From Pseudeuparius sepicola (lineage: Eukaryota > Arthropoda > Insecta > Coleoptera > Anthribidae), in the NCBI GenBank assembly GCA_963920635.1, contig OY987298.1, positions 122,645,735-122,709,734 of the forward strand: a DNA stretch of 64,000 bases, in the 5' to 3' direction. Each line of letters begins with the position of its first letter. The stretch's first letter is position 1. The notes beneath the pieces were generated by a model that saw only the letters and a program-made list of their open reading frames with translations, ran no database searches and was not told the origin of the DNA. This document shows positions 1-64,000 of the stretch, in pieces. Both the position numbers and the translations under genes were made by a program.

Positions 1-459
1 CATTGCCTTGGTTTTAGTAAACTAATAACCCCCATACAATACAATGTCCTTTCTCAGAAACATTCTTCAAATCTCAAATTCGCTGCAAAATCACGATATA
101 ACCTTTAAATAATTCCCATAAGTCTTATGTGGTCAAGTTCCAGAGTACCTACTTCTAGAAAACCGGTTGAAATAGTACCTACTTGGATTCTGGAGACTTC
201 AGGCTAACAGAGTTGTTTAAAATCTACTAGTTTCTTAATTTAACCGATTTACTTAGTAGGTTACAAGCTGAAGTCACTTGAATTGCTTTTAGACTTACCC
301 AAATTAACACAGTTCGTATGGCAACCAATAAAACAACATTTCTTAGTGTGTCTGGCAAAATATAAAACAGGGAAAATGTATCATATACCTAGAGTATGTA
401 CATAAAATAAGGAATATATTCGTTTTCTCGGAAAAGGAAAGGTTTTCAGTGAATTCCTC
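1..459. other. AT-rich DNA, nothing recognised
   Basis: Low-complexity AT-rich sequence. I see no open frame with family features, no RNA gene and no clear repeat before the fold-back that starts near 460. Confidence 0.5.
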
Positions 460-1231
460 AATTGTTGTTGTAAAAGCGCATCTTTTGATGTGGTGTTCGC
501 ATTTGCGACATCATCACTGTTCCGGATATGACGTCATCGACAAATTTTTTTAAATGGCAACCGATATTTTAGAGTATGCCATTTGATAGAGCATATTTTT
601 CTGCATACATCACTTAAAAATTTTTGCAATGTTACATAGGTAAGGAATTTTTTGAGAAAATAAATGTTATATAGTTAATCAAGTATGTTCCAACTGGAGT
701 TCGTCCTGGACTTGTCAGTATCAAATTATCGTTGGTCTTTTCTGACAGTTTCTTGGGAATTGAACGGCTTCTTAGGTCATCTCCAGACATAAATCGATTA
801 GATTTCTTTCTTTCTTTTATTTATTAAAATCGTCGCATAACTAGCGAGTTAAAAACTAGCATTCGAAATTAATGTAACACTATTTCCCAAAAAACTGTCA
901 GACAGTCGGTAAAGTTCAACGAAAATTTATTAAGTCTCTTGGGTACTGACAGGCCCAGGAAGGACTCCAGTTTGAACACTCAAATAATTAGATTCTTCGT
1001 TACTTTACCAAAATAAAATAAATTAATTGTAACCCCTTAATGTAACATTCATTTTCTCGAAAATTTCCTTATATTATAACATATAAAAATTTTAACGTGC
1101 TTTATGCATACAAATAAGTTCTATCAAATAGCAAACTCAAAAATACCGGTTGCCATTTGAAAAAAACAGTCATGATGTCACAAATGCGAGCACCGCATCA
1201 AAAAATGCGGTTTTTACAACAAAAACTGACG
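460..1231. repeat. Long diverged fold-back (inverted repeat) element
   Basis: The left arm (about 460-800) recurs inverted at about 870-1231. Matching blocks are TTGTTGTAAAAGCGCAT / ATGCGGTTTTTACAACAA, the TGGCAACCGATATTTT block and its inverse AAAATACCGGTTGCCA, and GTCCTGGACTTGTCAGTA / TACTGACAGGCCCAGGA. The arms differ by many substitutions and small indels, so the copy is old. No coding capacity is seen. The layout fits a fold-back MITE. The target duplication is not clear, so the superfamily is unknown. Confidence 0.7.
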
Positions 1232-2035
1232 TGTGAATGAATTTATTCTTTACAATATGTATATAAGCCCTGCACCGTGTTTATCTGACTACATCATCAG
1301 ACAGAAGGTACCTACTCGTAAATTGGTTGATCATTAACCATGAGATTCGAAGGAAAATTGTTGCGTACAAAATAACACCAAAGAATTCCATCTGCAGCCC
1401 AAATCATTACATAAAAAAAATTACCGCATTCTTACCGGGCATAGGACGCATTACTGAAATTACATACAATTATAATCTTGCCCCTGTGCCTTGCTTACGC
1501 ACACCGAACAAAATTATATTCTCGTTACCGACGGCAATAATAATTAATCACGGCGATCCGTGAAGCGGGGACAAAAGTGCCCATCGTTAACGGCTTTTCC
1601 ATTCATGAGATCATTCCTGATTACGTCTGGCAGCCACCGTCGTCATTCTTATGTAGGTTGGTGACACCGGAGGATGTTTGGTCTGTGATCATGTTCAATG
1701 AAGTTGCAGGTGTTAAAACATACAACCACAGAATAAATAGCTTCACCTATTTGTTCTGTGATACAACGTATTTTTACAGTTAATTTTTCAATACGTATAC
1801 CGCACCCATGCATGTTGGAGCATCTCACCGGGAAATAAATGCACCTTGTGATGTTTGCCGAGTTCTCAATGTACTCAAATATAATCTTATCGATAATAAG
1901 ATATCCAGATATAAAGATAGCTCGTGTCCCAGTTTTTAACTATGGCTTCTGAGGTTATCTGCCATTCTGACAGACATTCTCTCCGGAGAGAACTCGATAT
2001 ACCTATTAAGTAATTTTTTTTACTACTAACCTGAG
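1232..2035. other. No gene recognised
   Basis: Two short open frames (1327-1563 and 1577-1783) have no recognisable motif, codon-use signal or splice context. I treat the stretch as noncoding. Confidence 0.4.
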
Positions 2036-2399
2036 AAATCCATTATTTACCTCATTCCTCTAATGAGAAGTAATATTTCTCTACCTAGGTAAATAATGAT
2101 AATAAAAAAATACCTAGGTAAATAATGAACAATTTTCTATGTGACATTTAAAAATTAGTGTCATTTTGTCAGCTTGACAACTGAACTCCCAGGCTACTTG
2201 ATATTTTGAAGTATTTGAAAAATAGGGAGAAATGACTAAAATATGGCAATATTTCAATGTTAGTAGTAAAAAAAATTCTATATACACTTCGGTTGAGAAG
2301 GCCATTATTTACCTCGCATATTATATCCTTCGGCGCTACGCGCCTCAGGATATAAAAATGCTCGGTAAGTAATGGCTCACTTCTCAACCTAAGTGTATA
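2036..2399. repeat. Cluster of hairpins built on a CATTATTTACCT motif
   Basis: The sequence CATTATTTACCT and its inverse AGGTAAATAATG occur at about 2041, 2087, 2115 and 2303, with a variant near 2363. The segment 2281-2399 is a near-complete palindrome: TACACTTCGGTTGAGAAG at the left pairs with CTTCTCAACCTAAGTGTA at the right. A second hairpin (TATATCCT / AGGATATA) lies at its centre. This is probably a small fold-back MITE plus a degraded neighbour of the same family. Confidence 0.65.
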
Positions 2400-3051
2400 A
2401 TATACTATTAAGATTAAGTACGTTTGTACAAAAATACTGTATGTATGTATATACTTCCCAATCGCATTGCATTAGAGTTGTACAGTATATTTCTTCTACT
2501 ACCACATGTATATTTTATATTATTATTATTGTTATTTTTTTAGTCACATTTTTTCATGTGCAAAGGACTGGAAAATTGTATAAGAAAAAATTCTTTAAAA
2601 ATTACACCCTAGTGCTCAATAATTTCATGTTGAACATATACGTTACTCTCGGGTGGGTAAACAAAATTTATTAGAAAAAGTAGGTTGTAATTAACAAATC
2701 CTTCACAATAAAAAATTATAGTATAATCGGCTTAATTTGATTTTCTACGTCCTAGGGTAGGTAGGTACCTATACTTTTTTTTATTGCATATTCCTTTTTA
2801 ATATAAATTTGTCTTGTATCTTCTAACGAAAATTAGTATTCACCTTTTAGAAAACTAACCGGTGTTAAATTGAACGTATTAACACAAGTTCGTGTTAAAT
2901 AGAGGAGAGGGGGAAGTCGTTTCACCAGTTATGGGTGTAAAATCTTAGGCAATCGAAGCCATCGCATCAGTTGTTTGTCGAACGTGTTGCGCGACGGAGC
3001 TGATCAGTTTGTGTGACGTGCGTGACCCGACCGCGTGGCTCGTATAATAGG

Positions 3052-3172
3052 TATATAAAAGTGATTCTACAGGCCGATAGTGCAAAAATGGTGTTGTTAT
3101 GTAAAGTAAAATTTCAAAGTGAAATCAGATGGATTAAAACGACAGGCGAATATGCAGATGCGACGTCGAAAG
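3052..3172 (+). promoter_or_regulatory. Candidate TATA box, start codon and first exon
   Basis: TATATAAAA at 3052-3060 lies about 28 bases upstream of the first ATG (3088). The frame from 3088 begins MVLLCKVKFQSEIRWIK and runs to a possible splice donor AAG|GTACTG at 3172/3173; without splicing it stops a few codons later. I do not recognise the peptide. It could be the first exon of an element-encoded protein or a chance arrangement. No downstream exon was identified. Confidence 0.25.
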
Positions 3173-3924
3173 GTACTGTGTGATAGACGAGGTGAGAGCC
3201 CCTATAACCTATACTCATCGACTGTGTTATTATGAGTTTGTTCTCACCGGAATAAGGAACCAGTCGTGAATATAATTGAAGGATTTTAAGTTATCTGACT
3301 GTTCTGAATATTTTGATGCCTGCTGATTAGCTCCGACTTAGTTGAGACCTGCTTGTGCTTCTGAGAACAGGCCTATCTAACTTAATCTCTGTGTCGCAAC
3401 GTTTGAAGATTCTTTTTGTCTCACTCAGACAATTCTGTAAGACGACAGTTACTTAAGTACATTGTATGAGAATTGGTACGAAATATAGTTTGTTCGCATC
3501 CTATAACATTAAAGCATTTCTTGTGTTTGTGGTTACACTTTTCTTACGAATTTGTGGATACACTTTTCTTACGAATATTATAATATATATAACTTTTTTT
3601 ATTAACCAAATATTTTTGGCTGTGAGAATGAATATTTATTTAAAGCTTTAAGAAAGAAAATGTTGATATTTTTATATACCTGGAACTGAAATAAAGTCTT
3701 TCCTTTACTTATTGCTGTTTATTATTTCCTACAAATATAATTTAAATTGAAGACCAGGCACATAGTATATCCCTGGTTCATATACAGCTTCTTTGTATTT
3801 TAGTTTTATTTTATTTTTACAAATAACACATTTCCTTAATTTGTACTTATCAATGACATTTGAAATTTCTTTAAAATAAAGTATATGTAAAATTATAAGA
3901 GAGAAAGAAGAAGAAAATGGGCAT

Positions 3925-4135
3925 ACCAAATAAATTAAATTGCGTGTTAAAGTTACACAACACGATGTTAATCTTAAATACCAAATAAATTAAATTACAC
4001 CATTTTGACCAAATTGCGTGTTAAAGTTACACAACACGATGTTAATCTTAAATACCAAATACATTAAATTACACCATTTTGACCAAATTGCGTGTTAAAG
4101 TTACACAACACGGTGTTAATCTTACACAACGCCGT
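3925..4135. repeat. Tandem repeat, 74-bp period, about 2.7 copies
   Basis: The word TTGCGTGTTAAAGTTACAC recurs at about 3940, 4014 and 4088, exactly 74 bases apart. The intervening ATGTTAATCTTAAATACC and ACACCATTTTGACCAAA segments are nearly identical between copies. The last copy decays into ACACGGTGTTAATC. Each unit contains GTGTTAAAG and GATGTTAATC words that recall the ends of the surrounding candidate element. Confidence 0.9.
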
Positions 4136-4290
4136 GTTAAATATTCACACCAGCATAGTTCTTATTTTCACCAGAACATTTGGTGAAATTTACCAAAAAA
4201 GAAGATGTAAAATTAACTAGATATGGTGTGGACTTATATAGACCACTTTTCGTGTCAAATTTAACACGGGATTTTTTACTGTGTATGTTA

Positions 4291-6517
4291 CGTTTTTCGA
4301 AAATTGTGTAGGTATTTGTATATTTCATTATTGTCATAGAAACTAAATTGTAATCGGTTTGGTGTCACGTAGGGCATCTTGGATTACGTCTAAATTTTTA
4401 CCTCACAAGATGTGTCGATCCGGCTAAATTAATTTTACATCAATAGGGAAGGAATCGATTTTCTGAAAGCTTATTAAATTTTCGCGGCTATTATGTTCCG
4501 TTTAATAGCAGGCTAAACTTCGGAAACCTGTTATTAACTTGCACCAGTGGTTTGATATTCTTATTTTTGTTTGCGCTTGCGTTTCATTTTAAGCACAAAT
4601 TAAATTTTAAAATAACTACTTTGACGCCCTTCTTGTACCTATAGAGTTTTGGAAGATGTGTATATGCCTTAAGGTGCTTGTTCTTGACGTTTTTACTGTA
4701 TTTTCATTACTTACTTACTTTATTACTGATTTTTGTTACAGTTTAGTTGTGCTAAAGTTATACTAACTGGGATTTCAGTTAAATCTTCATTGAAGCAATT
4801 GAATTAAAGAGTTACATGCGTATGATCACGTAATTCTTAAAAATCAGTGGCATATAATTATCTGAAACTCAAGTAGTTCAAGACATAAACGTATTTTATA
4901 GCACAGCTTGTCTATATAGTCTATCGCCTAACTTTGTCAATGTTATAAATTATTAATACCTATTATTAGACATTGTTTCTTGTTCACACCGAAAACTCAA
5001 CAACTTTCTACGGGGAAAGATAATATAGGGTAGCCCCAGAAGATCTTACCGGGAAGCTGTGAAACCAACTATAAATCTGTTCAAATGAATAATATACCTC
5101 AAATATATTCTATTAATTGCAGTCTAATGTTCCCGGGCAATTTAGATAAAAATAGTTGGTCTGTCCCACGGTAGAATTTATTAATCTGGGGTAGATACCC
5201 GCGGTGCCTAAATAATTTATTAATTGCCCACGGCTTCCCATATTTACATACTTACCATAAATCAGGCTTTGTTCAGGTTAATTAATTGCTTACTTATTGG
5301 AGATGCTTATCTGGCCCTAAGGAAGTTGTGTGCGTTGTAACTTGAACCGGCCCGCAAGTATCTTATTTGTCCGAGTATAAAAAAAAACGAGCAGGCAGAT
5401 GTGTCTCTCAAGAGGAATTTATTTATTATTATTGGTCGGCGCCTTGTACGCATCTTGTGTACTATATACTAAGGTCAAAATCCAAAAGATTTTAATTTCT
5501 TTCCTGCGTTTAGTGCATTCCCGCAAAAAGTCAGATCTGTCGAATTTGCTCCTCCTCTTGAAACCTGTTCTTATATTTTATTGCTATGATCACATAAGAC
5601 AGTATTAAACATCATGCAATGAAACCAGTGCAATATTTCCAAGCAGCATTGAACATAATGCAGTTTCCATGTTATTGTTATTTGTCTTCTATCGCGCGAT
5701 ATCAGTCACACCCATCGCATCGAATGGAACAAGAATAAGTCTTTTGTACCACCCATACATGATAAATAGCAGTCCGGAAATTATACAAGGAATAGGCATG
5801 TACCTATTGGATTGTATAGATATCTGAGATTGATTTACATCTATTTTTTTAAACTAAACATAAATATACGTCAGCAAATCGCAGAGAAGCAAATGATTTA
5901 GTAACAACTAACTAACTTAAAAGTCTAACAACAAATTTGTTTGGAAATTTATGTTCATTGTATCTAATTGAATTTCGTGAGATGACATGGAGGGAAAACC
6001 ACAAATTAAAATCTAATGGAGCAGAGATTTGTCAAACGTTCTATATTTGACAACAGTGGAAAATAAACTTGCGTTGGCAAATAAATACGGGCACAAAACA
6101 ACATAAAAGTAATCGCTTTTGAAACTTGGCTAAACAAACTGTAGGTATAGCACAGGAGGGCCACCAGTATATTTTAGGTTATTTTGAGTCCTACCTAAAA
6201 ACATTTGATTAAAATTTGGGCAATTTAAATAGTTAACTGACAGAAAAAACGAAACCATGCATGCAAAATGGGTTATATTAGCAACTACAAAGAAGGTACA
6301 GGCGCGGCCTCATAAAAATGTTTCCACTAGGCAAGATAATTGAGCAAGAAATCAAGAATTTCGGGTATATGCGGCAACGTTGCACCAATTCTACGGCTTC
6401 ACAAATCAATAACTTCCCCTACATTCCCTCGTACCACAACGCTCCTCCCCGTAGAAGAATATTTATAATTATTATTCATATATATGTTAATAATTTAAGA
6501 ATTTTTTAATTTAATGA
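4291..6517. other. No gene recognised
   Basis: AT-rich sequence with only short open frames (for example 5399-5608 and 6318-6509) that show no domain signature, start context or splice pattern I can support. Confidence 0.4.
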
Positions 6518-6862
6518 GGCAGGCACATGCATATGTCTTTAAAGAAAAACACCGCTATGGCCAAGAGCACTGGACAAATGTGGGTTCACGGTATTGGTCC
6601 TAAATAGGCTTTACCCGTGTGATTCACTAATTGTCCTACACTCACTGGGATTACTACGGTTTTCTAGGGTTTTCCGTAGTACTTGAGCGAATGCTATCCT
6701 AGTTATATCTGGAGAAAGTCGGTTCTAGCCGCAAATGGCAACGAAGACAAAATAATAGTAATTGCCCCCCTCCCCCGCACAAGCATGTGGTTGCTTCTGG
6801 GGTATTCCTAGTTTGGAGTATTGTGAGGGTGAGAAATATTATTATTATTATTATATTATAAT
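6518..6862 (+). repeat. SINE-like dispersed repeat, plus-strand copy
   Basis: About 335 bp that recurs inverted at 36817-37154. The head carries TGGCCAAGAGCACTGG (6558), which resembles a Pol III A box, then GGGTTCACG (6582), a weak B box. The body continues through CAATTGTCC- and GGATAGCATTCGC-related blocks, and the copy ends in an ATT-repeat tail (6838-6862). A tRNA-like head plus a simple-repeat tail fits a SINE. The B box is poor, so a MITE remains possible. Confidence 0.5.
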
Positions 6863-7015
6863 ATTATTTGTTTTTCCTACAGTAATATCATATAGTAGGG
6901 TATAAGGATGTAAGATTAGCAAGTGTAAATGTAATAATTACAAGAAAAGGTGATAATGGGCAAACACTCAAAGTTAACAAAAAGAAGAAACTAGTAACCG
7001 CATACACGTGTTTCA

Positions 7016-7114
7016 TGCTATTTGGCAATCATCGGTACGGTGTAACATTAACCAAATCAAAAGATAGGCATGATTTGGTTAATGTTACACCGTACCGATG
7101 ATTGCCAAATAGCA
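7016..7114. repeat. Perfect 44-bp hairpin with 11-nt loop
   Basis: Positions 7016-7059 are the exact reverse complement of 7071-7114 (TGCTATTTGGCAATCATC at the left end, GATGATTGCCAAATAGCA at the right). The loop is 7060-7070. Weaker pairing (GTGTTT / AAACAC) extends outward. Perfect arms imply a recent origin or constraint. It could be a very short fold-back MITE or a small-RNA precursor. Confidence 0.9.
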
Positions 7115-7441
7115 CGCAAACACTAAAATATTATAGGAATCTAACAAGCCGTCCAATAGTTTTTATTGCCTGCGAAAATATTATATGTGATATATGATGT
7201 GCAGTAGTGGTCAGTGGTCTAATACTCCGACTATTTTAAGGTGATAGAGTAAACATTTGCCAAGTGGTGCCCTTGCGCCCAGAAAGCTAGGTAAGAGCGC
7301 CACCCTGACAAAAATTAAAAAAATATATATATCAACTATATAGTTTATATACACCCATTGTTCACATTTACATTTGCCAAACACGACATGTGGCATGCGC
7401 CATACAAAATTGTGTATGTAGGATAGACTTAAAACTATTGC

Positions 7442-8015
7442 AGTAGGTATTTCGATCATTAAAACACACTGTGGTGCTGATAGGTACGTATTTCTGGTCC
7501 ATAATTATTATTTCGAATGACATTGTCGCGAATTAGCTGCATATGGTGAAATATACAAGGGCAAATATCCAGCAATGCATACCAAATCCATCTATAGAGC
7601 GAAATGTATCACTTGCCGCAATATCAAACAACAGAATAATTTCCGCCGTATTACCTACCTATACCGATTGCTCCAATTCCCTAACAACAAAATAATGAGG
7701 CGCTGGTGTCAGAACACAGAGCCGGCCTCGCGGCCCACTTCCACCGCACTTAGCGGGTTTACAAAATGCTCGTCAAGTTTTTGAAATAACAGGGAGCAAC
7801 GTGAAATTATGCTCGCGTGTTCTCGCAAAGCAGGATCCAGCAGAGGGGGCGAAGGTCTCGCTTTACCTCATCATTCTTTAATGACCAGCCGCGGGCTGTT
7901 CGTTATTCGGGCGATGGATATCTGAATGAAGTATTGTCTTATCTTATGACTCCAGGAACACGGGAACGCCTTTTTTTTTGGAAAATTTGGTAGCTTCAAT
8001 AAAGGAAATTGGGTT
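7442..8015 (+). repeat. Dispersed repeat, copy 1 of 2
   Basis: Shares about 560 bp in direct orientation with 10140-10700. Blocks in both are GTAGGTATTTCGATCATTAA, CAATGCATACCAAATCCATC, CAAAATAATGAGGCGCTGG, TCGCTTTACCTCATCATTC and GGGCTGTTCGTTATTCGGGC. Identity looks like roughly 80 percent with small indels. No protein domain is recognised in either copy. It may be an old segmental duplication or two copies of an unidentified element. Confidence 0.85.
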
Positions 8016-10139
8016 AACACACTTCCAATCAGGGGGAATATTAGTAGGGTAGCTAACGGTATCCTATACTATTTGCTATAGCAAACAGACAAGATTAGAG
8101 GAATACATATATGAAACTAAGTTGTAGGGAATATTAACTTCTTATGACAATGCAAGAAGCAGATGAGTTAGGCGCTAATGATGAATATAGATAATTTATA
8201 AAGCTATTTATCTATAGGAAAATAATACTAAAGACGATGAACGGCAGTGACGTACCGCTAGTCCTACCGGTTTTTTAGCCTGGCCAAAGTAGCTGTTTCT
8301 ATTTGTTTCTGTAAGAATTTTATTCAAAGCGGTTTTATTATTGAGACATATTTCTATCCATTGTGGATAGACAGTAATAATTGGAAAATTAGTAATCACA
8401 CCTATGTCTTATGAATGTATATGTTCGAATCCCTGCGGTAGCGGCACCTACAAAAACACATTAATAGGTACTCCCCAAGACTAGAGTGATTTTTAAAACC
8501 CTTAGTCATCACAAAATAACCTAGTAAATCGCTGAAGTATACGGTACTCATAAATATCAATCTCTATGTTGTCGCTTAATGTCACAATAGGGTACTTGAC
8601 AATATTTTTAATTGCTCTAAAATTGTACTCTGTTTACAGTACACAACACGTAATAAATGAAACAACGGCTTTTAACCCTTATTTATTGATGATAATTAAA
8701 GATGAAGTTGCACAATTTTGTTCAGGCTGAAACCTACAGTTTCGTCGTTCTATTGTCCAGAACGCTAAAAGTGGCAACTCTGTGCCTCTCAGGAGAAACG
8801 GAACTGTAACGTTGCCGGTGCCCGTTTGCAATAAATCGTGGAACAAGGGCAAATTGCAGTGTTCTATTCAAGTATCTTCAGCTTGCCTATGAATATTTGT
8901 TACTTAATGTATTGCAACCTTTGAGCTTTAACTAACGCAATTGCACACACAAATTTTGTCACATAAAGATTTTTTTATTACGAATATGTTCCGTATATTG
9001 ACTCCTCTATAGCAAAATGGTGTCTGTTTATGCTGCACACGCTGGAAAATATATCCTTCCTCTCTGTCACTTAACACTTTAGTTAAAATATCTGTATATA
9101 CGGAACATACTATAAATATTCAGGTATCAATAATGGGGGAAATATTCGCGTATGTGGCAACGTTACCCGCCCACCTACGCATCTAACCATATTCAGATAT
9201 CCACATGTCATCTAACACGTATGGTTTTCTGATCGGCAGATGACATCCCGTGATGCCAACTGTCATTCCATATCACGCTAAATCAAAACATAAGTAGATA
9301 ATATCTGTGCGATTTATTATAGTTTGTTATTGATATTTACTATTATAATATTGTTGCGGACCTAGTTATCGTGTTGTTAAATGTGTAAGGTCCCATGGTC
9401 CCTGAAAGGACAATCCGTAATTTGCCGAAATTGGATGCTTTTTTAGTAGCACAATTTTTTCTAATAATCCGATGTTAGCGTCTGCTGAAATTCATGGGAT
9501 AAAACTGCAAGGGTTTGTACCTACGTTGTAGTAATAGTATGAGTTACTAATAAGGAGAGAACCTCGGCCTAGGGACCATCTTGAAGGCACGTTTATATAA
9601 AGGCGCCATAGTGCTTAGAAGTACTGAGCCCAAATTCCGGACTTTAGGCTCAACCTAGCCAAAAAAATTTGCGGAAAAACGATTGAATAGGTAGGTATTT
9701 ACGAAAAAAAAAACACTTCTTTACTAAATGTGCTTCACGGGGCATCATAAGTCTGGGAGTTTGAGGTTAGAATTTTGAAATTTCAACTCTCCTTGCAACT
9801 TTCACTGCCGAATAAGGTTATGTCTCAGAACACTTCAGTGGTATCGCTATGTTGCCAAATTGCCTATTTAAAACACTTGTGACGTCATAAGTGCTTTCCC
9901 GCGAAATTTCGAAGAAAGTCTATAAACTTGATAATTACGTAAATATATATATTTTAAATAATCGTAGGGTCTTAAGCAAGTATCCAGGAATTGTTTTATC
10001 AAGTTTGTATAATTTCGCCAAGTACCCTATTCTAGTAGACTTATTCGTTCAATAAAACGATTTATTTCTTGATTAATAAATGTTGCTTTCATATCTATTT
10101 AGATTTTTTTCTATGGTTCATATACTCTTGCTGCCGATC
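8016..10139. other. No gene; one short inverted repeat
   Basis: An imperfect inverted repeat (ATGTTCCGTATAT near 8985 and ATATACGGAACAT near 9095) frames about 130 bp and may be a small MITE. Otherwise I see no coding or RNA gene. Confidence 0.4.
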
Positions 10140-10700
10140 GGCGTAGGTATTTCGATCATTAAGGCTGGTGCTGCTGTATCTGCTCTGGTCTATAATTATA
10201 GCGAACGATATTGTCTCGACCTAGCTATAATAGTGAATTACAAGAACAGGTATCAAGCAATGCATACCAAATCCATCTATGGAGCGAAATATACCATCAC
10301 TTGCCGCAATATCGAATGACAGAATAATTCCCGCTGTACACCTACCTATACCGATTGCTCCAGTTCCCTATAACAACAAAATAATGAGGCGCTGGCGTCA
10401 GAACACAGTAGAGGCAGCCTCGCGGCCCACTTCTAGCGGATTTACGAAATGCCAGTCTGTTTTTTCAAATATACCAGGAAGCAACGTGGAATTATGCTGG
10501 CGTGAGCTCGTAAAGCGGAATCCGGCAGAGGGGCGAGAAGGTCTCGCTTTACCTCATCATTCTTTAATCACCAGCCGCGGGCTGTTCGTTATTCGGGCGA
10601 TGGATATCGGAATAAAGTGTTGCCTTATCTTGTCGCTGCAGGAACACGGACCGCCTTGTTTTCTTTGGAAATTTTGGGAACTTCAATTAAGGAAATTTGT
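10140..10700 (+). repeat. Dispersed repeat, copy 2 of 2
   Basis: Direct-orientation partner of 7442-8015. It starts at GTAGGTATTTCGATCATTAA and ends near AACTTCAATTAAGGAAATT. The 141-codon frame within it (10279-10704) is broken in the other copy and shows no known motif, so it is not called as a gene. Confidence 0.85.
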
Positions 10701-12060
10701 ATAGATGCAAGCGAACTCAACCGGTTCTCTTCCGCGCGACACTCCTTTATTACTCTCCCGGTGTAGTGTAGTTTCAGAACGTTTTCAATGGGTATACAAG
10801 ACCCTCCAATAAGGAGGGTAATTAGGTACAAGTACACTATTCGCTTGTATTCGATGAATAAATACAAGGAAGTTAGAGGCAATATTATTTTTAATTGCAA
10901 TACAGGAAACATGTAATTTAATTCATAATAATGAATAATATTAAACTCTATTCAAACTAAATGCAAGAGGCGCGTAAACATTTACACGATGGAAGCACGT
11001 GACCAATTCTGAGGGCTAATGCAAGGCAGGGCCGCATTAAGGACGATCTTTGTGAATTTTATAATATAAAATATTAAAATAATATGCCCCAGTATTAAAA
11101 ACTGTAAAAACAAACTTTTATGGCACACCTAGTCATTCACTTACGTTTAAATTTCTACTATTAACACAAATAGTATCTCCAACAATTAATAAACAGCGAA
11201 ATAATTATATTGGAAAAAAATAAAGGTCCACTTGCAACTCAATACACCTCTGTAAGAAACACTGACTCGCTGCACTCGCCCGCCTGCGGTCAGATTTTAT
11301 TGTCGGCTAGCCAATAGCAAGCCGATCACGTGCGTATCACGCACTAGCCATGCAACAACTTGTGTTTATGTTTCACTTGCGTTTAGTGTGATAGAACTTA
11401 AAGTACTTATCCGTAGGAAAATAATATCAAAGTTTACAATGAGCACAGTATGAATAAATATATGAGTGCCTATCATGACCACGAAATCTGGCCACACAGA
11501 ATAAACGGTAGATACAATGACAAAGTCCAAGCATGAATTGTCAAGATTTCGAAAACTGCAACATCGCGTCTTCAAACCGTCCTCGCAAGGCGTATTTTCA
11601 AGAAGGATCATTTGGAAAAGTGACATTCCTGTTGAACTCGACAAGAACCCTCTATTGATTATACCAACAGGATTATAAGCTCTAAAACCGGCAACATCCA
11701 CGTCTTTCCTACCAGCATTTAAATTTGGCAGAACACGCAGCGTTGCTAAAATGTAAACTAGATATGCTCACAATCTTAAACCCTGTCTGTTTTTGAAAAA
11801 TTTGGGATTTGTTTTCTTTAAGTAACCAAAAAACATATCTCTACACTAATAAATTCTACAGGTAAAAAACTAAACAAAAGTTATGTCTACCATAATCGAA
11901 AATATTCACAAACAGAAAAGTTTGATATGGCACGTTTAGAAAACTTGGGGGATAGTACTAAAAGTGTCCTGAACCTCTCACACGAATCGAGATATATACT
12001 TACGGCACTGAGCTTTTCTCTAAAATCTAGCATAGTTAACTAAACTTTAGCTATTTTTCT
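10701..12060. other. No gene recognised
   Basis: Contains a minus-strand open frame of 111 codons (11366-11701) with no recognisable domain. Nothing else is supportable. Confidence 0.4.
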
Positions 12061-12064
12061 ATAT

Positions 12065-12680
12065 TGTCACGACACTGCGTCACGGGTCTTCCGCCGTTTG
12101 TCACACAATGCGTGTGCGCCCGAGGGTTTGTAGGGGCTCCTCGCGGCTCGCTGGGATCCACTGGTATAGGTGGAAGCTCCAAAGGAGACAACAGATACCA
12201 ATAACGGCGTATATTCGTCAAGACTCACAGGTACATTTCCAACAGCCTGACCACGTCAGGCGTAACGCAGACTGCGAACCGACGCGACCGATAGTACTTT
12301 TGAGGAGAACGGAGCGCAATGACTAGCTATGCCCTTGACCCGGCGGTGCGCTGCCGCTTCCGACCAACTGACGACTTCAACAGTACCCGACAAGGATGCG
12401 CTATCCCATTGCCAGGCTTGGCCACCGAGGGTAGTTAGTGATCAAGTGGCTGCTGAGAAGCGGTATCTACTGAGGCACCGGCTTGTGGCTAGTGTCAAAT
12501 TTATACCCGACGGTTCTGCGGAATCGACCATTGAACTCCGATCTTCGATGTTTATCTTATTGATTGGTCCTTGATAACAAGCGCCTACCGGACCTGCCGG
12601 ACCATAGGCCTTGTTATGGCCCCCGCTCCTGTGTAGTAATACGTGCACCTATGCTCTTGTCTACAGGACGCAGTTTTCTA
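12065..12680. repeat. GC-rich block of unknown origin
   Basis: Base composition rises abruptly to GC-rich at about 12065 within AT-rich DNA, as expected for an inserted retroelement 5' region or gene fragment. Several overlapping frames of 60-80 codons occur on both strands, none with a motif I know. I cannot assign a family. Confidence 0.35.
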
Positions 12681-12684
12681 TATT

Positions 12685-13030
12685 TCGAGCCCAAATTTGG
12701 TGTACTTACGGCCGCCCGAGCTCACGGGCAACAACCCTATTGAAGGGCGTCCGAATCGGGAGAGACGTTCGGCCCCCGCAATTTTTTCTCCCGTTTTTTT
12801 TTTCGGGAAAAATGGCTAGCGATTGGAAGGGGGAGCGCCAGTCGAGTTCAATTTTCGCGAGGGCCCCCGACGGATACAGGGGCCTCTCGCCTGCGAGAGG
12901 GCACCCCGATCTAAAAAGCCGTTCGGCCGTTTGGGCCGCTTTTTTTGGGGATTTGGCGAGGTCGCCGGGATCATACTGTATACATCGTGGCCGAGGCGCA
13001 CGCCCGGCCCGCCCGATACTTATTCGTAAA
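12685..13030. repeat. GC-rich repeat family, copy 1
   Basis: The segment about 12897-13025 matches 20370-20505. Shared blocks are GCACCCCGATC, GGCCGTTCGGCCGTTTGGGC, a following T/G-rich stretch, and CTGTATACA with nearby GGCCCG. The match shows a dispersed repeat rather than a gene. The overlapping open frames (171, 122, 68 and 61 codons on both strands) come from GC-rich composition. Confidence 0.6.
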
Positions 13031-13099
13031 GATCGACTGACATTTGGTTTTGTTTTGGTGTGGAGAATTTCCAAATTTCGTACCGATTTTGGACTTTGG

Positions 13100-13260
13100 G
13101 GGCTCAGAGGCCCATTCCATGGGTGACTTTTTCAGGTACGGGCGCGCTGTAATTTTTTATTACTTTTTTTTTTAAATATGTAGTGTTAAATATTGTACGG
13201 TGGTACGGAACCCTCTTAGTGTGAGAGTTCGACTCGCACTTGGCCTATTTTTAACTTTAT
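13100..13260 (+). repeat. Retroposon tail with GGTACGGAACCCTC...CTCGCACTTGGCC motif
   Basis: GGTACGGAACCCTC (13202) followed by GAGTTCGACTCGCACTTGGCC-type sequence resembles a very abundant retroposon motif I know from moth and butterfly genomes. The GTTCGACTC core also resembles a Pol III B box. I infer a SINE or LINE 3' fragment; its 5' limit is uncertain. Confidence 0.4.
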
Positions 13261-13973
13261 ACCTACTTACTTGTGTATTGTTATAGATACCTAGTTGCAG
13301 TATTTGGCATTGTAGGAGCATGCCGCAGTTAGAAGTTTTAATTTTGGTGAAATGTATCGCAAAAATGCATCCCTTCGTCCCCAGTCTACCAGTCACACTA
13401 GATTCTTTATAAGATACTATAACGGAAAATGCTCCGTTCAACCTGTTGGAATAAATACTTTTAGCGTTGATTGACGTATTAATAAAGACTGCTCACGGCT
13501 ATAATTTCAATTTCTAAAAAAAACTGAAATAGCTGCTCAAATTCTGTCAGGTGAACCAAGTACCAGTACCGGAAACTTCACAACAATTCGAAAAAGAGTT
13601 TTAAGTGAAGAACCTGAGACCTTCAAAGGCAATGAAGAAAACAAAATTCAAAAAAATACTGGAAATGAAGTTTGTCTATCCGTTACCTCGACTGCGTCTG
13701 GAGCTGAACACTTCATGCCTCGTGCAACAAATAGGTATGCACTTTATGCACTAGTTACACAAATAACTATTTTTCTAAGTATAATAGAATTGTGTTTTTC
13801 GCATTGCAAAAAGAGAAACTTGTTCAGGGTATATTAGGTGTCTCAAATAAAGTCCGATTATATCCTTAGTTTTTGAAATGAAAAGACCAGCTTAAAACCA
13901 GGGTGATGCAGTTTTCTATGAAGAATATGAATGTAGCTTCAGAATTTATATACATGATGTTCTCGAAAAGATA

Positions 13974-14780
13974 CAGGGTGTCTTTTTAAGAAGGGCCAAT
14001 CGAGAAAATCTTGACAAATATGCATTTTTCTGAGAACTTTATTTGAAGAAAAAATTGTTTTTTTTTATGAGCTAACTTTGCGTAAAAACACTTGAGAGCC
14101 ATGGCCTACTTTCTGAGATATTTTTCAAAATCCCGAAAATCGCGGAAATTTCTTCGGCATGTAACTTTTTTGTTTCAAGAGTTACCGAAAAAAATTCTTA
14201 ATGAAATTTGTGGGCAAAACTGATTGCTTTAAACCTAGTTTATCAGAAATCAGAAAACCACGGTTTGTTGTGTGCTCTCTTAACACTTAATTTTTTATTT
14301 ATAGCTTTCATGCGCATACTAGAAAATTTTAGAAATGTGAAAAATGTGCAAGATACCGATACCTCGCAGGAAATTTCCAAGATTTCCAATGTAGTATGTT
14401 GGGAAAAATACCTAAAACATGAAGGTACAGGATTCGAAGCCACGGCTCGCTACAATAAAATGGGCACATTTTTCGGTGGGTATACTAAGAGAGCACCCAT
14501 TAAACCGTGGCATTGTTTTAAATTCTAATAAAGTAGGCTAAAATCAATTAGTTTTGCCCACAAATGACATTGGGGAAAATTTTTCGGTAACTCTTGAAAA
14601 AAAATGTTACAAACCGAAGGAATTTCGGCAGTTTTCGGGTTTTTCAAAAATATCTCTGAACGTAGGCCATGGATCTCAAATGTTACACAAAGTTACCCTA
14701 TCAAAAAAGCAATCATTTATTTCAAATAAAGTTCTCAGAAAAATAAATGGTAAGATTTATTGGGGGATTTGTTGGACGAA
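13974..14780. mobile_element. Fold-back element with CAGGGTGTC left end
   Basis: The left end TA|CAGGGTGTCTTTTT is at 13972. An arm of about 300 bp (about 13988-14290) recurs inverted at about 14478-14770: TTTCTGAGAACTTTATTTGA versus TCAAATAAAGTTCTCAGAAA, and GAGTTACCGAAAAA versus TTTTTCGGTAACTC. The centre (about 14290-14478) is unique. The right terminus is not clear; a possible end, GGACACTCTGTA, lies near 15075. The layout fits a Tc1/mariner-type non-autonomous element. The 106-codon frame here arises from arm sequence and is not called. Confidence 0.7.
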
Positions 14781-15412
14781 AATTGTTATTTGTAAAACAG
14801 GCTTTAATAAATGAGTAGTGTGTATAGGCGCTTGTAAGCCTGCCGTGGTTTCAGCACGGCCACAACTGGGCACTCCTCAAGTTGGTGGCGCTCCGAGGTC
14901 TGTACTTGTAATATACCTATTGATTGTTGACTCTCCCTGGTATAGTGTTATCTTTATGTGTTATATTGCTTTGTTAGAAATAAATTTAAATAATTCGGTC
15001 ATAGGTTCCCTGATGTCATTTTAGATGATAATATATTCGGGAAATATGGAGAAACTTTCCAAAATCATACAATCTTGGACACTCTGTACCTATAGAATAT
15101 TTTTTTTTCTGTCAAATACAAAATATAGTATTCAACATTGAAATGACAAGTAGATGGAAGGAGTGTAGAGAGAGAAACTGGCAGCCAAACTTGAGTAAGT
15201 GAAATAGTAAATAAATCAGCTGATTCCGGAAAAAAAACAACACAAAATAGGTGTTTGTCCTAACTTTCCATTTTTGTGTCCTGTGCTTCAAACGAGTTCC
15301 GTTGTCAAACGTCATTTTAATTTTCCTTCTGTCCCAAGTCCCAATACGAATAATAGGAGTAATTATTGAATTATTTATATTTAATTTGAGTTCGTGTCGT
15401 GGTGGCAGTTTT

Positions 15413-15419
15413 GTATAAA
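15413..15419 (+). promoter_or_regulatory. Possible TATA box upstream of THAP pseudogene
   Basis: TATAAAA lies about 125 bases upstream of the first THAP exon candidate. The position is plausible for a promoter with a short 5' leader. There is no other support. Confidence 0.25.
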
Positions 15420-15537
15420 ACGGCTTCCAGTTTTCTTAGTTGGTGTTTGGATTAATATTATATTTTTAGATAGGAGAGAAAATTTAATTTAGCTATGTGG
15501 CTATATTCTTTTCTGTTTAAGTTGTAAATTACAACAG

Positions 15538-15886
15538 AGAGGGTCAACTCCTGTTGTGTATTTGGATGTACCAAACGGGACGGAAAGAATAAGAATAGTG
15601 GGGTTTATTTTCATTCGTAAGTCTGAAAAATCTTTGCTAATAACTTTGCAGTTTTTCCAAGAGATAAGGTGATATTAGAGACAAGTGGATTGTAGCAATA
15701 AAAAGGAAAAATTTTGTACTGTCTACAAGTATTTACTTGCATTTGTATAGTCAACAATTTATTGAGAGCAATTTCATAGAGAATTTTGGGCAGCGAAAAA
15801 TTAAAAAGTATGTAATTATTACAGTTTTTTATTTTCCAAGTCATGATAGAAACTATCAAGGGAAAAACTGGCAAAGATGGAATTAA
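15538..15886 (+). pseudogene. Decayed THAP-domain (C2CH zinc finger) gene fragment
   Basis: THAP domains are DNA-binding zinc fingers of the form C-x(2-4)-C...W...C-x2-H. They occur in host regulators and in P-element-type transposases. The first segment, after a possible acceptor TTACAACAG, reads SCCVFGCTKRDGK followed by SGVYFHS, matching the start of the fold, and ends at a good donor ATTC|GTAAGT (15616/15617). The second segment, after TTTGCAG (15651), has FPRDK, then needs a frame change to read RDKWIVAIKRKNF and FIESNFIENFGQRKIKK, which match the conserved W and the C-terminal part. At the expected C-x2-H zinc ligands the frame reads Y and Q. The frame break and lost ligands mark it as a pseudogene. 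Whether it came from a host gene or a transposase is unknown. Confidence 0.6.
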
Positions 15887-17140
15887 TCTTGAGGTTCTGG
15901 TCCCTTTAATAAGGTAATTATTTGTAATTCTTTTTGTTAGATGCCTAAACATTAAAAATTATATAAAAATATGTAAAAGCTACCTGTCTTACATGATTTT
16001 CCTATTAAATTGAATTTTAAAATTAATAAATCAGTTAAGATAAGTAATTAAAATTGAACATTTATACCTTATCCTAGATATTTTGTCGCCTTTATTTTGG
16101 AATTTGTATTTTACCTATTTGTCTCAATTTACTTCCAGGTACATACATAAAATTGCCATGTAGGTAATTTTTTTTAATCAATTCACTACTTTTTTTGTGC
16201 AATATTTACATAATTGTGATTATAGTATAGAAAAATTCTCATTCCTACAAAAAACCCGAATTTCGGAATACAGATCATACAATAAAGAGAATTACGGAAC
16301 ATGCCCATTAAATTCGCCTATTAATATGCAATATCCCTATATACCCCCTTTGCCTGAATCAGCTGACACGTTCATTAGGTGTCCTTGTCTTACTTATTGC
16401 CATTTGAAACCTCTCTAGAGTTGGCTACCCTAAACAACAATGAAAGTGGTACCTGTGCGATTTCCATTGTATTCAACGTCATGTGCGAAGATGCCACCGA
16501 AAAACATGCAAAAATCCAATATAGCGCTCACAAGAAAAAATAAAAAGAGTGTCGTTCCTTTGTTCACGTATTACTATAGGCACAACAAAAAAGACGATAG
16601 CGTTATTAAATGCCCAAAAAGTCTACTAATTATATTTGAGTTAGAAATATCAATGTCCAGCGTCCTTCGATTTTGCTTAAAAAACAAAAAAAGAGGCAAA
16701 ATGTAATAATCATACAGGGCGCCTCAGTTGTTAATGTATGAATAAAATTGATGGTAGGAAACCTAATTTTAAGCAAAAAATTCCTATGAACGCTAATTGA
16801 AAACGATAAATAATAAAAATACAGTGTGTTTCTCTTAAAAAAAACAGTTGTTTTTTTTTTCTGAATATATTGAAAACGATAAAAGGTGCTAAGCTGATAG
16901 ATTGAAAAATCTGCTGCTTGTCTAACTTTCAAGCGTTTTTCGACTCATGACTTTTTTTGCTTAAAATAAGTTTCTTCAAAGTTATGTTTAGTTAGTAACT
17001 TTAAATATTTTTCATTGTGTACTTATAGACTGTCATTTGCAACGCACTCTATCTTTCTTATGAAGCGTTTTTAAACATATTATTTTTATGTGTACTTTTT
17101 TGTTTAATATTAAATTTTCTATACCATCAGTTTAATTTAT
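15887..17140. other. No gene recognised; possible old MITE fragments
   Basis: A TA|CAGGGCGCC end at about 16714 suggests a degraded Tc1-type fragment. I found no matching far end and no coding signature. Confidence 0.35.
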
Positions 17141-17154
17141 AGAACAAAAAGAGT

Positions 17155-17222
17155 GATAGTCGACCATATACAGTACTGTTTCGGGACGGTAATCCCTCAT
17201 CAGTATGGCTCACCCGACTATC
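17155..17222 (-). ncRNA. Type I hammerhead ribozyme (minus-strand copy)
   Basis: Read on the minus strand: distal stem I GATAGTC/GACTATC, internal loop, proximal stem I CCATA/TATGG, core CTGATGA, stem II GGGA/TCCC with loop TTACCG, core GAAA, stem III ACA/TGT closed by GTAC (or ACAG/CTGT), and cleavage triplet GTA before TATGG. All invariant core bases of the hammerhead (CUGANGA, GAAA, NUH) are present. The predicted cut lies between the complements of 17169 and 17168. Confidence 0.85.
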
Positions 17223-17425
17223 AAGTGGTAGACAAACGTGCCTAGACGATGGATTTACTATATAAGGAATCAATCAATTACCGAAGCAATTAATTGATCA
17301 TGGAGTATTATAATGATAGCACACCCGAAGGTGCGGGACAAAGCCACTGGTCTTGATCGGCAAAGGCTCACGCCACAATTACCGAGACCCGCCATCTGCC
17401 GTCTAGGCACGTTTGTCTACCACTT

Positions 17426-17493
17426 GATAGTCGGGTGAGCCATACTGATGAGGGATTACCGTCCCGAAACAGTAGTGTATATGGTCGACTATC
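17426..17493 (+). ncRNA. Type I hammerhead ribozyme (plus-strand copy)
   Basis: Stem I is GATAGTC (17426-17432) with GACTATC (17487-17493) and CCATA (17440-17444) with TATGG (17480-17484), separated by a GGGTGAG/TC internal loop that could make the loop contacts seen in natural hammerheads. The core CTGATGA is at 17445-17451, stem II is GGGA-TTACCG-TCCC, GAAA is at 17466-17469, and a short stem III ACA/TGT closes on GTAG. The triplet is GTA with a predicted cut after 17479. The short stem III is typical of hammerheads in retrozymes and Penelope-like elements. Confidence 0.87.
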
Positions 17494-17612
17494 ACTCTTT
17501 TTGTTCTATCGATGTTTTCGGTTGGTTAACCGACGCCGTGGAGACGGTAGATGGCGGGTCTCGGTAATTGTGGCGTGAGCCTTTGCCGATCAAGATCAGT
17601 GGCTTTGTCCCG

Positions 17613-17947
17613 CACCTTCGGGTGTGCTATCATTATAATACTCCATGATCAATTAATTGCTTCGGTAATTGATTGATTCCTTATATAGTAAGTTTAATTT
17701 CTGACATTTATAGCCAAAAAAAAATTAAAAACTGTGTAAATACCAAATCATCACAACCAATTATTTTGTTACGGCTCCAATAATTCATTCTCTCCCACGA
17801 ATCCAGTTTCACTAACTACATTTTATACTACTTGACATAATCCGTAAAAATAGTACCTACCTACTTTTTAAAGGTATGTTGAATAGGATATTAATGAAGC
17901 CCTTCATTCTAATTTTAATTTTTCACTTGTCTAAATAATCAAATATC
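17613..17947. repeat. 335-bp tandem duplication, copy 1
   Basis: Begins inside the right-hand ribozyme unit (CACCTTCGGGTGTG), covers its last ~79 bases and 256 bases of flank. It is followed at once by copy 2 with no mismatch that I could see. Confidence 0.95.
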
Positions 17948-18282
17948 CACCTTCGGGTGTGCTATCATTATAATACTCCATGATCAATTAATTGCTTCGG
18001 TAATTGATTGATTCCTTATATAGTAAGTTTAATTTCTGACATTTATAGCCAAAAAAAAATTAAAAACTGTGTAAATACCAAATCATCACAACCAATTATT
18101 TTGTTACGGCTCCAATAATTCATTCTCTCCCACGAATCCAGTTTCACTAACTACATTTTATACTACTTGACATAATCCGTAAAAATAGTACCTACCTACT
18201 TTTTAAAGGTATGTTGAATAGGATATTAATGAAGCCCTTCATTCTAATTTTAATTTTTCACTTGTCTAAATAATCAAATATC
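17948..18282. repeat. 335-bp tandem duplication, copy 2
   Basis: Same sequence as 17613-17947 at a constant offset of 335. The identity implies a very recent duplication or an assembly artefact. Confidence 0.95.
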
Positions 18283-18791
18283 TCGGCATAAAAAGAGGCA
18301 TACCAACTCTATCCATTATTGAAAGGATACCCTGCATATTTTTATTCACCGTAAAAAGCTGCTGATGTTTACCTTTACGGCCTTTACAAGCTCCCTTCTG
18401 CATATTAAATTAACACTGAGAGCTAATATTTCTTTCAATTGTCAACGAAAGCAAAACCAAGTTGATATATTATATTATCATCTCTATGCGCATTGCTATA
18501 TTTAGAAAAATATTTTCTGGGAAGGTGCTATTATATATTTATAGAGAAAAATTTATGTCGTCCTATAGATATCCAGATAGAAAACAAATTGGGTTTGTGC
18601 TTTACTCATTAACGCGGAAAAATAAATCTTTCATGCGTCGGCGTCGAATGAAAGCAGGCGTTTATTTCCAAGCTTTTTATGGGATTTGGGATTTAGCCGT
18701 CCCGCGTATATACAGCTGTGGAAATTTTCCGTCAAACACGCAAATTAATTAATCCAAAACGTTCGCTACATCGATATATACATACAGCATA
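18283..18791. other. No gene recognised
   Basis: A 96-codon open frame (18462-18752) shows no known motif and lacks support as a gene. Confidence 0.35.
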
Positions 18792-19006
18792 CAGGGGCAC
18801 CCAGGGGGGAGGGGGCCTCAGCCTCCTGACCTTTCATATTTAAAAAATTCTCGAGGGTAATTTTTGTTATTTTGTAATACACCTAGGTACCTGCCTTTAT
18901 AAAAGCTTTTTTGGGAATTTCTTTTAATCACAAAATATTTTTTATGTGATATCTCGAACTTTTTAAGTTGCGCCACCGCCAATCATTTTTTCTGGGTGTG
19001 CCACTG
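18792..19006. mobile_element. Small MITE with CAGGGGCACCC / GGGTGTGCCACTG ends
   Basis: Inverted ends CAGGGGCAC and GTGCCACTG (one mismatch) are flanked by TA on both sides (18790-18791 and 19007-19008). The length is 215 bp with no coding content. Superfamily uncertain. Confidence 0.5.
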
Positions 19007-20324
19007 TATACAGGGTTTCCTACGTACCTATATGCCACGTGATAATAATGTTGTAAGTGTTTATTATTCACGGAACCCAAATAAACATTTTTGGTTTTAT
19101 TAGAGTAACCACAATTATTAGATTACCTAACTTAAACCACTGTTAGTTATTTAATATAGTTGCGGAAATATTTCGGTTACCTTTATAAACCCATTAAAAC
19201 ACTTAAATGGATCAATTTATAAATGTCACCAGCACCTATTTTAGTACCGTTATACGACTTTAAAGTATATAACCAATAGTAGAGTAAATGTCTCCATCAC
19301 CTTTATATATAACCTACTTATACAACCCGGCTAGATTTAGATATCGGACGCCTACTTCCATCTCGGTTTAACTATTGTTGAGCGTCTATCCTTTCGACTC
19401 ACTTCAAAATGTTATGGGGCATGTCACAGGGCATGTGAATATTTTTGCTAAGTATAATAATAGCTAAGTATACTTGAAATTATGTGTGGCAAGAAAATTT
19501 GTTACTATAAAACCAAAGCTTATTTTAAAGACCTCTCGAAAATGTAGGGCTGCAATAATTTCATAACCTTCGGTAGATAACCCGTTAAACACTAATTTTC
19601 AAGTTCTGAACTAAATTTGTGTTTTTTTTTGTTTTTAATATAGGTATGTGTCACTAGCGCATATGGGGTTCATTTTTATACCGGTGGATAGATCGACAAT
19701 GATTTTCAATTTATTTTAACCCGTTTCACTTTTACACAGTTTCAAACAATTTCTTCTCCTTAACAACACATACTTCACTTTATTTTACTCTAATCCTGTT
19801 ATACATTTTTCATTCGTTTTTTAATATAATGCTCTACATCATGCAGGTATCAACAATAATAAGTGCTTAATCAGCCATCTTTAAAATGAAAACATATTTG
19901 TATAAGAGTAATTTATATCACTAAAGGTTGTAAAAGCCTATAAAGGTTATTTTGGTACGAAATTGGCAAACAAAAGGTATATAATGTGTTCAGTAAAACA
20001 CAATTAGCTCCAGGGTTTTTTAGAAGTAATTAGGAATGCTGTTATATAACTCGGGAAATCATAGTTTTATAATATATATGTATTGGAAACTCTTATACAA
20101 ACATGTTATATATATCTTGTAGTAACGGTCACTCCAAGTGCTATAAAATGGTGTTGGAAACATTTACACCACTTAATTATAACCCTAGTACCTATATTGA
20201 TATTATATAACCCTTATAAACTCCAATTACTGGAGGTGATAACCGGTTCCTTTCATATAAAACTCCGCAACTTTTATATGACATTTATAAAACTAGGTAT
20301 CACTTGTGGTAACGAAAAATGTTT
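19007..20324. other. No gene recognised
   Basis: AT-rich, with recurring ATAACC / TATAAAC words but no clean period. No coding or RNA gene was seen. Confidence 0.4.
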
Positions 20325-20520
20325 ATTGGGAATGACACCCACTTTCCCGTTTGGGCCACGAGCAGGAATGTGCCGAAAAGCACCCCGATCGGAAAGGCCG
20401 TTCGGCCGTTTGGGCTATTTTCCCGATTTTGGGTTTCGCGATGATGTGGGAATCGCCCTGTATACAGCATCTCTAGGGCCACTCGGCCCGTCTTTCTATT
20501 CGGTTCCTCTCGGCTTCGCG
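20325..20520. repeat. GC-rich repeat family, copy 2
   Basis: Matches 12897-13025: GCACCCCGATC, then GGCCGTTCGGCCGTTTGGGC, then CTGTATACA followed by CGGCCCG. The 164-codon frame over this block is not conserved in the other copy and is not called. Confidence 0.6.
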
Positions 20521-21195
20521 GAAAGCAGTATAATTTGCAGTCACAGTGGTCACGATTTATGTATTATTTTTGTTTGAAATATCATGTCCACGATTTCACA
20601 ATATTTTTCCAGTCATCCGCCGCGGTAATCTGATCCTTAATTTTCCCCATCAACCTTATAACCAGCCTATATATAATTCTCGCCCTATAGGTGGCTTTTG
20701 ATGATGGTGAATACAAATCTAAAATCAAAATTTCTTTAAAAAATAACTATCTACGCGAGCTCCAGGGGTTCAACATTACCCTGGTTAAAATATTTGTATA
20801 TGGGTCAAAGACTCACCCTGTATACCTATTTTAAAAATCAACCATAATTTTCCACTTAGGGTATCACGCCAATATACAATATCAACGTTGAATGCCTAAA
20901 ATAGTCACAGGTTGAGAAGCTATATACTTTCCACGTATGCAATCAAATGCCTGTAATTGGCGCAAAATGCAATTAATCTTAATGTTATAGCAGGTAACAC
21001 ATTGTAAATTCTACATAGAGCCGTTTCCACAATAAGTTTCGTTGAGTAAAAAACGGAACACTTTTTCATTTGTAAGCGAAATTCCAACATTTTCAGCTAA
21101 TTGTTATATCAGTGCCAGACATCGAAATTAGCTAAAATCCTTAGCGTTTGAATAAGTAGTAATGGAAGGCTCACAAGAGAAAAATTCACTGCATT
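20521..21195. other. No gene recognised
   Basis: Only short frames; no structural signal stands out. Confidence 0.4.
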
Positions 21196-21199
21196 TTAG

Positions 21200-21775
21200 C
21201 CTCAGAGAAATAACCAAGGATATAGAGGGAGTAAGAACAAAAAGTAAACAAAGCCAAAATCTTTTTGAACCTTCCAGAACGCTAAATTAACAAATGTAGT
21301 TATTAATTTCTTGTATGTAACAATTTTAAACTAAAACTAAATTGCGCTGTAATTATAGTATCTAATTATCAATTTAATAAAATCGTCACAGATACCTCAA
21401 ACCGCGCGACATGGCAACGCTGCCCTTGCTGCCGCGGGTGCCGCGTTCGTTAACTCGGCGGTATTTGTTTTGGGTATGCAAGTCAAGTTTTCCGATTGTT
21501 TACGTATGCATTTTTCCCGTTTTTAATTGTTTTTCTGTTAATTTATAGGCTATTTATTAGTATTTAGGATATAGTGACTGATTTTTGTATACAATGGGAC
21601 GCAGAAAGTGTGTGGTATGTGGCTAAATTGATATTTCTCAAGATATAACCTATTTCAGGTAAACGTTGTACACACGGGCCTAATGTTTGTTAACTTCGGT
21701 AAATTTGCATAAGATGTTGGTTGACTACAAACGTATGTATTTTGATGCTGTTGCTCCCTCTATCCTTGGTTATTT
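21200..21775. repeat. Inverted repeat (about 33 bp arms) around a GC-rich core
   Basis: CTCAGAGAAATAACCAAGGA near 21203 pairs with its inverse TCCTTGGTTATTTCTCTGAG near 21752. Matching continues into the TAGAGGGAG / CTCCCTCTA block with one indel. The core has a GC-rich segment (21405-21470) and a short candidate exon: ATG at 21594 giving MGRRKCV and then a donor-like GTATGT at 21615. That start resembles the N-terminus of THAP proteins, but seven codons are weak evidence. It may be a small element with a truncated first exon. Confidence 0.5.
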
Positions 21776-21816
21776 CTCTGAGATTTTAGCACAGATTAAC
21801 GAGTAATACAGACAAT

Positions 21817-22022
21817 TCCTTAGCGACATGTGTCAAAATAGGAGACTCGCTTTTTAGCGAAATCTCTTCTAAATACATGAATAATGTGCATTTTATTTGA
21901 TTTTATGTTAATCTACATAGCAAAGAGATTGTATTAGAACCAAATGTATGCTTACAATTCTGTCTGTGTTTCTGTAAATTGAAATGGAGACTCGCTTATT
22001 TTTGACACATGTCCGTAAGGAG
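21817..22022. mobile_element. Small MITE with CCTTAGCGACATGTGTC ends
   Basis: CCTTAGCGACATGTGTCAAAA at the left and TTTTTGACACATGTCCGTAAGG at the right are inverse with two mismatches. A further GGAGACTCGCTT block occurs near both ends in direct orientation. No coding content. Confidence 0.6.
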
Positions 22023-22093
22023 GCTTCTGTTGCAAAGCTATTTATTTTGCAAAGCTGTTTATTCTGTGATTTTAGGCAGCCAACTCGAAAGAG

Positions 22094-22109
22094 AAATATT
22101 ATGTTTCAA
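22094..22109. repeat. Target-site duplication of Penelope-like element (left)
   Basis: AAATATTATGTTTCAA, 16 bp, repeated exactly at 23710-23725 on the other side of the element. Confidence 0.75.
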
Positions 22110-22112
22110 TTT

Positions 22113-22529
22113 CATTTAATTTTTAATTGGGTTTTTCGCCACCAAACTGATTGAAAGACAACTTTTTCAAGTTGCCTTGAAAATTCATAAATTCTAAACA
22201 CTGAATGAACGAAACTTTAAACGTGTAACTCAAAAAATAACTTCAACAAATTTGTTTTCTGAGCTTTCGGAGGATAAATCTTCCTCCTTTCTCAAAGATT
22301 ATGTCACGTCAAAGTGAAGTGACAGATTAATAAATTTCAGGTTAAAATGTCACGACAACAGAAACAATAGCCTAGCCACCTGCCTGATATTGTACCCTGT
22401 GTTTTATCTAATTATCTATACTAACTTCTCTTTGAATAAGTGGCAATAATATTTTACTGAATTCCACTGAACATTCAGCAACACAGTTGCCCGTATTTCC
22501 TAGAATAAATGCAGATTCTTTAATTTTTC
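22113..22529. repeat. Penelope terminal repeat, left arm
   Basis: Runs from CATTTAATTTTTAATTGGG to GCAGATTCTTTAATTTTTC and is the inverse of 23262-23679. A shorter piece (TTGGGTTTTTCGCCACCAAA to GAATGAACGAAACTTT) also occurs inside the 1.04-kb units near 29520 and 35180. Confidence 0.85.
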
Positions 22530-22606
22530 GTCTATTTCCTACTTCTTCTTTTAGAATTGGTTTGGAACTATCCCACAAAATCCTATGATTGTTATTAAAG
22601 GAATGT

Positions 22607-23254
22607 TCACATATTTTTGACTTGCCTGATATAATTTTTATGTTCTTTTAAACGAACGTTAAATGGCCTACAAGTCTCCCCAACATAGAACTTTCCACAT
22701 TCACAAGGAATTTTATAAATGCAATTTTTTGAACTTTGTAACTCATTAAATGGTTTTGTTTTAACTAGCATCGATCTTAATGTATTTTTGGTTTTAAATA
22801 CTGTTCTCACATTAAAACCATTGCCTATGCGTTTTAGCTTATCTGACAGTCCAGGAATATAAGGAATTATTAAATTTACTGGTCGGTCCACCAGATTTAT
22901 TTCTCTAATTCTATTAGCATTGTTATTTTGTTGGCAATCCTGAAAAACTTGCTCAACAAATTCAATAGGATAACTATTCTTCTCAAGAACATGTTTTATA
23001 TGTTTAATTTCCTCCTCAAATTTTGTGTTATTAGAACAAATGGTTCTAGCCCTGTCATACAAACTTTTAATTACTCCTTTTTTAACACTAATATGATGAT
23101 TGGAGTTGAAATGGAGATATCTATTAGTATGTGTTGGTTTTATATAGACACTAGTTTCTATATTATTTGATTTCAGTATAGAAACATCTAAGAAAGGTAA
23201 TTCATTATTATTTTCAATTTCTAAAGTAAACTTAATAGAAGGTTCTTGAGAAAT
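22607..23254 (-). CDS. Penelope-like RT C-terminus with GIY-YIG endonuclease domain (partial)
   Basis: An open frame of 215 codons from 23254 to the stop at 22607; the first in-frame Met is at 23062, but homologous-looking sequence begins upstream of it. The N-terminal part reads LPFLDVSILKSN and KPTHTNRYLHFNSNHH, a conserved stretch just after the RT palm and thumb in Penelope elements. It continues through a linker with RARTIC, and ends in CIYKIPCECGKFYVGET followed by CRPFNVRLKEHK. That is the GIY-YIG nuclease core: the IY...YVG pair, the catalytic-type R in FNVRL, and the E of KEHK. Full-length proteins carry the RT fingers and palm upstream; those are missing, cut off at a stop next to the inverted terminal repeat. 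The fragment therefore cannot make a working RT. Assignment to the class is firm; the lineage is not determined. Confidence 0.88.
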   Translation of the reverse strand: MSQEPSIKFTLEIENNNELPFLDVSILKSNNIETSVYIKPTHTNRYLHFNSNHHISVKKGVIKSLYDRARTICSNNTKFEEEIKHIKHVLEKNSYPIEFVEQVFQDCQQNNNANRIREINLVDRPVNLIIPYIPGLSDKLKRIGNGFNVRTVFKTKNTLRSMLVKTKPFNELQSSKNCIYKIPCECGKFYVGETCRPFNVRLKEHKNYIRQVKNM

Positions 23255-23261
23255 TTAATAA

Positions 23262-23679
23262 TGAAAAATTAAAGTATCTGCATTTATTCTAGGAAATACG
23301 GGCAACTGTGTTGCTGAATGTTCAGTGGAATTCAGTAAAATATTATTGCCACTTATTCAAAGAGAAGTTAGTATAGATAATTAGATAAAACACAGGGTAC
23401 AATATCAGGCAGGTGGCTAGGCTATTGTTTCTGTTGTCATGACATTTTAACCTGAAATTTATTAATCTGTCACTTCACTTTGACGTGACATGATCCTTGA
23501 GAAAGGAGGAAGATTTATCCTCCGAAAGCTCAGAAAACAAATTTGTTGAAGTTATTTTTTGAGTTACACGTTTAAAGTTTCGTTCATTCAGTGTTAAGAA
23601 TTTATGAATTTTCAAGGCAACTTGAAAAAGTTGTCTTTCAATCAGTTTGGTGGCGAAAAACCCAATTAAAAATTAAATG
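23262..23679. repeat. Penelope terminal repeat, right arm (inverted)
   Basis: Inverse of the left arm. On the plus strand here it contains CTTGAGAAAGGAGGAAG...CCTCCGAAAGCTCAG, a hammerhead-like motif also present inverted at 22261-22296. Confidence 0.85.
23492..23533 (+). ncRNA. Degenerate hammerhead-like motif in Penelope terminal repeat
   Basis: GGAGG...CCTCC forms a stem II-like helix followed by GAAAGCTC. Upstream is CTTGAGAAA where a hammerhead would have CUGANGA. Penelope-like elements are known to carry hammerheads in this position. The core is altered the same way in both arms, so activity is doubtful. Confidence 0.4.
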
Positions 23680-23709
23680 GATCTGTTTGCGCCACAAATA
23701 AATTTTAGA

Positions 23710-23725
23710 AAATATTATGTTTCAA
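23710..23725. repeat. Target-site duplication of Penelope-like element (right)
   Basis: Exact copy of the 16 bases at 22094-22109. Confidence 0.75.
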
Positions 23726-24192
23726 CTTGGCAATAAGTCAGACAAAGTCGCACAATGGACAATAATGAACGAATTTTGTGGGAAGGTTTTCCAAAAGCCT
23801 TTTGATCATAGAAACACTTTTATATTTAGTTTATTAATTTATGTACCTACTTAGGTTTAGCAGTAACTTTTATGTTTCGACTTGAAAAAAAAAAGTGTAA
23901 TTACAAAAGTTGTAGAACATTTTCCTGCGAGTTTAACAGGACTATCAGAGATCACGTTATAGAGGATGTTGTCAAGGCACTGACAAAAATTGTTTTTTAA
24001 ATGAAACACCCTATATATTATTGAATTTTCGGAATCTACACTTCATCCTGATTCTACCGATATATACATATACAGGTTATAATATTTGCTTCAGCTATTG
24101 GGAAAATATAAGACCATGAACTTTTCAACTTTGCATTTTCGGCGTTAATTATTACGAAAATGAAATATTGGCTGGTTTATATACGCTTTATA

Positions 24193-24712
24193 CAGTCCTT
24201 TAAAAAGTTCGCATCATAAGGGGAAATTTTTTTAATTGTTTATATTGCAATTCAACTTTAGGGTTACCCTTTTCTTTCAAAAAGATGAAAAAGGAGTCGC
24301 TCAAGCGTGGTCGCGTGACTTTCACTAGGTGTAAAAATGACATTTAAAAAATAAATCGCTAGAAATGGGTATAGGTATTTGTTGAAATTTCCAAAAGTTT
24401 ATTTGAAAACTTGTTTCTTTTTCAATTATACCTACATAAGTGCACAGAATTTTGTATTTGCAATTTTTTGATAGCTTTGATCTTCTGAAAAATTTTAAAA
24501 TCACCCACTTTATCATTCTAAATATACCGATTTCTAGGGATTTTATTTTTTAAATGTCATTGTTATGACAGATAGCGAAAGTCGCCTGATCACGTTTGAG
24601 AATTTTTTTTTTCATATTTTTTAAAGCAAAAGGTAACCCTAAAGTTGAATTTCAAAATAAATCAATAATTAAAAATTGTTCGCCTATCGTGCCAACTTAT
24701 AAGAGGGCAGTG
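24193..24712. mobile_element. Fold-back MITE, TA-flanked
   Basis: Ends CAGTCCTTTAAAAAGTT and (inverted) CACTGCCCTCTTATAAGTT are bordered by TA at 24191-24192 and 24713-24714. Arms of about 190 bp include CAACTTTAGGGTTACC / GGTAACCCTAAAGTTG and AATGACATTTAAAAAATAAA with its inverse. No intact gene inside. Fits a Tc1/mariner-type non-autonomous element. Confidence 0.75.
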
Positions 24713-24979
24713 TATAGCAAAAGATCACACAAATGCCAAGGAGCATTCGCCCTTAAAATATAGGTAGTTGCATTTCCGCAAATTTACATATTCCTTGTTG
24801 ATTAAGTAAACAAATTATATTTTATGTCGTTTGTATTCACTTGGCTATTATAAAAAAAAATTAATTCTTTGAATATTTATTGACACCAATTAACACCTTA
24901 TATCCATACCACAAATGAGCAATCCTAGTACTGTATCTGCCTGTCTGCTCTTTTATGATCTCAACGCCTGAAGTGAAGC

Positions 24980-24987
24980 CCCAATAT
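24980..24987. repeat. 8-bp target-site duplication of hAT-type element (left)
   Basis: CCCAATAT, repeated exactly at 26287-26294. Confidence 0.85.
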
Positions 24988-26286
24988 CAGGGGCGGATTT
25001 AGGCATGGGCTTTATGGGCTGCAGCCCAGGGCCCCTTTCACACAAGGGGTCCCGCCAGCCCCGGCCTCACCGCGGTGAAAATTAAAAAAAAAAAACGTAA
25101 ATGTATACCAATGCCTGCCACATTGCCTAAACCTGACACATGCTTTATTTAATTAAAAAAATAAGGTAATAATCAGATATAAATCCATTCTATTGAAATG
25201 TGTATGTTGGTAGAAATCACAGTATCACAGTTGCGAGTTATGTATGTTCCTAAGATAGTCATCTTGATCTCTCTATTTTTACTGACTTTTCAATTTATAG
25301 CGAAGTTATATTCATTGTAGTTTCTTTAGCAATATTGTTTAGTGCAGCGATGTAGAAAATAGTGTGTAATTACGTGTTTTTAGTACAGATTTTTCAACGG
25401 AATTAATTTTTGTGGCTTATACTTCTAAACAAACAAAGTAAGATAATTATTTAGAACTATTTTAAGTATTTGAAGATTTTGGTTGGGGTGTCAGCTACTG
25501 GCTTATGTTATGTTTGTGCTAAGCCAATGCCTGACGTAGGTGTCAGTCCATGGTAAAACCACAAGCCACGCAAAAATGATCTCTAAAGTCTGTAATAAAA
25601 AACCTTATAATGGGTTAAATATTTCCAATGCCTTACACCCCTGTCAGCCATTGGCTATACAATTGGCACCGACTATGGCAGACTTTGGACGTTGGGTGAT
25701 CAGCCAAGGCTTCGGAATTGTGTCTTCGTCTTCGAGAGCATCAGAACATGTATAGATTTGTCACTCAACGATTCTAAGCCATGTCTTCTTCTTGTCGAAA
25801 GCGCTGAACAAGACCAATAACTACTATTACGATCTTTACAAGTTTACAATGTCAAATTAAATTAAATCATTCAAAATATGTTCAAAGATGTGTAGTTAAG
25901 AAACGACCCTAGCGAATTTATGTGGTCTGTCAGGGGTAGAGAAGAAACAGTATTTTTAGAAGAAGAAAAAAGAGAATGATAGGGAGAAGAAAAGAGGAAG
26001 GGGAAGAGAAGAACAATAAATAGAAAACAGATAGAAAATATTAAATGAGAAAAAAAAAAACAGTTGGAGCTAAATAACACGGGAATACATTTACAAGAAA
26101 CAATATTATCATAGAAAAATAAAAGAAATGAGTAAATAAAAGCGAACATTATTTTTATTAACAACTGTGACATAATGAACAAATAATAATTTACAAAATT
26201 GAAAATCCAATTTTGACTACCGAAACAAACGGGGGGCCCCATAATAGTGTTAGCCCAGGGCCCCCAAAACTTACGGTCCGCCCCTG
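24988..26286. mobile_element. Non-autonomous hAT-type transposon
   Basis: Length 1299 bp. Termini CAGGGGCGGATT and GGTCCGCCCCTG give an inverted repeat of about 10 bp, and subterminal CAGCCCAGGGCCCC / GGGGGGCCCC with GCCCAGGGCCCCC recur at the two ends. Exact 8-bp flanking repeats fit the hAT superfamily. The interior holds a purine-rich stretch (25926-26130) and short frames without hAT transposase motifs, so mobility would need a transposase from elsewhere. Confidence 0.85.
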
Positions 26287-26294
26287 CCCAATAT
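26287..26294. repeat. 8-bp target-site duplication of hAT-type element (right)
   Basis: CCCAATAT, identical to 24980-24987. Confidence 0.85.
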
Positions 26295-26979
26295 AGCCTC
26301 TGACTCAAAGAACACTCTTCTGCAACCACATACATATATTTGCGCAGGGCATTCAGTTTCCTACTATTATTTCGACTGCACTGCACTAATTTTTACGTAT
26401 AAACTAATAGGATGTCATCAGTTGCTCAAGTACCAATACGGAAGGAATCGGTAATTTTTAGTGATGACCTTTTATTGAAGCATTTTCAAAATAAACGTAT
26501 AGTCCGCGAGTGTCGTCGGTTAGCCACCAGACGTGACTGGCATGAGAGAACATGATTCTGGATCCGAGGACGATTGGACGGTCGCCTATATTTTTATTGG
26601 GATAGGATAGGAAGGAATTTATTAACCTTTGGATATAGGGTAAAATTATTTGTCACGGCCGGATGGGTCTCGTTGCTGAAACGACCCACTTCTTGATATG
26701 TTATTGGTTGGTAAAGATCTGAGCTATTTTCTGAACTTCAGAGTTGGTTTGTTTCGTCGCTTCATGAACACATTATGTTCTCGACATGTTTATCTTAGAT
26801 TGATGAGGTGAGGCCTTGTGACAGAAAAAACACTATTTACCTACTACTGACGAATTTTTCTCATTTCAAGTCAGCGTTGAGGACATACCATCGATCTATT
26901 CAAATTTATTTTATACACATTTAATTTGAAGAACTATTGCCGGTGCCGGTCACATTTCTATGCGGATGATACACAAATG
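26295..26979. other. No gene recognised
   Basis: Unique-looking sequence with no supportable feature. Confidence 0.4.
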
Positions 26980-26981
26980 TA

Positions 26982-28128
26982 CAGGGTGAGTCAGAATGTA
27001 TAGTAAATACTTTAAATGGGTGTTCGGCAGGTGGTTTTAAGGGGGGTCTTTCATACAAAATTTTTCGATTTGGGCTTTCCTTGTCAAGTTATTCGGGTCT
27101 ACAGGGTGCCCAAAAGTATTTTTTTTATTTATATCTCGATAACGGTGCTACTTAAAAATTTGAAATTTGGTACCTATGTGTTATCTACTTACTGGAAGAC
27201 GCCTTAGGGTAGTTTATTCATTTACACAGTGCATTAAAGAAGGGTAAAAACTAACAACCCCTATTATTTTTTTCCTCAAACTTTTTTGAGGTTATCTTTT
27301 TGGTCCTCATTTCAGTGTATCTTTTCATTTTGCAGCAAAAGTGTACTCTTGTTTCATAACAATAAAATCAACCGTTTGCGATGAAATTGGCAAAACGTGC
27401 CCCAAAACACCTGTTAACTTCAACATTCGAAACATAAAATTTTTACCTACCGCTTTCAAACGTTGCACATCGACTGTACCATTTAAACGGAGAAAACAAT
27501 TCCTATGAACAATGTAGGTACCAAAACTTATTAGTTTTCAAAATGGAGAGGATTGAATTTAACAAAATTTTTAACACCCTATTTCAAGAAAACCAATGTC
27601 CAATTGGTATTTTTTTCCTTATTTTGAATGTACAGTCGATCTGTAACATTTGAAAGCGGTAGGTTAAATTTTATGTTTCGAATGTTGAAGTTAACAGGTG
27701 TTTTGGGGCACGTTTTGTCAATTTCAACGCAAACTTTTGATTTTATCGTAAGAGTGCATTTTTGTTGCAAAATGAAAAGATACACTGAAATGATGGACCT
27801 GCAAGACCAGAAAGATAACCTCAAAAAAGTTTGAGCAAAAAAATTAATAGGGGTTGTTAGTTTTTACCCTTCTTTAGGGCACTATGTAAATGAATAAACT
27901 ACCCTAAGGCGTCTTCCAGTAAGTAGATAATACATACCAAATTTCAAATTTTTAAGTAGCGCCGTTATTGAGAAATAAATAAATATAACATATTCTTGGG
28001 TCACCCTATAGACCAGAATAACTTGGCAAGGATAGCCCAAATCAAAAAATTCTATATGAAAGACCCCCCTTAAAACCACCTTCCGAACACCCCTTTAAAG
28101 TATTTTCTGTACATTCTGACTCACCCTG
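26982..28128. mobile_element. Fold-back element, TA|CAGGGTGAGTCAGAATGTA ends
   Basis: The two ends CAGGGTGAGTCAGAATGTA and TACATTCTGACTCACCCTG are exact inverses and are flanked by TA (26980-26981 and 28129-28130). The whole 1147 bp folds on itself: arms of about 500 bp, for example GGGTAGTTTATTCATTTACA versus TGTAAATGAATAAACTACCC and AACACCTGTTAACTTCAACA versus its inverse. Divergence between arms is moderate. The short frames inside come from the arms and are not genes. Tc1/mariner-type non-autonomous element. Confidence 0.88.
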
Positions 28129-28130
28129 TA

Positions 28131-29174
28131 TAAGTATTTATTTTTCATTAGAAGTAAAAACTCTTCTGTCTGCCATTTGAACATTTACCTTGGAAATATG
28201 TCTGAAGCCCCTCGTATTGTGGATATTTTTTATGCGCGATATGGAAGCCGCTTCTAAAAACCATTGTTAAAATTTGCGACGCACCATTCCTGGTTCCAAT
28301 CAAAATCTCCTTATGGATAAAATGTGCACGAGAATCAAATTCCAGCTAAAATGTCAATTTAAGTTAAAACCGCCGATTTCAATTCAGTCTGGCATCAGCT
28401 AATCAACAGTTTGACTTTTGTTAGCCTCCCGCTATCGTGCGTGCGTTAAACGATTTGCTAAATTAACTGTAGGGCTCACTCAACAAAACTGTGTAGAATG
28501 AGATGTGTCATGAATAAAACCAAGGTTCATGTGTTGAAACATTTCTACAATAACGGGTAGTGAATTTTTAAAATAACATAGGTAACTAAAAAGCGATCTG
28601 GAAATAGATATTCCGGTTTCCCTTCAGTTCATGGGATATACAAAATATAGGCATTATCTACTGTATGTTGTGGTGTAGGTATACCTATATAATGACTTGT
28701 AAAAGCTGTAATACCTCTTAAATTCTAAATTGAACCCATTGTGTCTAACTTTGTTACGTTACTTGCTTCATATTGTATTTATCTCTTTTATTTCACACCT
28801 TCCAATTTTCTGAAGAATATGTCATTACAGGCCAAGCTGGATCGCTACACTTAATAACAAAGAATTCTTTTTGTAGTGCCTTCTACATTCACAAAATATT
28901 ACTATAAATAATTACTCATAACTATGGGAAATAAAAATAAAAATATGCCTAAATAGGAACAGTTATACAATAACAGAAAAAGTTTTTAAAGGCATTTGCC
29001 ATCAACCATCAACCATTAGCGAATATAAAAAATTTACTTGCATAATTTAAAAGACCAGTACAGTCTTTGAATCCCATTAATCTAACAATGCTAAAATTCT
29101 AGAAATTAAATTCGTTTTTCTATAATATGACGCCAAAATATGTCAAGGTCGAAAAGATTAAAATTAGCACGATC
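28131..29174. other. No gene recognised
   Basis: AT-rich sequence without supportable features. Confidence 0.4.
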
Positions 29175-29342
29175 TGTTACATTTTGTGAATAGCTGTAAG
29201 AAAATATGAATCGAGAATCGAATTAACAAAAGAAACCGCAGTTAAATAGCTCGATCTGCAAAATAATTATGGTACAATGATGGCTATAAATTGTTACCAA
29301 ATAGCAATAATATTTCTTAAAGCACAGAATACGAGTTTGTTT
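29175..29342. repeat. 168-bp direct repeat flanking the 1.04-kb unit (left)
   Basis: Runs from TGTTACATTTTGTG to CACAGAATACGAGTTTGTTT and recurs at 30382-30549 with only two adjacent mismatches (GCTCGATC versus GCCGGATC). It directly abuts the inserted unit. Confidence 0.95.
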
Positions 29343-30381
29343 TATTTACCAAAAATGCGAAGAAACTGTTACCTCCATACTGTGAGACCATACCTACATT
29401 ATATGGGTTAGTAAAAATATGATTTTTTTATCAAATGAACCATATTATTTTTCAGAAATTGATAAAGTGAACAATCAGAACCAATTAGTTGGCTTATCCA
29501 CAACATCCATTTAATTTTTGATTGGGTTTTTCGCCACCAAACTGATCGAAAGACAACTTTTTCAAGTTGCCTGGAAAATTCATAAATTCTTAACAGTGAA
29601 TGAACGAAACTTTCGTTGTTTTTTTTTGCAGGGCGCAAAATAAGCGAGAAAATTGCGGTGGCAGTCCTACGAAAATCATCCTGTAGGTATATAATACTAT
29701 TTTAAAATATCTACTCCATTTTTGCTTTTTATTACATTCTGGTCACTCAACCAAACGAATCAACAACAAAGTCTGATATAACTGATAGACCATTAGGATG
29801 ATCATCAAATATCTCCGTATAACTATCCGAACATGAAGCAATCCGCCTGTGTGCAAAGACTAATGAACGTAGTAAAAATGGCGAAATTAACTGCCGTGAA
29901 ACGATTTTAATGCAAAGTAATACGACGTACACCTCACTGTTTACCTTCACAATTCTATTAATCATCTCCTTTGCAATCTGCATCCTTGCGGCTGCGATGC
30001 TATCTGAACACAAACTCGCAATTCATTTCCATAGCACGGTGAGCAGTATGGTGGGCGCCCGCCGCCCGTCTTTCAAGAAACCCGAGAAGCCACAAAGAAA
30101 ACGTCATCGCACACGCGACTGAGCACCGACACGGTTATCTCTGCCGGCCAATCGATTTGTGCCAGAAAGCCATCAATTTTAGACGAGAAGTTTTTCGCTG
30201 CGACTGGAAGCGCGATCCGATAGTCATTGTTTCAGAATCAACGCCAAGTTGTGAAGCCCTAGCAAGGAAGAAGCGATATACTTGTAGTGTTTTATTTTGT
30301 GTCAGAAGAAAAAAATATTAAACTTTAGTTAAAATTATATATAAGTAAATGCATTTCAGCAGTCTAGTGATGCCAGCTAAA
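29343..30381. mobile_element. 1.04-kb duplicated unit, copy 1 (inserted copy)
   Basis: Nearly identical to 35004-36044 (start TA[T/C]TTACCAAAAATGCG, end GATGCCAGCTAAA). It is a mosaic. About 29515-29613 is a piece of the Penelope terminal repeat. About 29626-29697 (GGGCGCAAAATAAGCGAG...) recurs near 58790. The rest, GC-richer toward the right, is unknown. Only this copy has 168-bp flanking repeats, so it is the probable derived insertion. Mechanism unknown; a retroposition-type event with an unusually long target duplication is one reading. Confidence 0.85.
29910..30122 (+). CDS. Unknown small ORF kept open in both copies of the unit
   Basis: 70 codons from the ATG at 29910; the frame is open for about 30 codons further upstream. 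The product would have a hydrophobic segment (residues about 11-30, FTFTILLIISFAICILAAAM) followed by a basic tail rich in K and R. The copy at 35573-35785 differs by one amino acid (S versus R) and one synonymous change. A donor-like CACG|GTGAGC lies inside, so it could instead be an exon. No known family was recognised, and two recent copies staying open is weak evidence for coding. Confidence 0.2.
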   Translation: MQSNTTYTSLFTFTILLIISFAICILAAAMLSEHKLAIHFHSTVSSMVGARRPSFKKPEKPQRKRHRTRD

Positions 30382-30549
30382 TGTTACATTTTGTGAATAG
30401 CTGTAAGAAAATATGAATCGAGAATCGAATTAACAAAAGAAACCGCAGTTAAATAGCCGGATCTGCAAAATAATTATGGTACAATGATGGCTATAAATTG
30501 TTACCAAATAGCAATAATATTTCTTAAAGCACAGAATACGAGTTTGTTT
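30382..30549. repeat. 168-bp direct repeat flanking the 1.04-kb unit (right)
   Basis: Partner of 29175-29342. It begins immediately after the unit and ends at GAGTTTGTTT, after which the flanks diverge. Confidence 0.95.
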
Positions 30550-33019
30550 CACTATCTATAGATATCATCGTTACCTAAAACTATGTATGTACGTATGTAT
30601 TTTGGCAGTTCACGCCTATAACTTTTTTTGACATAGATAATATCAGATAATTAGCCCCTGCTTGAAGATTATCTTTTATTTATTATAAAATTTAGATTAA
30701 ATAGCATTTAACAATTAATTGATTTTGACCAACAAATGCTTTGGGAAAATTCTCTAAATTGGTCTTCAAAATTTAGTGTGTAGGTAAGTAGTGATCATGA
30801 ATGATTTCTTTATTAACCTATGTGTCTTTATTAACATTTTTATCTTGTAAAATGTTAGAATCAAATATCTGCAATAATTTAGTACTAAGAACATATTATG
30901 GTCTTTCCAAGTTGTTCAACTCTATCAATTCTACCATAGTCTCACAGAAAATATAAAGACATAAAATCACCACTCAAACCTTCTTTGATAACATCAAAAG
31001 TTACAATGTTCATAAATTTTAATATATTTTTTTATAAATTCTTTAAGTGCATTCTTATACAATGAATATCTGCAATGAGGTCTACCTCCACTCGAAATAA
31101 AAGACAACGTACAGTGCTTTTATGCTTTACAGTTGCCCTTGCCTGATATACGATGCAATAGTTATATATTGTGCCATTCAGGGGTAAATTGCAGCTGCTT
31201 TTTATGAACTGGTGTTTTTAAAAGCAAATGCACATTTTAAAAGGAAACCGTTCTATTCACTCACTTTTTCCTCTTTGACGCGTAACTACAAACTTCGGTC
31301 GAATTAGACAAAACGAAGTATTTAAAGTCCCACTGCTGCTCCATGGCGGTTATAGTAGCCCCACCGACTTAAAATTAATTACTACCATCGTGTACTTGTA
31401 CGCCTATTCTCCTGTGGTGTTCAGCCTCTGTCTTCCCACATTTATTTTAATGCGTTCGCTGGTAGCGCTACCGGCGTTGAAACAAATGTTGCGTTGTGTA
31501 GTGAGACGCCAAGTCCACTTAACTTGCACGTCATTGGTCCGCCCACGGAAAACAGAGAATACCGGTAAAAGGTAAACTAAACAGGTGTTCTCTAATAAGA
31601 GTTATGAATAGGGTCCCTAAGTGCCATCCCATCCATTTCGAGGATTAAGCGCCTCCAATTTGCGTTGTTGCAGTCGTTACAAAACATTATGCAAAAACTA
31701 TTAGTTTGATAAATCATGGCTGCGGACATAGCCGCAATAATCTCGCGCTGTTCATACGGCGAAACAGCGCTGACACTAATAAATTAAATGTGCAGTATTA
31801 TATTAGAGGTTACTAAGACGGGCTAGACAAAAGGGCATAGATTAGGTTTTGATTAGAAGCAACCAACGAGTGTAAATAATAAAGCTTGGAATAAAATAAA
31901 ATTCAAATAGGTATATATGAGGTGAATTTCTTACGTCAAAATCTATTTGCTTGTTGTTGAACATACTAATGTTGTTTATTACACGTAGCTACATAGTGTA
32001 TCATCTCAATCGCTCAGAAATTTAATAAGAGGTACACGCGCGGCCCTTGAAATCGTTCCAATACGTGCAGACGCAAAGGCGTTCAACTGACAACGTTGTA
32101 ATTACCCCTCACCTCTCTCGAGGTTTGAAAGCCAGCGATAACCTTAAAAAAGAGTAAGTGACAGCAAATCTAACATCTTATTACGCGACGTTACCTTATG
32201 GACATTGCCAGTTACAGTGCAAAAAACAGTAAATTCGGAGCTGTTAGGTCGGCCTTATTCATGATACATCAAAAAGAGGCCTTATTTGATTGCTTGAATA
32301 ATAATGGAAAATCTTATAACCCTGCCCACGGACATTGGCGGATTTTTTCGCAAAAGTCTTTCGACAACCTCGAATAGAGCCATTCTAAAAATCGAAGAAG
32401 GTGGTAAATCTCTTAATTGGGTGTCATACTTTCCTCCGGTACCAAAAGGAACCTCGAAAATCCGATATCTAAGAGAAATTTCCGATTCACGATTAACCAC
32501 TTAACGGGGCGGCTGTAGAATCAACGAAACCGACGGAAAATCCTCTGAAACCACTATTGGAAATTGCTTATTTTTCCCCATTTCTCGATTTTTCGGGGGC
32601 CCGGGAAGCATCAGAACCTCACGCGAAGACTCCAGGGAAGCTTTAAAAATTGAAATAAACCAAAGATTTGGTTCGCGGTTAAGATAAAGAAGTATAATAA
32701 ACCAATGTAAAAAACCACTACGAGATTCTTCTACACCTAATAACACAATTATACTTAGATATTATACCTTATTTAATTAATACCACTTTGACAATAAAAG
32801 AAATCCACGTAATTTCACGTTACGTGAATCTCAAAACACCAAGAAACTGTGTAAAACTTTAAATCCACACTTTATTATAATGAGAATGCATCGATTTATT
32901 ATCTAACCTATTTTCGTTGACTGGCGTGTTAATACGTCAGTTAACGCAATTTTTATTTTCTACGGGGAGGAGCGGGTCGGTACGAGGGAATGTAGGGGAA
33001 GTTGTTGATTTGAGAAGCC
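30550..33019. other. No gene recognised
   Basis: Includes short open frames on both strands (31390-31575, 32282-32504, 32501-32746) without motifs. I see no RNA gene or clean repeat. Confidence 0.4.
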
Positions 33020-33425
33020 ATGGAATTGGCGCAACGTTGCCGCACTTACCCGAAATTCTTGATTTCTTGCTCATTTTTTACGCCTAGTGGAACGATTTTT
33101 GAGCTTTCTTTTGTTGGAAAGTTGTTCAAAAACCGTTGTCTTTTGAACTTCCGTTGTCAAAATGCAAATCCAGGGCCGGCTACAATTTTTTTATACCCCC
33201 GATTTTCAATAAAGTTATTACCCGGTTTTTTTTTTTTCATTTAAAATCTGACACAACAGCGTTAATCAAGACACCCCAAAACTCACGTATAGGATATAGG
33301 TATACGAGTACCAACTTTAAAGGACCTATATATTATGGGGTACCAGACCAAAGAATAGGAATTTTAAAGGCATCTGGAGGGTCAAGTATGCCATGGATTT
33401 ATTTCAAAACAGCGAAAAAAATATA
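33020..33425. repeat. MITE fragment related to the element at 54117
   Basis: Shares CAAATCCAGGGCCGGCTAC, ACAACAGCGTTAATCA and GTCAAGTATGCCATGGA blocks with 54240-54445, in the same order. It is a diverged one-arm copy, with both termini eroded. Confidence 0.6.
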
Positions 33426-33439
33426 AGTTTTAAAAAAGT

Positions 33440-33782
33440 CAGTGGCGCACATTTTCTTTTTCTCAAAAATAATGGTTAATGATAATACTTGTAATCTACT
33501 TTTATATTTTTTTTCAAATTAAGGAACTAAGAATACAACTTCTTGGCCTAATGAATCTTGTTCGTATCTTGCTTCGTTTTCGAGAAAGCAGCAATGCAAC
33601 AACAAAGCAATGACATGCAATAAAGTGGTTTTTATTTTTTCTCTCGAAAAAAATTCAGAAGGCCAAAAAGTTGTATTCTTAGTTCCTTAGTGCGAGAAAA
33701 ATATGTTTAAAAAAGTCAGTGGCGCAAATTTTTTTTTTTTTTTTCAAAAATATTGGTCACGGTGCCCCCCGGAACGCCACTG
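33440..33782. mobile_element. Possible MITE with CAGTGGCGCAC / GGAACGCCACTG ends
   Basis: The inverted ends share CAGTGGCG. Inside, AAGGAACTAAGAATACAACTT and its inverse AAGTTGTATTCTTAGTTCCTT face each other, and TAAAAAAGTCAGTGGCGCA occurs at both 33431 and 33712. This suggests a nested or rearranged small fold-back. No target duplication was seen. Confidence 0.5.
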
Positions 33783-33889
33783 GACTTAATAATTTGAATC
33801 CATTTAGGGCGAAATTAACCCGTTGCTACCGTAAATAACACTGCCAGATTTAAACAAAATCGGCTAAAGGATTATTAAGATGTTAAAAA

Positions 33890-34031
33890 AAAAAATTTAG
33901 AAACGTTTGACACCTTGTATCTTGAAAACTGAGCGATACCGGACCTATGTTTGTATGAACTTTTCGTCTTAAAATCACTCAAAGAATTACCCCTTGAAGT
34001 TTGGCTACGTACTTAAATAACACCCTGTATA
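33890..34031. repeat. One end of a TACAGGGTGTTATTTAAG-type element
   Basis: Ends in TTAAATAACACCCTGTATA, the inverse of the TA|CAGGGTGT ends of other elements here. The opposite end was not found. Confidence 0.45.
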
Positions 34032-35003
34032 TAGTTTCAGCTTTTTTGTCAAGCGCCAAAAAATATGCGGGTAATCAGAAATATTTTTTCCTTGCCATAG
34101 ATGAAAAGGAAAATGGAATGCATTTTACTTAACGGTTATATTGTTTATCTGCCTAAACGTCATTAAGAAAATATAGTTGTGTAATAAACAATATTTATAC
34201 AAATTGTATATTCGTGTTCAAGGTGCATAGACCACACGGAGAGTACACTTTTTCACGCTGTGATCCTTTGGGCGCAACATAAATTTTTATGTGGCATTAT
34301 TTATCATTTGCAGCGAAATCCAGTACCTAGTGAGAATTAGGAAACGTTTCAAAAGATAAATTAGCAGCAGATGAAATATACTTTCAATAATAATTAAAGT
34401 TGTATGGTTTCCTATTATTTCTTTCGAAATTGCAATACGTGCACCTACAATTACAATTTTTTATACAGCACTGTGTTCGCCTTTTGATATTTTCCTTTGC
34501 GATCAATCACAATAAGAATTGCAAATTATCTACATCTGAAACTGACTGCCTACGCTGTGAAAAATTGTATTGGTAACTACATCGTCGTTGTTGGCTTCCA
34601 CTAAATCATTCTGATTGAAGCAAATCAAAAAGGCGCAACGGCTGTCAAATCTCGATGCCCTATGACCTCGTTCAAGGATTGTTGCTGGACCAAGCCTTAT
34701 TTGACGGCGAGATTTGAACATATACCTGCATATTCTGCGCATAGCAAGGCTCAGGGAACGAGAAGATATAGTATCCACCTCAGTTTCTAAACCTATATTG
34801 GCAGTTTGAATGGTTATTAGTAAATAAGGCCTAAGTGGATATTTTGTATAATATTATTTGGAAAGCCATATCACAAATGTGTGCGTACCAAATTCGAAAT
34901 ATTTTATGTCTTTTTGAAATCGCTTGGTTTCATGTTGCGTAAATATACAAGTTAATATTTTATGCTTAGTTGTTGTCGAGGATTCACTGTGTTCTGCATG
35001 TTT
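34032..35003. other. No gene recognised
   Basis: A minus-strand frame of 82 codons (34530-34778) has no motif I can name. The rest is AT-rich. Confidence 0.35.
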
Positions 35004-36044
35004 TACTTACCAAAAATGCGAAGAAACTGTTACCTCCATACTGTGAGACCATACCTACATTATATGGGTTAGTAAAAATATGATTTTTTTTTATCAAATG
35101 AACCATATTATTTTTCAGAAATTGATAAAGTGAACAATCAGAACCAATCAGTTGGCTTATCCACAACATCTATTTAATTTTTGATTGGGTTTTTCGCCAC
35201 CAAACTGATCGAAAGACAACTTTTTCAAGTTGCCTGGAAAATTCATAAATTCTTAACAGTGAATGAACGAAACTTTCGTTGTTTTTTTTTGTACGGCGCA
35301 AAATAAGCGAGAAAATTGCGGTGGCAGTCCTACGAAAATCATCCTGTAGGTATATAATACTATTTTAAAATATCTACTCCATTTTTGCTTTTTATTACAT
35401 TCTGGTCACTCAACCAAACGAATCAACAACAAAGTCTGATATAACTGATAGACCATTAGGATGATCATCAAATATCTCCGTATAACTATCCGAACATGAA
35501 GCAATCCGCCTGTGTGCAAAGACTAATGAACGTAGTAAAAATGGCGAAATTAACTGCCGTGAAACGATTTTAATGCAAAGTAATACGACGTACACCTCAC
35601 TGTTTACCTTCACAATTCTATTAATCATCTCCTTTGCAATCTGCATCCTTGCGGCTGCGATGCTATCTGAACACAAACTCGCAATTCATTTCCATAGAAC
35701 GGTGAGCAGTATGGTGGGCGCCCGCCGCCCCTCTTTCAAGAAACCCGAGAAGCCACAAAGAAAACGTCATCGCACACGCGACTGAGCACCGACACGGTTA
35801 TCTCTGCCGGCCAATCGATTTGTGCCAGAAAGCCATCAATTTTAGACGAGAAGTTTTTCGCTGCGACTGGAAGCGCGATCCGATAGTCATTGTTTCAGAA
35901 TCAACGCCAAGTTGTGAAGCCCTAGCAAGGAAGAAGCGATATACTTGTAGTGTTTTATTTTGTGACAGAAGAAAAAAATATTAAACTTTAGTTAAAATTA
36001 TATATAAGTAAATGCATTTCAGCAGTCTAGTGATGCCAGCTAAA
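35004..36044. mobile_element. 1.04-kb duplicated unit, copy 2
   Basis: Nearly identical to 29343-30381, in the same orientation about 5.66 kb downstream, with a handful of substitutions and single-base indels. It lacks the 168-bp flanking repeats, so it may be the source locus or an independent insertion. Its left edge on the minus strand reads TTTTTGGTAAGT, a donor-like site absent from copy 1 (GGTAAAT). Confidence 0.85.
35573..35785 (+). CDS. Unknown small ORF, copy 2
   Basis: Same 70-codon frame as at 29910 with one substitution, placing an arginine just after the hydrophobic segment and its HFH motif. Function unknown. Confidence 0.2.
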   Translation: MQSNTTYTSLFTFTILLIISFAICILAAAMLSEHKLAIHFHRTVSSMVGARRPSFKKPEKPQRKRHRTRD

Positions 36045-36816
36045 TGTAAAGCGAAACATAAATACTGCAAGACTTTATAAAACTTTCATAACAGTACCAA
36101 ACTGAATAAAATTAATAAAGATGGTGTTAAAATAGGAGATTAGCAATCCAAGAGGCAAAGGAGGAATATAAAAAGTGCACCAAGAAAAACATAATTTGGA
36201 GCCAGCATACATTCTGGTGCATCGCAAAATATTATAATAGATACTTACCTAATACTTAACTTTCATTTAGCTTTTCATTTTTCCAACCAAATAATGTTCT
36301 GCACTCCATCTCCCTCTTTAAAAACAAAGATGTTTTTCAATAAATTCAATATTTAAATTTGTATTCAAAGATGCAAACTCAAGATTTTAGGTGTAATCAT
36401 TGAGTAAAACCACAGAAAATAGAAAACATAGGTCCACTACATAAAGATTAATGACAGGTGTCAAATGAACTCATACTTGTAAGATTATTGTTTTCTTAAT
36501 CTGTTGATTGTGAAATCACTACTGCATCTACTATATTCTACAACTTGGCAGGACACAAGTGGCAAAAACTTGGCGATGACCACTATAGTTATCACCAACA
36601 AGTTTCGCCACTTTCAAAGTTTAGTAGAGGTAACCGAAACGTGGCCGCCAGTATCACGCGCACGCTAAAGTTGTCGCCACTTCTAAGATATATTTTAGTG
36701 ATACAGTTTGGTCGCCTCCACTTCCATTTTCCACTTTGAAAGCATAAGAACTTTAAGGTGATTTTCGGTAGTAATCACAACGTTCCAAGCACCTTAAGCA
36801 CCACTAAAAAGTTTAA
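36045..36816. other. No gene; one imperfect hairpin
   Basis: AAGTGGCAAAAACTTG (36558) and CAAGTTTCGCCACTT (36598) can pair around a short loop. Nothing else is recognised. Confidence 0.4.
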
Positions 36817-37154
36817 TAATAATAATAATTCTCACCCTCACAATACTCCAAACTAGGAGTATCCCAAAAGCAACCACATGCTTGTGCGGGGGAGGGGGGC
36901 AATTACTGTTATTTTGTCTTCGTTGCCATTTGCGGATTTGCGGCTAGGGCCGACTTTTTTCCCGATAGAACTAGGATAGCATTCGCTCAAGTACTACGGA
37001 AAATCCTAGTAGTAATCCCAGTGAGTGTAGGACAATTAGTAAATCACACATATAAAGCTATTTAGGAGCAAAACCGTGAGTGAACCCACATTTGTCCAGC
37101 GCTCTTGGCCATAGCGGTGTTTTTCTTTTAAAGACATGTGCATGCCCCTGCCTC
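36817..37154 (-). repeat. SINE-like dispersed repeat, minus-strand copy
   Basis: Reverse-complement copy of 6518-6862, with the ATT tail (seen here as AATAATAAT) at 36817 and the tRNA-like head at the right. The two copies differ by scattered substitutions and indels. Confidence 0.5.
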
Positions 37155-38682
37155 GACATCGGTTCGAACCAAGGTCGATCGAAGGCAGAAAAACATGCAG
37201 TCTAAAAAGTCAGCGCCGGTAGGAGCGACGCCACCGCGGCCCCCAGTGCTTGGCAAGATCTTAAAGATGCCCTTCTCACTGAATATGCAGATAAACGTGA
37301 CATATACACACTATATACCACAGCCGACTCTAGGAAAGCTCTGAAGTTGAGAAAGCTGGCAACATGGCTTGCGGGTCTGCGCGGCGTGGCCTGTCACTCC
37401 CTGTCAGTTGAATTTACAAGAAATTTACCAGAATTAATTTGTGTAGTACGGGTAGTGCTGTCGTCGCCAGAGTGCTACGACGAAGCAGTGTGTCTCTGGG
37501 TGGAAACAGACAGCCCGAAGTGCTGGCGACTGCCTTTTTATAAATTTGTTTTGTTTGTGAAAAAATTAAACATTTCTCTAAAAGTTCGAAGTGAAGAATC
37601 GTTCCTTTACAATTTCAAGCCTCAAGATGCCTAGAACCGCCGAGGGAAGCTAGAACTTAGTTATATACCTGGCTGTAAGTAAAATCGTGATAATAACTTG
37701 AAGTAGCTACGTTTTCTTTGCTTGACGGCAAGCGGTCAACTTTTATTCGTTTTGGGATTTCCAAAGGACGAAAATTTAAGAATAAAATGTTTGTTTAGTA
37801 ATGTTGCAAAATATAATTTAGTTCATTGTATTATGAAATTGACCCTAACTGCCATTTCAATCAGAAGAGATTACTCTCCTTCACAACATGCTGTTCTCTG
37901 TTCGCTTGTTGTTTGTATTTTTGTGAAAATACTTATACTTCTGTGTATATTTTGTTACTTGCTACTGCTTTTATTGTCTGTTAAACAAACGTACCTATTT
38001 AGGCACTTAGGTACCCAATTATTGAAACAAAGTTCACAAATGTATCTAATTATAATTAAAAAGAGGGTTGAACATTTATTAGAAAAGGTAAACTAAGCCA
38101 AAGTGCAGACTGCGCTATACTGCGTAGACCCGTTGACCCGTCCCGCTGCGACGTTGCCACATGTTTGCACAGGGTTTGTAAGCTTGAGGAGGTTGTGACA
38201 CTACCTAAATATCGAAATGGCAGAATATCATTATTTGAATTTTTTTTATACAGTCTCACATTGCTGTAAACGAACGAGCAATAATCGCTCAATACAGTAG
38301 AAATTTAGCTTTAAGAGTTTCATTGCGTGGGTTGAGGGAACCCATAGGATCTCCAATGAGAACTAAAAATCTTACAGACTTAAATAACGCCTAACTGCAT
38401 GGCACAAAAGTTATCAAAACTTTCAAAACCGCCAAAATAAACCTAAAACATGCTAATACTTCTAATGAAATACACCTTGCGGAAGTCGAACGACCTCCAT
38501 AAAAGGCTAAAAGGAAACCTGTTTCAGATTCTTCATCGTCGGAGATGCAACAGACATAAAAGACATTACATGCAACCTATAGGAATATTACCAATACTCT
38601 TATAGGACCAGCCAAATTAGGTATAACACACTGTCCACACATTTTGTACATTATTTCGACCTGAAAGGATTTTATAACGAAT
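37155..38682. other. No gene recognised
   Basis: Open frames of 68-124 codons occur (37138, 37347, 37722) but lack motifs. The longest is low-complexity and AT-rich. Confidence 0.4.
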
Positions 38683-39256
38683 ATGATAACCGAAATAATC
38701 GATATAATAATCTTAAGCTCGGTTATAAAGGCGAGAAGGTCTGGTTACTCGGTTGTGTTTCTTCATAAATTAATATCAAATGTCGTGGACAGCCCTCAGT
38801 TGCTGGCAAACTTAAATTTTCTGGTGCCTCGAATCTCAGCACGCAAGGACCAGACCTTCTACCCAGGTAGGCCGAGGCTGAATGTGCTGAAGTTCTCGTC
38901 AATGCACAATATCTGCAACAACTATAACGCCATTTGTTCGAGTGTCGACATATTCAAATCACACATAAATTCGGTCACTTCCTCTATTCGAATGCAGGAG
39001 TAAGGTGAAGTTAATTGAGGTCAATTATGAGTTGAAGTGGTTGAATGTGTGTTTTATTATATGAGCACCTCAACTTTTCGCTAGTTCTTATCTCAAGCAA
39101 CAGCATAGTGTTAAGTTATTTCTAGTGTTAAGTTGTTTCTTGTTAATACTTAGTTAGGAGTAATTATTAATGATCCATGTTATGTTTGTTATCTACATGT
39201 TATTCCACCCTTTAAATGGCCTTGGCTGTAGGGTGAAGTAAGTTAAATAAATAAAA

Positions 39257-39288
<32 letters not shown>

Positions 39289-39296
39289 AATAGTTG
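38683..39296 (+). pseudogene. 3' end of a CR1/Jockey-type LINE
   Basis: The 106-codon frame 38683-39003 matches the C-terminal tail that follows the reverse transcriptase in insect LINEs of the CR1/Jockey/R1 type: SPQLLANLNFLVPRISAR, then FYPGRPRLN, then MHNICNNYNA. The element-like part probably starts near 38725. A ~240-bp 3' UTR follows, then an (AAAT)n tail, as usual for these elements. The 5' part, including the RT itself, is absent, as expected from incomplete reverse transcription. Not functional. Confidence 0.6.
39244..39296. repeat. (AAAT)n microsatellite, LINE tail
   Basis: About ten AAAT units with two irregular steps, directly after the LINE 3' UTR. Confidence 0.95.
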
Positions 39297-40730
39297 GGTT
39301 CTTAGTAAGGAATTACATAATTATAATAAGATTGTTAGATTTACGCAAAAATCAATTTTAGATAGATGAGAAGCGCTTCACAACGAAGTAATGTTGAAGT
39401 CAAAAATCCGACAGTTAGGTAAGCCAAATTTTAAAAGACGAAGTTATACGTCAAGATGTTCATTTTGGAAAAGATATTTTTTTAAATAATTATTGTTCTC
39501 TATTCTTTTCACACTGCAAGATATCGAAAACTCTGTAATATTTTGTAAATTGGGCGTAATGCACTATAACACAATCGCCCCATACTACGGTGTAGTCGGT
39601 AGAACTCATTAAAACTGTGTAATATAAAAACTTGGGAATTCGGTAATTAAGGAACACTAGGAAATACGTAATCAAAATACCATAGTAATTGGGATAACCA
39701 ACCTTAAAAGATATTACTAGATAAGTCACGGCCACCCGTGGTAACATAAAACATACAACTTAAATTTTTCCGATGTCGAGATCATTTATCACCATGCATT
39801 CAATGTATCAATGTTGAAATGTCAAAGGTCAACAAATAATTTTCTAACTAGGCAAATGAACCGACGGTTGCATCGGTTCCCAGTTTCTCGTCTACCTATA
39901 TCACTGTTACGAATGCAAGGACTGATACAATTAAGCAAATTATTCCAAAGTACCGGCACTCATAGATTACACGGTTGGAGGGTTGACATACCCACTAACA
40001 GATTGAAACTTTGCATGCGTGTCAGTTGGAACGAATTAAATATAGCTTGCTGCACACGGAAGTACATTTTCAAATTGTTTTAAAAGCACGAAAGTTGGCC
40101 CTTTATGTTAAGCCGAGTTAAGTATTTATATAGTTTCTTTAACTTTGTTGCGTATATAAAATTTGCATTAACCAGAACTTTCAGTTATATTATGGAAGGA
40201 AACTAAGTGTTTAGTACCTCGTGAAAAACATTTAAACTAGGTATATGGTATTAAAGGAGTACCTACAGCCAAAATGGCCTCTAAAAGTTGGTCGCCAGTT
40301 AATTATACTTTCTTATAATAATTAAAAATAATTATGAAACAGACAACTGAGTTCAGACGTTGAAGTTCAAATAAACAACAAAATAAATATTTACAAGATT
40401 TAATTGATAATTTCAGTTATTATTTACACTATGTACAAATAGTTACCGAAAATTATACAGCTTTTTACGATAAGAGTGGGCATTTTAGGAAAAAAAAGTA
40501 ACAGGATTACTTAAAAACTTCGGAGGTATATAACTAAAACTGTTTCGAACACATTACTGGTTAAAGTTTCTGATAATTTTGGACTATCACTGTAGGTTGG
40601 GATGGCTGGTTAGAATTTATATTACTGCGCACAATCAGTGAAACATTAAATAATTTTCTATAAGACAAAAAACTGTCAACAAATGAATTCGTGATATTCT
40701 TGACTTAGGGAAACACTATATTTATGTTAA
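39297..40730. other. No gene recognised
   Basis: Short frames on both strands only. Confidence 0.4.
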
Positions 40731-41030
40731 TTAAGAGGGGGTTGCCGACAGCGACAGTGACGTTAGATTTCGTATTTTTTTAAGTTGTATAGCATAAAAT
40801 CTAATAACATTTTAAAAATCTTAAAAGCATATGCACTGGAATTATTATTTTTCCCAAGGTTTTCATAACCTATAAAAGAAAACACTGCTTGTAAGATCTT
40901 ATGATTAAAATGAAGACAGAGATGTTTGTACTAAATTTTTGCCATGTAAAATATTATTAGATTTTATGCTATACAACTTAAAAAAATACGAAATCTAACG
41001 TCAGTTTCGCTGTCGGCAACCCCCTCTTAA
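40731..41030. mobile_element. MITE flanked by TTAA
   Basis: TTAA (40731-40734 and 41027-41030) borders a 292-bp body with ends GAGGGGGTTGCCGACAGCGA and its inverse. The inverted repeat runs for about 70 bp through CGTTAGATTTCGTATTTTTTT and AGCATAAAATCTAATAA with one 6-base gap. TTAA target choice fits piggyBac-type transposases, although the TIR start differs from the usual CCC. Confidence 0.85.
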
Positions 41031-42685
41031 TACGTTAAACTGTACAATGACAGTTTGATTTCCTTGACACTTTTTTGAAAATATAGATATAATTTCAATA
41101 TAAATCAAAATTTACTTGAATTCAAAAATAACGAAACAAATGTTGGGCTGTTTCTCTATTGAAAAGTTGTTGATAAGAATACCAAAATAAAACAAGGTAA
41201 ATAATCGAACAACCGACAAGGCTACGAAATTCGAAAAGAGTTGATTTAGTGCAAAAATATTAACAACGACGCGATGAAGTAACGCGAAAAAAACCTGACA
41301 ACCTGTGTGCTGACATATCAAATCTCTGTGAAATCTTTCACCACCAAAAATATACAATAGTCAAAACAATAAAAGAAACTTTGGTGTGGCGATCGGCCGT
41401 GGGCAAGAGTCCTCCATGGCACTCCAAACCTGGGTGATGAGATATTTTTCACAAGTTGACACAGCCCAAGTTTAATAAAAACATATCTTTTTATCACCGT
41501 GTTGCCGAAAACTTAACCTGCAAGCCGACAACCCATATTTAACAGTCTAAAACGGTCCCAATATCATCTTTGGCTCGTCGAAAAACCAATCGCACGAACG
41601 AATTCCTGGGCCATGGTTACATGAAAACAAAACGAAAAAATACCAGCACTACATAATAAATTAAATCACTGAAAGTCTTTTGACACTAAATCAACTTAAT
41701 ATAGGTGATTATTAGGCACTATGATTAAAGATTTGTGATGGTTTCCGGCTTTTAGATCAGTTCAGAAGGACCATCTGGGAAAAAATATTATGAAAAAATT
41801 CAAATCTTATTGACGGTCACACAAATTAGGCGCTCTTCTTTAAACAATTAACAGTAAGGCTTTAGGCTTTTATCCAGATATATACCTCATTTTGACTACA
41901 TAAGTTATTATATTAAATTGTTAAAGATAATTTTAAAAGGAAAGAAACAACGTATACCTTTATATCAATAAACTATTGCAAGGTTCAGAAAATTCCAATC
42001 AGCACACAAATCACGTCCGCGTATGCGGGTGGTTGCATAGTGGTGACGGCTACTTTTGGTAGTTTTTAAAAATAGTTCGGGGTATATCATGCGAGCCAAA
42101 GTTTTAAAACCGTATATAGTAACGGAAATTTGAATAAATTTTGGTACAGAGTGTTATTGGCTATATTAAATAACATGTTGTAAACAAAACCTGATAGTGT
42201 CTCATGAATATTAAACCATATAGCATGCGGAAGAAACGGCCGCCAAGAAAAATGGTTCTCGTGAAAACGTGTCGACTCATGCCCAACTTTTTTAATAATT
42301 AATAGCACATGCTTGGGGCCCAATCCTTCACAAAAATGCCGCTGAAATACCCCGCCTAACAACAATAATTACCCCTCACATAAATTTATATTCAGGACAT
42401 AGGGCGACACATTAACATTAATATTGGATCCCTAATTATAATTTAAACGCCGAATTACACTAATTACATTTCCATGCGTAGCGTAAACAAAAAGCAAACA
42501 CAGAGGTGGTGCCACGAGGGATAAAGAGGAGCTAATTTGATTTTGTGTTTTCGGGGTTCACAAGGGGAGGTTCAGACCCAGCGAAATAGGATTATTCGGT
42601 TTTTGCAAGCTTAAGGCTATATTTAATGAGTTCGATAGATGGACAAAATTGAGTTATTATAAACAATCCTAACATTCACTTAGGT
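41031..42685. other. No gene recognised
   Basis: Only short frames (41112-41357 minus, 42087-42365 minus) without motifs. Confidence 0.4.
42682..42685. repeat. Target-site duplication of Ty3/gypsy element (left)
   Basis: AGGT, repeated at 53640-53643. Confidence 0.8.
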
Positions 42686-44657
42686 TGTAACGGATTTTTT
42701 TGTAAATTCCAAGAAACCCGTTACAACGTTTTTATTTGATTCCAGACAGGCATAAACTAAGAAGGCACACCTATTATAGGATGGTACAGCTTACATTCTC
42801 TTGTTAAATTATTGATATTTCGAATTATAAACAAATTAATTTCGCGACCGTGCCGCCAGCGACCTCTTGTAGTGGGTAGCGCAACCCGCAGAACATGTCG
42901 ACTAGTTTTCGATATTTGGTAGAACAGGCAGTGGAATTTATTATGTAAATATTTGCGAACAGATTGAATAGAAGTAAGTATGTTAAATTGCTTTAATTAT
43001 ATAGCATTTGTTTTGTTAATATTTACTGTACAAGTAAAGAAAATCGTTTGAAATAAACCGTCAATTGACTCCAGCAGCTCGATTCCTATTGGCTGCACTT
43101 TTTTATGTACCACGGTTGTATAGAATGAATCGAACGACGCAGCGTCTCTCGTCCCCTTTCATTTTTGACTCTCGAATTAATCGGTACTCTCTAGTGGCAA
43201 TCGCCTTTTCTGAATATTTTCTCGTTTGGTTTTTTTAGCATTTTGCTCTAAATTGATCGCGAATTTGATCGGTAGTACGGGTTAATTGGTTTTGGTGAAG
43301 TATTTTCATTGTAGTGCCTGGTTGGGGTGATTAAATCTTTTTCTTTTCTTTCACGGCGGAGTGAACACCGCCATTGCAAAACTGACGTCGCCATAAGCTG
43401 ACTAGGAGCTTGGAACGGAGTTCTGTTGGGCAGGAATCGATCAAGGACTACTAGAGGAGGAAAATCGCCTAGGTGAGTGTGGTTTTTTTATTATATCGTT
43501 CATATTTTCGGAAATTGTTTTTTTATTCAGTACCACCTCACCTGCGGCCATTTTCTCTCGAGGTTGCTGTTTTTTTTTTGTATAACTTGTGAGTTATAAC
43601 CTTTTTTGGTACCTCTAAAAAAGAACAGCTACCTAAGACTTTCGTTCTCCTGACCAGTAGATTTCCTTTTTAATATTATACTTGTTTAAAAACATCATTT
43701 TCACCCCTGGCAAAATACTACCCGATCGAATTTCGTCGATAATTTCGCAATAAATTCATAAATACTAGAGAGTCCACTTAACGAAATATTAATATTCAGA
43801 TATAATTTTTATTAATAATTTCCAAGTTCAATAAATAACTTCGAATCAAATTCCCTATATAGTTTAACTATCATAAAGTTAAACGACTAGCAATTTATTG
43901 CAGGTTCTAAATTCAGCTGAATTTGATTTTATATTTTTTTAATAATTAAGTCTTAAAATAAGTAGTTCTGTTTTAAGTTGAATTTTATATACCTTCTTAA
44001 TAAATCACTGTGTATCTTACACATTTAAATTAATATTAGCATTCTTGGACTAACTTCTGCTCTTGTTGTGTTTGTTACCTATGTACATCATCGACACGGA
44101 GACGTGATACTGTGACAGTGAAGAACACCCACCTTCGACTAGTACGCTGCTGAGCTAGGCACCGAAGCGGTACGGCAACATCTGCACAACACCTGAGATT
44201 GGCTCTGCTCTAGCTAGTCAACACATGCGCCTAATGCAAGCCACCCGTTAAGGCCAGTTCGTAGCAGGAAAGTCGTCACAGTCAGAAAAAGGGAAGGGTC
44301 GTCGCATCGAACACAAGATATTCTTCGATCAAGTGTCACAGTCGCAAGTATAAACTTTCACTCAAACCTCAAGTGCTAGTAGTTCCAAGAGACTCTCAAA
44401 AACACAAGACGTTCGAAATTTTATAACGAATTCACTAAGTTTTAAATTTTTTTTGTTTGTTATCAAAATCTAACGACTAATTTAAATTTTGAATTGTCAT
44501 AACTATTCACAGTTATTTTCCATTAAATATTGTATGATTTTTTAGGTGTTTGATTTAGGAGGGGAGAATAGTTTGTTGGGGCAACGAATTCAGGTCACAA
44601 AGGAATCCGAACCCACTTAAAAAAATCCAACTAATTTTTTTAACCTTTCCGGTTATA
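42686..44657 (+). repeat. 5' LTR
   Basis: 1972 bp, beginning TGTAACGG and ending CCGGTTATA, so the usual TG...CA ends are here TG...TA. It is unusually long for an insect gypsy LTR. It contains a good splice donor CCTAG|GTGAGT at 43472/43473 and an acceptor-like TTTTTTAG at 44545, which may remove about 1.07 kb from the leader RNA. Confidence 0.95.
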
Positions 44658-44663
44658 CATTTT

Positions 44664-44684
44664 TGGCGAAACCCATCGTGGGAC
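44664..44684 (+). other. Primer-binding site
   Basis: TGGCGAAACCCATCGTGGGAC starts six bases after the LTR. TGGCG and the CCCA.CGTGGG core resemble sites complementary to the tRNA-Lys 3' end, with insertions. The tRNA identity is tentative. Confidence 0.6.
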
Positions 44685-44914
44685 ATGATTTGGTTGTCTT
44701 TCGACTTGCTACCCTTGCCTCTTGAATCACACGTTGGTCGAGGAACTTGTTTAAATTGCTATTCGATTTTTGATCTTACCTTTTTCTTGGATTCATGGAA
44801 TTATTGTATTGAATAATTTGGAACTACTTTCACGCTTTTGTTAATTTTTTTTGTTTTTTTAAATACTGATTTTTGCTGACCTTGTTGAGTATATTTCTAT
44901 CAAGATAATTTTGT

Positions 44915-46222
44915 ATGTCTAATATGGAGCCAAAACATTTAAAAGATGGCGAGCTAACTTACGAACTACGAATTAGGGGAGTAGACTTTTCAGGTACTGT
45001 TGAGGTTAGACGTACACGATTAAGAGGAATCCTTCAGCAGGAGCGATCAAATCGCAGTTTTTTGACTATTGCTAATCCTTTGAAATTTTCTGATGATCTT
45101 AAGCACTATTTAGATTCTTTTAATGATATTTCGAGTAAAATTAAAGCTTTTTCTGGAATCAAGGGCGACTATGAATGCCGCAGATTGGAGACTAGGTTAC
45201 AACATCTGTCACACAGAGTTTCTCGTATGCATCCAGAAGATGAGGTTGAATAACAACAACTGAAAGATGCTCAAACTAAGTTATTAGACCTTGAGGGGGA
45301 ATTTGCATTAAAATTTTTAGACTTTGAACCTCCCGCTGATAGAGCCTCCACTCCTGTGAGAGAACAATGGGGTGCAAGTTTGTCAAAACCTCTTGTTAAT
45401 GTTTGTAAATGGAATGTACACTACTCTGGTACCGAAAGGGAATCTCTTATCGCATTTTTAGAGAGAGTAGAACTTTTACGCCAAGCTAGGGGTGCGTCAG
45501 AGGCTGATTTGTTCTCTGCCGCTTGTGATCTTTTCCAAGGGCATGCGTGGACATGGTATGTAAATAATAAAGACCGAGTTCGTGATTGGCGTGATTTATG
45601 TCAGAAATTAAAGGAAAACTTCTTACCTTACCATTACGATCAAGACTTGCTTAATGAAATAAAGAATCGCACACAAGGCGCTCGGGAACGAGTAACAATT
45701 TTTATTTCTTCAGTCGAAGCTCTTTTTAAACGATTAAGTAGTCCCCCTGATGAAGTTACTATTGTGAATCAGATCAGGCGTAACTTATTACCGCAATATC
45801 ATGCTCATCTCGCTTTATTGGACGTAATGACAATTTCTGAGCTTACCACTCAATGCAAGCGCTTGGAGGAATCATATTCGTGGTCGGAACGTTATAAGGC
45901 CCCACCTACTCGCAATACTGGATTGTTGGAACCTGATTTGAGTTGTGTAGCTATTCACGATTCGCCCAGACGGGTTCATGTAAATGCTGTGTCGCTTGTT
46001 TGCTGGAATTGTAACAAGGCGGGTCACACTTATCCACAATGTAATGCTCCAAGGACGAGATTTTGTTATGGTTGTGGAAAAAAAGATGTTACTAGACCGA
46101 CTTGTTTCAATTGCCGTTCAAAAAACGTGCAGGGCACCAGTGGCCGTCAAATGACTGTCACTGGAGGAACACCAACCACCAGAACAACAACTCCAAACAG
46201 GGAACGCCAACCAAGAAACTAA
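44915..46222 (+). CDS. gag: gag polyprotein (one internal stop)
   Basis: Structural polyprotein of the virus-like particle. The ATG at 44915 opens a frame that meets TAA at 45251-45253 (codon 113) and then stays open in the same frame to 46222. The middle (about 45400-45900) has the capsid-like region with WTWYVNNKDRVRDW and EIKNRTQGARE, as in insect gypsy-type gags. The nucleocapsid has a perfect CCHC knuckle, CWNCNKAGHTYPQC, and a second, CYGCGKKDVTRPTC, where the His position is Val. The 3' end overlaps pol by about 100 bases in the -1 phase with a slippery heptamer. The stop would limit Gag to 112 residues unless read through, or unless translation restarts downstream. It could be a recent mutation, since the LTRs are almost identical. 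Confidence 0.9.
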
Positions 46223-49200
46223 TCTCTCCCAACTCCTCCCTAAACTCCTCTACTTCTGTCCGCTTTTCTCGTACTGAATGGAATGAATGGCTTGATGTAG
46301 TGGCTAAGTTTGTTGGTCAAAGATTTGTTTTCGTAAGTCCTATTTTTGTTAAGAGACCTGATGACAATAGATGTTACCTACCTGTGTCCATTTTTCATGA
46401 GACAATTTTAGCACTCGTAGACGGAGGCTCAAATTCTACAATTCTTGGTCCATCCGCGTTACCTTTATTAGAAAAATATAAAATTAAAATTTATCCGGAT
46501 CCGTCAATCATTGTTTTATATCCAGATGGAACCTCTTCAAAAATTTATGGTTATTGTTATCTTCCTTTAACGTTGAGAAATCACACTAAGACAATGAAAG
46601 TGTTAATTATACCACAGATACAACACGATTTTATTTTAGGGATGGATTTTTTAAAATTATTTAGATTATATGTTGATTATGGAAACTTTTCATATACCAT
46701 TCCTTCTCAAACTTCGTCACATGTAGCTTTTATTGAGTCTACGAACGTTTCATGTAAAATACACTCGGTGCACGATCTGTCACAGACACAACAAACTGTT
46801 CTTGACCATGTAGTCGACTTGTTTAAATCAATTTCCACTAAAGATACCTTGGGCTTAACGTCATTAATATCCCACAATATAGACACTGGAAATGCTAAAC
46901 CGTTTAAAGTTCGTCAGTATCCTCTATCACCCGCTATGCAGACCCACCTTAATAAGGAAATCGATGAGATGCTTAAATTTAAAATTATTGAGTCCTCACA
47001 ATCGCCCTGGTCCAGTCCTCTGTGGCTGGTCACAAAAAAATCAGGAGAATATAGAGTGTGTTTCGATGGTCGCAGATTAAATCAAGTAACAGTTAAAGAT
47101 ACTTATCTACTTCCTCTGATAGATAACATTCTAAATAAACTCCGCGATGCTAGATTTATTACGTCCATTGACTTAAGAAAGGCTTTTTATCAGATTCCAT
47201 TAGACCACGAATCAAGAATTAAAACTGCTTTTGCTGTACAGGGTCGAGGAAGCTTTCAATTCAGGGTTATGCCATTTGGACTTTCTAATTCACCACAGAC
47301 TATGCAGAGATTAATGGATAGAGTCATTGACCCTAGTTTGGAACCTTTTGCATTTGTTTATCTCGACGATATCATTGTAGCAACACCGACTTTTGAAAAA
47401 CACATTGAGATTTTGCATAAAATATATAATAGACTAAAACAAGCTAATTTAACTATCAATTTAGACAAATGTGAATTTTGTCGGTCTTCACTAAAATATT
47501 TAGGGTTTATTGTTGATAAGGAAGGTCTAAGAACTAGTCCAGAAAAGGTAGAGGCAATTGTCAACTATCCAGCTCCGAAGACCACTACTGAAATAAAATG
47601 TTTAATTGGTCTCATTAGTTACTATCGTCGTTTTATTAAAAATTTTAGTAGTCTAGCTTCTCCAATCACTGATTTATTGCACGGTCGTAAAAAAGGACAA
47701 ACTATTAAGTGGACTTCTGAGGCTGAAGAAGCTTTTAATAAAATTAAATACTCTTTGACTAATAGTCCAGTTTTGGCAACACCATGTTTTGAGAAACAAT
47801 TCATAATCCAGACAGATGCAAGTGATACTGGACTGGGTGCCGTTCTTTATCAAAAAATCGACGGAGCTGAACATCCCATTGCTTTTGCGAGTAAAACTCT
47901 TAATAAATGTCAACGTAAATATTCAGTTACCGAGAGGGAATGTTTGGGTGTTTTATTCGGGATTGAGAAATTTAGAGGTTATGTAGAAGGTACTCATTTT
48001 GTAGTTGAGACAGACCACGCTTCTCTGGTCTGGTTCATGAATTTATCTAATCCAGCCGGTAGATTAGCTCGGTGGGCACTCAAACTATCTCAATTTGACT
48101 TTGAAATACAACATCGGAAGGGTTCTACAATGGTAGTTGCGGATGCTCTTTCCAGAACAACACCTCTTTTAACAGAATTATCAGTCCTGGATGTTGCAGA
48201 ATTCAAGCCATGTAAATGGTATTCTTCTCTTTATCAAAAAGTTCTGACAAGTCCAGATGACTATCCTACGCTCATGGTAAAGAATAATTTGTTGTATAAA
48301 CATGTTTTTGATAGAATACCATCCATTACTAATATTTCAGAATGGAAAATGGTAGTACCAACTTCAAATAGAAAACAAATTTTTTCAATATATCATGACA
48401 GTACTACTGCCGGACATTTTGGAGTGTCAAAAACTTTAGCACGAATTAGGGAACTTTACTATTGGCCTAACATGCGTAGAGATGTTGTTAGATATGTCAA
48501 GAGGTGTCCGATTTGTGGAGCCAATAAGAGCCCAAATGTTTCGCAACCAGGTCTTATGGGATTCTATCGAAATATAAACTTCCCTTTTCAAATGATATCA
48601 GCCGATTTATTGGGTCCCTACCCACGATCTAAAAATGGTAATCAATATTTACTGGTAATAGTCGATTGGTTTTCTAAATTTGTTCTTATACAACCTTTAT
48701 TTAAAGCCACGTGTAGTTCAATTATAAAATTTATAGAGAATCAAGTTTTTTTACTGTATGGAGTTCCCCAGATATTTTGTTGTGACAATGGAAGCCAATT
48801 TATTAGCAGAGCGTTCAAGACTCTCATGGAGAAATATAGGGTGCAAAAAATATTTTATAATGCTCGTTATCATCCGCAAATAAATCATACTGAAAGGGTA
48901 AATCGTGTCATAGTGACAGCTTTAAAATCTTACATTCATGAGAATCATAAAACCTGGGATACAAATATACATCAGATTGCACAAGCTATCCGCTTAGCTA
49001 AACACGAAATAACTGACTACTCACCAGCATTTTTAGTTTTCGGTAGAAATATCCCACTTTCAGGTGACTATTATGGTAAAATCGCAGAAAATGCCAATAA
49101 CATTCCTGTAATAGAAGCAAAAAACCAACTGGTAGATGACTTGCAAGAGTTACCTAAGGTATTTTCTGATGTCAGGTTTAAGCTCAGACGTGCTCACGAG

Positions 49201-49488
49201 AAAAACTCTAGACATTACAATTTAAGGAAGCGCCCTATGTCTTTTCATGTAGGAGATTATGTTTGGAAAAAGAATTTCACTTTATCTAATGCTGCTAATG
49301 CATATTCGGCAAAATTGGCTCCCAAATACATTCCATGCATTGTGCACAAAGTTATTTCACCTTTAGTATATAATTTAAAAGATAAAGCCGGAAATAATCT
49401 GGGTAACTTTCATATAAAGGATCTCAAACCAAATTACTCTGACGATCGAGAGACCGATGACGATCTTGACCAGTCAGGTGATGAGTAG
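46102..49488 (+). CDS. pol: pol polyprotein (protease, RT, RNase H, integrase)
   Basis: An open frame of 1128 codons in the -1 phase to gag, with no ATG needed if entered by frameshifting at 46126. Residue positions are counted from 46102. Aspartic protease: LVDGGSNSTIL around 107, an unusual DGG where D-S/T-G is normal, with later IILGMD-like FILGMDFL. RT: conserved SPWSSPLWLVTKKSG, FDGRRLN, SIDLRKAFYQIP, MPFGLSNSPQTMQ and the catalytic YLDD near 420. RNase H: TDAS near 572, with TERECLGVLF and ETDHASL. Integrase: HHCC zinc finger ending CPIC near 805, core D in ISADLLGPY near 834, CDNGSQF near 895, and E in TERVNR near 931, giving DD35E. A GPY-like tail, LAPKYIPCIVHKV, precedes an acidic C-terminus. 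The frame is intact, so replication functions may persist apart from the gag stop. Confidence 0.95.
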   Translation: MFQLPFKKRAGHQWPSNDCHWRNTNHQNNNSKQGTPTKKLISPNSSLNSSTSVRFSRTEWNEWLDVVAKFVGQRFVFVSPIFVKRPDDNRCYLPVSIFHETILALVDGGSNSTILGPSALPLLEKYKIKIYPDPSIIVLYPDGTSSKIYGYCYLPLTLRNHTKTMKVLIIPQIQHDFILGMDFLKLFRLYVDYGNFSYTIPSQTSSHVAFIESTNVSCKIHSVHDLSQTQQTVLDHVVDLFKSISTKDTLGLTSLISHNIDTGNAKPFKVRQYPLSPAMQTHLNKEIDEMLKFKIIESSQSPWSSPLWLVTKKSGEYRVCFDGRRLNQVTVKDTYLLPLIDNILNKLRDARFITSIDLRKAFYQIPLDHESRIKTAFAVQGRGSFQFRVMPFGLSNSPQTMQRLMDRVIDPSLEPFAFVYLDDIIVATPTFEKHIEILHKIYNRLKQANLTINLDKCEFCRSSLKYLGFIVDKEGLRTSPEKVEAIVNYPAPKTTTEIKCLIGLISYYRRFIKNFSSLASPITDLLHGRKKGQTIKWTSEAEEAFNKIKYSLTNSPVLATPCFEKQFIIQTDASDTGLGAVLYQKIDGAEHPIAFASKTLNKCQRKYSVTERECLGVLFGIEKFRGYVEGTHFVVETDHASLVWFMNLSNPAGRLARWALKLSQFDFEIQHRKGSTMVVADALSRTTPLLTELSVLDVAEFKPCKWYSSLYQKVLTSPDDYPTLMVKNNLLYKHVFDRIPSITNISEWKMVVPTSNRKQIFSIYHDSTTAGHFGVSKTLARIRELYYWPNMRRDVVRYVKRCPICGANKSPNVSQPGLMGFYRNINFPFQMISADLLGPYPRSKNGNQYLLVIVDWFSKFVLIQPLFKATCSSIIKFIENQVFLLYGVPQIFCCDNGSQFISRAFKTLMEKYRVQKIFYNARYHPQINHTERVNRVIVTALKSYIHENHKTWDTNIHQIAQAIRLAKHEITDYSPAFLVFGRNIPLSGDYYGKIAENANNIPVIEAKNQLVDDLQELPKVFSDVRFKLRRAHEKNSRHYNLRKRPMSFHVGDYVWKKNFTLSNAANAYSAKLAPKYIPCIVHKVISPLVYNLKDKAGNNLGNFHIKDLKPNYSDDRETDDDLDQSGDE
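46120..46164 (+). promoter_or_regulatory. -1 ribosomal frameshift signal, gag to pol
   Basis: A heptamer A AAA AAC (46120-46126) sits in gag phase (TCA AAA AAC). After a 10-base spacer there is a hairpin CCAGTG (46137-46142) / CACTGG (46159-46164) with an inner GTCA/TGAC pair. Slipping back one base enters the pol frame, which is open from just upstream. Confidence 0.75.
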
Positions 49489-51653
49489 GTGATTCGATCT
49501 GTGCCGTTCCTTTGTCAATGTACCTCATTATTATTTTCATAACTTGTCTGGTGACAATTTTCTAGTAAACACTTTACTATGGGTGCTGTGTGGTGAAATG
49601 GTAGAGGGTAACTCTGAAATTAGCGTTCCTAATTTTTTTAAATTATGACTTATGTCACCTCTAGGGAACAGCTAATATACAGACCTATAGACCTTTATTT
49701 TAATACCACATTGCCTGTATAGTTTTTTTTGAATATTCGGCTGACGAGCCTGTATTCTTTTGAATATATCGGAATAGGGATTCCGAGATATTCTGTTATA
49801 TTGTTGGAGTTTCTTTGGACTTGTTTTGGAGGTTCAATTAGTAGTGTTTATGATTCTTTTTCTTAATGAACTGGACATTGATTATTTTTTTGATGAAGGA
49901 ATTGCGGACTTCGGATTGCAAATTTAACATTTGGTGGTAGCATGTTTTGGACTTTCCAACCATTCAAAATGTGTTACTTGGGTTAGTTTGGTGGGTACTT
50001 ATTTATGAGTTCATGGTTCATCAGCAAGTACTGAATCTGATAACCATTGAATCAACCAGCATAACACCGCTGGCTGATGAGATACGTGTTATTTATTAAT
50101 ACCTAAGTAGTACCAACTGAAAGACAGGATGAGAAAATGTGGATTGTTTTTCGGGTAATAGACCATGCTTTTATTGGTGTCACAATTCTCGGCTCTGCCA
50201 TCAGTTTGGGAAATTCTGGTTGAATAACACGTGATTCATCTTAACGTCCTATTGGTCATGATCATGGCGTTCAATACGTTTGAGGTTTATATTTTGATTG
50301 GATGGGGTTCGTTTTTTTTGGTGAGGTTTGCTATTGTACTGGGTCTTCCAATATTTCATTTCCCGTATTGTTTAGTTGCGATGTTGCTTGAAATGGTTTC
50401 ATGTTCGTTTCTCTTGGAACCTAGATTTATTCAAACAGAGCACACGTGCCTGAGGGTGATCGGCCGTAAGTTTAGCATGAAATTATTTTAACCAGTGGGG
50501 TTATTTTTTTATTTTTGATTTCCTACCCTTTTGTCCCCCCTGTACAATTAGCCAATTTCACAATTTTTTTGTTTCCATAGTAAATAATTCCATTTTTTTT
50601 CTGGAATGCTATCCATTCCAGACCCACTCTTTTCATCACTGCTCCACACAACAGGTTGAAACCCTCTTGTGTGATGATTTGGTTTCTATACATTTTTTGT
50701 TTTCTTTTTGACAGACCAGTTAGTTCTTCCGGATAAATTGTTTCCTCTATATCCTGCAATGAGTCACAGATGAGCAGGCAGTCTACTTTTATAAGTGACG
50801 GATATGGCAGTTTTGGCCAAGACTGTCATATCTTCTTTTTCTGTCAGGTCCTTATCGCGCCCGTATGTTGGAGGGGTATGTTCGTTTTTTGGATTTGAGA
50901 TCCTCGGGTACTGAGAGTTTACTAATGTGACTTTCCGCGATAGGAACCACAGGTGCTCAGTACCGTGTGACTCAGGTCCAGAGGCTTACATGTGTCGCTG
51001 GCAGACAGGTTCGATTTGCTTCGAGGAGTTCCTTTCAATTCCTTTCTCCTCTTTAGGTTAAGTTGGGTTGGGGATAATGTGGATTTAACTTTATTGGTAT
51101 TAAAATGATTTATTATGATTATTGTCTTGATGGAATAACGCTGAACGAAAGAAGTATCAGTATTTGTCGTCTCTTTTCATTTTGTATAACTTGTGGTAAT
51201 TTAATTGACAATTTTTTTTCTCAGTTTTACATACCTACTTTGAGCTGTCTGTTGATTGATGGAGGTAGGTGGCAATGATTGGTATATCGCTTGTCGTAGG
51301 CCAGGACAGCACTTCGGTGTCCGAAAACAAGTGATCTGCTATTTCTTTCCACTTATCTACTTATCAATAAGTTTCACTGTCAAATTTTCTTAATATCTTG
51401 GTTTTGCTGTCTTGGATCAATAACAACTCATATCTGGCAGTGGTATAGTGCTTATCGGAGGCTTGGAGAGCACTTCGGTGTCCAATGATAAGTACCTACA
51501 CTGAGGGAAATTTCGCGTAGGCTTTGGAGTGCGGCTAATTTATTAACCGACCTACGGTAATTTTACACCATCCAGTATATTTTTAATTGTTAGAGTTCTT
51601 TGAATTTTCTTAGGAAAAAATACTCAACTTGGAGTTTTCGTATTTTTTTGATC
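49489..51653 (+). other. Structured noncoding 3' region of the retrotransposon
   Basis: 2.2 kb between pol and the polypurine tract with no env-like frame; the longest plus-strand frame is 86 codons, without signal or fusion-protein features. It holds several inverted repeats that could fold in RNA: 50801-50832 (GATATGGCAGT / ACTGTCATATC), 50907-50964 (GGTACTGAG / CTCAGTACC), 51290-51331 and 51451-51492. The last two are copies of one hairpin with a shared GCACTTCGGTGTCC loop region. Candidate roles are packaging or nuclear export. Confidence 0.6.
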
Positions 51654-51665
51654 GGGTTGGAGGAA
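51654..51665 (+). other. Polypurine tract
   Basis: GGGTTGGAGGAA lies two bases before the 3' LTR, where plus-strand priming is expected. Two T residues interrupt it. Confidence 0.65.
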
Positions 51666-51667
51666 TG

Positions 51668-53639
51668 TGTAACGGATTTTTTTGTAAATTCCAAGAAACC
51701 CGTTACAACGTTTTTATTTGATTCCAGACAGGCATAAACTAAGAAGGCACACCTATTATAGGATGGTACAGCTTACATTCTCTTGTTAAATTATTGATAT
51801 TTCGAATTATAAACAAATTAATTTCGCGACCGTGCCGCCAGCGACCTCTTGTAGTGGGTAGCGCAACCCGCAGAACATGTCGACTAGTTTTCGATATTTG
51901 GTAGAACAGGCAGTGGAATTTATTATGTAAATATTTGCGAACAGATTGAATAGAAGTAAGTATGTTAAATTGCTTTAATTATATAGCATTTGTTTTGTTA
52001 ATATTTACTGTACAAGTAAAGAAAATCGTTTGAAATAAACCGTCAATTGACTCCAGCAGCTCGATTCCTATTGGCTGCACTTTTTTATGTACCACGGTTG
52101 TATAGAATGAATCGAACGACGCAGCGTCTCTCGTCCCCTTTCATTTTTGACTCTCGAATTAATCGGTACTCTCTAGTGGCAATCGCCTTTTCTGAATATT
52201 TTCTCGTTTGGTTTTTTTAGCATTTTGCTCTAAATTGATCGCGAATTTGATCGGTAGTACGGGTTAATTGGTTTTGGTGAAGTATTTTCATTGTAGTGCC
52301 TGGTTGGGGTGATTAAATCTTTTTCTTTTCTTTCACGGCGGAGTGAACACCGCCATTGCAAAACTGACGTCGCCATAAGCTGACTAGGAGCTTGGAACGG
52401 AGTTCTGTTGGGCAGGAATCGATCAAGGACTACTAGAGGAGGAAAATCGCCTAGGTGAGTGTGGTTTTTTTATTATATCGTTCATATTTTCGGAAATTGT
52501 TTTTTTATTCAGTACCACCTCACCTGCGGCCATTTTCTCTCGAGGTTGCTGTTTTTTTTTTGTATAACTTGTCAGTTATAACCTTTTTTGGTACCTCTAA
52601 AAAAGAACAGCTACCTAAGACTTTCGTTCTCCTGACCAGTAGATTTCCTTTTTAATATTATACTTGTTTAAAAACATCATTTTCACCCCTGGCAAAATAC
52701 TACCCGATCGAATTTCGTCGATAATTTCGCAATAAATTCATAAATACTAGAGAGTCCACTTAACGAAATATTAATATTCAGATATAATTTTTATTAATAA
52801 TTTCCAAGTTCAATAAATAACTTCGAATCAAATTCCCTATATAGTTTAACTATCATAAAGTTAAACGACTAGCAATTTATTGCAGGTTCTAAATTCAGCT
52901 GAATTTGATTTTATATTTTTTTAATAATTAAGTCTTAAAATAAGTAGTTCTGTTTTAAGTTGAATTTTATATACCTTCTTAATAAATCACTGTGTATCTT
53001 ACACATTTAAATTAATATTAGCATTCTTGGACTAACTTCTGCTCTTGTTGTGTTTGTTACCTATGTACATCATCGACACGGAGACGTGATACTGTGACAG
53101 TGAAGAACACCCACCTTCGACTAGTACGCTGCTGAGCTAGGCACCGAAGCGGTACGGCAACATCTGCACAACACCTGAGATTGGCTCTGCTCTAGCTAGT
53201 CAACACATGCGCCTAATGCAAGCCACCCGTTAAGGCCAGTTCGTAGCAGGAAAGTCGTCACAGTCAGAAAAAGGGAAGGGTCGTCGCATCGAACACAAGA
53301 TATTCTTCGATCAAGTGTCACAGTCGCAAGTATAAACTTTCACTCAAACCTCAAGTGCTAGTAGTTCCAAGAGACTCTCAAAAACACAGGACGTTCGAAA
53401 TTTTATAACGAATTCACTAAGTTTTAAATTTTTTTTGTTTGTTATCAAAATCTAACGACTAATTTAAATTTTGAATTGTCATAACTATTCACAGTTATTT
53501 TCCATTAAATATTGTATGATTTTTTAGGTGTTTGATTTAGGAGGGGAGAATAGTTTGTTGGGGCAACGAATTCAGGTCACAAAGGAATCCGAACCCACTT
53601 AAAAAATTCCAACTAATTTTTTTAACCTTTCCGGTTATA
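51668..53639 (+). repeat. 3' LTR
   Basis: 1972 bp, aligned with the 5' LTR at a constant offset of 8982. I saw three differences (43591/52573 G-C, 44407/53389 A-G, 44625/53607 A-T). Confidence 0.95.
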
Positions 53640-53643
53640 AGGT
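53640..53643. repeat. Target-site duplication of Ty3/gypsy element (right)
   Basis: AGGT. Its last T also forms the first base of the TACAGTCGCGGAC inverted repeat. Confidence 0.8.
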
Positions 53644-53723
53644 ACAGTCGCGGACAGTTGGTATCGAACGACCTGAAGAGGTTTCTCGTGGCTATCGTTA
53701 CAGGGCGCGCGGAGACGGCAACA
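53643..53723. repeat. 81-bp perfect inverted repeat, left arm
   Basis: Starts TACAGTCGCGGACAG and ends GAGACGGCAACA; the exact inverse is 58985-59065. With TA at the outer edge of each arm, these look like the terminal repeats of a Tc1/mariner-like element. Confidence 0.85.
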
Positions 53724-54116
53724 TCGCGCTGGAGTCTGCAGCCGGCCGGTCTGCTAAAAATAGAACCATAAAATGCAAATTACAGCCTCCAGCCTCTCAC
53801 AGCAAAGGAACAAAATTCGAGGAAAATGCAACTTTGTGCTGGTAATAATTCCAACCCCAGTGTTGGTATTTAATATTTCGTACTATTTTATCATGTTACT
53901 ATACCGTCTAGTATTTATGATAATGAAATAAAAAAATAATAAATATCAAGGCTGAGATTAGAATCAACACCACAATAAAAGTTGCTTTTTCTCGAGTTTC
54001 CTTCCTTTGCTGCCAGCACCCTGTATTAATTAGGAATATGAAATTAGGTAAATCCATAGTCAATTTGAGCCACAATAGAATTCCGAAGAATTTCTCAAAA
54101 ACAATATTTTAATATA

Positions 54117-54912
54117 CAGGGTGTCTACTTTTAAACATATGCAAATTAATAAAATCTTTATTTTTGGAGATAATCCCTGAACATTCTTTGTGTGAAAGGC
54201 CTTCAAAAATCGCTTCTTTTAGCCTTCCTATCATTTTCAAAAGGCAAATCCAGGTCCGGCTACGATTTTTGAGTGTTTTTTTATTTAAAATCTACCAATA
54301 CAGCGTTAATCAGGATCCCCCTAAAACCCCTTTATATACCAAATTTGAACAAAGAATTTAGAGAGAGATCTATTCTACAGGATGTCAAGGTTCAGCAAAA
54401 TAGGAAATTTACAGGCATTTGGCGAGTCAAGTGTGCCATGGAATCCCGTCAAAATAGTTTAATTGTCAACAGAACCACTCAAAGTGTTGGTGTGCAAAGA
54501 TTCAATACAGGGTATTTTTCTCTGCCCCATCTGAAAATGCTGAATTTTTATGACTTGACTCGCCAGAGATGCCTGAAGAGGTTTCTTTAAATTTCCTATT
54601 TTGCTCAATTTTGACATCCTGTAGAATAGAACTCTCTCTATATTTTTTGTTCAAATTTGGTATATAAAGGGTTTTCGACTGTCCTGATTGACGCTGTGGT
54701 GTCAGATTTTAAATAAAAAAATGGCTAAATGGTTTTTGTGAAAATCGGGGGAATAAAAAAATCGTAGCCGGCCCTGGATTTGCAATTTGAAAATGGCAGG
54801 ATTGCTAAAATAAGCGGCTTTTGAAGTCCTTTCGGACAAAAAACAGATCAAGCGATTATCTCAAAAATTAAAGATTTCAAGGATTTGTATAATATGTTTA
54901 AAAGTAGATATG
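54117..54912. mobile_element. Fold-back MITE, TA|CAGGGTGTCTAC end
   Basis: The left end CAGGGTGTCTACTTTTAAACAT pairs with ATGTTTAAAAGTAGATATGGGG at the right. Arms of about 350 bp include CAAATCCAGGTCCGGCTACG / CGTAGCCGGCCCTGGATTTG and GACATCCTGTAGAATAGA with its inverse. Related to the fragment at 33020-33425. The short frames inside are arm sequence. Confidence 0.8.
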
Positions 54913-55141
54913 GGGGCTCTTAATATTAATTAGAAAATGTATGGCACAAAATTAATGGATTATCGGATTACCTGAGTTGAAATATTTTAGCATAGATATT
55001 TATATCTTTTTAAATGGGTATTTATTAATTATACCTACCTGCACTAAATATAACTAAATTTAGGGGATTAACTTAATAATTGTAATATTGAATTGGATGT
55101 AGATTTTGAAAATATCGATTATACCTGCTCCTAGCCCTTTG

Positions 55142-55182
55142 TATAAATACTAAGGTGGGTGGGCTAAAATTATTTAGTCAGT
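55142..55182 (+). promoter_or_regulatory. Candidate transposase promoter
   Basis: TATAAATA at 55142-55149 and an arthropod-type initiator TCAGT at 55178-55182, 36 bases before the transposase ATG. The TATA-to-initiator spacing (about 38) is slightly long. Confidence 0.4.
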
Positions 55183-55217
55183 ATCCTAATTCGAGAGAGT
55201 AACTAACAGTGTTCGTT

Positions 55218-56222
55218 ATGCCTCGTTTGAGTGAATCCGTCAAGCACCGTATCATCGCCAAACTAGAAAATGGTTGGGCTATTTCCCGACTGGCCGAAGA
55301 ATTTGGTGTATCTAAAAGCACCATTTTCAATATAAAGAAGAAATATGACGAAACCGGAAGCGTGGAAAACATACATAGAGGAGGAAATGTGAAAATTACG
55401 TCTGACCAACAAGATGAGCAACTAGCTAATTTTTGCCTTGCAAATCCGTTTAAATCCGCCGTTGAAGCAGTATCTGCAACACAATTTCCAGCAAGTGTTA
55501 GAACTGCCCGAAGGAGATTAGATGCAGCCAATCTGAAATCTCGCACGGCCAGCAACAAAATTCAGCTGACCGAGGCTAATAAGGAAGTCAGGTTGCAGAT
55601 ATGCCGAGAGTTTCAGCGTTTACCGCCACATTATTGGGAGAAGGTAATATTTAGCGACGAAAAGATCTTTCAAAGCCATTACAATGGCAAAGTGCGAGTA
55701 TATAGACCTTTGGTGAGTTCAAGATATGACGAAAGATTTGTGTCACCCAGGAAAAGGAGTGGGCATTTTTCCGTCAACATATGGGCCTGGATAAGCTACC
55801 GTGGACCTGGCATTTGTTGGAGAATCGACGACCGCTTCACAGCAGCTCGCTATTGCGAGATACTCGAAGGCGGATTGTTACCAACTGCAACGGAAATGTA
55901 TCCCGATGGCTTCGTTTTCCAGCATGATAACGCTCCTGTGCATACAGCAAGAATAGTTCGCGAATGGTTCACCGAAAACAACGTAGAAAAGTTGCAATGG
56001 CCGGCGAAGAGTCCTGACTTGAATCCCATTGAGAATGTGTGGGGCAGAATGGCGCGGACAATGGAGAACTTCGTACCCGAAAATAGGGAGGCACTTTGGC
56101 AGAAGATTCAACAAACGTGGGATGAAGTCGTAACCCATGATCTCTGCTGCCAACTCATAGATTCGATGAGCAGGAGAGTTCAGAAAGTCATCCTATCTCA
56201 AGGTGGGTATACTAAATATTAA
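55218..56222 (+). CDS. Tc1-like transposase, intact
   Basis: 334 codons from the ATG at 55218 (MPRLSESVKH), a normal length for the Tc1 family; nothing upstream supports a longer N-terminus. It cuts and joins element ends at TA sites. The N-terminal paired-type helix-turn-helix domain covers about residues 1-110 (AISRLAEEFGVSKSTIFNIK; second HTH with ASVRTARRRL). The catalytic DDE triad is complete: first D in VIFSDEKIF, second D in FQHDNAPVHTA, and E in SPDLNPIENVWG, 34 residues after the second D, giving DD34E. No stop or frameshift interrupts it, so this copy may be active or recently so. I could not find Tc1-size terminal repeats close by. The 81-bp inverted repeats at 53643 and 58985 surround it, but with several nested insertions between. 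Confidence 0.93.
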   Translation: MPRLSESVKHRIIAKLENGWAISRLAEEFGVSKSTIFNIKKKYDETGSVENIHRGGNVKITSDQQDEQLANFCLANPFKSAVEAVSATQFPASVRTARRRLDAANLKSRTASNKIQLTEANKEVRLQICREFQRLPPHYWEKVIFSDEKIFQSHYNGKVRVYRPLVSSRYDERFVSPRKRSGHFSVNIWAWISYRGPGICWRIDDRFTAARYCEILEGGLLPTATEMYPDGFVFQHDNAPVHTARIVREWFTENNVEKLQWPAKSPDLNPIENVWGRMARTMENFVPENREALWQKIQQTWDEVVTHDLCCQLIDSMSRRVQKVILSQGGYTKY

Positions 56223-56511
56223 TATACATATAATATAATAATGGAAAATGCATTTGATTTCTTGCCTTTATTTAATTATGTTATAGTCATAAAGATTTTA
56301 ATGGGTTTATAGTTTTTTCGGATTCTTCCTGTGTCGGTGGTTCTAATAAAACTTCGTAATCATTATATCCAGCTTGTGGAAGTCCTCAATCACCTGAAAT
56401 TATTTTATTTTATCCAGGTAATCACATTGAGGTCCAGGGAGGTGTGTAAAGCTTGACACGTGTCCCTGCTGTGTGTCTTCTGATGTTATTGATAAAGGTA
56501 TGCAATTTAAA
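56223..56511. other. 3' flank of transposase, no feature
   Basis: AT-rich; no terminal repeat matching the 5' flank of the transposase was seen. Confidence 0.35.
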
Positions 56512-57061
56512 TAATAGAGAGTTATTGCAGAAATAAATAACGTCGCGCTCTTTTTTGACGTTATTTTGACATTTGAGCATGCGCAGTCGTAGTTTGACAT
56601 AAGGTCGTCCATAATAAGGTTATTTTCCTTTATTTTTGTTTATTGTGTATACCATAATATACGTTATTTTTACCTTATTTGTCACAATTCTTAAAATAAA
56701 TTCTGATTTGTCAGAAAACGCTAGTGTTCTGTGAAAGTAGGACTTAACCTAAAATGTTCGTTGCTTGTTTGCGTTTGCACCTTGTTTGTTTTCATTAGTC
56801 TTTCACCTTGGTGTTCCGTGGTTATTTGGCTGTTTTCCCAGTTTTTTCCGGAGCAAAATTATAAAAGCGCATAATATTCTAGTGAAAGTGTAGAAATACA
56901 AAACAATAAAGTAAACGTAAACAAGCCCTTAATTTGGATACATAAATTACGACTTGCAATAACTATTGTCAGAATCATAAATAACGTATGAGAGTATTCA
57001 AATAAGGTCGTCTTAAATACTGCTTAATGCCAAAAACAGTTTCTGCAATAACTCTCTATTA
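56512..57061. mobile_element. MITE with 22-bp terminal inverted repeats
   Basis: TAATAGAGAGTTATTGCAGAAA at the left is the exact inverse of TTTCTGCAATAACTCTCTATTA at the right. If the outer TA is the target duplication, the body is 546 bp. Subterminal ATAAGGTCGTC occurs near both ends. No coding content. Confidence 0.85.
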
Positions 57062-57468
57062 AGTTACAAGGGTAATTTTATGTCTGTGACCCCCTAATCT
57101 CATTTATCTGTTGAAGGGCATTTTATGAGAAACAATGGAGCATTGCAGCACCACGAAAACCAATTTATTAAAACTTCTGACCAATTTCTTCAAAAATAAG
57201 AAAAAATAAATAAAAGGGACACCCCTTTTATTTTATAATCATTTATGTTTAGGACTACGAGACCTAACAACTAAATGTTGGAACAAATACTTATTTTGCA
57301 AAGAAAAGAATAATTTATGAAAATCCTTTTAATTAACTTTTTTAATTCTAGGGTTATTAGCTAAATATATTTTTAGTGTTACTACATATTTTTTTATTAT
57401 AACATAAAAATACATTTTTGTTGCAACGCAAAATATTTATTAACTTAATGTCTAAAACCGCTGACAAC
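57062..57468. other. No feature recognised
   Basis: AT-rich spacer between two MITEs. Confidence 0.4.
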
Positions 57469-57706
57469 TATACTTAGTGTATTTGGAAATGAAAGGAGGC
57501 CATAAATATTGATTGAGAAGGAAAATTCGACCATTTCAGTGGCGTGCTCTTTTGCTAAAAATCTGATGAGGATAAATACGCAAATTAATATTCGGGCGAG
57601 TTATGTAGTATTTTATGACGGACTCTCGAGCCTCTGATAAAGAATTTGCATTTATATTTATAATAAGCCATAAACCTTCCTTTCATTTCCAAATACACTA
57701 TGTATA
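57469..57706. mobile_element. MITE, 238 bp
   Basis: TATACTTAGTGTATTTGG plus AAATGAAAGGA at the left is the inverse of the right end (TCCTTTCATTTCC...AAATACACTATGTATA) with one mismatch. Confidence 0.75.
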
Positions 57707-57974
57707 TACAGTATGTCCACAGAAGATGTGTTGAATAGGAACACTTTCTTATCTTTAATTTTACCGCAAAAAGTTACTCTTGATAAAAACTTTGCTAACA
57801 TTTCTTATGTGGAAATAAGTTGCTAGGAAAAGTTGTTCAAAAGTAAAGGATACTCCATACTACCAATTTTAGAAACAATTGGCACACTTTGATTTATTTG
57901 AAAAACATTTTTCGCTTTGGCCCTATCACTGCATTAAATATATTTTTTTTTATGTAAGTAAGCTTATATAAGCA

Positions 57975-58455
57975 TAATAAATATGGCAATTTTAGACGGC
58001 TAGGTGATGTTAAAAAATAAATCGGCATCCATAACCAACTTTTCACGCAATACAAAAAAAAACTCAAGTCGACAAAAATGTGAAAACAAAACTATCAATT
58101 TATTTAATTTTTTTTTGATCAAACAAGATCTTTAATATGAGAAAATTTGTCTTTAATTTGAATAACTGTTGATGTTTTTAATTGCTATTTCGACTTCACA
58201 CTTTAAACAAATTAGCGGGAAAACTAGTACAAATTGTATGAAAATTTTCTTTCGTCAATGTTCTTGCGTGATCTAATTGCCGCTAATCTCCAATTAAAAT
58301 TTTCCCTCGACTTTCAAAATAAATTGATTGTTTTCAGATTCTTGTTGATTTAAGTTTTTTTTTGTATTGCGCGAAAAGTTGGCCATGGATACCGACTTCT
58401 TTTTTTAACATTAACCAACTATCTAAAATTTACACGTTTTTGTTTCTTAAGATTT
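57975..58455. repeat. Fold-back repeat with GTATTGCGCGAAAAGTTGG arms
   Basis: The left arm (about 57985-58105) and right arm (about 58315-58450) are inverses: CCAACTTTTCACGCAATAC versus GTATTGCGCGAAAAGTTGG. A third, single-arm copy lies at 58680-58780 (ATATTGCGCGACAAGTTGACC). Coding is absent. Confidence 0.7.
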
Positions 58456-58782
58456 TTCAGTAGGGAGCCAAATAACTACTTTAATAAACTAAAACAATGG
58501 CCTTTAATAACTAAAACAATGGCCTCAACAGAGCCGAAGAGCCTGTGTAATTTTCAGAAACTATCTGAGCACCCAGTTGCATAAAGCTTCTCAGTGCCAT
58601 CAATTTTCAATATAAAAGTTTTCTTCGGTATCTTAAAATAAATAGGTATGTTACGGCTATTTAATAATTTTGCTCAATTGGAGGTTTTTTTATATTGCGC
58701 GACAAGTTGACCATGGATGTTGATTACTTTTTCAGGGCCACTTAGCTGTCCAAAATTGTCACCTTTTTGTTTCTCATGTTTT

Positions 58783-58850
58783 TTTTGTAGGGCGCAAAAT
58801 AAGCGAGGAAATCGCGGTGGTAGTTTAAAAAATCATACTGTATACTTGTG
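58783..58850. repeat. Module shared with the 1.04-kb units
   Basis: GTAGGGCGCAAAATAAGCGAG, then ATCGCGGTGGTAG, then AATCATACTGTA match 29629-29690 and 35290-35350, about 60 bp at roughly 80-85 percent identity. Confidence 0.65.
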
Positions 58851-58984
58851 AACTGTTTTAATAAATAGTTTAATACTGATTCCTTAATTTTTTTTAACCC
58901 TTTCGGTGACATCGGCTTAATCGCTTGCAAAGAATTCTCGGAACAAGACACCCGTTCGAACCATCCGATGCCGAAGGCGCGCGC

Positions 58985-59065
58985 TGTTGCCGTCTCCGCG
59001 CGCCCTGTAACGATAGCCACGAGAAACCTCTTCAGGTCGTTCGATACCAACTGTCCGCGACTGTA
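58985..59065. repeat. 81-bp perfect inverted repeat, right arm
   Basis: Exact inverse of 53643-53723, ending ...GTCCGCGACTGTA. Confidence 0.85.
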
Positions 59066-59392
59066 CATCCATGAAATTGTATTTATAATATTTAGTTATG
59101 TTCTTGCAATGTACAGTATCGGCAAATAATAATATTACAATACACTGTTAACTGGGAATATATATATCTGTTGTCTATAATTTCTATAAGTTTAATCTCC
59201 TCCTACTCCCACCCAACCGGTACTCCTTCCAGGGAATGGCCTACAGACTACCTGGGTTGCCATCTACACTGACTTTTGTGATAACGAAACCTCATGATTT
59301 AGAAGTGTCAGCAAGGATATAGGAAATTTTTATTAATTTAGTTTTCCTCTACATGGCACGATAGAACACAATCTGTTGATACCCGGGATGTA

Positions 59393-60720
59393 CAGGGTGA
59401 TCCAAACTCGACGCCCCAGGCCTACAGCGGGAACACGAAAACCCAAAATAAAATTTCGAAAAGGGGTTCTTAAATGGGACATACTAAGGTCCAGTTGTGA
59501 CCGAAAATTAGCTTTTTTGATGTTTGGGAAAATGGCCGCTGTGACGTCATCGATAATATTTTTCCAGAAACATACCAGTTTTTCTCTATATATTGAAAGT
59601 CCTTAGTCCTTATCATTCTCAACAACTTTTGTAGGTAAAGATTTTCTGTATCTTTTATTGTTCAAAATATACGTAAAAAACATGGAATTTTTCTAATCAT
59701 TTTTCGAAATCTAGATAGCTATGGAAACAATTGAAGACCTCGGTGCAAAAACCGGACAAGTCCATAGTTTATAAGTTTTGGGAAAATGAAAAAGAAACTC
59801 CTGGACTTGTCTGGTTCTTGCACCCAAGAATGCGAGCGGCCAAGTCCTAAAGCTATATATCAACGTTATTCTGCTTTGGACTTGGCTGATTCTTGCACCA
59901 ATCGATCGGCGATATTTTAATACATAAATGTAGTGGAAAAAGTCAATTTACCCAAAAGTGGACTTGTCCGGTTTTTGCACCGAGGTCTTCAATTATGTTC
60001 TGTCAGAAATTAAATTTATTAAACTGGAATATTTTTTAAATTCTTGAATTGTGCTTGTTACTAACTTGTTTGCTATTATTGTTTGTTACAAAAAAAAAAT
60101 ATTCCAGTTGAATAAATTTAAGGGTGCGCAAGGCACCCTAACATACTCTTAAATAATTTCTGACTATCAATTGTTTCCATAGCTATCTAGATTTCGAAAA
60201 ATGATTAGAAAAGTATGTTAGGGTGCCTTGCGCACCCTTAAATTTATTCAACTGGAATATTTTTAATTTTTTTTGTAACAAACAATAATAGCAAACAAGT
60301 TAGTAACAAGCACAATTCAAAAATTTAAAAAATATTCCAGTTTAATAAATTTAAGGATACGCCAGGCACCCTAATATACTCTTCAATAATTTCTGACTAT
60401 CAATAATTGTTTCCATAGCTATCTAGATTCCATGTTTTTTGCATATTTGACCCCTGTATATTTTGAACAATAAAAGATCCAGAAAATCTTTCCCTACAAA
60501 AGTTGCTGAGAATGATAAGGACATTCAATGTATGGAGAAAAACTGGTATGTTTCTGGGAAAATAATATCGACGACGTCACAGCGGCCAAACATCAAAAAA
60601 GCTAATTTTTGGTCACAACTGGACCTCAGTATGTCCCATTTAAGAACCCCTTTTCGAAATTTAATTTTGAGTTTCTGTGTTCCCGCTGTAAGCCTGGGGC
60701 GTCGAGTTTGGATCACCCTG
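59393..60720. mobile_element. Nested fold-back element, TA|CAGGGTGATCC ends
   Basis: Exact inverse ends CAGGGTGATCCAAACTCGACGCCCC / inverse, flanked by TA (59391-59392 and 60721-60722). Outer arms of about 310 bp include GGGGTTCTTAAATGGGACATA and TCTTTTATTGTTCAAAATATA with their inverses. Inside, a second palindrome is centred near 60175: GGGTGCGCAAGGCACCCTAA at 60123 faces TTAGGGTGCCTTGCGCACCC at 60217, and a further direct copy lies at 60340-60430. This suggests one fold-back inserted in another, or inverted duplication of the core. Confidence 0.85.
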
Positions 60721-60722
60721 TA

Positions 60723-61825
60723 CAGGGTAATTCATTTATCATAGGAAATGCGATTTTCTGGGAAACGGCTGGAAGAATTTTCATCCTATAAAAAATATGT
60801 TATGAGGCGTGGCGACGCCTAGAAATTTTTTTTCAGAAACATACCTTTTTTATTGCATCTTTTGAAAGGCTACATTTTTTTTGTATAACCAACCGTTCAA
60901 TAGTTTTAAGCAAGATTTTTTTAAACTATTTTTCCCCAATTTCTTACCCACCCCTATAAATAGACATAGTTGTAACCAAGTAGGCCTTCAAAAAACCAAC
61001 TATAATAACTATACCATCAATTCTAAAGTAGGCATAAATTTATTAGATTACCTAAGTCATTTCAAATGGTAAAACAAAAATGAAAATTAATAAAACCTAA
61101 CTTATTTTAACAGATGCTCTATATGGGCTGCCAACTGTAAAATTGTCATCTGGCGAACAATGAGTAATCCAGTATGTATAACAGGGATAGCTTCTTCATA
61201 CCTATCTCTTTTGTAGATAGGTACTTATTTGATTTTTTATTACGGCTATATTCTTACTCACTGTATGCCAGAGAACATCTTTAGAGATGCTAATGTAATA
61301 TAATAGCAATTATTTTCATAACACAAAACAAAACACCTTCGTTTTCTTTTTGTCACTCTTTTCGCCACCTCACCACTTATTTTATCACATTTTCCCTTTT
61401 TTACATTTAAACACAAAAATGAGAGATCAATTTTGGTGTCACAGAGACTATAAAGTAAGATATTCTGAACGCATTCTTTTAGACAGTAAAATGTTTTCTA
61501 GAAAACAAAATAATAAATAACCCACAATAACACCAGAAAGGAACTATCTGACGCTCGAAGGCAAGGAGAAAAAGAATACCACATTTTCTCTTAAAATGGG
61601 TAAAGATACGTTCTCTGCACACTCAAATTACTCTGAAAATAAGCAAATACTGTTGTGGATTTTGAAGGTACCTATAACTTTTGTAATATGCCGATTAGCT
61701 AGATATGAAGATAATTTTATCTTCTGCAGTTCGGTTTCTATAAGCACCTTTTCAATGAATATAATGGTTTAGAAGTTACGAGACATTATACAGATGTGCT
61801 GAGTTGCTGAGAGTTCGCAGCAAAT
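60723..61825. other. Possible degraded CAGGGTAATTC element, otherwise nothing
   Basis: Starts with CAGGGTAATTCATTTATC next to the previous element's TA, as if a second TA-flanked element abuts it. No opposite end was found. The rest shows no feature. Confidence 0.3.
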
Positions 61826-61909
61826 GGGATTTTGTGGCATACCAGGTACTCCAAGAAGGCACTCCCCAATAGAAGTCCCGGGTTCGAGTCTCGGTTGGAG
61901 TGCATTTTT
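61826..61909 (+). ncRNA. tRNA-like Pol III sequence (pseudo-tRNA or SINE head)
   Basis: A-box-like TGGCATACCAGG (61835-61846, one mismatch to consensus), B-box-like GGTTCGAGTCT (61881), a T arm CCGGG/CTCGG around TTCGAGT, and TTTTT after GGAGTGCA as terminator. The 3' strand TTGGAGT pairs only with an internal ACTCCAA, not with a proper 5' acceptor strand, so it is not a normal tRNA. Confidence 0.4.
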
Positions 61910-63449
61910 AAACCGATTATCCTTTACCCGATTTACCACTAAAACAACCTTTCAAAATTTTTATTGTTGAGATTAAAAAAAGTATTCTGGCGGATCTTTT
62001 CTGCCAATAACCTAATAATCGAATTTGTAATATCAAATCACCACCAATATGGCGGAAATTAAAAAAAAATACCATTAAGTTAAGAAAAGTGTAAAGTGTA
62101 AAAGTATCACAAAAAGCAATTTGGAAAAGTTGTTTAGAATGTAATTGTAGGCCTCTGTGCAAAATTTGAGGTAGTTACCAACAAAAATGATATTATAATT
62201 TTTCAAAAATGTGTATTCAGAACTTTAACTTTTTCTATTAAATAAAACCAGAAGGCTATTCCTCACAACTAACTAGACTAGAATTTGAATACAGCCGTGA
62301 CTTCTAGGGATGCACTGCAACAACGCGGATCATAAATAAGGTGATTTTTCAACTATGTTCAGTAATTTGTGGAAAACCAGAAAAAAAATCATATTTTTCG
62401 AGAGGACCAACCCTTATCGAGATACAAGCAAAAAAAAACAAGAACGGAGACATATTTTGGAAACCCCTGGAGTTAACAACTCCCCTGGCAGTCCCGGGGA
62501 CTTTTGGTATACCTGTTAATCTCCGCAAACACCTTGGAACACACCCAAAAGGGCAAAAAATATATTGCTTATAATTTTGTTATGTGATTGTCATGCATTA
62601 GTTTCTAGTATTCTATTAAAATCATGATTTGCGGATAGAGATTATATATTTTTTGAATTTATATGTGTAGGTACTGTAACGTCAAACTGTTTGGTAATGT
62701 ATCTTTTCGTTACAGTCATCGGTACTTATGAGACTAATTATTATTATTATTATGACTTATATCCTATACGTGGAAGGCTTATTCTTGTTTGTTCAACTGA
62801 TAACAAATACACTCAATAGATTAAGCTTGACGGTGAACCTTTCATCTAAAAATGTGGTTAAGCTATTGGAAAGGATGTTCTACCATAGAAATTGATTCCC
62901 TTCCTACCTCCTTATTGTATAGTTTTAACATGGGTTGAATCGCCTTTCATGTAGTTAATTGAAAAAAAGTTTTCGCAGCGCCCCTGGCAGGCCGCAAAGT
63001 GTGGCGGGATTTAATTAAAAATAGAAACCGGCAAAAAGCAAATTACGGGTGGTTTCCAGGCGTTCGTGTTTCTCGCCTAATGACTACAAAGAAAGCCATT
63101 TCGGAGAGGAAAACATGCATGAGATTAAAACGCTGATACGGGGCCCGCCTCTGTGACAAGACTTGATAGATTTCGGTCATGTGCTCGGCACGCTGCCTGA
63201 GGTGCGAAAGTATATGGAGGGGAAATATGGAACACGATACGATACCAGCGACCTTGTCAGCGTAGGCCGGTATGTAACATGGAAATATAACAGTAATAAT
63301 TATTTTTAAACACACCTGTTTAAACTCGACTCTTGTCATGACATGTGTGATATAATTATTTTATTGACCACTTTATTCACTCCACTCCACGTTGTGGAAA
63401 TTATTTCTCCATTTAGAGTAGGTACACTAATAGTACACATTATGTAGGA
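61910..63449. other. No gene recognised
   Basis: Short frames without motifs, with an ATT microsatellite near 62736. Confidence 0.4.
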
Positions 63450-63680
63450 AAACGATTGGAAAAATTCGCTCAGAAAAAAACGGGACGGCTAAAGGTCTGG
63501 TTTCGTTGGGGCTGCCGACGGCCGCGTTTGAACGCCTCGTACTGCCCATATGGAAAACGCGTAGCCTGGTGTCCTTGGCGCGTGCCAATCGCCCGCCGTC
63601 GCCGAGGGCGGTCGCGTCCGATTTCTCGACTGCCTCGGGACCAGTCTGACCGCGCCGTCGGTGTTTTGTGTGTTTTGAAA
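63450..63680. repeat. GC-rich island of unknown identity
   Basis: Sharp shift to GC-rich sequence containing GGGGCTGCCGACGGCCGCG and CCGCGCCGTCGG. Open frames on both strands here reflect composition. Probably part of an unidentified dispersed repeat. Confidence 0.3.
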
Positions 63681-63773
63681 AGAATAGTAAATGGTTAAAC
63701 CCTCACTATTCCTCATTTCAAATATACTACTTGTATTCTTTCTTTTTTTATATAAACTGACTTGTACCATTTC

Positions 63774-63816
63774 CACTTCTTCTTGTTGTTGTTCTTCTTC
63801 TTCTAATAATAAAAGG
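63774..63816. repeat. Triplet microsatellite (CTT/GTT)n
   Basis: Imperfect TTCTTGTTGTTGTTC followed by TTC repeats. It produces the E/Q-rich minus-strand frame, which is not a gene. Confidence 0.8.
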
Positions 63817-64000
63817 GCTATTAATTTTTTCTCCATATTTAAATTTTAACAAACGGATTATACCTATACGCTGCACTATGCTCGACGTTTCGCCACTGAC
63901 TGATTTCACGAAAAATGAAAACAAAAATAAGAATAAACGCCGCATCTGGCAGCCTCAACGAACACAGAACAACGGCGCCGAACGCATGAAACGTGCAAGT

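Follow-up and report, generated by a model that had tools for sequence, protein, structure and literature searches.

How do two hammerhead ribozyme motifs come to lie on opposite strands of a single locus, and what kind of element carries them there? In the window, by which we mean the whole 64,000-nucleotide stretch of DNA analysed here, both type I motifs (n = 2, 68 nt each, with core and helices intact) lie in one insertion of 552 bp at 17139-17690, which has a 10-bp duplication at each flank. The initial annotation had recognised the locus correctly and had placed the element at 17141-17691; its exact ends are revised here to 17139-17690, with a one-base ambiguity on the right, where the A at 17691 could be assigned to the element or to the duplication alike. 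The unit, which had been estimated at ~300 nt, measures 298 nt, and its positions are counted from the base after the cleavage site (position 1). The insertion is composed of the following parts.

17129-17138, no strand assigned: left target-site duplication AGTTTAATTT, an exact 10-nt match that directly adjoins the element
17139-17404, minus strand: segment A, 266 nt, unit positions 63-298 and then 1-30, with its 3' end abutting the left duplication
17155-17222, minus strand: hammerhead ribozyme A, type I, predicted to cleave between 17169 and 17168 (descriptor and pair check)
17249-17255, minus strand: 7-nt arc AATCCAT, unit positions 212-218, in segment A only
17400-17404, no strand assigned: head-to-head junction, a 5-nt overlap CGTCT that fits both A and B, within a weak palindrome at 17397-17409
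17400-17690, plus strand: segment B, 291 nt, unit positions 219-298 and then 1-211, with its 3' end abutting the right duplication
17426-17493, plus strand: hammerhead ribozyme B, type I, predicted to cleave after 17479 (descriptor and pair check)
17510-17541, plus strand: 32-nt arc, unit positions 31-62, in segment B only
17691-17700, no strand assigned: right target-site duplication AGTTTAATTT, an exact 10-nt match

The two segments are circularly permuted, near-complete turns of the unit, which meet at their 5' ends and direct their 3' ends outward (head to head). Aligning A with a doubled B gives an 8-nt gap and, over 258 aligned positions, 3 mismatches; one base of the junction overlap is included in the gap because B was taken to begin at 17401. 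Every connection of the 298-nt circle is supplied by A and B jointly, with the continuity from body to ribozyme found in A alone and that from ribozyme to body found in B alone. Both segments also run without a break across the GTA cleavage site, and the template was therefore, at that point, a circular or multimeric RNA. On the circle, the two start sites are 117-181 nt apart.

A direct repeat of at least 10 nt was found at only 25 of 20,000 random site pairs drawn from the same window with the same slack, and as a single flush 10-bp duplication surrounds the whole composite, one insertion event is the most likely explanation. What the initial annotation had missed is that copies A and B are a single insertion, in the inverted layout that is typical of Penelope insertions. 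The inverted-repeat pairs of this layout (17255-17404 with 17542-17691, and 17139-17248 with 17400-17509) have centres about 149 nt apart, and the outer ends (ATAGAAC... against the inverse of ...TATAGTA) show no match in inverted orientation. Where they reach the duplications, the 3' ends read GTTCTAT and TATAGTA, neither with a poly(A) or simple-repeat tail. The GC fractions of the segments are 0.449 and 0.459, and no open reading frame of at least 120 aa, counted from stop to stop, lies over the element. Within the 64-kb window there is no other copy of the retrozyme beyond its duplicated last 78 bases. These 78 bp, the right duplication and flanking DNA are spanned by a perfect 335-bp tandem duplication at 17613-18282 (2 copies, 100% identical), which is very young unless it stems from misassembly.

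At the level of sequence and pairing the two hammerheads are complete. Both contain CTGATGA, GAAA and, as cleavage triplet, GTA, and all drawn pairs of stems I, II and III are canonical. Stem I comprises 5 bp, an asymmetric internal loop and then 8 bp; stem II has 4-5 bp, and stem III, if the core A-U pair is included, consists of 3 bp and a 4-nt loop, which in hammerhead A is a GUAC lying inside a fully palindromic stem III segment, CAGUACUG. The descriptor used to define these motifs, in a search of the RNAmotif kind used in PMC7229834, demands the core, a stem II of at least 3 bp, a paired stem III and a stem I of at least 4 bp; it was composed after the locus had been inspected and so was not blind. 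Scanned over both strands of the 64-kb window it returned hammerheads A and B and no others, whereas 60 random windows generated by an order-1 Markov model and scanned on both strands gave a single match altogether. The description first given of the locus, as two inverted hammerheads with these core elements, pairable stems and an internal loop in stem I, is thus confirmed by the descriptor and the pair check.

The window itself offers a comparison, as a second insertion of matching layout is found 4.4 kb away.

22113-23709, minus strand: 5'-truncated Penelope-like copy, head to head, with inverted arms at 22113-22536 and 23257-23679 and a tail at 23680-23709
22094-22109, minus strand: 16-nt duplication of the Penelope-like copy, TTGAAACATAATATTT, with its second copy at 23710-23725

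The arms of this copy are 424 and 423 nt long, a 30-nt extension is present on one side only, and three bases separate the duplication at 22094-22109 from the element on that side. A 215-aa ORF fragment at 22607-23254 has 25 protein relatives at E<=0.001, of which the three that carry organism names belong to the beetles Exocentrus adspersus (two) and Diabrotica balteata (one), so that the host may be guessed to be an insect, perhaps a beetle. Pfam assigned this fragment to no family, and judging by its motifs its end is GIY-YIG-like. The descriptor found no hammerhead in the Penelope-like insertion (22094-23725). Both insertions have ATTT at the edge of the duplication beside one inverted segment. 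No sequence common to the two was found, the best match being 20 nt at E 0.04-0.07, which agrees with the earlier statement that the unit is unrelated to the Penelope repeat. Elsewhere, a 109-nt piece from the 3' region of Penelope occurs twice, at 29505-29613 and 35168-35276, within copies of another repeat (>300 bp, with near-identical flanks); it seems that a different repeat took up the Penelope end. As they lie inside another repeat, these pieces were dropped as candidate insertion footprints.

Both the structure of Penelope insertions and the activity of the purified protein have been described. According to the account in PMC3846280, the usual insert carries an inverted pLTR, head to head being the commonest inverted arrangement observed, and some copies have direct pLTRs only; duplications of 8, 9 and 10 bp are exemplified there alongside copies without any, and a 31-bp tail on one side is optional. 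As reported in PMC11167929, both DNA strands are cut and extended by a purified Penelope protein, which favours AT-rich sites with ATT and begins copying within an RNA that has no homology to the target.

We propose the following mechanism of how the insertion might have arisen. In our judgement, 17139-17690 probably arose by a single retrotransposition of an animal retrozyme, 298 nt long and non-coding, that was inserted by a Penelope-type reverse transcriptase/endonuclease from both strands of the target. Tandem copies elsewhere in the genome would be transcribed, cut by their ribozymes into 298-nt units and circularised, as may be inferred from the retrozyme cycle given in PMC7229834. A Penelope-type reverse transcriptase/endonuclease would make a cut staggered by 10 nt in AT-rich DNA, and both target strands would be extended, each from an internal start on the retrozyme RNA. 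Each cDNA would fall slightly short of a full circuit (266 and 291 of the 298 nt) and would read past the cleavage site, either never cut or ligated again, before both were joined at the 5-nt microhomology, which would leave permuted units head to head with their 3' ends at the duplications. The permutation, the orientation, the duplication and the junction are all directly visible in the DNA, and the Penelope-like copy nearby has the matching layout. From these we infer the ribozyme activity, the involvement of a Penelope enzyme and a template that was circular rather than multimeric.

The last of these points would follow from the turn lengths of 0.89 and 0.98, which at this one locus suggest that a reverse transcriptase on a circle could stop at its own start; a linear multimer is also possible as the template, but would give no evident reason for a stop near one turn. 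A more specific version may be put forward tentatively, and it is possible rather than probable: a Penelope enzyme, which might act as a dimer, would have copied circular RNA from two sides, with both nicked target strands as primers and one circle to each, and each copy would have ended slightly before a full turn on reaching its own start. Against the favoured explanation as a whole are the single locus, the lack of shared sequence, the distance of 117-181 nt between the starts, and the Rfam and folding results presented below. If two-sided one-turn copying were true, it would provide direct genomic evidence both for circles as the template and for Penelope as the carrier of retrozymes. The account in PMC7229834 leaves open the carrier enzyme and the question of a circular template; Penelope elements are named there as a strong candidate carrier of animal retrozymes, and LINEs are also left open. 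A copy of this kind, permuted, head to head and flanked by a duplication, leaves a footprint of insertion whose frequency can be scored across retrozyme-rich genomes, which makes the question testable.

The same retrozyme might instead have been inserted by a LINE, through target-primed reverse transcription with twin priming on a multimeric or circular RNA, and we consider this rather unlikely. Twin priming is the mechanism behind the 5' inversions of LINE-1, and it would give an equal topology, that is, head to head with the 3' ends outward, a duplication and microhomology at the junction. However, a product of LINE twin priming bears poly(A) or a simple repeat where its 3' end adjoins the duplication, whereas here a tail of this kind is present at neither 3' end. 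Furthermore, both ends start internally at unrelated positions of the unit, and the same window contains the Penelope-like copy of matching layout. These observations weigh against LINEs, although they are among the carriers left open in PMC7229834, and we retain the Penelope-type enzyme as the preferred reading.

A different kind of objection concerns the ribozyme itself, as an ordinary repeat could contain a motif that resembles a hammerhead by chance or through decay, without working as one, a situation that would be compatible with several insertion mechanisms. Rfam gave 0 matches for the whole window at the gathering threshold and 0 for the 1601 bases at 16800-18400 at E<=1. At E<=10, RF00008 was returned for hammerhead B on the plus strand (13.6 bits, E 2.2) and for hammerhead A on the minus strand (12.1 bits, E 5.5), both far under the cut-off of 48.5, and the plus copy is aligned there to a model of type III, in which helix III is the open helix, unlike the type I reading given here. 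Three viral contigs that match the hammerhead-core pattern likewise had no Rfam hammerhead match, although as unproven hammerheads they are no real positive control. Hammerhead-core-like stretches are found at 3451-3477 of viral contig L001 and at 10111-10137 of L003, the latter about 1 kb downstream of a Hatchet ribozyme (8979-9180, Rfam 70.3 bits). As isolated RNAs, and calculated with no tertiary terms, the plus copy has a minimum-energy fold at -24.6 kcal/mol against -16.7 kcal/mol for its hammerhead fold, and the minus copy one at -24.2 against -16.1 kcal/mol. The hammerhead fold thus lies ~8 kcal/mol above the predicted minimum, which is a different structure. Of the checks suggested in the initial annotation, the covariance search came out against the motif, a score below threshold having been named there as refuting it, and the fold of the 17426-17493 RNA gave a minimum-energy structure other than the hammerhead; cleavage is accordingly putative.

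Nevertheless, the core is full, every stem is paired and copies A and B are both intact, while the unit size and the permutation are what would be expected of a ribozyme-processed circle. There is also a possible tertiary contact, formed by two segments of hammerhead B.

17434-17438, plus strand: stem I internal-loop segment GGUGA, which can pair with the loop II segment UUACC (proposed loop-loop pseudoknot)
17456-17460, plus strand: loop II segment UUACC, the partner of 17434-17438

This complementarity of 5 bp, between loop II and the stem I loop on its 6-nt side, was reached by 5882 of 200,000 random loop pairs of like size and composition, and the predicted contact is suggestive only. It is of the loop I-loop II kind that PMC3088659 describes as predicted in about 40% of hammerheads, and it may speak against a non-working motif. 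On balance we regard a look-alike as unlikely and continue with a retrozyme carrying a putative functional hammerhead.

The inverted structures of Penelope have been explained in PMC3846280 by self-priming, inferred from palindromes at the junctions, or by a switch of template on an antisense transcript; in the present case one cDNA would snap back and be recopied. Palindromes are indeed present at both junctions in this window, with 4 bp at 17397-17409 in the retrozyme and 6 bp in the Penelope-like copy. However, the former is equalled in 4684 of 20,000 random 9-nt spans (retrozyme criterion) and is not significant, and the latter is equalled in 1339 of 20,000 random spans (Penelope criterion). 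A snap-back moreover predicts arms mirrored about one centre, and here there are two centres and unlike ends, which makes this route quite unlikely.

It is very unlikely that the locus is a DNA transposon of the foldback or MITE-like kind, or that the retrozyme inserted twice independently: several concentric inverted repeats in the window look foldback-like (among the 25 of 36 pairs listed), but such transposons have terminal inverted repeats at both duplications, while here the outer ends are not inverted copies and the two centres lie apart where the hairpins (again among those 25 of 36) are concentric, and a single flush duplication brackets both segments.

The window contains a number of other elements. 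Long concentric inverted repeats of MITE- or foldback-like appearance lie at 26969-28141, 54184-54843 and 59389-60724 (among the 25 of 36 pairs listed). Open frames that are gag- and pol-like occupy 45254-49488, with Pfam Retrotrans_gag in the first; the second, of 1130 aa, resembles a Ty3/gypsy pol in its motifs. At 55203-56222 there is a 339-aa Tc1-like transposase frame with Pfam DDE_3 and HTH domains.

Returning to the single Penelope-type insertion that we favour, it is of interest what such a copy could itself produce. The release of unit-length circles needs two hammerheads on the same strand, and as there is one per strand here, a lone copy should not make them. Circular RNA from the locus, which the initial annotation had raised, is thus not supported, the descriptor having found one sense hammerhead on each strand. 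The locus would appear to be a product of transposition that is itself unlikely to release circles. In the predicted fold of the whole plus strand, the bodies of the two segments pair in a duplex of ~150 bp, and the ribozyme stretch lies in the apical loop in an alternative, non-hammerhead fold. That a read-through transcript would hide the ribozyme by pairing it with its antisense copy was considered and dropped, since the predicted fold pairs the 150-nt bodies instead. It may be speculated that a read-through duplex of this kind could feed small-RNA silencing. When modelled as closed circles, 63% and 59% of the bases are paired, with z values of -1.97 and -2.33 against 100 mononucleotide shuffles each, indicating modest compactness.

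The assignment to the retrozymes made at the outset is upheld by the type I hammerhead, the 298-nt unit, a GC content of about 45%, the absence of a long frame over the element and the 10-bp duplication. We conclude that this is likely a new family of animal non-LTR retrozymes. The exact ribozyme pattern had 0 matches in viral_contigs and 0 in genome_contigs, the exact body pattern had 0 in viral_contigs, a distant DNA search with the element gave no match to phage records, and a tRNA scan of the window found none. In the literature listings searched, no head-to-head retrozyme turned up, and an earlier printed report is possible.

Among the closest known elements are the metazoan non-LTR retrozymes, which PMC7229834 describes as units of ~170-400 nt with type I hammerheads, low GC and no LTR, with duplications of >4 bp when present, tandem copies and circular RNA. 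Shared with these are the type I hammerhead with a short stem III, a unit within 170-400 nt, a GC content of <50%, a duplication of >4 bp, the lack of a long frame and a Penelope-like copy in the same genome. At 45-46%, the GC content is borderline by the legend to Figure 1 of PMC7229834 (under 45%) and lies below the 50% of its text. The published copies are direct tandems, from dimers to multimers, whereas this locus holds two permuted units head to head and no direct tandem.

The hammerheads of amphibian satellites, compared here by description only, share the short stem III and a palindromic loop (GUAC in copy A); this locus differs in its stem III of 3 bp, with the core A-U pair counted, and in a host that is perhaps an insect. 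As set out in PMC7229834, they are weak singly and cleave efficiently as dimers, and the stem III loop is palindromic in one axolotl family. The plant LTR retrozymes, as characterised in PMC7761336 and PMC7229834, have in common with this element a non-coding hammerhead unit and a circular RNA model, but they differ in their type III hammerheads, LTRs, tRNA-Met primer site and 4-bp duplications.

A further likeness is to the endonuclease-containing Penelope-like elements. The retrozyme differs from these in having no long ORF with reverse transcriptase and GIY-YIG domains and no pseudo-LTR homology that could be found, and its hammerhead is fuller than the minimal kind of Penelope. Its starts are 117-181 nt apart, whereas the start pair of Penelope is adjacent (30-40 nt), and it is without the 30-40-nt one-sided tail, a feature that is optional in Penelope as described in PMC3846280. 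The head-to-head layout, the short AT-rich duplication and the internal 3' starts are alike when set against the descriptions in PMC3846280 and PMC11167929. The composite thus has the layout, the AT-rich target and the internal starts in common with Penelope, while the tail is absent and no common sequence was found.
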